Positions 1-64,000 of a stretch of 64,000 nt of DNA are shown here, piece by piece. Both the position numbers and the translations under genes were made by a program. Source of the stretch: Apostichopus japonicus (lineage: Eukaryota; Echinodermata; Holothuroidea; Aspidochirotida; Stichopodidae); the NCBI RefSeq assembly GCF_037975245.1, contig NC_092569.1:25867168-25931167 (forward strand), written 5' to 3'. The notes under the pieces are model-generated. The model saw nothing but the letters and a program-made list of their open reading frames with translations, had not been told where the DNA came from and searched no databases. Positions within the stretch are counted from its first letter, which is position 1, and the number at the start of each line of letters is the position of its first letter.

Positions 1-272
1 ACCTATTTCTTCTGTTTTTACGTCCTCCTGCTTCCGAGGGCTTCTTCGGTATATCCTGAGTGGATACGTCGGACTTTTAATACTTACTATGAAGACTGTG
101 TGGATAATCTTATAATTCAGCTGAAGCAAAGCCACATAAGATTTGCGTCTTGAATTAGGTCTTCATGCGTTGCTTTGAAAAATACCAAGAAGTTACTAAT
201 CAAAATAAGAACACGAAATTAAGTAAAATATTTCCAAGACTAATATCTGTTAGAATCAGATGTCAGATACGG
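1..272. repeat. Direct repeat, left copy (partner 665-850)
   Basis: Positions 1-145 and 229-272 match 665-850 closely, for example the shared stretch reading GAAGACTGTGTGGATAA and the stretch TTTCCAAGACTAATATCTGT. The left copy has about 83 extra bases (146-228) that are missing from the right copy. This looks like a local duplication with a later indel. No coding potential is visible in either copy. Confidence 0.8.
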
Positions 273-507
273 AAACAACAATGTGCTAAGTAATACCTTT
301 AGTAGAAAGCTGTACATTGGTGTCTTGTTCCGTGGACTTGGGGTTTCCATGAGTGGTAGTCTCCTCGTTTGAAGGCTGTTCTGATTTGTCACCTATTGTT
401 AGTAATGATATATGTAAAACAAACTTTAGAAATGTCTTTTAGGTTTACATTCCTTCATTTGCGTTTGCGACATTTCAGCGACATTCATTTTCGTATTCCT
501 TTGAGTA

Positions 508-600
<93 letters not shown>

Positions 601-612
601 TATCATCATCAT
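508..612. repeat. (TCA)n trinucleotide microsatellite
   Basis: About 30 nearly perfect TCA/ATC units. Read in one frame they give a poly-serine open reading frame, which is a by-product of the repeat and not a gene. The tract lies between the two copies of the direct repeat (1-272 and 665-850). Confidence 0.95.
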
Positions 613-664
613 TATTATAATCAGCATCAAACTCAAGCACCGATCTAAATATTCCTGACGTCTA

Positions 665-850
665 CCCTGTTTTACTTATTTTTTTTTACCTCCTGCTTCC
701 TAGTGTTTCTTCGGTATGTCCTGGGTGTATACGTCGGACTCTTAATACATATAATGAAGACTGTGTGGATAACCTTATAATTCAGCTGAAGCAAAGCAAT
801 ATAAGATATTTCCAAGACTAATATCTGTTGGAATCAGATGTCAGGTACGG
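665..850. repeat. Direct repeat, right copy (partner 1-272)
   Basis: Second copy of the sequence at the window start, lacking the internal 83 bases. About 663 bases separate equivalent points of the two copies. Confidence 0.8.
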
Positions 851-2083
851 AAGTCTGTTCAATAAGATTAAACCCACAAACTTATTTGACTTGGTTTGGT
901 TATTCCTTTATGTTGAGACAACAAAGTGTTCTGTTATTTTCAAGTATTTTATCGATTGATCGCTAACTTCAAACGGGTTACAGTAAACCGTTTCTTATAA
1001 TTTACCAATTTTTCACAGTCTACCAGATGAAGATATATGCAAATTAAACTCACATGTAAGATCTAAGGAATAGTTAACATTAAAAAAAATAATAGTTTTT
1101 GAAAACCAAATCAAGACATGGTACTCAGTGGCAAATATAAGTATAGTCTAGAAACACCGTTTGCTATTGAGAAAAAAAAGAAGATTAGATTTTTAGACCA
1201 GTGGAAGAGCATTCGAATGGGAGGTATCACATTGTTTTCTCTAACGAATTCTATGTTAAAGAGATATTACTTGTTGAAAATATTTGATAAACTTTAATTT
1301 GCTTATACAATTGTTGATTATACTAATTACAACGTTCAGCATACGAAATTAAATGGTAAATGATTTTTAAATTAAATTATTTTGTGTTTAATTAAGGACG
1401 CCATTATACCATTACCTTGTGTTGCAGTTGATGGGTGTGATGTCTGTTGATAACCGGGACATGGTCCAAAATTCTTATCTGTTCACAATGAATATAAAGC
1501 AACATTCGACATATTCATAGCATTAAAAAAAAGAGTAATCTTTTAAGCATAACGTTGAAACGTACAACGTTAGAAAAAATATCTGACTGATCATAACCGC
1601 TGCTGCACAAAGTCGGGTAAAATGTTTAACTCCAAACAACGTATCATTAGTTAAATGATCCCTGGAGTAGACACTACTTAAAGTTTCTTGCGTGACTCAT
1701 TGTGACTGAAATTATTTGGTTATTATATGTTTTATTTGATATGATCTTCTGATATTTGTTTTTTCTACTTTTATATTTGAAATGTTTTATATTTAACCTG
1801 TTATAAATAAATGAAATGAAATTTGCTCAGTTTCACCGACATACATTTATTAAATTACAGTTATTATTTTAAATGTAGCGTCAAGTAATGATAAGCATCA
1901 TTTCGTCCAAATGTGTGAATTTCATACAAATAAATCATACTATACCAGAAATGGATTCATTTACATATTAAGACGGACTGCACTGGCTGGACACACTGCA
2001 CATACTTTTAATCCCAAAAATTATCATAAGCCTATAGATACACAGTGAGCTACATAAGCATATATTACACATTTAACATGCAT
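851..2083. other. Intergenic, nothing recognised
   Basis: AT-rich sequence with frequent stops in all frames. I see no exon, RNA gene or clear repeat here. Confidence 0.6.
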
Positions 2084-2091
2084 ATCTTGAC

Positions 2092-2291
2092 CAGGGGCAC
2101 AAACTCGTATGTTACTAATCAAGGGGGCTCAGTTCACCTCCTCCCCTTTGCTGACAGACAGAATATTGCAGCAAACAAGAGCTGTTGGTTTGAACCAAAA
2201 TAGTGAAAGAGAGAGAAATCAACCCTCCCCTTAGTTCCCTTCCTTGGTGGCATCTTAGACGCCCCATCCCGAAAAAAGTGTTTGCGCCCCT
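2092..2291. mobile_element. 200-bp hAT-like MITE with 8-bp target-site duplication
   Basis: The left end reads CAGGGGCACAAACTC and the right end, reverse-complemented, reads AGGGGCGCAAACAC, giving imperfect terminal inverted repeats. ATCTTGAC is repeated exactly at 2084-2091 and 2292-2299. An 8-bp duplication and a CAGGGGC terminus are typical of hAT transposons; at 200 bp with no transposase this is a non-autonomous copy. The terminal G expected at the right end is absent. Confidence 0.8.
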
Positions 2292-2299
2292 ATCTTGAC

Positions 2300-3246
2300 A
2301 AAACACACATATGAACATTATTTTAACTGTGCCGTTTTACAACATTTTCATAAAAGAAAAAGAGATCAAAGTACAGTATAAATCTGTTTGAAAGTACAAT
2401 CTATTTGTAATCTATTTATCGAACAAGCTAGACAAATTTTATAAATTTAAAAAACTATTATTAAATCATTTAATGACATGTGCGTAATACTTTGTAATAT
2501 TTTCTTCATTATGTTTTATTGAAAACCTTTTTGAGATTTGGTCGAAAACACCTACCAAAGCTACTTTTTATTACTCAAAATAAGGGGTTTTTCAATCTTT
2601 TTTGGCGTCAAGAAAGGCAAAACAAAGGTTAAACTAGTCATCTGTTTCCTGTAATTCTTTTTTTTTACACAATGATCATATATAGGGTTTACAAAGATAT
2701 TTTGCAAAGAGATAATAACAAACGACCTGTATTAGATATGATATTATGTAAAATATTCAATGTGATGAGAAATGCTTACTTGTCGACAGGGTGACAGCAC
2801 AAAGATAGAAAATCAAAATAATGATGATTTTTGCCTTCCGGATCTTCATCTTCATTTTCCTGTTGTAAATTTAGTCAACACAAAATTCCCCAACGATCAT
2901 TTGAATCCTCTAACACCAACAGCTGTAACTATTTTAAATTCATTTGCGGAATCACACACGTATTCCTTACCACTTCAAGGTGTGGTCATTAGGCAGACCA
3001 ATCAAATCAGTTCTTTTTAAAATGGCGTAGATTGTGTAATCATCCAACCAAACAACGATTGGATCATGATATACGTAATTTCAAGCAGTTTTTTTTATTT
3101 GATAAAACAAAATGGCCTTGGAATCACCAATGGATCTTTCAGAAATTTTTTTTTTTTTTACAGGTTGGGATGTTTGGCACCGCATGGAAAGACGGCATAG
3201 GATAATGACACATGGAATAAGGAGTAGACAAGTAGACAAGTGTAAT
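2300..3246. other. Intergenic, no gene seen
   Basis: AT-rich. A short open frame at 2772-3020 has no recognisable motif and no splice context, and I do not call it a gene. Several T homopolymers are present. Confidence 0.5.
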
Positions 3247-3929
3247 TGGTATTACCCTTAATATATTTAGGTTAAGCAAAGATGAACATTATAAAACCTG
3301 CTGATATTGTTGGTATTAGCCTTAATAACTTTAGGTTAACCAAAAATGAACATGATAAAACGTGCTGGTGTTCTTGGTATTAGCCTTAATATCTTTAGGT
3401 TAAGCAAGGATGAACATGATAAAAGGTGATTGAGTTGTTGGTATTAACCTTAATATACTTAGGTTTACCAAGGCTTAATATTATAAAACGTGTTGGAGTT
3501 ATGATTATTAGCCTTAATTTCTTTAAGTTAATCAAGGATGAACATGAGAAAACGTGCTGGTGTTATTCGTATTGGCTTTAATATCTTTAGGTTAACCAAG
3601 AATGAACATGATCAAACGTGCTGGTGTTATTGGTATTAGCCTTAATATATGTAGGTTAACTAAAGATGAGCATGGTAAAGCGTGCTAGTGTTATTGGTAT
3701 AAGCCCTTAATATCTTAAGGTTAACCAAGGATGAACATGATAAAACGTGCTGGTGATATTTGAATTAGGCTTAATATATTTTGGTTAACCACGGATGAAC
3801 ATGATAAAACGTGCTGGAGTTATTGGTATTAGCCTTAACTTATTTAGGTTAACCAAGGATGAACATGACAAAACGTGCTGGTGTCATTGGTAATAGCTAT
3901 AATATCTTTAGGATAACCTCGGATGACGC
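3247..3929. repeat. 64-bp minisatellite, about 10.7 copies
   Basis: Tandem units of 64 bp begin TTGGTATTAGCCTTAATATC and contain a central GGTTAACCAAGGATGAACATG and a terminal ACGTGCTGGTGTTA. Copies differ by several substitutions each, and some carry one-base indels (for example the unit starting near 3695), so the array is old. It is non-coding and intergenic. Confidence 0.92.
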
Positions 3930-4169
3930 AAGACCCAAGTACCAATGAACAGTCCTCATGTTTGAAGCCAAGAAAAACGATATCATAGTTTACATAATTG
4001 CTCAATCTAGCAAATGCACCTTTTATTTATTTTTTTCACTATCGTTGAAAATGATGAAACGACTATTTTTCTATTTCAGCTAAGAGCAGTAAACGCCAAT
4101 GATAGGCGAAAGTAATAAAGCCATCTAAAAGCCAATTGTACAATACCATATTCTTTCTTCTAACATATT

Positions 4170-4450
4170 AAGTGAAGCATTATTTATTATTTTAATATTG
4201 ACGCAGATTATTCTCTGAAAAAGAACAGTGAACTATTGGTATATATTACGCTCATTGAATTATTAACAATCGTTTTATTTGCTCTTTTTATTTCAATATC
4301 CTTAGAGTAGAAAAACCTTTGTTTATACGTTATAAAGTCAGAATGGACCTGCAGTTATCATATACGTGATAAATATCACTTATCATTTCTTCATTAGTGA
4401 TTTTCATAGAGCCGGAGATCTATGACTTTTTAAATAAATCACTAAACAAT
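4170..4450. repeat. Dispersed repeat copy 1 (partner 5587-5888)
   Basis: Starts with TTATTATTTTAATATTG and runs through GAAAAAGAACAGTGAACTAT, AACCTTTGTTTATACGTTAT and CATAGAGCCGGAGATCTAT. It matches 5587-5835 over about 250 bp with small changes. There is no open reading frame. It may be a non-autonomous transposon. Confidence 0.75.
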
Positions 4451-5586
4451 GGCAGATATCTGCAATAAGGCAAGATGGTGGAGGTGTCGTCATGGAAATC
4501 AATGGCATCATTAACGAAGTTTTTACATAATAGTCATACAATTCAACCAATATTAATTACTGATCAAACCGAATATCGATTTCATATCTGTTGTACACAA
4601 ATTTAGCGTATTGTTAGTGCGGGAGTAACTGACTTGGTAAGTTTATTGCTCACTAAACTGACCGTTGGTGGGAAGTAGGTACTATGACAGTAACTTATAG
4701 TGTGATATAAATGAATACTTTATATGACTTTATCATATTAAATACAAATATTAGATGTTGACCACTTCTAATTTTCAGAGTAATAAATTCTTGTACAATA
4801 GAGAATGATCATTGTAACATGCTTCCTTCAATTGGGATATCAGATCATACAACGTCTTGATGGATCAGATGTTTTTCCCGGGTCAATTTAGAAGAGATAT
4901 TAGTGGGAGTGGATCTCTGTCTTGGTGACATATTCCGCGCAGAACAATAGGTCCATCCGTTTAGGTACAGCACGGTTAGCGTTCCACTCTGTATTTTCTA
5001 ACGTAATTACGAGAAACAGAAAATTGTTTAAATACTTGCTTAACTTTGCGAATCTGAAGATTAGATGTTGTAAAAGTCTTGGAATAGAGGATATGAGGCG
5101 GGCATAATGTACGGTGACTATTCATATAAACTGCCCTCTTGATTTTTGATCTTCATCTCTGTTTGTAGTTGCATGTTTTAATACATGACGTCACCGAACA
5201 AAAGTGGTAAAATATAAAATATTGCTTCTCTATATATTTTGTTCTTCACATCCTTACAGTGCGGTTTCCATATTACATGTATGTGAAAAGCTGTGAAAGA
5301 AAAAACCCTAAGAGATGCCAAGTAGCTTAAGTAGTAGGTTGCTCTCAAATATATATCAAAATAAGAAAATTAATAGAAGAATAAATATTAATGAATCCTA
5401 GCTCACCCACAAAGAACACATTGTATATCTGTGTTGATCTTTTCGATCGAGTTTTATCTTTCATTGTGTCAGCAAATCCCCTGTACGTTTTTTATGTCTG
5501 AATGAAAAACATTACACTAAATTTACGTAATGTCAATATTTAACATGTAAAGGCTATTTATGCGTGGTATTGTTAGAGAGCCATAA

Positions 5587-5888
5587 ATTATTATTTTAAT
5601 ATTGGCGCTTCTGATTCTCTGAAAAAGAACAGTGAACTATTGGTAATATATATTTCGTTCATTGAATTATTAACAATCGTTTTCCATTTGCTCTTTTTAT
5701 TTAAATAGCCTTTAGAGTAGAAAAACCTTTGTTTATACGTTATAAAGTTAGAATGGACATGCAGTTATTATATACGTGATAAATATCACTAATCATTTCT
5801 TCATTAGTAACTTTTCATAGAGCCGGAGATCTATTCTGTCTTTATAACGTATAAACAAAGGTTTTCGTGTTCTAAAGGCTATTGAAAT
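5587..5888. repeat. Dispersed repeat copy 2 with internal hairpin
   Basis: Second copy of the 4170-4450 element. Here the stretch 5699-5747 returns inverted at 5840-5888 (AACCTTTGTTTATACGTTAT against ATAACGTATAAACAAAGGTT), so this copy can fold into a hairpin with a ~49-bp stem and ~92-base loop. Copy 1 lacks the inverted arm, so the arm was gained by copy 2 or lost from copy 1. Confidence 0.75.
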
Positions 5889-5967
5889 AAATCACTAAAC
5901 ATAGGTAGATATCTGAATGCTTGCCGAGCTTTGCAAATCTGAAGATTCACCAGATGCACACAGAGAC

Positions 5968-6233
5968 AACAGTAACTATTGTAAATCTTAAAGTTTTGTA
6001 CCACAATAAAAGCTGTGTCGTTCTATAAATCAGTAGCATGTGCTATTAGGATTACAGTAGAACTGAGGATATTTGTAATCCCAACAAATCAAGTTTAATG
6101 AATTTGTTGGGAGTACACATAGCCTCAGTTCTCACTGTAATCCTAAAAGCACATGCTACCGATTCAACAGATAAATCAGTACGATCCAGCTTTTACTGTG
6201 TTGCAAAACTTTAATAAGAGTTACAGTAATTAT
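5968..6233. mobile_element. Fold-back element, copy 1 (long inverted repeats)
   Basis: The left half (5968-6080) and right half (6115-6233) are imperfect reverse complements, sharing for example CAATAAAAGCTG / CAGCTTTTACTG and AGCATGTGCT / AGCACATGCT, plus ATTACAGTAGAACTGAGGAT / CCTCAGTTCTCACTGTAAT. The element is almost entirely palindromic, as in MITE or fold-back DNA transposons. A related copy is at 30545-30830. Confidence 0.8.
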
Positions 6234-6238
6234 TTTAG

Positions 6239-6250
6239 TGCGCATGCGCG
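6239..6250. promoter_or_regulatory. NRF1-type palindromic motif
   Basis: TGCGCATGCGCG fits the NRF1 consensus YGCGCAYGCGCR exactly, in an otherwise AT-rich region. No first exon could be assigned beside it, so the regulatory role is conjecture. Confidence 0.3.
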
Positions 6251-9200
6251 GTACAATAATTGGATTACTAGCCCGCTCCATCATCTTCATGGCTGGCTGG
6301 TGCATGCCTGCTGAACATACACTCTTAATAACAATCTCAAATTCACAGGTTGGTTACGCAAGACAAAATCCAGACTTAGATTGCAAAGAATTGTGGCGAC
6401 AAATTACTTAATAGCCTAGCCTAGCTTTGGCGTCAGCAAACTGCCTGACAGTACAACCAGGCACATTGCTTGCAGCAGCCATTTGCTACCAAGGTTAGCT
6501 AAAAGTATTAGAAAATTAATTAGGGAGCAGTTAGTGACGCAACGCCTCTTGTAACGTTCTTAATGTGACATGGCGTTATATTACTATGGCCGTGTATGCC
6601 ATATATTTCGTGTTTTTGATGATGATAAACCAGGGCCAGGAAATCGACCAAGCGGTTTTTAATAGACCGGAGGATGTTACATTTGCAATTATAGAATATT
6701 GGCCTACATTTATACGTTAGATTAATCGTCTAGTAGACCTTCGATGCAAAGCACCGTATGTTCGTAAAATTTCGCTAACTATGCGACGATGCAGTAACGT
6801 TAACATGTTGTTGAAGTTTACCAGTCCAGGACTCTGTGTACTTCTGCCACGTCCGAAACAGGCGTTATTCGAGATTGACAGCTTGGTTGTGATGGGTTTA
6901 GTCATAGTTTCTTCGTTTATATTGCAGGCGCATGTACTGTTTATAAATATTACACAATATAGCCTAGCTTTGTTCTACGTTAAAGAACCAAACGCCGAAC
7001 TGACTTCTTCGTTACCGAAATAAGTTCAAAAGGGTCGCAGTAACAATTAAAGACCCCTCCATTGAATATTAACAACTGCTTACTTTGACCTTCACCACGC
7101 GCTTCAATGGCATGTGTTTGTATACAAATACAGTTGTTATAGGTACTGTGAATTGGTTGGTTCATTAGTTAATTTCACATGAATGCCGTTTTGTGGTCTA
7201 TTGTGGTATAGTTCTTCTATTCCTGTGCGAACTTTACAACATAACCAAAAACCAAATTGCAATGCATTCTACAGCACCTGTTTTCGTACACGGTTGTATT
7301 CCAATTATGATGACGTTTAGCTAGGCACGTGTTGATTCTTTGTTGTCTTTAGAATCAACATAAACACAAAACAGAGACAATTCCAATAGTCTCCACATTT
7401 AAAAGAACTTAACAGCATGACTATCATATCAAAATATATAGAAATTGAAACAAATTATTAAAAACAAATAAAAACATCAAGTAATTTGGCTTCTATGATA
7501 CTACGGCGTCAGATGTAAGGAGACGTCTTTTTATGAAATTACATAGTGACACAGCTTTTTACATTTGAACTAATCGAGGCTTCACTTAAAGAAAGATGGC
7601 GGTATTTAAATACAAAATGGAGCGTTATCGATGAATAACTTATTGAAGAGACACCTGTTACGCAATATTTAGCAAGGACGTTTGGATTGAATTCTAAAGT
7701 GAAAGATGAGTAGCTTCAATTAGAACACTATCAGCGAAGAACCTCAAAATAATCTTAAAGTGATCAACAATTAATTACACTACATAATATGAATCAATTT
7801 GAGCAACATAGCAATCATATCCACATTTAAATAGTTCTTCAGAAACCAAATTAAATAACGCAATATCCAAGCAGTATCTATTAATGTCCCTATAAAAAAT
7901 ATACGACATATGAAACAAGTGAACTAAATATAATTACAAAAAATTCTAGAAATATTCCGATAAAGAATGTGTGGATATTTTGTGAAGCCTGCAGCAACCA
8001 TGGTGGCGGGCCTTTCTCTCATATCAAATGTGTCTAGAAGAAAGTGTTAATAGTTCAGCAAGCTGTTTCGACATTGAAGAACAGAAGTTTATAAATATAA
8101 AAACACGTAGTTTGATGGAAATATCTGTTACTAGTTTAGCTTTAAAGAATTTTCAGGACACATAATGAGTAGGAAATATTGAGTTCGAATACTTTGTACC
8201 ACCCGAAATTCATTAGGTTCTACGTTCAACATTTCGTTTCATTTCAAATAATGAGCTAAACTTCCAACATTCAGTTTAATACCAATCTCAATTTTTAATA
8301 TGAATTTTGCATTCATGAGGTTTTAATTAATACAATATATTTGTCAAGTCTCTTGTCGTAAATTATTTGATAAGCAACGCTCATTTGGTAAACAAAATCT
8401 ACGAAATTTTACTTAATTTTATTTATTTAACTTCAAGAAAAACAAAACAAGCAACAACTTCCTTTAAGTTATGTAACACTGTGAACAATTGAATAATAGG
8501 CATATGTCTTAATATTACAAATTCGAGTTTAGTTCATTCATTTCTGAATTGACAGGTTTCTTTCAAAAATGCGGAACATTGATCATAAGGTATGTGTCAC
8601 AAGAAGAGGAAGGTTTTATATTGGAAGAGAAAACCTATTGATATTTATAAACACAAAAATATGAAATAATTGAATGAATACAAATATCAACATTTTTTTC
8701 AACGAAACGTGGTAAATCATCAATGCAAATGTTTTTTTTATAAATGGTGTATCTAGTGATAATTTGTCATTATGGTAGTAATATGTCGTGTATATAAGAC
8801 AGTATACTAAAATTTACTTAAAAGGTGAATTGATATGTATTTCTTTTATTCCAAATTTCTTCTGCCTTTCCTAGTTTGGTTATAACTAACCTATTACACA
8901 TCAATTTTATAACTGCATGCTACTATAATAGGAAAATCCGTTCATTAGTTTTCTGATGCGTACCGATTGTATTCTAACATAATTTCTCCTTTGTTTTTAT
9001 GGTATATTTACTTTGGAATGGTAGTTAATAAAACAAAACGTTGTTCCTTTACCAGGCTTAAGACGTGGGCGAAGATATGGGGATGAATTAACGTTTAGAA
9101 TGACACAAGTACTAGCGATTATTATTTTTAGTATAATTGGCTATGTAAAGATAATATGTTTTATGATCTAAAAATGTTGCTGCTGATTGTTTATTGATGT

Positions 9201-10546
9201 TCTCACTAATATAAATAATTATGAATATTTATGAATATTTTCTCAGCTATTGGAATAGATCAATATATATTCTCATAATTAATACTACTTGTTTCATATA
9301 TACATATATTCCAATATATATTCCCCATACATATATTGCCATCAAGAATATTAATGTTGCCAATCGTGTTTATACATGGATGTTGCTATCAAATATTTTA
9401 CAACTTTACAGGTAAACCCAACCAGAGGGGAATAATACCAATGAACGGCAATACAAACAATGTCATGTGACTTCAAAACCACATCATTTGTTCTTTTTTC
9501 TTCTTCTTCTTCTTTGCAAAGTCTATGAACGGACCTGCCTTCATCATATCATGAAAATGAAATTCAAGTTTTACATCGGCTTTCGGAGCTGGTCATAATG
9601 ATTAAGCAATCATGTGTTTCTTTGCTGTGCTTGTTATTATCTTTGGTTCATATCAAAGCAGGGAGTCATTATGTTTAAGGATCTTCTTTTCTATATACTT
9701 CATGGCCGAACCATGCCTTGCTTCTTACGTTACCAAAATAAACAAGTCCATATATCCTCTATGGAAAAACTACATATTGAGAGGTGTTTCTATATTTATA
9801 TGTGTTTGTCCCAATTGGGTAGATTAATTTAAAGCCATATACAGAGGTTGAAGTACTGTTAGGAACAGTCTAGTTTAATTAATTAAACCATAATATGTTT
9901 TATTGAAGATATAATTACTTAGTGAAATAACATTATCTTGAATTGAGAATATCAGTTACCGTTATTTGAATGCTAAGCATATGAAGAAAAGGTGCTGAAC
10001 AGTTGTCATTTACCAATACATAAAAAGTCAATATATTGCAACGGATTGTATATTTAAATATTTATAAATACGTACATAAAAGGCACATGGAGGCTGGAAC
10101 TTTACAACGTTAAACGGTAAAGCAATATTGATGGATTAAGTCAAGCAGGTTATATGGATATATATAGATAAAAGGAACAAAAGAGTAACGTTTAACCCAG
10201 CAAGCTAGTTTACATAGTTTTTTTTTCTATGCCAACAACCCCTGGGGATGTATTTTTCAGTAAGACAAAGATTGTGCCTTTTACATGATGTAGGGTATGG
10301 TTTTAGTGTATGCAAGGATTCTTCGTTCAGGGTGTATGGTAGCGTGTATTGGCAAAAACCAAAGAAATAACTAATTTGTTGTTGTTCGGACTGCGGGAAT
10401 AGGAAAAGCTGTGACATGACAACATATATGCACCGATCGTGCTTGCTGACACGTTATATTGAACGAGTAATTAGTGACAGCCAAATAATATTTTCTAGTC
10501 TATACACATTTATATCGATCGCGTATACAATCCAGCAGATGCATAT
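6251..10546. other. Intergenic region 3' of FREP1, no gene recognised
   Basis: AT-rich with several short open frames (for example 6781-7023, 9612-9827 and, on the minus strand, 10205-10417). None has a recognisable domain, a convincing splice context or any codon-usage signal. The FREP1 3' UTR must lie just below 10547, but no clear AATAAA was identified on the minus strand. Confidence 0.5.
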
Positions 10547-10791
10547 CTAGACAGGTCGTATCTTCATCTCAGTGTACAAGATACCAGTCGAGCCCGCAGG
10601 CAGATCATACCAGTATATTCCTGAAGGAGATGGACCAAGGTAGACACCATTGAGATTAGAGAATGCACAGTCATTGAACCACCAACCACCTTTGTAAATG
10701 TCAGCACAGTTACGATTACTTCCAGCATCATTGTCCCTATCGATGGTGCTGAAGTTATGATTCAGATGATATCGCAGCTCATCTCCTAAAC
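10547..10791 (-). CDS. FREP1 exon 6, C-terminal fibrinogen subdomain and stop
   Basis: 245 bases, phase 1 in. It contains the calcium-binding loop DRDNDAGSNRNC and the GGWWFNDCAFSNLNGVY signature, and ends TEMKIRPV with TAG at 10549-10547. All landmark residues of a ligand-binding fibrinogen C-terminal domain are present. Confidence 0.9.
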
Positions 10792-13700
10792 CTAGAACGT
10801 TAGATGCAGATTTGAAGGGAATAAATAAAAAAAACACTCCAACATAAGACAAACAAATCGGGTCACCATAAATATCTAGATAAGAAACGAATACAAGATG
10901 ATGGACAATCGCATTAATTATATGCCCTTGTGTATCTCTAGAACTAACACTTTATCATATTAATATTACATACAACACTTATAATTTTTGAGTCACATCA
11001 TTTCATACACACGCCCTCCCCCCGTCCCCCCCCCCCCTTCTCCCTCTTATCACTTAATTGTAGAAGATATAGAGAGTATGCGCATACGTGTGAACTTTTT
11101 GCATGCATAAAGAACTAAGGGTCAATATATCATTGTACATCACAGGCTTTACATTCTCTGCATCCAGAAACAACAGGTTGTACAATGATTTCCCGAGGTA
11201 TGGACTACTTTTTAAGTTAAACGATGTATTAAGGTATCTAAAGCCAAAGAGAAACATGGTCGGTAATGAGCCATTCAACCAAGCTAGTGTTAAACAGTTT
11301 TGATGTTCCTGCATGTTACCAAATCTACAGCATACTAAACTCAACCTTAACGTTTCAGCTCTACCTATTAGAGTAGGCCACAAAAAGAACGAAAAACACT
11401 CATTGAGAGTAGACTTAAAATGAACGCCTATTATATAACCACATTTTAATCAGACATACGCCTCGATTAATTTCGGGTTTTTTTTCTGCCTGAAGAACAA
11501 GGTATCAAGATGAAGTCGACTAAAGTTGCCACTGCTCAATCATAGTTTATATAATTATGTGCTGAATACGTCCAAACTTATAAACAAACCTGCAGTTCCA
11601 CTGTAAGTTCCCAGTTCAGACAGTCTGTAATTGTCACTTTCATCATGAATGCGGAATAAGTCATACTTCGCATAGTGTAGAGCTCCATCTTTGTTCACCA
11701 TATCGATCCGCAGTTGATAGTCGTCTTGATTGGTGAGGTAATACAACTTATCATTACCCAACCAGAACTCATGGTCCAGCTCACCAAAGCCTTCTTTATA
11801 GCTCATCCAGTTACGATTGAAGTCAACGGAACCATCCGCACGACGTTGGAATATCTTTAGAAAGAGAATTAAATAATAATTATAATAACAATAAATTAAC
11901 GATAGTGATTGAAATTGTGGTGCTGAAACCAACTTATACAAATGTCGGAAATGTCACTCCATGCTTAATTTGGCTATAGCCGGTTATCTGCTTTTACCCT
12001 TCTCTCTGCGAAGAATAAACGTAAGTTTTCAATTGACTGAAAAATATATGTCGTTGAAATGACTACGATTGGTAATACTTTGTCTTCCAATGATCACTCC
12101 ACCCGAGTCGAACTGCTTTGAGTCAACTGAGGATGTCGAAATTTGGTGAGATCTGATTTTATTACTCAAACATATTTAGATTTGACACCAGCCCCCTCCC
12201 CCACCCTTCAAAAAAAAAGACGCTCAATGATATTTGTACAGAAAAACGTTTCTCGGTAAGGAAGTCACGATAAAAATGATATGAATTTTAATAAATATAG
12301 ATCCAGATTGGGAAGAAAAAAAATTGTTGAAAGGCGACCTCTCTCTACTGAATTGATTCAGACTGCTACGATGAGATATGTTGCCAAATAGATATCCAGG
12401 AAAGCCCATTCTACATGCATTCCGTCTAGAAATGAACATATACGCCTCCTAACAAACTATTGTTCTCGAAGGATTAATGTCTAGGTCACTTAAATAAAAC
12501 AATTTGTGAAATTTACCTTTAATATCTGAGCGGGAGAACGGATGAATGAACACGCACCAAGTGATGCATTCAATCTTGGGACTCTCTTCACCGTGACCAC
12601 ACGGGGAATTATAAGGAGCAGATTTAAAAATACATACCAGAATATGTCATGGCACTAAACTTACCGTCCATCCTCCTCCGTCAGTCATATTATACATATA
12701 CAACATACCGTCTATACTATAGGATGTCATATTAGACTTACCGTCCATCCTCCTCCGTCAGTCATATTATAGATATACACTATATCGTCTATACTATAGG
12801 ATGTCATACTAGACTTACCGTCCATTCTCCTCCGTCAGTCATATTATACATATACAATATATCGTCTATACTGTAGGATGTCATACTAGACTCACCGTCC
12901 ATCCTCCTCCTTCAGTCATATTATACATATACAATATATCGTATATACTATAGGATGTCATACTAGACTTACCGTCCATCCTCCTCCGTCAGTCATATTA
13001 CAGAAGACGGTAAAGGGCACTCCAGTCCAATAACTTGGTTTGATGATATATAGTCCGTCCACTGTGAAACCAGCGTCGAAGTAATCCCAGCAGTTTGTCA
13101 TATTTGTGGGCACACAAGTCTCTCCGTTTCCTGTGTATCCTTCATTACAATAACACTTGCGCACGTCGCCGCGTATCTCACAGTTTGCATTAGAGTTACA
13201 ACTGTAAGCTTCGTTCACGAGTATATGTCCATTTGAGCACTTGTAAATTCTTGTACAGTTGGCATTAACGAGAAGTGAACCGTGATTCTAAAAAAAAAAT
13301 AAGCATTGGGATGAGTACAAATTTATAATGCATATTCATACATACAAACATACATATTGCAGAGTACATTGCAGAACCTTTGTCGGTTGGCTTGATGACA
13401 ATTTCATCACGCTTCTGGAGTTCATTCATGGTCTCTCAGTTTTGAGATAATTGTTTAAATTGAAACCTTACCAACGCATCATAATTATTGTTAGGGATGA
13501 CACAGTCCGCACCCATATTGGTAGAAATAGACGGACCTTCCTGTGCTGTGGTAGTGATCTTTGTAGTGGAAGATTCTGTTGCTGTCTTGGCGCCTGGTTT
13601 AGTGGTCAATTCTGATGGAGTAGTTCGAGTTGCGACTTCAATCAGTTGATAATTAGTCATTGTTAATGTGCCTGAAACATAAGTACATCTCATTATGGTA

Positions 13701-16159
13701 TTCGGACTTGTTTTATGATATTCAATTCAAGCAGTTTGCATAGTTTTGTAGATGATTGGAAGTAAAAGTTTAATATCTTCATTAGAACTTGTAAAATTCA
13801 ATGATGTACTAAGGCTACATATTAGCACCATTAGAATGTTAAGAAGTTAAAATCCAGGTCCACACTTTTGTGTCATTTCCTTCCATTACAAGGTATAAAT
13901 AGATGTTTTCAGACATTTCCTCCGTGAAATTGGGTCAAAAAAGTGGACGATACGAGTAAAGCCTATGTAGGTTACATTCGTGTAAAACACACGCCGATAT
14001 GGGCGGATGCAGTGATTTTAATTAAATCGTTCGCGCCATTAGGGCAACAGAAAATAAATTTCTTTCTTTCGATTGCATCAGCCTTTATTCATTAAACACA
14101 CCTGGTCAGAGTGCATTTAGATCAAGAAACATTGAATCTGCTTAGGAAGTTTGTTTTTAGAAAATTCATCAGCAAACACGTATCGTAACTTTAATTTAAA
14201 GACACAAAGCAACAGTAAAATGCTATTTCTTCTATTTTCAAGAAGAAACAGAAACTTCAGAAAGCCCTGATCACCGGCACGTTTTGATGGTACGGAAACC
14301 CTACTTTATTTTATAACTAATTTATATTTAAAGTGTGTTCGATTTTCCATGTTGGAGGTTTCCCATTATGTCCAAAAAAATCAATTCTCCACACAAAGGG
14401 ATCGTGCTTGTTGTTTATCCAAGCAAATTACTATGTAAACTTTATTTCGAAACAAAATAATAAACTGGTAAATTTATGATCATATTTTTAGAAACTTTTT
14501 AGAAATTTACATTGACTTGCAATACATTTAACATTACCTTGTGTGGTCGAAGATGGTAAGTGTTTCTCTCTAGTGTTGGTGCATCGGAAGTAACCATAAA
14601 CTTCATCTGTAAACGAGCATTAATAAAACAATTTTTGTAAACAAATAATGACACACACACAAATCCAAATTTATGTTGAAATCCAGGGTAAATGGTCGAA
14701 GAGGTAATATTAATAAATATATATATGTATAGATATATACATACATATATATTTATTTACATATATATGGCCTTCATGTTAATGTCATTCCATTGTTGTA
14801 TGAACTCTGACCACTCGCCTGAAACATGTTCCTGTAAACTCTATGTACACAATAGGATATACTTGGATGATATTCTACGCCATTTGTAATTGATAACATG
14901 TCATTTAATGTCTTATAATTCGCATTGAGTGCTGTTTTGCATCTTAGTCACTGACCTAGTGGCTTGTCTATTGGAATACAGTGTCCTGTCACTTTAATTA
15001 ATTAATCTCATGAAGCTTTTCAAATGGTTTATTTCTTAAAAATTAGAAAGTGTTATGAAGAACAACATAGACTACTATATATGATTTCGAATGGTCTGCA
15101 CGACATCGACATTTTATTTCCTTTCACCCTCTTAAGCTTTTTCAATACGGGAACGTAAAAAAAACGGTAACGTTGATTTTGTTCTACAACAGTGTAGCTT
15201 AGCATCCCTGCATATAATGGTTACAATGCATAGTTTTGTTTATTAAATCAACTCACTAGATAACATGGGATTTACATGGCCACAGGATAGAAGACCAACC
15301 CGTTCTCTTGAAATAGACAAATGTGACGTATTCCCTGAAACCTAGACAAATTTTCTCACTATTTGATAAAAGAAATTAAATTATTAATGCTCTTTGGAGT
15401 CACATATTCATTTGCCTATTTCAGACTCACGATTTCACTCACTCACTATGAGTGTATACTGCTTCATGACATCCAACAAAATCCTTGTTCAAAATCTCCA
15501 CAGAGAATAGTTGTCTCCTACGCGACAGCATAGTAAATTACATGTTAAATGATAACAGATTTATGAACGTGTTTTCATGATGTTACATAATACACCGTGT
15601 CATAATAAATACATTATTTGGAAACATCGTCTTTCTTTCTTTAATGCTCCTCGGATTTTTTTTTTGTTATACTTTTAAACGCATAACCCAGTATATCATA
15701 ATTTTGAAAATTAAAGGGATAGATAATCAGTTTTGTTTAAATGAACAATGGTGACAATATTGATATCTTCCATTTAGCTCTTCGCAACCTTTTTAGATCA
15801 CGACTCAAAATAAAAATGAAATAAAAAGTCGACATTGGGCTGCAACCCATCGATCAGCCCGTGACGCCATTCCACTCCAGCCCCCCCCCTACCTCCACCA
15901 CCACCAAATTTATCACTACAATTCCACTGAAATTTATATGGTTGCCAATGTGATGGTTGACATTGTATGTTTCATTGCCACCCGTTTTTCGTTCTAATTG
16001 ATTATTGTCACTGAGGACATTTTGATCCTAAGCAGATTGCACTTTAATTTGTAGTTCTCGTGAATTTGTTAGATAAAATATAACCTTACCTGCCGTCAAA
16101 ATAACAGTTGTAAGATTAAACAGCAAAGTAGCGATGAACGTAGATTTCAGAATCTTCAT
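10547..16159 (-). CDS. FREP1: secreted fibrinogen-related protein (EGF + fibrinogen C-terminal domain)
   Basis: Six coding exons on the minus strand: 16159-16090, 14606-14538, 13671-13472, 13287-12973, 11854-11590 and 10791-10547. All have GT/AG junctions and compatible phases, giving 387 aa. Residues 1-23 form a signal peptide (starts MKILKSTFIATLLF). Residues ~46-113 are a Ser/Thr-rich mucin-like stalk. Residues ~124-171 hold an EGF-like Cys pattern ending CYCNEGYTGNGETC. Residues ~178-387 are a full fibrinogen-like domain: NMTDGGGWT, the FQRR.DGSVDF block, the calcium-site loop DRDNDAGSNRNC and the GGWWFNDC...SNLNG signature, ending YTEMKIRPV. Such proteins (ficolin, tachylectin and mollusc/echinoderm FREPs) are secreted lectins that bind acetylated or other glycans in innate immunity; that role is inferred here. 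The 76-bp array beside exon 4 is odd. Confidence 0.9.
11590..11854 (-). CDS. FREP1 exon 5, middle of fibrinogen domain
   Basis: 265 bases, phase 0 in and 1 out. It encodes IFQRRADGSVDFNRNWMSYK through LTNQDDYQLRIDM to YRLSELGTYSGTAG, the family's conserved central block. Acceptor TCTAAAG, donor GCAG|GTTTGT. Confidence 0.9.
12660..12998 (-). repeat. 76-bp tandem array of exon-4 end plus 5' splice site, ~4.5 copies
   Basis: Plus-strand units begin with ACTTACCGTCCATCCTCCTC near 12660, 12736, 12812, 12888 and 12964. The last is the true end of FREP1 exon 4. Each unit repeats the coding sequence for MTDGGGWT followed by a potential donor: GGTAAGT in copies 1-3, GGTGAGT in copy 4. The remaining ~45 bp of each unit is AT-rich. 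Copies differ by only a few bases, so the expansion is recent or homogenised. The intronic copies lack an obvious acceptor with a pyrimidine tract, so they look like decoy donors and not extra exons. Confidence 0.88.
12973..13287 (-). CDS. FREP1 exon 4, EGF-like module and start of fibrinogen domain
   Basis: 315 bases, phase 0-0. It encodes the EGF-like Cys cluster, then TNCWDYFDAGFTVDGLYIIK and FTVFCNMTDGGGWT, with both conserved Cys of the N-terminal fibrinogen subdomain. The acceptor follows a T-run (TTTTTTTAG) and the donor is GGATGGACG|GTAAGT. The final 24 bases plus this donor recur four more times in the downstream intron (12660-12972). Confidence 0.9.
13472..13671 (-). CDS. FREP1 exon 3, Ser/Thr-rich stalk
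   Basis: 200 bases, phase 1 in and 0 out. It encodes a Thr/Ser-rich segment including ATRTTPSELTTKPGAKTATE and ending with NNNYDAL. The composition suggests an O-glycosylated spacer between leader and lectin domains. Acceptor TTTCAG, donor TTG|GTAAGG. Confidence 0.8.
14538..14606 (-). CDS. FREP1 exon 2, short stalk exon
   Basis: 69 bases, phase 1 in and out. It encodes DEVYGYFRCTNTREKHLPSS and then TTQ. The acceptor is TTTACAG and the donor AAG|GTAATG. A symmetric exon, so skipping it would keep the frame. Confidence 0.75.
16090..16159 (-). CDS. FREP1 exon 1, signal peptide
   Basis: Begins at the ATG (16159-16157) and encodes a basic then hydrophobic leader ending VILTA. The donor is GCAG|GTAAGG, phase 1. 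This is the first in-frame ATG before a clear leader, and the next exon joins in phase. Confidence 0.85.
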
Positions 16160-19100
16160 GTTCCTATTACTTGTGTAAATGTTCAGCAATACAATATAGG
16201 AAACAACTTCGATTGATCAAATATGCTTGAATAAGTCCTCTCTCCTTTTTCATAAAATGAATCCGCTCAAGCTGAAAGTTGTGACGGTTTTCATAGCCAT
16301 AGACAAATTCACGCTCATTATAAGTTTCAGGGCGTGGTTATTAAGTATCCGTCTAAAAAAAGTTCTTATTGAATGACGTTTCGTTGCTTTTGCATCCAAT
16401 CAAATCACGATTAAAAGTGACATTGATTTGATTTCAAAAAGGTTTCTCTGCGTTCAGTTTAGGTAACTGGAATTTGCGTGACACAAAAGCACTACTATAT
16501 TGATAAAATCACAAACAACAATAATATTTTAAGCATGTTCAATATTCGTCAACATACGAAATTGTAAAGTTACTTAAGTATTACAGTTATGTTGAAAGTA
16601 ACGGCATTATTCAACATACTTCAAATGTGAGAGTCGTTGTAGCTAGCCTCAAACGTAAACAATGAGAGCTTGATTTTACAAGTCAGACTAAGGCTACACG
16701 TATAGTAAGCTAAATCGTATAAATGCTTTTAAGTTGGTTTAAGGTAAAATCGATAATATCGTTATTGCTTTCCACCGAACATAATAGCAGTCAGACTCTC
16801 AAATCTGATTGCTTTAATACTTTGGTGTGCCTTGTAAAGATCAAGTTGGATTACTTGGAGTTTTGACGCATCAAGTTGTTTTATATGTGTTGTTTTATAA
16901 AACAGTAAGGGTTGCCATGTGAAATGAGGATCACCAGTTGTAGAAGCTTTGTTATGTTGTGACAAGGATAAGACGAAATATCATTCCAAACTTTCCTTTC
17001 AATATTACGATCGATAAAATATATATTCAGAAACCATATGATCTTGTGAAGTTAATTCTTCTGTAGTTCAAAGGTACAAATGTGTTTGTTTCATATTAAA
17101 AAATACTGTGCTGCATTAAATACGGTATTTCTCTTAGTTTGTAAGAGTAAGCCGGCTACGTCAGACATTGGATTGTGAAGTTAAAAGATAGATTAAAGTA
17201 TATTTTATGTGAAATTCATTCCATTAATTTATTTTTGGAAAACATTTTCGAGCATTTATATTAAACTAAGAAATATGTTTGCGTTGGTTTCGGTAATTTT
17301 TTCAATACTGCATATTTCATGTTAACATTTTTTATTTTAGCTCGATTCAACAGGTGATCAATACATTTTTCGACTTCTTCTTTTTTTTTTGACATTAGAA
17401 TTATATACATATTAAGTTCATTCACAATGTAATGCGAGTAGAATAGAACTGTCAATTACATTTGCTGCTGATGAACAGATTATAATGGTTATTATATTGG
17501 TCTTGACCAATTGTAATCTTATGTTTATTAACGCGTTTCTCAAGAAATATGCCTGAACCCCAAAGACCACGGTTGTTTATGAACGTTAATTCATGTGTAC
17601 GAATTCGGTAATACAGAATATAAAAGTCAGTCACGTCAGTCTAGTCACGAATACTGTACCTTATATTGTATGAGCTTTGTACAGTTGTGCTATTATAATC
17701 TCACTCGAAATGGAAATATATGAAAATGACAATGTAAATACAATTATGGCGGATTAATATAAAGGAAACGTCATAATTCAGTATGGTGGAATCGATATTG
17801 TTTTGAGCGTTGACTTTTTATGAAACAACTTGCGAATTGATGTTGCTATAACAACATATTTGTTGTATTTATATTAATTTTCTATTTGGCTATACGCCAA
17901 AAGTCGTCGAGGGTTTTTTCTTTTATAAACAATACCAATTGTTCCTTAAAATCCAGGAACGCAAAGTAAAGCATTATATTTATAGTCACAGTGCCCTTCG
18001 TGTACTACACTGTTCACGCAGATTAAATCTTAGAAGCTCTCTACGTCAGTTATTGTTATTCGAAATGAAACGCATGGTCATCACATCCACGATCGTGCAT
18101 ATACGTGATGAGTGCGGCCGGTTAAAAATCAATCTTGCGTTCTTTTCGAGAGCCATTCCTACAGTACGTGCCTAGAATCTTGATGTTGCGCACTTGTGAC
18201 TAATGAAATCAGAAGAAATGATATGAACATTTCGCTAAAAGTAACTGAAGTAGCGCAAATTATCCATGGCGTTCACATTATCGTACTTTCATTTAGGAAG
18301 CGGAATCTCAAGGAGGCGCCCCCCCCCCCCACCACCCTTCTTCACAGGATGTGGTTCTGAATTTGGCACCAGTTAACTTAATTAAAATTAAACTATTTTG
18401 TGAACATATGTCCATAACTACTAAACAACTTGTATGAGTCACATGGATGTAAAAACAACATGGCTAGCAGCTTACCTACCGGGCTTAGCACCATATATGT
18501 GTGTGTCCGAAAACTCCTCGGCAATATGTCATTATCTCAAAAACACTCAATAGTATCTTTAAACCCAGTGGAAAAGTTCTATTTTTGCATCTAGGGAGGG
18601 GGGGGGGGTTGAGCGGATGAGAATAAAGCATTTATATTTACTAATTTCACAACACAATGTTTGATCTACTTTTATGGTATACACGAGCCATTAAGAGCCT
18701 GATGGGCCTAGCGCGCTGAGTCAGTCACTAAACCTGAAGTGTGGTGGGGAAATGCGATATTGTTTCCCCCATCCTTGGGAAAGCGGGGACGTGTCTCCCT
18801 GCAACACCCTCCCCCACCACCCCCCCCCCTCTCGTGATGACGCCCTTGCGTTTATGATACATTCTAATGTACAAATCATGTAATACTATCCGTGTACTGT
18901 ACAGGTTGTGTTTCACGAGGCAAGATGTTTTTCCCATTTATCTTCATAGTAAAAGCATTTTTCTATTCAATAATACTGTAACTAAACTACCCTAGTATCT
19001 TTGAATTCAAAGCTATATGTGGCGTTGTATATACTGTCGCAAAGATAGTGAATTTCTTTCATTCGTTATGCAAAATATGGGTCTTTGGCTTATCTTTAGT

Positions 19101-19703
19101 CCATAACTTGGATCGTGCTTGACGAAGTTTTATATTCATTGACATACGGGACAAAAACACAGCGATGTACAAAACTTGAACCAGCGTAACGTTAACGTTT
19201 ACTTTGTAAAACCGTCTTTAGTGTTCCTCTTCTTTTGCCGGTCTTATAACTAGCAGTCTTTGAGCAGAGCATTTTGCCTATTTCTTTACGCTGTGTCTGA
19301 AAACGTATGCTATCTTCATTAATAGAAAACCTCCCTGGTTCACATGAGTTGCACAATTATTTAGTGTAAAATGTGTGTACAAGCACTACATGATTGTGAT
19401 TTGACCTAAGGTCGCGGAAAACTCTTGATTTCTGATTAACAGATTTGTCTAAGCTTGTAAAATTGCAATTCTTACAGAGGATTCCTAGTCCTATGACGTA
19501 GTAGCAACCCCGCACCTGGTCTTTTGTTCTCAGCGCCGAGCTCTCCGGTCTCCGGAAGTCTTGTGACAGCTGTCCAGTGGCGGAGTTCTTTGAAGCATCA
19601 ATTTCTCACGCGCTTGATCTTGTGCCAAATATTAGAGTCGCAACTGAAAGTTATTTTCATCTCCAGTTCTTGACACTACTTGACAATATATCATGATAAA
19701 ACA
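16160..19703. other. Intergenic, upstream of FREP1
   Basis: Must contain the FREP1 promoter and any 5' UTR exon, but no decisive core promoter was found; on the minus strand CTTATAATG near 16318-16326 is a weak TATA-like candidate. Short open frames at 16762-16965, 17261-17634 (minus) and 17939-18175 (plus) are not recognised. G/C homopolymers lie at about 18317-18330, 18596-18609 and 18818-18830. Confidence 0.45.
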
Positions 19704-21800
19704 CAGGGGCGTATCCAGGATTTTCCAATAGGGGGCGTCAGGCATGAGTGATCGCCGTCCTGGGGGATGGGTCTAAGGGGAGGGGGTGGAAAATTTTTGC
19801 TTTCGAAGAAGGGCTGAAATGCAAAATGGTGTCATATGCATGGGCGGCGATCCGTACTTCCGAGTGGGGGGGGGGGATATGACCTTGCTGACTATATAAG
19901 CGTAGCGCCACCATGAGTTGGCGCGAAGCGTACAAGAAAATTTTGGGATTAACAAACCCTCTAGATGGCCGGAAACGGCACTTCCCGAGGTTTCCAAGCG
20001 GCATATACCCAACTTTAAAATAGGGATGTCATGTCCGAAATATCTCATAATCAGGATCCAAAATACCATTTTTTTTAATTTCGGGTGTTATTGTAATATT
20101 GTGACGAGCCCGGCTCCTCCGATAGTAATACTATATCGGGACTCGCGATAGAAAGGTACTGGGGTTATCTTGATGCCGTATTTATGCTTCTTCAGGAGAT
20201 GTCTCGAACGGGAGAAAACAATGAGTTCACAGAAAAACAATTTGACGAGATAGGATTTGATTAATGATTCGGTATAATTTCTTCTCTGTCGATTCTCTTT
20301 ACAAATAAAACTAAATTACAATGATTTGACTTGACTTGACTCCGTCAATTAAACAATTAGGAGGAGTGATGAAATGGTAACGAAGCAATGACGAAGCGAC
20401 GAACTGATGACGGAGTCACGAACTTATGACGGAGTGATAAATTTGCGACGGAGTGAAGAATTGCGACAACATGCCGCCTTTTATACCATACTTCTATAAA
20501 ATCCCTCTGCGCACAATCAGTAGGCAGCCAATAACCTGACCATCCTGTATTAACTTAACGATATAAAAATAAGTGCGCTGGCACTGATCTGCCCTGATTG
20601 GGTGGGAGTTTAGAAGTCCATCCCCTTTCTATGGAAACTTCCATACCACGTGAGAGAACCTTCTCGAATGTTCCACAGACATAATGGAATCTATTTTGGG
20701 AAAAGGCCCTGTACCAAGATTCAATAAGGTAGTTAAAACTTCTCGTGGGAAAACTGAATCCATGAACTAGATAAATATATAAGGGGCCCGTAAGGTGTCT
20801 CGATGGAGTTTTTCGGTAACATCAAAGAGGCAGTATTACTATTTCATAACATTATTTTGGGAAAATTGCCCCTGTCAATCTTGTTTCAGGCGCAACGTTA
20901 GAATGTTCGAGAGCTCTTTTATATTATTCGATGAAGAAAATGGCCTCATTCAGGCTACTATAGGCCTATACACATGCAATACACAATTACACATAGTTAC
21001 ATTCCTAGGTACCGATTGCTAGGGCATCCAGGTGAAACGTGTATTAAGCATTACCCTGGTAACATGAGATTCTCAGCTGTTCGAGGGAACATGTACGTGT
21101 GTAGGCCTACTATAGGGCCTATATGAATACTATGAGGGTGCATATATGTACTATATCAATACCGTGGGCGCAATAATACATTTTGTTGTTACAGGGCCAA
21201 TGAAGCCTACAGTCAACTATTCTTGCTTCATAAAGACGCTTCATTTGAAAAATTCGCACTGCGTTTATGGTAGGCGAGAAATGAAGCTAAAAATGAGCCG
21301 TACATTAACGATGATGCATAAATGTAGGCATGAAAATATTCTTATCCCTGGCATTTGGTGGGGTGGATATGGTGTATTACATCCCCTCCACCCATTTTCA
21401 TGGGGGGATATATCCCCCCTTCCCCCCCCCCCATGATCGCCGCCCATGGCCATATGTGATCCATTTTTCGACCTTAATAATAAGCAACGTTTCCAGTAAA
21501 TATGCACACAAAATGCACAATTTAGTATGGCTGGCATGTCACTTAGTGTTTATAGTGATAATACAAACACAATTACCATCTATGTTTCTAAAACTATTAT
21601 GCCGCCGAACTTCGCCAGAACCTTTTTTTGGCAAACAAAAAATAAAGCATACGGGAGGGGGGGGGGGGTTGAGCGATCACCGACATCTCACTTAAAGGTC
21701 GTCATCAATTTTTTTTTTTTTTTTGCTAAACTTTTTTTTTTGGTGACGGCCAATAGGGGGCGCGCGCCTGTTGCACCCCCCCCCCCTGGATACGCCCCTG
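19704..21800. mobile_element. Transposon A: non-autonomous DNA transposon, TIR CAGGGGCGTATCCAGG
   Basis: The left end CAGGGGCGTATCCAGG and the right end CCTGGATACGCCCCTG are perfect 16-bp inverted repeats. AAACA flanks both ends (19699-19703 and 21801-21805) as a 5-bp target duplication. Subterminal sequence is also inverted: GGGCGGCGATC near the left end and GATCGCCGCCC near the right. There is no transposase open frame. A block with AGCGCCACCATGAGTTGGCG followed by CGAAGCGTACAAG (19903-19937) is shared with transposon B and with 62198-62453. CAGGGGC termini resemble hAT, but 5 bp is short for canonical hAT duplications. The middle (about 20100-21300) may contain a nested insertion. Confidence 0.8.
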
Positions 21801-23856
21801 AAACAGCTAGTATACGCTACGTTATTTTATATCATTTTATGACCAAATTTGCTACTTTTCTAATTTGCTAATAATCATCGTGTTTAACTGTTCATAGATA
21901 TATTGTAAAATTCTTAAATTATATGTTTCATGAATCTCACGAATTGCTAGCTATGTAGTATTGTACTGATGGGGTTTACACTAAGTTAGTTATCATTTGG
22001 TGTCATTAGATGATAAGAATTTTCAAGTTATTAATATTAAAATATTGCTATGAAACTATTCATGTACTTTTGTAACGAAAATGAGCATCGCGCTGCTGTA
22101 AATAACTCTATTTCTGTCAGTCAACAATAAGAATCACCATAGTAAGCTACATTAAATTAACGCGACCATAGTTTTTTTTTCAAAATCAATCGACATTATT
22201 TTAATGTTGACCCATAATATTCATGCAGACATGCAGAGGACCATACCTAGTAAACCATTTAAAGGAAGGGGTGGAATTGTGAGGACATCACAGTGTTTGG
22301 TAATACTATATTTAATTGCAAAACACTTTCACTTTGTTGGCGTGTGTAGTTAAATAAGGTGCACACCCCAAGCAGTGTGGTATAGGTCGTATGTCGTAAA
22401 CCATTGTCCTTTTCGACTGTGTATGGGGTCGGGGATTTGTTCAGCTTTCCCCATCCACATCAGAGACAGAATATTATAAAGAAAAATTCGTGAAATGGAC
22501 TACAGTTTATAAATATAGAACAACTAATGATGCACGGAGCACTAAATTTCCTAATAATTCATCTTTCTTTTAATACACAACGTAATGTTTATGCTTCCGA
22601 GTATAACAACTGAGATCCAGTATGCATTTTCTAGCATAGTTGAGAAGCTAGAGCACGACAATAATGAGATAATCAAACCGTACACAAAAATCAAACATTA
22701 CAGCGTACACACACATCTTACTACATAATAGTGGACCATTTAATGTGTGTGGACTGTCTTTCCAATTTGTCAAAACTGAAATCAAAATTGCAGCACATAT
22801 GGAACCATTATTACATTGAAACATCATGAAATCATATCGGATGGCGTCAGTGACTGTTTAAGATATAATTATGAGCAGTATCCGCGACATCACCCAGTAA
22901 GCCGAGAGGAATGTAAATAGTTTTCTTAGCCTGCAGTCACTGTCAGAACAAAATATTCACTATAAATCATGTATGTCGATGATCGAAATAATTACTTACC
23001 TTTCATTAAGATGAAGAGTATATTTTATTACAGTCAAATCTGAGGATAGTTGTATTATTTTCAAAGCTTATACAATGTTTTTTTTTAATTGGACAGAAAA
23101 ACAAAAGTGTAGTCAATGTACGGCATTAAGATATATCCTTTAGTTTATGCAAGAGAAAAATTTGATAATAACTTTATTTACCATCAGAAAATCTTACATT
23201 TACCTCCAACCAGCCAACATAAGCTCCACCTAATCATACATATTTGAAAAACGTCAGCACTTTGTATCATACGATTAGTAAAAATTGAAACAGAATCAAT
23301 CGAAAGAACATTATCAGAAAAGGAAATCACGTCATATACTCTTAAATATTTTAAGCTTATATCTTTGCAATAATTATCCGCTAATGTCAATTAAAAACCA
23401 TAAAGGGTAGGTGTGATACTTTAGACAACGCTTGTAAAAATTCCATGTTTGACAGATAAAATGCTACATGAGATGGTATGGGACACTCCATGTAGCATTA
23501 TCCCAAAACTCCTGTGATTGGAAAACTTTTAGGCTACGGTGCATTGTATTTTTTGCCCCACGATAAAGTATACTAATTCGTGCGTTCAATATCTTCAACC
23601 GTACAACACATCACAAGTTGGCAGTACCTGTCTCCAGGTGATAATTCTTTTTACCACCGAAGGGTATAGGTAACATCAAACAATGCAGAAAATGGACTAA
23701 GTTCTCCTCTCATTCATGTTTTCTTTTTGTTACATGACCTTCTTCCTCTACCGTAAATAATTACTTTGGTTCTTTCCCAAATCTTGTTTGTAGATTCACA
23801 GAATTCAGTCAGTTGGCATTAGAGGAACAACACGAGAAGAACACATAAACCTCAGA
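21801..23856. other. Intergenic, upstream of FREP2
   Basis: AT-rich; the FREP2 promoter and 5' UTR should lie at its right end. No TATA box or further exon could be assigned. An open frame on the minus strand at 23184-23390 is unrecognised. Confidence 0.45.
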
Positions 23857-23931
23857 ATGGAATCCCGAAGTTTGAAGCAGACGCTTGCAATATTCTTCTG
23901 GATGGCAACTTTTCTATTTTTGCAGTCAACG
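23857..23931 (+). CDS. FREP2 exon 1, signal peptide
   Basis: 75 bases from ATG (23857-23859) to ACG|GTAAGT, phase 0. It encodes MESRSLKQTLAIFFWMATFL and then FLQST. The hydrophobic core continues into exon 2 (FAQQDD), giving a normal-looking cleavage site. Confidence 0.8.
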
Positions 23932-26900
23932 GTAAGTCCTGGATCTTTGAAATCTTCTTTAATGTCAATTAATATCATGTGGGAGATAGACGATTTTACA
24001 AATTGATAAGTGTGATATATATATTGATTAACAGGGTATAATTTAAGAAAACAATTATCATGTGATCAAACTTAGACGAATGCTGACTGAGGTCTAACGT
24101 TAATCGTTCACAGAATTACCATATTAATTGAATTACTCAGACTCTTATTGATTCTTAGAACTGTTTGTTTAAAAGTCACATATGATGATATCTTGCAAAG
24201 AAATTGAGGTCTTGTGGATGACAAACTATTGCTTATTGTCATATCAAGAATGAACATTTTCCTGATATCTCCATATATAAATAACATTGTATTTGTGTAT
24301 AGAGTTAACGGAGTATTAGGAAACGCAAGCTATTATTTCAATAGAAACAAACACTGTACAATAAATTATAAAACCTTATAATACAATTTAGTTTAATAGA
24401 CGAAATTAACTTTCAGGTGAACAATATCAACAGATTTTGTTTAAAAAAAAATATGCTAACGTTTAACTTGCTATCGCGTGACAATTGATTTAGTTTTGTG
24501 AAACATTATCCGAATTATTATACAAATTAAATTGATCTTTGGACAATACTTTGCCAAACCTGATGAGTATTTCCCAAATCAATTCAGTAATTTTTCAAAC
24601 TTACCTCCATTTGCTTACCTCTCTCGTGACTTCAAATATGATCTAAAATATATGAATTACATGCAAAGCATATAAGAAATGTTAAAATTTTTGAGATTTT
24701 GGATCATTGATTAATATAAAATCTGAATAATTCACCTTACGTACTGCATTATTGTGGAATTTTCGTGCCGAAACGTTGAAACAAAAACAAATAAAAAAGG
24801 AACTCGAAAATCTGCTTCAAGTGTACATAAACCTTGCAATTCATTTGAAAATTTGAAAATATATACACATCTTTACGAATCAGAATTCAATATACATTAG
24901 ATGTCTTTAAATTTACGTCTTTATAAAATGAACCTTCAAATGAATACAGTTGATGTTGTTTTCGTTTTCATTCAATATATGTATACCATTAATATCGCTA
25001 CATTAATTAACACTATTATGATACTCATAGGTAGACGGAGTAAAGTTTAATAATTAAAGTCGTCGTCTTCGATCAAAGTAATAGTCAAGACTCTTTTCAA
25101 TTCGAACTAAATTGCTCGAATCTTGACAACAAATTTCTCGGCATTATTGTGAAAGAGAATCCCGTAACTCACGAATCCCGGATATATGTAAACAATATTC
25201 ACAAACCGAATAATTTCTCAATTTATTATTAGGTGTTATATTTATTAACTAATTCTATTTGTTTATTAGTTCATTTTTCTGAGATTTATAGATCTATAGG
25301 ACTCATGCCGGCCCTTAATTTTTTGATATGAAATATTTCTTTTCCATTCTTTCTTCTAACATGTTAGCGAAAATTTGATTTATAACAGTTTTGCCTTCCA
25401 ATACTAATCAAAATTACGATAGCCATACTCAAATGAAATTGTTTGTTGGCTCTTTTTTAATTCAATAATTTTTGTTAGGTCTTAATTCAATAATTTTTGT
25501 TAGGTCTTAATTCAATAATTTTTGTTTTTAAATGTTACAAGATTTTCTGTCACAACTGAAATAAACTTAACGAGCGTACTTCTTCAATCCAAGAAGAACT
25601 TCATTAAACGGTGACACAAACCCAAACTTCTACTATACGCATATGTGATACAAATCTGTATGATGCAGCTAACACTAAGAAACAAACGTTTTACGTTTTG
25701 GAGATATCCTTCTTAAAAGTTGTGTCAACATATTTTCAGGGTACAATGTTAACATCGTTGAAACTGAAAACACGTCACATTAGGCCTACATAAATAGCAC
25801 ATTCGTAAGGAGCTTCAATATGCTAGTTTCAGTATGTCAAAAAACATCTACATTTTGGAAAATAAGTATTGTAACAAATAAATAAAACAATTAGAGGACA
25901 AGTAGCTGAATGATATCATATTAAAACTTATGCTAGTGTTCAACGTTATCTGTGAAGAAGTATTAGACATATGATAACTTACAAATTGAGTTACAAATTG
26001 GGTTTTTGTTATTTGTTTGAGGAAGCTGTTCATTACAATTATGTATATCTCTTTCTAAACCAACGATGGTGGTTGGTATTGTTTCTCTTTAAATGTCAAT
26101 ATCAATTGTTCTAGTCTTCAGTCAATGAATGAAAATTAGACTTATGATAATTTAAAACTTGACTTATTTACAATGTCTATCTCTTATTAGACCAATGGTG
26201 GTTGTTGGTTTTTGTTTCTCTTGTAGTAATGTCAACTATTACTTAGTAAAACGGATTACATATATCAAAGTCACTTCAAAATCACAAGTATGACATATAT
26301 TATTATCACAGAATAATACGCTCTCGGTATTTTATAGGTTAAATATTCATTATCATCTTTTTAATTTTTCGTTTAAAGAGCGTTGAAAGTTGTACCATAT
26401 AAAGGTTTTCTTTTTTCAATTTTTTGTTTATGTTTCCTTTGTTTTGCATTCTTTTCTACAGTTTTTTGTGCTCCTCGTTATTTTAAAAGATTACGGTACG
26501 TTTACTGAAACTAACAAAACGTGCATAATTGTAATCGAAATTGAATTTGAAATTGATTTTTATCAGTCTATCAATTATTTTACTGCTAATTTTTCATTTT
26601 TTTTTTTTTTTTTATTCATTTTGTTTGCACATACACATTCTTCAGAGACTTAGATTTGACATAAAACAGAAGATTATAATCGTACAGATTAAACTATTTT
26701 GATTTAAAATTGTCCAGGAAAGTGGTGTTGTTTCATTTGTTACAACTAATTTGGCTATCTCCATGTTTTTTTAGTTTGCCCAACAAGACGACACCTATGA
26801 GACCACCAAACAACATTCAGGTAAGAAGCAACCTTAATTAATCTTAATAGAAAATCTTAAGTGAAGGTTTCAATAAACCTGATAGCAACCGAGCTCCACC

Positions 26901-27871
26901 AACTATATCAACGATTCATCTTGGAAACTTGCTATTTTATTTCTTATATAAATTGCCAGTGTCAGAAATGAATTCACTAACAAACATGAAAATAATTACT
27001 GATTTTGTTTATTCACAGTAAAATTTAAGAGAAACCATGTATTATAAATTGCAGATGAAAATAGTTTCTTCAATATTCAGCTATTTGTTGTACTTAAAGT
27101 TTATCCCCTATAATTTATCAATTTAAGAAATAAAACATCAAAACAATGTTTCAATGCTTTCAAAGCTTTAAAATCTGGTATAATTAATACAAATATGTTT
27201 TTCGCTAGAGAGAGAAATCCAAATGCAACATGAAAAGAAATTTTTGAAAAATGTTGGCAAGTTACTGGATTTTTAATAAGCTTTTATTTTGTGTTGAACA
27301 AAGCATCTACTCTTCTTGGGGGAAAAATCGTTAACTCAATTTTACAAAGTATCTTGACTACTTATGAACCATAAAACTCAGCTGCACGTATTGTAACTCA
27401 TTCTCATAAGCATTGTCATATCCACCCTGTCTTAAAAAACTTGCACTGGCTACCTGTAAAATATCGTATTATGTATAAAATTCTCCTTATTGTTTATAAA
27501 TCACTTAAAGGACATGGTCCAATGTATATTTCTGACTTATTACATATTTATGTCCCCTCTCGTAATCTAAGATCTAGCTCTCATGTTTTATTATCTGAAA
27601 TGAAGTCCAAACATTTTTGGGGGATAGGTCATTTATTGTTTCTGCCCCTCGCTTATGGAACCAACTTCCCTTAAAAATCAGAAAAACATCTACTCTCTCT
27701 AACTTTAAGAAGAGCATAAAATCCCACTTAATGAGAAAAGCTTTCATATGATCTTATACCATTAAGTTTTTCTTCTGTCATTGTTTTGTAGTTTTCTGTA
27801 TTATTTGTATCATTTCTCATTGTCATTTGCGCCATGAACATTCTTTGAGTGGTGTGTGCGCATTATAAGTC

Positions 27872-27909
<38 letters not shown>

Positions 27910-30900
27910 AATCTTATTTTTCTTTTTCAAGATTCTTCGTTTTTCTTCTACCAACAAACTGAACTTCCCAGAGATTGTAAGGACGTTCGAGACCAATGTG
28001 ATTCAAATAATTCCAGTGGTATTTATTTGATTAAACCTGAGACTTGTGCAGAACCATTCGAAGTACTTTGTGACAATTCTAAAGATGCTGGAGGTTGGAC
28101 GGTATGTAATAAATTATGATGCAAAGTAACTTGTTTTCTACTTTAACTTTATATTTGTGATGTATCTTAGCGTAGTATCGTCATATTCTTAAGTACAGTG
28201 TGGAATACTTTTATTCACCTCCGACACAAACCAACCACTGTCTGCTGTAAAGATAGTTATAAGCTGGTAGAATAACCATCCAAAAAGTTGAACAAAACTA
28301 ACTACTAGCCAAAGTATCTAACAAAACGGTCGTTTCGTAAAAGATTGTAATTAAGTTTGGTTTTCTCTTTTAGGTTGCTTGAAATACTAATCTTCTTTCG
28401 ATCAGTATTTCATTATATGAATTTTAAGAAGCCTGAGCACTAAAATGTGCAGGAAAGCTATATGATATGCAAATATATTTGAGAAGAATAAAAATGCTTG
28501 AAAATGAAAGACGTTATTATGAATTTAATTTACAGGTCATTCAACGTCGATTTGATAATGAATCGGTGGAGTTTAGTCGTGACTGGGAGAGCTACAAAAA
28601 GGGCTTCGGCTTCTTCTCTCACGAATTCTACCTTGGCAATGAGAAATTAACCTACTTGACAAATCAAAACAAATACGAACTGATGTTTGAGATAACGACG
28701 GTCAATGGTTCCACATTCAAAATGTCCTACATGAATTTCCGTGTCGGGGATGAGTTTAGCAACTACAAGTTAGTCAGTCTTGAAAGGAACTCCGGAACGA
28801 TATTCCAAGTCACTCGTAAGTACAACGTGTTATAGTATCATATTATCTTTCTGAGTAAGGATTGATTATCCTAGCTTAGGAAAATTAAATTTCACATATA
28901 TGAAACCAAAAAATTAGAACCATGGAATTTTTGGTGTATATATTTTAAATACATTTTTCATGCGTATCAGAAATATAATACTCAGGCAGACAACGACCAG
29001 GTAGGAAAGCCCGCAAGAGCTTATGGATTACAACATTCTCGTCGGGTGGCTTCCAATTCAAAATTGTAACTCAAATTTGGAATCTTTTCAATTTAGAAAG
29101 TCAATATCAGATGGTAAAACCGTAGATTTGTCTTGGATGAAACACGACCGGCCGGGGCTCGAGTCCCGAACCTCACGATTACTAAGCAGCATTGCCTTAA
29201 CATGGCACTGCCTTAATACACTCAGCCAGCACCGGTACATAAATATGCGACAGATTCGACTTTAAAGGGCTGTGAGAAGGGGGTATGATAGAACTTAGAC
29301 GCATTTGGTACCACTTTTTCTTGATACCATTTTTTTCATCTCAGTAACGGTCGCTTTGTTAATTATTTCATTCAATTGCCTACTTCCAGATTTCACTGAT
29401 TGCCAAGATGCGTTTACCTCTGGTTTTACTGATAATGGGATCTACAAGATAAAGCCGAACGACTGGTCCGGATCAGCTTTCAATGTTTATAGTAATATGA
29501 CAGATGGAGGAGGTTGGACTGTAAGTATTTAACAGTGACTGTTATACTTAAGTGGTCAAAAAACAGTCGTTGTTGCTGTTTTCAATTTTTATAGACTTTG
29601 GGATGATGCATACATTGTCCATTGTCAGTAAATTACTTCTCGTTTGTCATTTCACTTTTAACAATAATATGCCCTCTACTTATTTCAGATCTGTTAAACG
29701 GGAAATGTAGTTTCTTCGTCATCAGGTTTCAATTTCACAGCAGGGATATAACCTTTCTGGAAGTTTTAGCTAGAAACTATTATTTTGCCTTGTAAAGCTA
29801 GCTTTCAGTTAGTCAAAACAAATGTCAATGCGAGGAAGTTCATATAACTGCCCCCGCTTACATCGGTAGGTAGGTAGTAGTAGAAACGTCCACACAATAT
29901 TTCAACAAACAATACAACTGATTTTCATCAATACTATCACTGCAAAGATCTTATTCTTACTTGCAGCTTACTGTTCATTTTTCTTTCACAATGTTAAACC
30001 TGTTGTCACTCTTACTGTGTTAGACTGAGACCATCGTCAAAACTGTATCATACTCACTGCCATTATGAATACTTCTTGAACTTACCAGGTCTTCCAGCGA
30101 CGTGTTGATGGAAGTGTTGATTTCTATCGCGACTGGGACAGCTATAAAGAAGGCTTTGGAAATTTAAGCTCCGAATTTTGGCTTGGAAACGAGCAGTTGC
30201 ATTACTTAACGAAACAAAACAGATATGAAATTAGAATTGATGTGGTGAACAGAGATGGCGCTCCATACTATGCCAAGTTTGATAATTTCCGCACAAATGA
30301 TGAGACGGACAACTATCGCTTATCTCAACTTGGAACCTACAGCGGAACGGCTGGTGTGTATACATCTGATTATTATTTCGCTATCCTTTACAAATATATT
30401 TCTAGCCATTGATTTATATTAAAACAATAATTTAACATGTTTTCATGATGAGTTTCACGTTTGCTTGATTGTCCCGAAAAAGATAAAAGCATAATTTAAA
30501 AATTCAAACAATTGAAACAATTGAAAGTGAAAATAGCTTAAAACACCCGATTCACACAGAGGTTACAGTTACTACTGTTAATCTTATAGGTTAGTACCAA
30601 AGTAAAGAAATGGAACATGCTGATAAATCGGTAGTATGTGCAACCAGGATTACAGTTAGAACCGAAGAATTGCAGGCAACCTTCTAACCATACTTGATGC
30701 ATTCGTTGGGTTCACGCATATCCTCAATTCTTACTGTAATCCTAACAACACATGGTACCAATTTATCAGCACGGTCCAGTTTTCACTGTGGTATAATACT
30801 TTACATGTAGTAACTGTGTGTATTTGTTGCTTAAAATTATAATTTTAACACTGAATTGTTGTTAATACATAGTATGTATTATGTAAGTGGTATATCCTTT

Positions 30901-32330
30901 GAGGGATATTTCGTTTAATTAACAAGGCAATAGAAAACAAATTAATAGCAAACATCATCAACATGAAAAGGTATGTTACTTTACACCGAAACAACAAACC
31001 AATGCAACTAATCTACAACATAAACCTGACTAATTTCCAAATAATTCCTCATATCCTGTATTGTCATAAGCACCGCAGCAAATTGTGGAAATCTTTGTTT
31101 GCTTGAAATAAGTGGTTATAATTGCCTCAACCCACACTAGTTTTACTAAGTATATTCTTCATTAAAATCGAAAAGAATGATTAGAATGTACATTTATTCT
31201 TAAATGAAACTTTGGAAATTAGCATAGCATTTTTTAGCTTTACCGGCATACGAACCAGGGGCTCATGGTTACAGGAATTGAATCCCTTTCCAACCGAAGC
31301 TTTCTTAAGTTTGTTCATTTAAATTGTTTATAATTCTCCTGTAAGTTTCTGTTTTCGTGGACTTGTGATAACAAAATGGAATTATACAATCATTACGACA
31401 GTGGGCAAATCATACACATTTTCTTAAACCTATCAAGTTTTCACACGGTGATTCTGGTTAATATAAGATATTGGCCTCTTTTCTCGGGGTAATACTGAAT
31501 AAGTAGATTTGCTGAGAAGAAATCAATAACATGAAGTAGATTTCTACATTATTCTTTCAAAATTGATACCAAATATTTAGTTAAGAAAAGTTATACTTAC
31601 CTGAATATATCTTTGTTACACTTGAAATCATTTAAATTATTTCAATAGAACCATGAGCTAAATTGAAAAAGAGTATAACACTTGGAATAAACATAACAGT
31701 CTAGGGGAACCTTATAGAAGGTATTAACCTCTGTCCTCGTGGTAATAATATTCAATGTTTTAATAAGATTGATCAGAAGAAATAGAACATCAATTAGATG
31801 TCAATTGATTCCACTATAGCTAATAGAGATTACAAAAGTGCAATTACAAATTTGCAAAAGATCAAGCAATGTTTCTGTAATGTTATACGGCTCTCAACCC
31901 AAACATTTAAGATATGTTGGTGGATATTTGGAGATAGTTCAAAAGCTTAAAGGCAAACTGACTTGATATTTGACAATGTCTAGATTTTTTTTTTGATGGG
32001 AACCTAAACGGTCTCGTTCACATTTATCACTTATTGCTCTCAATTCTGTTTATTTTGACAGACGAGAGAAGCAACCCTGATGGCAAGTTTCTGCGTTATC
32101 ACCTCAACCACCAGTTCAGTACGTACGACCGTGACAACGATGCTTATAGCAGTAACTGTGCCGTCAGTTATCGCGGTGCCTGGTGGTACGACAATTGCTA
32201 TTATTCCAATTTCAATGGTGACTACCACGCAGCGTCTGGCAGTTATAGTAGTCTTTATATGTATTATATACCAGGATACGATTACAACATGAAATTCACG
32301 GAAATGAAAATTCGTCCATTCAGAGCTTAG
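23857..32330 (+). CDS. FREP2: fibrinogen-related gene with two domain cassettes and one shared C-terminal exon
   Basis: Seven exons on the plus strand: 23857-23931, 26775-26820, 27932-28101 (A), 28536-28815 (B), 29390-29520 (A'), 30089-30353 (B') and 32062-32330 (C). Exons 1-2 encode a leader (MESRSLKQTLAIFFWMATFL, cleavage probably near TFAQ) and a short acidic linker. A and A' encode the N-terminal fibrinogen subdomain, B and B' the middle, C the calcium loop (DRDNDAYSSNC) and WWYDNC signature. A+B (450 bases) and A'+B' (396 bases) are each phase 1-1. Using all exons gives 411 aa (one and two-thirds domains); only A+B gives 279 aa; only A'+B' gives 261 aa. Both single-cassette forms would have a complete fibrinogen domain. 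Which form is made cannot be told from sequence. The function is probably a secreted pattern-recognition lectin. There is no EGF module, unlike FREP1. Confidence 0.85.
25457..25527. repeat. 25-bp tandem repeat, ~2.8 copies
   Basis: TTAATTCAATAATTTTTGTT followed by AGGTC repeats at 25457, 25482 and 25507 in the first large intron of FREP2. Confidence 0.9.
26775..26820 (+). CDS. FREP2 exon 2, short linker
   Basis: 46 bases, phase 0 in and 1 out, encoding FAQQDDTYETTKQHS. The acceptor is TTTTTTTAG and the donor TCAG|GTAAGA. Its phase-1 exit matches the entry of exons A, A' and C. Confidence 0.75.
27360..27907 (+). mobile_element. LINE (CR1/L2-type) 3' fragment with (TTA)n tail
   Basis: The translation includes ARIVTHSHKHCH, LHWLPVKYRIMYKILLIVYK and PSRNLRSSSHVLL, then after a frameshift near 27615 GDRSFIVSAPRLWNQLPLKI and LSNFKKSIKSHLMRKAF. 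These are standard C-terminal reverse-transcriptase landmarks of CR1/L2-type LINEs. The fragment is 5'-truncated and ends in a TTA repeat (27872-27907), as these elements do. It is inactive. The tail ends 24 bases before the exon A acceptor of FREP2. Confidence 0.85.
27932..28101 (+). CDS. FREP2 exon A, fibrinogen N-terminal subdomain (cassette 1)
   Basis: 170 bases, phase 1 in and 0 out. It encodes LPRDCKDVRDQCDSNNSSGI, YLIKPETCAEPFEVLCDN and DAGGWT. It has the two family Cys plus two extra ones (DQCD, ETCA) absent from cassette 2. Acceptor TTTTTCAAG, donor ACG|GTATGT. Confidence 0.85.
28536..28815 (+). CDS. FREP2 exon B, fibrinogen middle block (cassette 1)
   Basis: 280 bases, phase 0 in and 1 out. 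It encodes VIQRRFDNESVEFSRDWESY, then EFYLGNEKLTYLTNQNKYEL to NYKLVSLERNSGTIFQVT. It runs five codons past the point where exons B' and FREP1 exon 5 stop (SGTAG). Acceptor TTTACAG, donor ACTC|GTAAGT. Confidence 0.85.
29146..29240 (-). repeat. tRNA-derived SINE-like fragment
   Basis: On the minus strand, GGCTGAGTGTATTAAGGC resembles a pol III A box, and GGTTCGGGACTCGAGCCCC (29172-29154) resembles a B box. Spacing is roughly that of a tRNA, but the cloverleaf does not close, so I call it a SINE relic and not a tRNA gene. It lies in the intron between FREP2 exons B and A'. Confidence 0.5.
29390..29520 (+). CDS. FREP2 exon A', fibrinogen N-terminal subdomain (cassette 2)
   Basis: 131 bases, phase 1 in and 0 out. 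It encodes FTDCQDAFTSGFTDNGIYKI and FNVYSNMTDGGGWT. It is closer to FREP1 exon 4 than to exon A. The second conserved Cys (VFC/VYC before NMTDGG) is Ser here (codon AGT), leaving the Cys of TDCQD without its usual partner. Acceptor CTTCCAG, donor ACT|GTAAGT. Confidence 0.85.
30089..30353 (+). CDS. FREP2 exon B', fibrinogen middle block (cassette 2)
   Basis: 265 bases, phase 0 in and 1 out, the same length as FREP1 exon 5. It encodes VFQRRVDGSVDFYRDWDSYK through YRLSQLGTYSGTAG. Acceptor CTTACCAG, donor GCTG|GTGTGT. Confidence 0.88.
30545..30830. mobile_element. Fold-back element, copy 2
   Basis: Related to 5968-6233 and likewise nearly palindromic: GGATTACAGTTAGAACCGAA pairs with TCAATTCTTACTGTAATCC, and the outer arms share GTTACAGTTACTACTG / GTAGTAACTGTG. 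It lies in the last intron of FREP2 and has no coding capacity. Confidence 0.75.
32062..32330 (+). CDS. FREP2 exon C, C-terminal fibrinogen subdomain and stop
   Basis: 269 bases, phase 1 in. It encodes DERSNPDGKFLRYHLNHQFS, the calcium loop DRDNDAYSSNC, the signature GAWWYDNCYYSNFNG and the terminus FTEMKIRPFRA, TAG at 32328-32330. It is rich in Tyr and Ser between the signature and the terminus. Acceptor TTTTGACAG. Confidence 0.9.
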
Positions 32331-32563
32331 ATAGCATTCAGATGCTTCTCCCACACGAAACGAACTGTATACAGAAATCCTTTCCGATGAATATGCACGT
32401 GTTTTTGGATGAAACCTTTTGAATATATTCGTCTAAGCTATTGCAGTAATGTTAACGGATTTAGTCATTCAATTATGTAGATTATTCTAGTGATTAAATC
32501 ACAGTGCTATAGTGTATCTATAAGGTACTATTGACAAAGAAACTAATTAACTTGTGACGTTGA

Positions 32564-32569
32564 AATAAA
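32564..32569 (+). terminator. FREP2 polyadenylation signal
   Basis: AATAAA 234 bases after the stop codon, the first canonical signal downstream of FREP2. Confidence 0.65.
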
Positions 32570-35500
32570 GTGACAGAATTCCTGATGGATTGAAATCTTT
32601 GTTGAAGTACTTTATTGGGTTTTGTATTTGTTTTAGAGGGCCAAGATTCCCCAACAACATTATCTCTAACATTTTGGTCATTGTTTCAGATGCTTCAAGC
32701 AACTCTCCAGAAACAATTGTGCTTCATTAGTATGTCATCTTAAAGCGGCTATTGCTTTCAGTTTTACATTTTCACAAACTACATTAATGAAGTAATGCAC
32801 ATTCGCTCGTTACATATAATGGTACGCGCACGGTAGTGAATAACCATATAAAAAAGGCCTACCGGGGTTAAAAATAAGGAACTAAATTTAAAACTAATTT
32901 GAAAATTTATTCCGTTTACCAATAAAGCATTTAAAGAGACATGTATCAACCAAAATGACAAGCAAAACATGAAGTTAAACTAATACGGTTAGATAAAACA
33001 ATCTGAAGTAGCTTTTTGACTCTTTTTTCGGTCCGTTTTAATGTTACAATACGAATAGGTAGACAATACAGTTTAACATGTTATCCACCAAACTAGACCG
33101 ACAACTTCTCTCTTGCTTTTTTGAAACTGGAGATTCATTAATTACATCCCTAACATTTAGCGAGCTAGGATTTTTTTTAATATATTCACAGTTCGTCGGA
33201 TTTTTATTCTCCGTAATTTATTACTTAAATATTTATATATCTTGTGCCAAAAATAACAGTTTTGAATATTTAAGTTATCATCATGGATCCATAGGAAAGA
33301 CACGCTAAGACAGAAGAATACGGAATTCCCCGTCTTGCGCAACCTACGGCATCGTCTTATAGGTACGATATACTAATACTATGTATGTTAAGCCACAAGG
33401 ATGCCCTTCTCGCTTCCCCCTTCCTTCCGTCAAAGGAAAAAAAGAAGAAACATGTCGTTTTGTTCGCCTCTCATGATGAAATTTGTTAATCACCTGAATC
33501 ATTTTCCTTCTTATGAATATACACAACAATTGGGGTTGATAATACCATGAGGTCTGACTGTTGGTAAATAAATACAAAATGCCTAAATTCAAATTGTTTA
33601 CAAAACACACTTCAGCACCGTGACAATGTTTAAGAACTCAATGTTGCGCTTTCGAAACAGTTGTACCACGAGCATACTCAGTTCATATGTGAATAACTCT
33701 TATCGATAACACGATTAATCGCTTATGATCACTATTGTGTCCATGAATTTTCTGGTCTTGCATATCTAAATAAAATCCGTCTTTATTAAATAGGGCATTC
33801 TTCTCATTCTTCATCGACCATTATTCATCGCTGCTTCATACCACAGATTTTAAATTGTTTATAGAAAACGATAAAAGTGGACCACATATCCACCCCGTTC
33901 CCAATTAGTGACCCCATTACTCATCCTCCACCCTACCCCCAACCTTCCTTCAATCTTGAAGGCCAATAAAATATCAATAAAACCGTGAAATAATATAGCA
34001 CAGGGAAGAATTAAAATAAAGCTATTCGTAATATATCTCTTAAATAAAATTAAACAGCATGTGTTTAAATTACTCAGGCTTCAGTGCCCATTTATCACAA
34101 CATGAATTCAAATACAAAGTAACTTGTATGATATCATACTCCTGTGGGAAGACTAGACAGATAAAACTGAAATTTATATTGATAAGGGTATTCACTCTTC
34201 TAACTATTCATCTAATAGCTCTGAAACTTGTAATTAGCTCTTCAGAAGCTTCAATATGATTTATTACAGGTGATTATAATATCACGTATCATATACATGT
34301 TTGTATGTATAATGACAAACAGTGAAGAATCAAGCACTGATGGTAATTGCATTGTTTTGTAATATCGTGATTACGCGCACAGCCAACTGTTTCAGTGTCC
34401 TTCCTGCCAAATATGTGTACAAGGTACATTTTTTTTCAACAAACACTTGTCTACTTCAGGAAGCGGGGACAATCAGTGCCAATATACATTAAAGAGTAAG
34501 CGTAGCTTTTGTTGGCGATCTACTGAGAAAACTATAAACATTTGTTTAATTTTGCTACATTTACAGTAATTATTTAAATTTTTAAACTGATTTGGTATTA
34601 ATCGCAAAAGCACAATTACACAAAAAATAAATATCTAATTTGCAAAATACAATATCAATTAATGTTACACCATTCATGCATGATAGGCGTGTGCCCTATA
34701 GCTAGTATCACTTATCTGGAACCATTCTAGATACTATATGTCTGAGACACTAGTTCAAAGGTAGGTTGTCTCCGTATATTCAAACAAGGGGAGATTCCAC
34801 CCTCAAAATTTCACTTTTCTTATATGATAGGAAACAACTACACACTATTTTAACTACGAATTCTGTCCTCGAATTCAAATTTCCCCAGACATTTTCAACA
34901 TTGTATGCTACAACCAAACTTTTACCACAGGTTAGAAAAAACTATGTCATTCTCTCTATTTTGTGTTTCCTCACACAAGTGTAGAAGTCTGTCTAAGAAT
35001 ACCCCGGCATTTGGTGTTTGCTCCATGCCAGCCTACAATCACTATTCCTGTTTTGGCGTAGGAAACTATCACTATATAAGGCAAAGTTACGACAGTGTAT
35101 CTAGCTGATATTTACCAAAACATCTTTGAAGACCTGACAGAAATGTGAACATCTCAAGTTTCTCAAGAAACTATACTCCAACTGTACTGCTTACGTAAGC
35201 AGAGAAAGCTCTATGAACTTTTCAGTGTGGAGTGTGTTAGACCCGTCCTTAAATTCTGATAATGGAGAAAGTACTAGTTGTTCACACTTTAATGTACAGT
35301 TTTCCAATTTGCTCTGTAAATCAGCTTTGAGTGTGTTCAACCTTTCAACAATGACACTCTCGTTAACTTTCAGCGTACTAATTTTGCAAGGATCAAGTTC
35401 TCTGGAAATCTTTTCTAATGTGCTACAGGTTCTTCACTGAAGGTACTTTTTTCCTCAGTTGTTCTAGCAATCAGATGACTGCACATAATATTGTGAGGAA

Positions 35501-36189
35501 ATAAGGAATCAAAATGCCTTCTGACTTACGGATTTCAGTCTCGAATAACTCATCTTCAATGTTCCTGATTCTCGGATATGTCTTTGTTTACGATCTTGTC
35601 GATATAATAGCATATAGTATTACACGCGAATCCCTGCTTCTTTAATTGGAGATGAGGAAAAGCATGCTGAAATGGCAGACATTGTCCAATCTTAAGTTGA
35701 TTGGATGTTTGAGCGACATACGTCATTTCACAATACCTGAGCTTTATAAGGCTGTTTTAATAATAATAATAATAGCGCGATTGATAGTCAATACGTCGGA
35801 TTAGTTTAAGCTGGTACAAAGAGCATGTAGCTTCGAATGTTTGATAGTCGAGAGAATTTATTGAAGTATGTTTAAATCAAGTTATTCCTTTCTCTGTGTT
35901 GCTGAAATCCCTACAAGGAAGGGAAAAATGAAGATTTATAAAGCTTCGATAATCATAAGATTGGTTTCAAATCTTGCATCTGTTATGCTATCGACAGGTA
36001 AGCATCTTTTGGAATCAAAAAAGTGACTGTGTAATTGAATAATGTTACAATATTTTCATACTTTAGCCTTATCTTATTTAGCTGCATGTTCAATTACAAA
36101 AAAAAAATGATCTGCAGCTATTATGTTTTTTCATATCTGAAATGAAATATATGCTTCTCTGTAACTTATTGCGACTTAGATTAATAACA
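32570..36189. other. Intergenic; possible degraded coding remnant at 35200-35420 (minus)
   Basis: Mostly AT-rich with no recognised gene. On the minus strand about 35418-35200 is an open stretch of ~73 codons (includes TLEKISRELDPCKISTLKVN and ERLNTLKADLQSKLENC), predicted coiled coil by its heptad-like pattern. The sequence to its left on the same strand (35105-34740) has coding-like pieces broken by stops. This could be a decayed gene, but no family was identified. Confidence 0.3.
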
Positions 36190-36201
36190 TGCAGACTACT
36201 T

Positions 36202-36668
36202 CTTCTTCAGCCGTTGTCGATCCACTGCTGGATGAAGGCCTCAGCATGATATCTCCAACTCTCTCTCTCCCTTGCATGTGTGTACCAATTGGTTTCATTC
36301 CAGAATTTCTGTATTTCATCTCTCCATCTCTTTCTTTGCCTGCCTCTGTTCCTTTTCCCGTCAAGCGGTGTCCATACAGTGGTTAGCGTGCTCCATCTTC
36401 CATCTCCCCTTCTAGTGACATGGCCGGCCCATGTCCATTTACGATGTTTGATTACTTCCATTATATCCTGTACCTTTGTCTGTTCCCTTATCCACTGATT
36501 GGTTTTGTGATTTTTGAATGTTATGTTAAGCATACTCCTCTCCATGTTATGTTGTGCGGCTGCTAACTTTCTTTCCATTTTAATTGTTAGTGTCCATATT
36601 TCTGATCCATATGTCATTGATGGGAGAATGCATTGGTCATACTTTCCTCTTTAAGCATAATGGTAGAT
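36202..36668 (-). mobile_element. 5'-truncated non-LTR retrotransposon with 12-bp target-site duplication
   Basis: The minus-strand frame (36617-36207) encodes MTYGSEIWTLTIKMERKLAA, RSMLNITFKNHKTNQWIR, KWTWAGHVTRRGDGRW and GRQRKRWRDEI, ending FIQQWIDNG. This is the well-known C-terminal end of a LINE reverse-transcriptase polyprotein (WAGHV..R.D.RW and GRP..RW.D). TGCAGACTACTT is repeated exactly at 36190-36201 and 36669-36680. The 3' end is a short AAG-rich tail directly after the stop. The open frame is intact over 136 codons, so the insertion is fairly young although truncated. Confidence 0.85.
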
Positions 36669-36680
36669 TGCAGACTACTT

Positions 36681-37102
36681 CGGGCAGTATAAAAGTTACA
36701 ACTAAATATATAACACTATTTGCTTGTCAATATTTGAAGGAAAATGTAGAAATCCAGATGCGAAGAATAATCCACAATTTCAATTTTAATGTCATAATCG
36801 ATTATTTGCTTTAGCATTAAAGACCCGAAATAGAGAGATAATTCCGAAAAGAATGTCGAAATTTGAATTATTGTATTGTAACTGTCACTCTCTGTTTAAT
36901 AATGAATATATTCAGAGTCTTATAAGTTTATCAGTATTCTATCAGGAAGGAGACCTAGTTTTGTGGACAATCTAGAGGAGTTATATAAGTCTTGTAACTG
37001 ATTGATATATCCATAATGTAAACACGGTTTTATTATCATGCAAAGACACGTGAAATACGATGTAGCCTATATGCTTACAGGGTATGATTTGTCGACGCTA
37101 AA
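36681..37102. other. Intergenic, nothing recognised
   Basis: AT-rich stretch between the LINE fragment and transposon B, with no open frame or repeat of note. Confidence 0.55.
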
Positions 37103-38160
37103 CAGGCGCGTATCCAGGATTTCCTAACCCGGGGGCGCGAATTACTATCTAAGCGGAGCGCCACCATCGGTTGGCGCGGAGCGTACAAGAAACTTTTTGG
37201 TTTTGATACCCCCCAGATCACCGGAAATGGCACTTCTCGGGCTTGAAAATGAGCAACCAGATGTACACTTTTGCCTGAGAACCAAGTATTTCCCAAAAGT
37301 TTTTTTTTTCCATCCATAACCTTTTTGAAGATTGTCACCAGTCACACATCATGTTCGACCTCATTGCATGTCCTATGGATCATTGCTTTTGTAGGTGATT
37401 CTACGTCACGGCCCACAATATCCGAAAGCCCCACTTTTCAAGGTTTTAAGCCCATTATTTGTTGAGAATTTGAAAATTCCCATTTCTCGTGAATAAAATC
37501 ACTTAAAAACATACCCATAATGTTGCAGAAAATTCAATCTATGGATAACCAATATAGAAAAACCTCCTTGAACCCCTAACAGACAGGTCAAAATTGCACG
37601 AGTAGAGGAAAGTATGATGAATAATGTTGGTGAGGAAATTTTCGAAAATTCCGACAGAGTTAATTTATTGGTGTAGAAATATTGCAACCTCTTATAATGG
37701 CTATTGTAAAACTTAATTGAAGGAACAGAAAAATAGGAGTTTTTTGCGATATCAGGTATATCGAAACCGAACACTACACACATAGGCGTAGGTCCCGTAG
37801 GAGGCGGGGGCTGCAGCCCCCCCCCCCCCGCAACCCAATTTTTTTCGGACACCTGAAAGAAAAATAAATAGCAATGAATAGCTTAAAAATGATCTCCGTG
37901 GTAATTAAAATAAAGTTGTAAGCTTGGCCGACATTACTACTGTAAAAGAGAGTTTTGACATAAATGGATCTGTATGGTTTTTCTCCATCTACATAAGATA
38001 TTTGGTTGTTTACATTAGCATTTGGCGGTATACTGTGCAACTTTCACGGACCGTGCGGTACACGATGCCATGCGTTGTAATGACCGATGTTTGCTAATAT
38101 GATATTGGCATCGATATGTTGAACGCGCGCTTCGCGCGCGAAAAATTTTGGCTTTTTTTT

Positions 38161-38650
38161 CGGGCAAGTCATTACAGCCCCCAAATCCAATTGGGCTCCT
38201 ACGCCTTTGACTACACACATAGACAGTTTTTGAGGCTGTTCATCGTGGAAAATGCATTTCAATGCTCACTGATATGATGTTATATCTGCTCTTTGCTTTA
38301 CAAATTCGAACAGGCGTGTAGCGAGTAATTGCCTGTAGGCAAACTATCTAAGCGAAGCGCCACCATGAGTTGGCGCGAAGCGTACAAGAAAAATTTTGGT
38401 TTTTTTTTTCGGGCAAGTCATTACAGCCCCCAAATCCAATTGGGCTCCTACGCCTTTGACTACACACATAGACAGTTTTTGAGGCTGTTCATCGTGGAAA
38501 ATGCATTTCAATGCTCACTGATATGATGTTATATCTGCTCTTTGCTTTACAAATTCGAACGGGCGTGTAGCGAGTAATTGCCTGTAGGCAAACTATCTAA
38601 GCGAAGCGCCACCAGTTGGCGCGAAGCGTACAAGAAAATTTTTGGCCGAA
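38161..38650. repeat. 249-bp tandem duplication inside transposon B
   Basis: The segment beginning CGGGCAAGTCATTACAGCC at 38161 recurs at 38410. Both contain TCCAATTGGGCTCCTACGCC and GCGTGTAGCGAGTAATTGCC and end in the TTGGCGCGAAGCGTACAAG block. The copies are almost identical over their whole length, so the duplication is recent. Confidence 0.9.
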
Positions 38651-39040
38651 AATGCCTCCCAGATCGCTGGAAATGACACTTACCAGGCCTTGTAAGTTGC
38701 ATCTAAGCATTGTCTATTTTGAAATTACTAGCGATGTCATAAAGAAAATTTGCTCGGGGGGGGGGCGGTCGCCCCCTTCCCGAAATGTTCCCCGACGACT
38801 CGGTCGAGTTCAAGACCAGCCACAGTTGGTTCCATATAGCACAATTCTACAATTGTTTAAGGCGTCCATACACACACACGCGTTATGATAGACCATATAT
38901 AGTATTTATATAGATACATTAGTGAGAGAGGAAAAATGGAAACGTCAAAAATGGAGTTGTCGATGTAAGGGGTAGGGTGAGGCGCACACCCCTTCCGTAA
39001 TCCTTGATCTGTCACTGGCTACCCTGTGTATATAATAGGG

Positions 39041-39200
39041 ATCTTTCTCTTCCCGAGGTCTTGGCTATCTTCTACTCCCTCCTTTCTCCTTTTTCCCTCT
39101 TTTTTTGTTTTTCTTTTCCCTTCCTTCCTCTCCTCCTTTTCTTTTTTTCCCCCTCCTTTTCCCTTTTTTCTTCTCTTTTTTTCTCTCCTCTTTTCCTTAC
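39041..39200. repeat. Polypyrimidine tract (C/T-rich)
   Basis: About 160 bases of nearly uninterrupted C and T on the plus strand, close to the right end of transposon B. Long mirror-like pyrimidine tracts can form triplex DNA. The lysine/arginine- or serine/phenylalanine-rich open frames across it are by-products. Confidence 0.8.
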
Positions 39201-39244
39201 CCGGGGGGCGCGCGCCCCCAACGCCCCCCCTGGATACGCACCTG

Positions 39245-41356
39245 CTAAAGTTAAGTTTACACAAGGAACCCAAGTGTTAATAGTTGTAACCACATCACAA
39301 CTGACTCCGGTATTTTCAGTATCGCATTTCAGTGTGAGAACATAAATATTTAATATAGGGATTTGTCTTTGAAATAATAATTACTTCAGTTAAATAGAGC
39401 ATCCAAATGAAACCCATCAAAGCCACAACGATTTCCCAACCCGGTGTTAATCGATCCATTAGCATGTGTGATTGTATCGTTGTATATTAGATAATGGTTT
39501 TATTGTTAGCATAAAAGGACTTGTGATTGATTGTTGAGAATCGCTTTCATCCACAATTGTTAACAGATGAAGTTCGCGGTGTCCTTCCGATGCAACCTCA
39601 TCAGAAACAAAATGAATTCATCTTCGACAACACAAGGTAGGATTAATCCATCTGATCATTAAAGTAACTGTTTAGGATGTTACTTATTAATCATAAACCC
39701 GTTCATTTGTCTGTCTTGAGACATGCCTAGCATGGTAATAATGTATGATTAAATCAATAGAAGGTACTAATTGAACTAACACTATGTAAATAATTGAGAG
39801 AAAAAAATATAAATTAAGAAATGATACGTTCCGTTTGTAAATTTAAGGTCATTTAAAGTCTCAGTCAACTTTTAACACATTGCAATGTTTCTGTACTTAC
39901 AAACTAACAGATGGCCGGATATGTTTTTGTTCTGTTTCTCGCATTTTTTCTCAAAAGAAATCACATTTTGTAAGTTTTCTCATGATTATTTGAACGTTTC
40001 ATGAAAGAAAATGTTTGAAATAAAGCCTCTGGTAAATCCATGTCATTCACGCGTCCACTTCAATCTGTAAAACTTGCAAGTTCTTAGTTATTTTTATGAT
40101 GATGCGCCTTGGTGTAAATCTTGAAAGCCATTCACTGTTCCTTTTCTCCATGGCACATGCGTAAAATGTTTCAAAATCTAATTATAAAAATGGCGACATT
40201 TTCAAGACAATGAAACGATGAAATAACATTAATCGAGTCAAGATTTAGTTGACTAGAAATCTAAAAAGAAAATTGTTTTCATTATTTATTTATTTTTTGC
40301 CTATGTGTTGCTACTTTCTCTCCAAGACAGGATAACTTGAAGACAAACAAAAACACACAAAGGAAAACGGCAGTTGTAATGTGTTCTGAAGTTATTTGGG
40401 TTGAACAAAATTAAACAAAATCAACTCCGACGAAAGCTTTTCTGTTTTCGACTTCTCTTTCTTGTTTTTTTCTTTTTCTTCTTGAATTTGGTAATACTTC
40501 AATGAACTCCTTTACATTATATGAAACATCGTAAGTGGAGAAAGCACATATGCTATTTAATTTTAGAATACTGTAAAGGAAAAGAACAAATTAAATGAAA
40601 AATCCATTTTCGTACTTCAATAACGCTGTAGTGTGTTCTTTCAAATACCTCTCTAGAACTGAAAAAACATGGCTAGTGCTATATGAAGTCTTAAAGGATG
40701 CCTTACAATTGATAAGATCTAATAGAGGGAGCCCTGTACCTTCACGGTGGGGAGAATTACTGTATTTTAACTTAATCGGTCCTTCTTTTTTTTTTTAAAG
40801 AAAAGTCAGCCAAGACAGAGCCTGCTGGAGAAATGTACCAAACAACGTGATTCACTCACAACCGCAATACCGCGGTGTGGTCATGACGGTATTACCACAA
40901 TATATTTTTGTCTGTAGATCATGTTATGTTTGTTCACATAGTAATATGATTTCACAATATAATGTTCGCAATATCCTCACTATTTATATAGCATATATAT
41001 ATATACAGCAATTTCATTTTCCAACATACAAAAGCCTTGGCACTCGTATACGCCTTTTGTGACCATTAACCAACGCACTATGTATACGGTGACATCATTA
41101 CTGTTAGCTGATGATAAAAGATGATACAAGATAAAGTAAAATTTCCGTCTAAACACCCCCACCAGTATTTCACATACGTCACGATTACGTCACTTTCCAA
41201 AAAGACTGAAAAGTGCAATGTCATGTAAAGTAACCGACTGTTCATAATATTCTTGCACATTGTGTTTCTTAATTCATGCCGTATGTTGTCATCCTAAAAA
41301 AAGGTTGTATTGTTATGAAAATTACCCAAAAAAATGCATATTAAATAACATCGTGG
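39245..41356. other. Intergenic, 3' of the ENPP6-like gene
   Basis: AT-rich, with no recognised exon. Small open frames (for example 40595-40798) lack motifs. It holds the 3' UTR of the ENPP6-like gene at its right end; no clear minus-strand AATAAA was found. Confidence 0.45.
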
Positions 41357-41539
41357 TTAGGTTTTAAGCAAAAGGCAGATTGTCAAAACAGCCAAATACA
41401 GAGTCAGCCACGATGACGTAAAGTTGAGGGCACTGTCCTCTTGGTCTTCTTTCAACATGTCAACATATCGCGCCCTCGATCCATTATTGGGGGCTTCTGG
41501 TAAGTTTAGTATGTCACACATCATTCCATAAATGTCAAC
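41357..41539 (-). CDS. ENPP6-like exon 6, GPI signal and stop
   Basis: 183 bases, phase 0. It encodes VDIYGMMCDILNLPEAPNNG (family V..Y..MC..L.L.P.PNNG), then a hydrophilic spacer and a hydrophobic tail ending CLLLKT with TAA (41359-41357). The tail without a cytoplasmic segment indicates GPI attachment, probably at the N/S cluster before it. Confidence 0.88.
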   Translation of the reverse strand, partial: VDIYGMMCDILNLPEAPNNGSRARYVDMLKEDQEDSALNFTSSWLTLYLAVLTICLLLKT

Positions 41540-44500
41540 CTGTCAAAATAGTAAAAAAAAATAATACTCAAACTTTTATCACAGATTTTATAGTTACATG
41601 ACCTAAGGCTTATCTAATGTTGAAGAATAATTTGCTAAAATTTACTGTACATTCAATATTTTGAGGGAACAAAAGAGAAAAAAGGGAAAAAGGTAATATA
41701 AATCTAAGGTTAACGATGGTGGTCTAGTTCGTTTCTCTTTTAGATAACCAAACAATAATTATTATTATCATTATAATGAAAATTAAAAACCTTGAAAGAT
41801 AATAATTAATAAAATATAATCATAAAAATCATCTATATTACCGAACTGATAGGAGATGCTCGGTACCCTTCTTTGAAGAAAGGTCCTTTAGCCATGAAAT
41901 AGGACTTCATAGCCATATGCCTGGTATCATAGCCGTGTTGAGAGCCAAAGATGCGATCCACATCTTGTTGAATATTCAAAGGATCCTTCTCATCTGGGAG
42001 GAGAAGGGACAACGCATCCTGTAGTAATGAAAACACAATGGAAGTGTGCAATATGTGACGTCTCTCTGAAACACAGTTTGTCGATTAGAAATATTCTAAT
42101 GGAAATAAAAACAATGACCATCAATATTTCATAAAGACTTTGAAAGACTAAATGTTTATAATGTCACTAAGCAGCGTTTCTCGTTGAAAATTAACAGGTT
42201 TTTTGTTGTGTGACCATCATATATTCTTGTAATAAATTTCAACGACTTTTAGTGGTGCTAAAATTTATGCTAAAATGTGCTTAAAATTTTGTTTTTAAAA
42301 AGTGCTAACATTTATAGTCACCAAATTTGTTTTTAATTGAAAAATGATAGCTGAAGTATTACGTTTGAACTTGAATATTTATAATTAATATTAACTAATG
42401 TAGCAATATCCTTAATTATCCGAGACAATTTGCAGGTTGATATTTCAATTATTTACTACTGGCAGATGTATTTGTATGAACACCAACAACTGGTGACATG
42501 TATGTGACTTTGATCTATTACAGCTATGGTATACGTGAATGGTATAAATGTTACGGATAACATTAATTGCTTCTTCCAATATTGCATTAATATGGACAAA
42601 TTAAAAATTTGCGCGCACATTGTTTACCATGATCGCTCTGTTTTGTCGTTTAAGCATACACCACATGTTGTAAGATAACATAGTAGCGTACAACCAGAGG
42701 CCGGGGAGTGATGTGGCAGGGAAATATGCCTCCACCTATTACAGAAATTATCCGTGACGAAACGGGGCAGGCAAACAGATTGATAGGCAGAATTACTTCA
42801 TATTTAATACATACGAGGACGGACAATGGGGACACGTGGCTCCCCCTCCCACCCCCCCCCCCAAAAAAAATGTTCTTCCAAATAACACACGCATTAAAAG
42901 TATACATAAAAGTATTAAAATAATGCAACTTATAGCACCAGTTTGCATCTACGCCTCCTTACAGAAACAAACTCTATACTCAGACTTCACTCCCTGAGCC
43001 TAATTTCCCTCACCTATAATTCGACTTTGTAGCAGAGGATATTGTGTCATGAAAAGTTATATCAATACAATGTTAACCTAATTAATCCTATATAGTTAAT
43101 TCCCTCATTTCTTAAAGTGTGGACAAAAATACAGTTTTTCCACCTCATACGTGACTCCTGAGATGACATAGAGATCAAAATAAAACAAAACTGTTAGCAA
43201 ACTGCTTATCCACTATAGAGCCTCTCTTTGTCCCTCTACAGTTCATCTCCTACCTCTCCTCTTGCCCCTGTTGGTTTCTTTCTTCACTTCATCCATTGTC
43301 TACTATCCTCTTACATCTATCTCTTTTGTGTTCAGCCTGCTCATTATTCTGTATTCTGTGTGTGTGTATTTGACCCTTCTGTTACTGTAACTTGTCATTC
43401 AGGCTCTGAAGAAAATCCTGCTAGGATCGAAACTTCAGGCCAACTTACTTCTACACATGACACAGAGATGGATAAGTTTAATGTAACTTACTGTGTAGAT
43501 AAACCACCCTGGCTCCACGAATCCGAGGATTGGTAATATCCGCGGGTGGTTGGCGTAGTGGAGCCTCTCTGGGAATTCTGCCTTCTTGTAGATATTCATT
43601 CCTTCAACTTTGTCCTTTAGAGCGTCATACACCTGTTCAAAATACATTATATAGGTGAATATATATTTGAAATTGTAATGAGTTGGAAAATCTAGAACAG
43701 TGTAAAAACATCCAGCCTCCACCGGGATTCGAAACCAGTGCCTTCCGCTTTATGTACTGACACCCTAACAACTAACTATAGACCATGGACACTTATTGTA
43801 TATCCAGAGGTTGGAACCAGTAAGGGAAGGTCTTCATTTCAGTGCAGGGTTTTGCCACCTGTAACGAACAATGCTAGTACTGTTTTGGTGACATATTTTG
43901 TCTTACTCTAGAGATCAATCATGATGCTAACCAACTCGAAACCATTAGGGAAAGGTCTAAAATAAGCTGCCTCCTGAGTCACTTTGGGACAAGTTTTTTT
44001 ACCATGGCCTCTTTTGCACTTTTCATTTTTCCTTTTTAGTTTATATCATTTAAATGAGAATACAATATTCTCTGTCACATACTTTTCACGCGTCCCTTCC
44101 ATAAGATGCCCTTTGATTAAGCGTTATGTATCCCCATGAGTGACCAATTCCCCCCCCCCCCCACCCACCCCACCTACCCCCATCCTCTCCTTCCAGCATT
44201 TTATACAAGCTGAGGTTGATGCTTCACTGCATAAAATATAAGCTGAATGGTTTGTCGAGGATTTTAACATAGCAGAATATAAAGCAAATTGGCCCACGGG
44301 GGTCGAACCGAACAGCATACCCTATACCAGGTAAGCCGACGTATAGATAGGACGGTAACCTTGCATCATGTACAGGGGCCTAACACAAGGAGACCCGCTG
44401 AGGTCGAAACCTAAGCACATAATGCAACAAAGAAATCTAGCAGATTATAACGAGACGAGGTCACCGTTTACATTGAGAACGAACATCACACATTAAACAG

Positions 44501-47500
44501 GAAACTAACATTTTCCCGTCTAATATTGGTGCCGCATGTGATATAAGGTAGCCTTACAGTACTACCAACCAATTTGCCCCATATTCAGTAGATTTGTTGT
44601 ATGTGATAACATCATTCAAAATCTGCTGATATATTTCGAAAAGCTCTTTTTGTTTCTAAGATATACACATTTGAAGTTTTGATAAATCTGAGAAACTCAT
44701 GCATTCAATATGTGCAAACTTTTACGTGGATTGCTGTGCTCATCAAAATGTCTTATATTAGCCCTTAATAAGTTTCCCTACTAACAAGCCCACATATATC
44801 ATTCGAATAATGTGATGTTCTTTTTTTCAAAGAAGACAAAATATTTTTAAAAATCACTTTAGGCCACAAACCCATGTGTTGAATTGTGTTCAGTGGCTTT
44901 GAAACCACGGTTGCAAAAACGGAATGAATAACATAACATCAAATGAGGCAGTCACTCCCATTACATCATCAATGTGCATAATGAGCTAATGACTATGCAT
45001 CAATAAAAATAGATTTAAGAAAGGACTTGTAAAATGGTCAACTTTTGATGGGAGTTGCAGCTACTTAAATCATTTCTAATATGCATTAGAATGATTAGGA
45101 CACTGTTGTATAAAGGTGTCCTTAGACCTATACTAGGCCGAACTATAGCATCGATCCGGGGCGGTGGGGGGTGGTATTAGCAGGGTAGACTAATTACTAG
45201 ATCAAACATAACAAAAGTCAGCATATGATACTTTACCTTATCCATTTTTCCTTCTTTTGGAAGGAGCTGAAAGGTTGGTCCATAGTTTGCCATGTGGAAG
45301 TCCAGATCGGTTTCATTGATATAGTCGTATAACCGGATTTGTTTGCCCCGTCGGAAGTTGATGTGACCATGATCGCTGACCATTATTACATTGAGAATAT
45401 CGGTTAAACCGTTTTCTTCTATTAAGTCGAATAACTTTTGAACATTGGAATCAATGATATCCAAAGAAGCCTTAACAGCAGGAGAATCGGTACCGAAAGT
45501 ATGCGATATTGTGTCCGGTTTATCGGCATAAAGAAGAACGAGATCAAAATCATCTTCGATTAACCATTCCATCGCCAAATCGATCCGATCAGAGAGAGGC
45601 ATGTTCCGCCACCACCAAGAGTCACTCGGTATGATCTTGTCCGGCACGATACCCTTGACCTCTTTCATACCGCCAGGGTACATGATGTTCCCGACAGACA
45701 AACCGTTAAGCTTAGCTGTTACCCATATCGGTTCGGCACCGGTATCCCACCATTCGGAAACATTGAGTGTTGCTGAGTAACTTGTCGTCTTGGCTCCGGT
45801 TTCTGGATCGTAGTAGAGGTTATGGACTACTCCGTGACATTCCGGATGCAGACCTTTTGAAATAGCAACATTAATATTCATTATATTTTGTTAAATATTT
45901 GCATATATGGTTTTAACATTTTAAGGGTACATTCAGTATGTTTCAGCGCGGTGGTTAATCTTACATGCTGAATTTTCATAGCAAGTAGCCTTTTTCAGTC
46001 ACGGCGCACTTAAACACACAGTGGACAATGTGTATAAGTCCTCACATGGGCACTATTGTCTAAGCCGGGGACAGGACGTATCAGTTCTCAACATTGGTAT
46101 ACTACCATCCATACAGGGAACAAAAAGTGCACGAACACGCCCGAGGCAATGATTGAACACCAGGGACAAACAGGGGACAGAAAATGTAAGCACCTATTCT
46201 TCAATGTTGTCTTCACCGGAAGGGGGGGGGGGTGCGTGTGTAAGCTTTCAAACGAGTGAACGCTATCCATACTAGGGTAGGAGTATAAATACTCACTATT
46301 GACACTGCTGTACATTATGTGGACATGAAATGTGTAAGTACTCGCCATTGGCGATGATCTGCATACAGAGGACAGAGGTTGTAAGTCCTCACAAGAGGCA
46401 ATGATGTCCAAACTAGGGACACAGAGACTGTGTAATTTACTCAGGTCAGACAAAGGTACAGAGAGTGAATGCATGCACTCACTTTTCGAAATGATGTATA
46501 TACGGGGTACCGCGAGGGGTCAGTACACTTACCTGTAGCGATGGTGTACATGCTGGGTGCAGAAAGTGACACAAATGCTCCATCCATCCATTCTGCTCGC
46601 ACTCCATTCATCTCGACGTTGTGAAAGGCAGGAAGCTCATATCCGAATTGATCATAGCGCAGTCCGTCAATTAGAAAGAGGAGCACCTTAGGCTGTTAGA
46701 AGAAACAAACATAAAACAAAACATTACAATCATGAAAAAAATATAGAATCAACTACATGTAGATAAGATATGCTATTTCATCAGAAAGCCTCATAAGGCA
46801 GTTATGAAGTAATCAATTTTCGGAGGTCCACAAATGACGCGAGTTTACGTATGAATTAGCGTTGCCTTTACCTCCTTATAAAACTTTGTGTGGCTAGGGA
46901 GACGATCATCAGGCTTCCCGCCACCTTCCAACACCCCCCCCCCCCCTCCCCCATCCTCCCGTTCATCCATTCCATTCGGTTTCGATCATAACTGATCAAG
47001 CTGCATGTACAAGCAAGCTCTCATATCAGGGGAAGTGGTTCACATGTTGAAGTTATGGACTGCCGGCCTGGAAGAGGGGTGTAAGAAAAGGGGAGTTGCA
47101 CTTTTTTTTGCAGAAACATTTGTATCAGTAAGGGTGCTTAAATGCAAAAAAAAGGTGCAATCGTTTCTAACTTGCAAAGAACATTTAACTTCACGACATT
47201 TCAGTATACCGGATAGACCTACAAATAGTTTCTTATTTTTAATGAACATGATCAAGCTTTTAAAGATCAATTTTATTTACGCAACAAATATATGATATTC
47301 TAAATCATGCTGGGGATGAGAAGGGGTGGGGTGAACTCCCCTGTGACTTTTCGTTAGCTTTTTATTTTTTATTGTTTAGTATATATTTTTTTAGTATGTG
47401 CCTTCTTTTTGGTCACTCTGTAAACTCTACAAAAATCGAATGATGCATTCATTATGTCTCCCAATTTATTATTTGCAAAACAAAATGAAAAGATTGTTAA

Positions 47501-48461
47501 TACTGTGGTAACTTCTTAACGCTAGGTCAAAGGAATTGTGTTACTTTTACCGCATACCAATAGGCTTCAGTGTAAACGAATGGCTGTTTAACCAATGAAA
47601 TATGTTACGAAGCCGTGTAGTCAGCCATCGACCTTACAGCAGGATAGGATGTGAGGCACTTAGAATGGTACCCGCTTTATATAGCCTATACTGCCGAACA
47701 TAGAATGGACGAATTTAAACGATGGAGATTTAAAAGGATTTGAAGCATCAAAACCTATGAACATGGAAATGGTTTGAATTTGTTTTTTGAATTTGTTTGA
47801 ATTTGTTGACGGGGTTCTAGAGGGGGGTATCCGACCCCAGCGAACCAGTCCCCCCCCCCCATCTCTTGTATGAGTATGAACTAAACATGAGGTATTATAC
47901 CATCCCGTTCAAACGATGCTACACTTTTGTGTTTATAGCGTCTGCCTTGACCTTCAGACAAACTTATTTCTTCATAAACCTAGCGAATGCAATCAATTAA
48001 ATTGAGTAATCTTTACCTTTCATCACCAAATACCTCTACCCCAACCCACCCACCCCCGCACCTCCCCACACCCCCTACATCTGCATATCAGTTTTCGCCT
48101 GCTCCATATATTTCTCGTCCCCTTGATCAAAATTCAAATTCAGAGAATAACAAGACATATAACCAATCAGAAAGAAACAGAATTAAGAAAATGTAATGAA
48201 CAGTTTTAGAAAAGTATAACAAATAGGTTATTTGGTTGGTGTACTATATAAGCATATGTGACCTAGATACATATTTACCATATAAAAACAAAAAGAAATG
48301 ATAAAAATATCATTACGTTCCGTTGAATTCCAAACGATAACGTATAGATAAAGAAAATCCTTAAAGAAAAAATAAACAAAAAGACTTGTTTTTACCTTCT
48401 GAGCCGATATGGACGAAATCAAAAATAACGAACTAACGAATACAGCTTTCATAGTATCCAT
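41357..48461 (-). CDS. ENPP6-like: ENPP6-like GPI-anchored ectonucleotide pyrophosphatase/phosphodiesterase
   Basis: Six exons on the minus strand: 48461-48396, 46692-46533, 45853-45237, 43632-43492, 42018-41842 and 41539-41357; 447 aa with consistent phases (human ENPP6 is 440). Residues 1-20 are a signal peptide. Metal ligands of the alkaline-phosphatase fold are visible: D31 (LLFLIDGLRYD), D189 and H193 (KPDTISH), D236/H237 (VSDHGH) and H356 (GSQHGYD). The nucleophile position is S66 in FVSLSAPSMYTIATG, Ser as in ENPP6 and not Thr as in most ENPPs. The C-terminus (SSWLTLYLAVLTICLLLKT) is a GPI-attachment signal, also as in ENPP6. By family, it would hydrolyse choline-containing lysophospholipids or glycerophosphocholine at the cell surface; the substrate is inferred. 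Exon 2's end belongs to a tandem array (46025-46570). Confidence 0.88.
41842..42018 (-). CDS. ENPP6-like exon 5, last metal-binding His
   Basis: 177 bases, phase 0-0. It encodes FGSQHGYDTRHMAMKSYFMA and KGPFFKEGY, matching the family G.HG(Y/W)D......M...F.A.GP.F block, with H356. Acceptor TACTACAG, donor TCG|GTAATA. Confidence 0.88.
43404..43440 (+). other. Hammerhead-like hairpin, possible Penelope-type retroelement relic
   Basis: CTGAAG (43406-43411) pairs with CTTCAG (43433-43438); inside it ATCCT pairs with AGGAT, followed by CGAAAC. The order CTGAWGA, stem, CGAAA resembles the core of hammerhead ribozymes found in Penelope-like element terminal repeats, but position 4 of the core is A and not U, so activity is doubtful. 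It lies in the intron after ENPP6-like exon 4. Confidence 0.35.
43492..43632 (-). CDS. ENPP6-like exon 4
   Basis: 141 bases, phase 0-0. It encodes VYDALKDKVEGMNIYKKAEF, then PERLHYANHPRILPILGFVE and PGWFIY, the ENPP block E.(F/Y)P.R.HY..N.RI..I...A..GW. Acceptor TTGAACAG, donor ACA|GTAAGT. Confidence 0.88.
43708..43792 (-). repeat. tRNA-derived SINE-like fragment
   Basis: On the minus strand TAGTTGTTAGGGTGTCAG resembles an A box and GGTTTCGAATCCC (43736-43724) a B box, followed by GGTGGAGGCTGG. The arrangement is that of tRNA-derived SINE heads. It lies in the intron upstream of ENPP6-like exon 4. Confidence 0.55.
44285..44350 (-). repeat. Possible tRNA-like SINE head
   Basis: The minus strand carries GGCTTACCTGGTATAGGG, then GGTTCGACCCCCGTGGGCC (44309-44291), an A-box/B-box-like pair. 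No complete cloverleaf is seen. Confidence 0.35.
45237..45853 (-). CDS. ENPP6-like exon 3, catalytic core
   Basis: 617 bases, phase 1 in and 0 out. It starts (G)LHPECHGVVHN, matching the ENPP TGLYPE.HG.V.N motif, and includes WWDTGAEPIWVTAKLNG, LLYADKPDTISHTFGTDSP and VIMVSDHGHINF. Acceptor CAAAAG (a weak pyrimidine tract), donor AAG|GTAAAG. An ATG lies just upstream of the acceptor in a continuing open frame, but splicing at AAAAG joins the conserved motif correctly. Confidence 0.88.
46025..46570 (-). repeat. Degenerate ~50-bp tandem array ending in ENPP6-like exon 2 donor
   Basis: On the plus strand about ten units follow a loose consensus of GTAAGTCCTCAC, then GGCAATGATGTCC, then ATACAGGGGACAGA. 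Examples start near 46032, 46080, 46186, 46287, 46333, 46380, 46430 and 46475. The last unit (46522-46570, with CACTTACCTGTAGCGATGG then GTGTACATGCTGGGTGCAGA) is the true end and donor of exon 2. On the minus strand several units carry GTGAGT where the exon unit has GTAAGT. Divergence is high, so exact boundaries are approximate. Confidence 0.6.
46533..46692 (-). CDS. ENPP6-like exon 2, first metal site and nucleophile
   Basis: 160 bases, phase 0 in and 1 out. It encodes PKVLLFLIDGLRYDQFGYEL through FVSLSAPSMYTIAT. It carries D31 and the predicted catalytic S66. Acceptor TCTAACAG, donor ACAG|GTAAGT. The last ~37 bases plus donor align with the degenerate units that follow in the intron. Confidence 0.88.
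48396..48461 (-). CDS. ENPP6-like exon 1, signal peptide
   Basis: 66 bases, ATG at 48461-48459, phase 0 out. It encodes MDTMKAVFVSSLFLISSISA then QK, a typical leader with cleavage after SISA. Donor AAG|GTAAAA. The second in-frame Met (position 4) would also give a functional leader. Confidence 0.8.
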
Positions 48462-51400
48462 GATACGTTGCTTATGAACTGTTCACAGTACAATGAAATA
48501 ACTATATGTTGGCTGCCAAAATAGCCAAGTAAATTGATATTTATTTTAGTCACGGAGGCTTAACGTTAATTGGTTGCTAATTGTTTGTAATTGGTTTTGT
48601 TTCTTTACTTTGGTAAATAAGCCGTATCAGTTAGCACCGAGATATCTATACGTATCGTTTGCAACTAAAATATATTTAACTAATAAGTAAATTTAGGTGA
48701 TAAAAAAATGTCTATTATTACAGTAGTGACTTGTAGGGTTTTGAAATCAAAGTTCAACAGCTAATTTTAGTTGTCTAAAATGAGTGGATTATTAGTGTAA
48801 GTTATATGAAGGTATTGCTGGTTAAATATTATACAGGCTATAGGTATATAAGGATGTCGTTTAGTTTTGACTATGTGTAGGAAAGCGATTTCTCTTTAAT
48901 ACTTTTTAAAATATTACGCCCAGGAAAGAACCTGGGCACGAAAACCAAACTACTGAACGACTGATCCGCTTCTAACCCCAGTCCCCTTGCATCGGGACTG
49001 TTCTCTTTAATTTGTGCAATGTACGCTGTTACACATATTTTAAATTGTGTGTCAGACTGACACAGAGGTCTTCACTATATGTTTCTTGTGTTAGAAATAA
49101 ATAATATGCTATGGGGTTATGAAGAATAACTTCATAATGAGTTTGTTTTTCTTGATTGGTATTTGCTTTCGTTAGTAGCGACTAATCGGTACAGCTAGGG
49201 TACAAAGTACGCCGTTCGTACCTGAGTGGTAGTTAATAACATTGTAGAATATGTCTAATTAAGGGGGCTGGTCTAATCTACACTGAAACATCAAAGGTCT
49301 TATCTAATGGTGCTCTTTAAGTCTTCTATTTGTTGATCTAGAGACGATAATCTGACAACTGTCGTAACCGACATCTATACTCCCAAGGAAACGTAACATA
49401 GTACAACAGCATTATCAGGAGTGGACCGAGGGTCGCGTGTGCGGGGCAGAGTTCGGCGGGTAGTGTTTATCAGTGGTTGCGCGGGTTGGTTAATTGTGTT
49501 GGGAGTTGCTCTGTCAAATCTGGCTTACGTGATATTAGCCATGCGCTACATATGTTTTGCGAATGTTTAACCTGATGGTAACTTACTTTTTACAAACTTT
49601 TGCCATTTGTCTATAGAATAATTCGTCACTGGGTGTGATACACCGTCTGGAAAGGGTACTTGCTTTACATGAGCGAATTTTCACATTTTATGCCCACAAC
49701 CCAGGATCTTCCGTGAGGACTGAGCCGCGATTCACCAAGCCCCATAAATAAATTAATTATAGAAATAACATAACTTTGTCTGACCAGAGGACGATTTCCA
49801 ACCTCATGAAAAGTTCACTTCAAAACATTAATCAAGGAAGAGGGATACCTCCTGGGCTCAGGTCAATGGTGTATGTATGTGGGTAGGGGGTGGGGCGGGT
49901 ACCGTAGGAATGTGGATAGAGAAGATATTCTCACAATATTTATATACCTAGGGGCGGGGGAGGTTTTAAAAAAGGGGCACGGGTGCCCTCATTTTCCCCG
50001 GGGGACCGACTAGGCTCTCGACGTTCCTAAATCTGGATGACTGAGAAATTCAGACACATAAATGTCAAAATAATAAATCAATAAACTGTGTATAAATATG
50101 TACAAGCAGTGCTTTGTGAATTTATTTGGTCATCACCGTATATAATAGCTAAGAAATTATCGTGATCGCACCAGTGCTTCAACACTTAAGGCACAATATA
50201 ACAGACAGGTGTTCAAATGTGATTTTTGTTTTACTTTCAGTTAATTAAATTTTTCAACAAACAAATTTTCGATATTTTCCCGTGTGATTTTTATTCATAT
50301 CCACCACCCGGGTGGTTCACATTTTTACATGATATCATTTCATACCTGAATATATATTAGGCAATCTCTTTAAGAAGGCAACAATTGAACTTTCTAAGCA
50401 ACTTATACCTTAAAATTTCTACCATGGTGGTTGAAAATGTTTGTAGTTGTTACCACTTTGCCAAAGGTTTACAACACCTGGTGGGGAAAAAATAAAGTTT
50501 CATTGGAATGGACCCCCAGTGTATTTCGAATATAATATCAAGAACTGTTCTACAACAAAGAATTGCATACATCTTTTAAATGTGCATCACATTCAATTAA
50601 TTTCATTAATGAACGTCACGCGGACATTCTGTTATACTAATTTAACACATCGTTTGGAGTGCCCGTGTTACAACCCAATATTCCACACAAATGTATATAA
50701 TCTATAAATCATGTCTGTTCATTCATGCATCATGCATTCCATCATGCATTCCATCATGCATTCCAATAACACTGAAGACGCTCATGAAGGCGTTCCGTAG
50801 GTAATATGATGTAAATCCGTATGAGGTAAAAACAGTCATATCAGCTTTTCAGTAGAAAGCCCCCCCCCCCCCAAAAAAAAAAAAAAAAAAAAGTAATTTG
50901 AAATATAGGAAGACTGATTTTTGCACCTGTCTCCACCAAGCACCGACAAGGAAAATGACCCTAACACCTACGATCATTAAATCCGATACCGAAATATTAT
51001 GATATTAATTTCTACCAAGCTGACCAAAAACCAAAGAGACTCGTTCCACACTTATTCAACCAAACACCTCTAAAAGAGATAACTTCAAAAGAGGTATTTT
51101 AAGTTGGCTTCTAAATATTCCATATTTAATATTTACACACATAATCGGATACCTCTACTTCTAATATAAGAGCTCCATGGTGGTTGAAGTCATTTAGATG
51201 TGTAGCGAGTTACTACGTTAATAATATGTACAAAATTCTGTGTCCCACAATTTTAATGCATTGTTGCTTTTTTTTTTCGTTTACAAACTGTAAATCTAAG
51301 GTCGTGGTTTGTGGAATGGATTTGGCCGATTAAAGAAAAAAACATTTTTTTGTCTCAAGTAGCTCATCTTCCATGAATGTTTGTTTTTTTCTTCGGCATA

Positions 51401-54400
51401 CAACAGGAATGTAGCAAAATTCGGTTTTTAAGAGAAATGTACGATGCGATTATTAACACAAAAGGTTTAAGTGCAACTTAACACAAATTTGGTACGACAC
51501 ATTTCAACACAGTAGGTAAGATTAACTATAACAATATGAATTGGTAAGATACATTTAACAGATATTGGCAAAAGACATTAAACATGGAAGGTAAGTTTTA
51601 CACCTTAGTTTAACAAAAATTGGTACTTAACATAAATAACAAAAAAAAATGGTAAGTTAAACTTACCAGAAGTGGTAACACACATTAAAAATGAAAAAAG
51701 GAAAGCTGTTACCTCTGGAGGCCTATATTACACTATTTACACAATGGGCTGAGTTTAAACTTCGTAACACAGAATCATGAGAGACATTTCAAGACAAATT
51801 TGCTGATTTTAACTTCACAAGAGGACAAAGAGAGAGAGATTAGGACTAAAAACCTAAAGAATAAATCATAATCAAGGATGATCCACCAGTGAAGGGAGGA
51901 AGAGACCCAAAGGGACGTCATAAATAAAATAAGTAAGAACCTCTGAGATAACTTTACCGGGATAACGTGGTCTCTTAATGTCATATTATGAGTTATGATG
52001 TTAGACAGCCTCTTTAAGAAGTAAATCAAAATGTCAGCACAGTTCAGCACAAACAGTGATGGAGTTTAAAGATAATTGTCAATTGGGAAGGTTCGAAAGT
52101 GACGATGAAGTATGGGGTGGATTAAGATAGAGGTATGGGGGAGGGAGTGAGGGGCAAAACAAAATATATGATCGTTCTCACCGATAGCTCACATCCTCAA
52201 ATGGACTGGACCAAGTTTGGGGGGGGGGGTTCCAGGAAGCCCTTTTGGAGTATATGCTCATACAAAATAAATCTGACAAAAGTTTTTTTTTTAGAAACAA
52301 AATTGGAAATGCCCAAGGAGAGGGAAATCTTCAACACTATTAAGGTTTGAGTTGAAGGATGTTCTGATAAATTAGGGAAAGCTCCTGTTTTATACAAGAT
52401 TATAACAACAAATAGGAAATGAATATTAAACTTTGAACTATGAAAGTACAGCCCGAACAAGCAGAGGTATCCTCGCTACAAAATCCTTCCAGAATCATCT
52501 CTTACAAGGATGAGACCGAATGTCTTAGAACATGACACCTCAAACACAGCGCATAAATTGACTACTTGGTACGAGAGAACAACAAATACTGCTGGATGAC
52601 CTCAGAACAGAAGGGCAAAGCCAAGGAAACCAAGTGGAAATTAAATCTATTCCGGTCATGAGACACAAAACTGCCCGCAATAACTGGGAAAAAATATCAA
52701 ACTTTGGCAAAGTCGAGTTAAGTCAGCCTCACTGCTATGAAACGAAACTATCATAAGCAAGCATCCAAAAAATACTTCAAATCATCTCAAATTGACTTAA
52801 AAAACCACCTTTGATAATGACATGTTCTATCAAACAGACCTAACACATATATAGAATCCCACCTTGTCGAAAATGTATGCGTCAAGTCACACATCCATGC
52901 AGTTTTTCAATCAGGACACAACCCAAATAATCTTGTTTTCTGTCTAACCTAACAACATTGGGAAAAATTTTTTTTTTTAAAAACCTGAATTCCTCCCACT
53001 TATCGGTGCCAGGAAGGTATATTTCAATTTCTGAATCTCATGTACTATTGTACACAATACACCAAAGATACCAAACCATATAATGAGGAATGCTAAGTAT
53101 AAAGAATTATATAAAGTATAATTGATTAATTTAACTTCAGTTGATAGACCTTCACTTTCCACTTGTATTTCGTTAATGCAAATAAAACAATTCATAAAGA
53201 TGCAGCGAATAAAGTAGATAATATTACGGAGAAGAAACAAAAGTCAGTTTTCAGGGTTAAAAAAGAGTTACCCTGGTAGAGAGAGGTCTCAATACTATAA
53301 ATCTGAAGTCTGACATCCTATAAACATTTGTCACTTTTTTTAACCTTTACTAACCAATACAAGATTGACTAGCGGTTTTAAAATAAAGAGACAAATTTAC
53401 TTAAATTAGCCTCACGCTTAATAACCGGCCTTATTTCATAATTAATATTTAATTAACAATTAATTAATAATAATAAAGATATGGAATAAGATAAAAAAAG
53501 TTTCAGTCAGCCAAAGCAATCTAAGAAACAGACATACACACAGACACAGATGAAGACACACAGACATGCCAATGTCTGAAAATGTAACAGAATTAATAGC
53601 ACTTAGTATCCAAAGAGTACCCAAATGTAAAAAAAAAAATTTAGAACAGACATTTAAATTGTGAGAAGACAAGAAAATAATCCCTTTGTGCTCTTAAAGA
53701 CAATACATTGTATGAATCTCTATGAAAGACATGTCTTACAGTCTCTAACTAAAACCTCTCAAGCCTTTTGTAAACATGTCTAACAACATCAATTAACTTT
53801 CCTTCGTTTTGTTAACATAGAATAAAAACAAAGGAAGATCTGAAAAGACAAAAACAAAATTCGAAATCAAAATACTTGCTAAATTAGATCCAAATTTAAA
53901 TACCTTCTAACAGCTTGACATTATCACTGTTTATATTGAATGGAGATTGTTGGTAAAATTGTCTCTTTGAGTAACCCATATATCTTCACTTACTTCATAA
54001 ACACAACCCACTGAACGCTGCGAAGAATGGTAGAAGTTAACATGGAAGCACTAGACTTTGTTGATACAAGCATGTCCCAGCACTGTTAAACAACCGATAG
54101 CACTTTTAGTTTAGTATCATTAACACACACACACACGCCCCCAACGCGCACAGGCACACAAAAACACCGCCATTTGAATATTTTACCAAATCGGAAGATT
54201 TCAAAAGTGTTGCACTTTTTGAGCCTTCCACCAGAGCCGAAACCAAGTATTAACCATGATTAGTTTACATTCTCTATGCTGGTTTGAACTCATGTCTACA
54301 CCAGCTAATGGATGAATATGTACATGTAACATAGACACATACTAATCAATACATATGTTAGTTAGTAATCAGAATCGATTTAAACATAATATTTTACCCT

Positions 54401-54459
54401 GTTGAGTTCAGAAACTGTGACTTTGATCCGTACAAATGAAAACTTCTTTATAATGTTAT
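48462..54459. other. Intergenic between ENPP6-like 5' end and CAD 3' end
   Basis: About 6 kb with no recognised exon. It contains a 12-bp repeat at 50729-50764, a C-run then A-run at 50862-50892, a G-run at 52218-52229, and an AC-rich tract at 54122-54137. The open frames (for example 50447-50707 plus, 51775-52050 minus) carry no motif. The ENPP6-like promoter should lie at the left end; no certain core element was found. Confidence 0.45.
50729..50764. repeat. 12-bp tandem repeat, 3 copies
   Basis: Three exact copies of ATCATGCATTCC. Intergenic. Confidence 0.9.
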
Positions 54460-54565
54460 CCAGAGGGAAGATATACGACGAGTCTTCCTCCCGTCATTAT
54501 TTCCCAAGAACCATCGCAAGTAATGGTTTGACCAGACGGAACATATACGACGAGTCTCCCTTCCA

Positions 54566-54595
<30 letters not shown>
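54460..54595 (-). repeat. Duplicated CAD stop-codon region (two units, 72-bp period)
   Basis: The unit at 54595-54532 covers the last CAD codons (LLAMVLGKY, stop) and the start of the 3' UTR. The unit at 54523-54460 repeats it with about 10 changes and still reads LLAMVLGK followed by two stops. Both end in GACTCGTCGTATAT..TTCC.TCTGG. The second copy lies in the 3' UTR. Confidence 0.85.
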
Positions 54596-63698
<9,103 letters not shown>

Positions 63699-63877
63699 CT
63701 GGTGACAAATCAATCAATTTACGGATCGATGCGATCAATAAAATCTGAAGGCCGGACGGCAATGGGTCTGACCGACAGACAGACTCAAGGTCGTACAGCG
63801 AATCAATTAATAAATATCAAGTGACGCATCACAATATGCTATGTAAAATGATCCAAGATCTGTTGTCATAAAGGTTC

Positions 63878-64000
63878 AAAGATTATTATTATTATTATTT
63901 AGGTTTACAGTCTTGTTCAGGGCCAATGCCCTCTCACACGACTTTACAACTTAACCCTGGTCATTGGTAACTTGTCACACCTACACACCAAAGTGTGCAC
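63878..64000 (-). repeat. Possible retroposon 3' end with (AAT)n tail
   Basis: On the minus strand the sequence runs from the window edge through GGGCATTGGCCCTGAACAAG to ACTGTAAACCTAAATAATAATAAT, a form typical of LINE/SINE 3' ends. It is cut by the window, so the family cannot be named. Confidence 0.4.

What the first reader, a model, noticed from the sequence alone, without database searches (positions are those of the whole stretch)
27932..32330. FREP2 has two frame-compatible fibrinogen cassettes sharing one C-terminal exon
Exons A+B (27932-28101, 28536-28815; 450 bases) and A'+B' (29390-29520, 30089-30353; 396 bases) are both phase 1-1, and the leader exon exits and exon C enters in phase 1. 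Any of A+B+C, A'+B'+C or A+B+A'+B'+C is in frame. The single-cassette forms each give a complete fibrinogen domain; the long form gives a domain without its ligand-binding third followed by a whole one. The two cassettes are well diverged (A has two extra Cys, A' has lost one). This would be a compact way to switch the N-terminal two-thirds of a lectin domain on a constant ligand-binding part. Decay of a separate gene that lost its C exon is the plain alternative.
Basis: partly seen in the sequence, partly recalled or inferred. Interest (0 to 1): 0.75.

Follow-up and report, generated by a model that had tools for sequence, protein, structure and literature searches.

The report
Fibrinogen lectin gene with doubled domain
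An animal gene (probably sea cucumber) for a secreted fibrinogen-like lectin carries an extra two-thirds of a fibrinogen domain in front of a whole one, and sister genes keep the same layout under selection, so it is a working design and probably a fixed protein architecture, not a decaying relic or a splice switch.

Summary
In detail: exons A, B, A', B', C are intact and A+B+C, A'+B'+C and A+B+A'+B'+C are all open. The own genome (671.58 Mb, 35 contigs; size fits Apostichopus japonicus) shows that A-B-A'-B'-C is the standing layout of a FREP subfamily on contig C9. All 13 related loci read have A' and B' after A-B on the same strand (one B' has a nonsense codon); by coordinates, 53 of the 57 best A-B-type hits have an A' or B' hit downstream. 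A and B are as constrained as A' and B' (omega 0.15, 0.13 against 0.11, 0.12), which refutes decay. The switch reading is not supported: in 6 of the 13 loci exon A' also carries an EGF-like segment, so the gene reads as modules in series; B exons lacking their own C form one clade with residues of their own; exon C, the supposed constant part, has the highest dN in 8 of 10 gene pairs. Best explanation: one linear secreted protein, a P-less fibrinogen module plus a complete domain whose ligand-binding P part varies between genes, from an old fusion of two FREP genes. No RNA evidence was available, so exon skipping cannot be excluded.

The parts
23857..23931 (+). candidate signal-peptide exon, MESRSLKQTLAIFFWMATFLFLQST, phase 0 donor gtaagt
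   Evidence: top of three rows (two start codons) in a hydrophobicity plus donor scan of 18001-26770; no convincing homologue upstream of relatives; tentative
26775..26820 (+). leader exon FAQQDDTYETTKQHS(G), exits in phase 1
   Evidence: weak match AQPENNHETTKQTTG (E 0.08) about 490 nt upstream of exon A in the 23.60 and 23.83 Mb genes
27932..28101 (+). exon A: aromatic-rich N-terminal stretch plus fibrinogen A subdomain, 4 Cys
   Evidence: omega 0.15 against the 23.60 Mb relative
28536..28815 (+). exon B: fibrinogen B subdomain; donor lies 12 nt downstream of the place of the B' donor
   Evidence: omega 0.13; member of the clade of B exons without their own C
29390..29520 (+). exon A': fibrinogen A subdomain of the second module; second Cys of the usual pair lost (VYS)
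   Evidence: omega 0.11; no EGF-like segment found here, unlike 6 of the 13 related loci read
30089..30353 (+). exon B': fibrinogen B subdomain of the second module
   Evidence: omega 0.12
32062..32330 (+). exon C: P subdomain with DRDND calcium-type motif (recalled) and C-terminal strand, stop TAG
   Evidence: dN 0.292 against 0.063-0.130 for the other exons, 23.60 Mb relative

Best explanation
FREP2 belongs to a gene subfamily with a fixed two-module layout. One transcript joins signal peptide, leader, A, B, A', B' and C in order. The secreted protein has an N-terminal fibrinogen module without its P subdomain and C-terminal beta strand, then a complete fibrinogen domain. The second module binds ligand through the P subdomain of exon C, which diversifies between paralogues in the germline. 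The P-less module is a conserved scaffold, most likely for self-association or for packing against the second module. The layout probably arose by fusion of two neighbouring FREP genes and loss of the first C exon. Shown: exon anatomy, conserved order, selection on both modules, one clade of P-less B exons, fast change of C. Inferred: inclusion of all five exons in one RNA, ligand binding, the role of the P-less module, and the fusion route.
For: Order A-B-A'-B'-C on one strand is complete and open in 11 of 13 related loci read and in the window; in the 12th (6.25 Mb) the fetched stretch ends before C, and in the 13th (22.563 Mb) B' has a nonsense codon. By coordinates 52 of the 57 best A-B-type B hits have a B'-type hit within 12 kb downstream on the same strand, and a 53rd has an EGF-A' exon. 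Omega for A, B, A', B' is 0.15, 0.13, 0.11, 0.12, and alignable DNA against the 23.60 and 23.83 Mb genes is exonic, one repeat-like match apart. In 6 of the 13 loci exon A' carries an EGF-like segment upstream of its fibrinogen part, and one search lists 33 such EGF-A' hits on C9 at 58-98% identity; the one-cassette gene FREP1 has the same kind of exon. All 30 distinct P-less B exons lie on one side of a branch with support 99/94. At position 62 they have Ala in 1 of 30, against 17 of 18 P-bearing B exons, and at 63 Lys in 0 of 30 against 16 of 18. All 24 distinct P-less A exons have an extra Cys that the P-bearing sister lacks.
Against: No transcript or protein was examined. All phases also allow A-B or A'-B' to be skipped. 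No spliced genomic copy settles it: among 111 and 99 scored candidates I saw no clear multi-exon match of this subfamily, but a few rows run past an exon edge (for example C9:23172097, 11015475, 8905409) and were not checked. The nearest relative of the P-less B exons is a one-cassette gene with its own C, so an A-B-like pair can join a C. The window's A' has lost one Cys, leaving its partner unpaired. Four of the 57 best A-B-type hits have no partner found, and 48 of all 115 rows used were unpaired. Some close pairs have high omega in single exons on few changes (6.25-6.266 B 1.24; 23.60-23.83 A 0.74 and A' 0.72; 25.33-25.42 A 0.74). R49 and D51 are kept in the two most divergent P-less B exons, and exons were put in the P-less or P-bearing class by best-matching query, so class residues are partly built in.
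Confidence: 0.7

Rival explanations
1. Mutually exclusive cassettes: A-B-C or A'-B'-C is made, switching the N-terminal two-thirds of the domain on one C exon.
For: All forms are in frame and A+B+C scores as a whole domain. A one-cassette sister gene shows that an A-B-like pair can sit with a C.
Against: B and the A' hit lie about 340-1550 nt apart in the loci read, too far for steric exclusion; no gene-specific intron stretch is conserved between the nearest relatives. In 6 of 13 loci the second cassette brings an EGF-like segment, so the two are not equivalent alternatives. P-less B exons have lost residues kept in P-bearing B exons. C, which would be the constant part, has the highest dN in 8 of 10 pairs.
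Confidence: 0.1
2. Optional module: the full chain and a short form without A-B (leader to A') are both made, so the P-less module is added or left out.
For: Leader exit and A' entry are both phase 1; one-cassette genes such as FREP1 show that EGF-A-B-C alone is a standing gene layout.
Against: A and B are as constrained as A' and B', and no conserved intron element was seen. No direct evidence either way.
Confidence: 0.15
3. Decay: A-B is the remnant of a separate FREP gene that lost its C exon.
For: No C-like hit lies between B and A' in the window. As an ancient origin this fits.
Against: Omega 0.13-0.15; no stop in any of the 28 distinct A or 31 distinct B sequences read; in simulation a neutral A-B stays intact at 0.1 substitutions per site with probability 0.0665 without indels and 0.0015 with them, while dS to the 23.60 Mb gene is 0.6-1.0 in A, B, A', B'.
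Confidence: 0.02

Closest known systems
FREP gene expansion of Apostichopus japonicus (PMC5638244, passages read)
   Same: FREPs are its most expanded family, clustered and tandem-duplicated, and up-regulated in visceral regeneration.
   Different: The passages read describe no P-less module, no doubled domain and no exon layout; its supplements were not read.
Anopheles FREPs with more than one FBG domain (PMC1242226, passages read)
   Same: Some proteins carry two or three FBG domains, most of them not full.
   Different: Different phylum; no conserved A-B + EGF + A'-B'-C gene subfamily is described in the passages read.
Biomphalaria FREPs (PMC7588048, passages read)
   Same: Large family of fibrinogen-domain proteins studied in defence.
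   Different: Built from IgSF domains plus an FBG domain; here the tentative gene model has a second, P-less FBG module and no room for IgSF.
Dscam mutually exclusive exons (PMC13428168, passages read)
   Same: Tandem homologous exons with matched phase.
   Different: Here each unit is a pair of exons, often with an EGF-like segment in the second, and no exclusive choice is shown.

Membership tests
Fibrinogen_C / FReD proteins | Fibrinogen C-terminal domain by profile | tested here: met
   A'+B'+C 225 bits over 4-220 of 221; A+B 119 bits over 2-124
Fibrinogen_C / FReD proteins | Complete A, B and P subdomains in each module | tested here: not met
   the first module stops after B; no C-like hit between 28815 and 29390; the second module is complete
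Molluscan FREP (IgSF + FBG) | IgSF domain upstream of FBG | tested here: inconclusive
   the tentative gene model has only 25 + 15 residues before exon A; no IgSF search was run
Mutually exclusive splicing (Dscam-like) | One and only one homologous exon per RNA | not testable with these tools
   no RNA data
Mutually exclusive splicing (Dscam-like) | Conserved intron pairing elements near the alternatives | tested here: not met
   blastn of window 20000-33500 against two relatives with about 80% A-B protein identity aligns exons and one repeat-like stretch at a non-corresponding place; absence is weak evidence
Processed or decaying pseudogene | Loss of frame or of purifying selection in A-B | tested here: not met
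   open frames and omega 0.13-0.15

The most novel reading that the evidence does not exclude
The P-less module is a re-engineered fibrinogen fold. [quoted passage not shown] P-less modules lack it, and among the exons read they alone carry an aromatic-rich stretch (FFFYQQ or a close variant) just before subdomain A, an extra Cys, and changed residues that I place on beta 4 and beta 5. That stretch, or the strand of a neighbouring chain, may fill the gap and so link FREP chains into oligomers that display a Tyr-rich, fast-changing P site.
Probability: 0.25. Interest if true: 0.65.

Novelty: new variant of a known kind. Interest (0 to 1): 0.45.

Why it matters
FREPs are in print the most expanded gene family of A. 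japonicus and are linked there to regeneration (PMC5638244, passages). A subfamily of dozens of genes that keeps a fibrinogen module without its ligand-binding third asks what that module does, and places the diversity of the family in exon C, not in a splice choice. Both points can be tested with RNA-seq and recombinant protein.

Tried and rejected
Decay of A-B: rejected by selection and conservation. Loss of the GTAG motif at the end of B as a sign that B never meets C: dropped, because the P-bearing sister gene at 23.600-23.602 Mb lacks it too. Parity of Cys counts as a sign of a linear chain: dropped, because by my reading it fits some subfamilies only. Suspected A-B-C genes at 22.77, 22.79, 22.88, 22.90 and 23.13 Mb: each proved to have a B' in between. 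Spliced genomic copies that would show the junctions: no clear case; a complete single-exon FReD on C22 (41-43% identity) is not a close copy, and rows that run past an exon edge were not checked. An EGF relic in the window's B-A' intron: none found. Papers: ten were read, each only as passages found by term, plus section 7 of PMC5928061; PMC3575912 is not held, and PMC3088710 was seen in a listing only. PMC13228809, PMC11349225, PMC12119288 and PMC2702171 added background only. Searches for doubled fibrinogen domains, splicing of FREPs or exclusive fibrinogen exons in print listed nothing that I judged closer than the Anopheles paper; most listed papers were seen as listings only.

Full report
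What was checked. A and A' exit in phase 0, so it is the A-B pair, not each exon, that is phase 1-1. Pfam gives A+B 119 bits over positions 2-124 of 221, A'+B'+C 225 bits, and A+B+C 195 bits. A tentative signal-peptide exon lies at 23857-23931.

Where it is. The tool places the window on contig C9 of an assembly of 671,581,487 bases in 35 contigs. A published Apostichopus japonicus assembly has 671.60 Mb in 34 scaffolds (PMC10344927, passages); the species is inferred from that likeness only. The Fibrinogen_C search gave 169 matches, most of those listed on C9; only 150 of 2730 candidates were scored, so counts are lower bounds.

The layout is a family trait. A+B searched in its own genome gave 150 matches from 150 scored candidates. 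Twelve regions holding 13 related loci were read. All 13 have A' and B' after A-B on the same strand. Eleven show all five exons open; in one (6.25 Mb) the fetched stretch ends before C; in one (22.563 Mb) all five exons are there (its A in locus L024) but B' has a nonsense codon. One of the eleven (22.408 Mb) has an extra B-A' pair. A more divergent gene on the minus strand at 11.074-11.078 Mb shows B, EGF-A', B', C, with the place of A outside the fetched stretch. By coordinates, 52 of the 57 best A-B-type B rows have a listed B'-type hit within 12 kb downstream, after a first count of 44 of 57 with a shorter list; one search adds an EGF-A' exon for a 53rd. Of 115 A-B-type rows typed into, 67 were paired and 48 were not. 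The other 35 of the 150 rows were left out: exon-A rows, rows on other contigs and lowest-scoring rows. The B' list was my selection. The 48 include four of the best 57 without any partner found; the rest were not resolved.

Selection. Against the 23.60 Mb relative, Nei-Gojobori dN, dS and omega are A 0.130, 0.839, 0.15; B 0.097, 0.744, 0.13; A' 0.063, 0.595, 0.11; B' 0.118, 0.981, 0.12; C has dN 0.292 with dS saturated. Alignable DNA between the two loci is exonic plus short edges, apart from one repeat-like match (window 30548-30803) at a non-corresponding place. Eleven pairs were computed. In the ten that include C, C has the highest dN of the five exons in 8; the exceptions are 23.60-23.83 (C dN 0) and window-11.005 (A, B and A' higher). 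The pairs share members and are not independent. A few single-exon omegas are high on few changes (6.25-6.266 B 1.24; 23.60-23.83 A 0.74 and A' 0.72; 25.33-25.42 A 0.74). A neutral A-B of this length would stay intact at 0.1 substitutions per site with probability 0.0665 counting stops and splice sites, and 0.0015 with indels at a tenth of the substitution rate (the rates are my assumption).

Modules in series. In 6 of the 13 loci (6.266, 11.005, 11.036, 11.058, 25.33, 25.42 Mb) the exon of A' begins with a Cys-rich segment. In a relative, Pfam gives that segment EGF_3 at 26.8 bits (cut-off 28.5) and TILa at 22 bits (cut-off 27), both below the curated cut-offs; in FREP1 it gives EGF_3 at 30 bits, above the cut-off, and TILa at 16.3. 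One search lists 33 hits on C9 that span this segment and A' at 58-98% identity, some of them in the 22-23 Mb cluster. FREP1 on the minus strand of the window has the same kind of exon; no A-B-like exon was found upstream of it in the window. The segment was not seen in the window gene or in 5 of the 13 loci (23.60, 23.83, 22.408 and two at 22.56-22.58 Mb). At 6.25 Mb it is cut short, and at 19.39 Mb a relic with an in-frame stop precedes possible nearer acceptors.

P-less B exons are a class of their own. A tree of 52 B sequences (88 columns; 17 of 49 inner branches drawn open) puts all 30 distinct P-less B exons on one side of a branch, support 99/94. Their sister, support 93/92, is the B exon of an intact one-cassette A-B-C gene at 23.600-23.602 Mb. 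P-less against P-bearing rows (30 and 18): position 51 Glu in 28 of 30 against Asp in 18 of 18; position 62 Ala in 1 of 30 against 17 of 18; position 63 Lys in 0 of 30 against 16 of 18; position 49 Arg in 2 of 30 against Arg or Lys in 18 of 18. The sister gene has the P-bearing residue at all four, though it shares Phe at position 25 with the P-less class. Exons were assigned to class by best-matching query, so this is not wholly independent of the class. All 24 distinct P-less A exons carry an extra Cys absent from the sister, and all begin with FFFYQQ or a close aromatic variant (read).

Structure. [quoted passage not shown] A-B without C therefore lacks a strand inside its sheet. That positions 49-51 lie on beta 4 and 62-63 on beta 5 is my own placement by sequence order.

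Exon C. C exons vary in length around the WWY..C loop and many are rich in Tyr: 14 to 19% in 12 of 17 C exons, 10% or less in the other 5, against 6-7% in three FReDs of solved structure.

Interpretation. The conserved order, equal selection on both modules, the EGF-like segment inside A' and the class-specific residues of P-less B point to one linear protein. RNA evidence was not available. Exclusive or optional use of A-B is in frame and cannot be excluded. The switch idea also needs C to be the constant part, and across the pairs compared it is mostly the least constant.

Noticed in passing
window 12654-13000, minus strand: The end of FREP1 exon A with its donor is repeated about 4.5 times in a 77-bp tandem array, giving several possible exon ends.
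   Followed up: no
C9:22409110-22414718 (L047): A relative with exons A-B-A'-B-A'-B'-C, an in-frame internal duplication of B-A'.
   Followed up: partly
C9:23602195-23600300, minus strand (L031): Intact one-cassette A-B-C gene whose B is sister to all P-less B exons.
   Followed up: yes
C exons of relatives, e.g. L039-L049: Many P subdomains are Tyr-rich (up to 19%) with length changes near the WWY..C loop; they look like a germline repertoire of binding sites.
   Followed up: partly
window 56824-59570: Minisatellite of 56 bp, 49 copies, 96% matches.
   Followed up: no
window 35928-35993: Signal-peptide-like frame with weak similarity (E 0.049) to the FREP1 signal exon, perhaps the start of another FREP gene.
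   Followed up: no
window 45177-45890 and 61373-61786, minus strand: Exons of a type I phosphodiesterase/nucleotide pyrophosphatase and of an aspartate/ornithine carbamoyltransferase.
   Followed up: partly
C9:22565192 and 23231034: Two relatives have a nonsense codon in B', so some copies are decaying.
   Followed up: no
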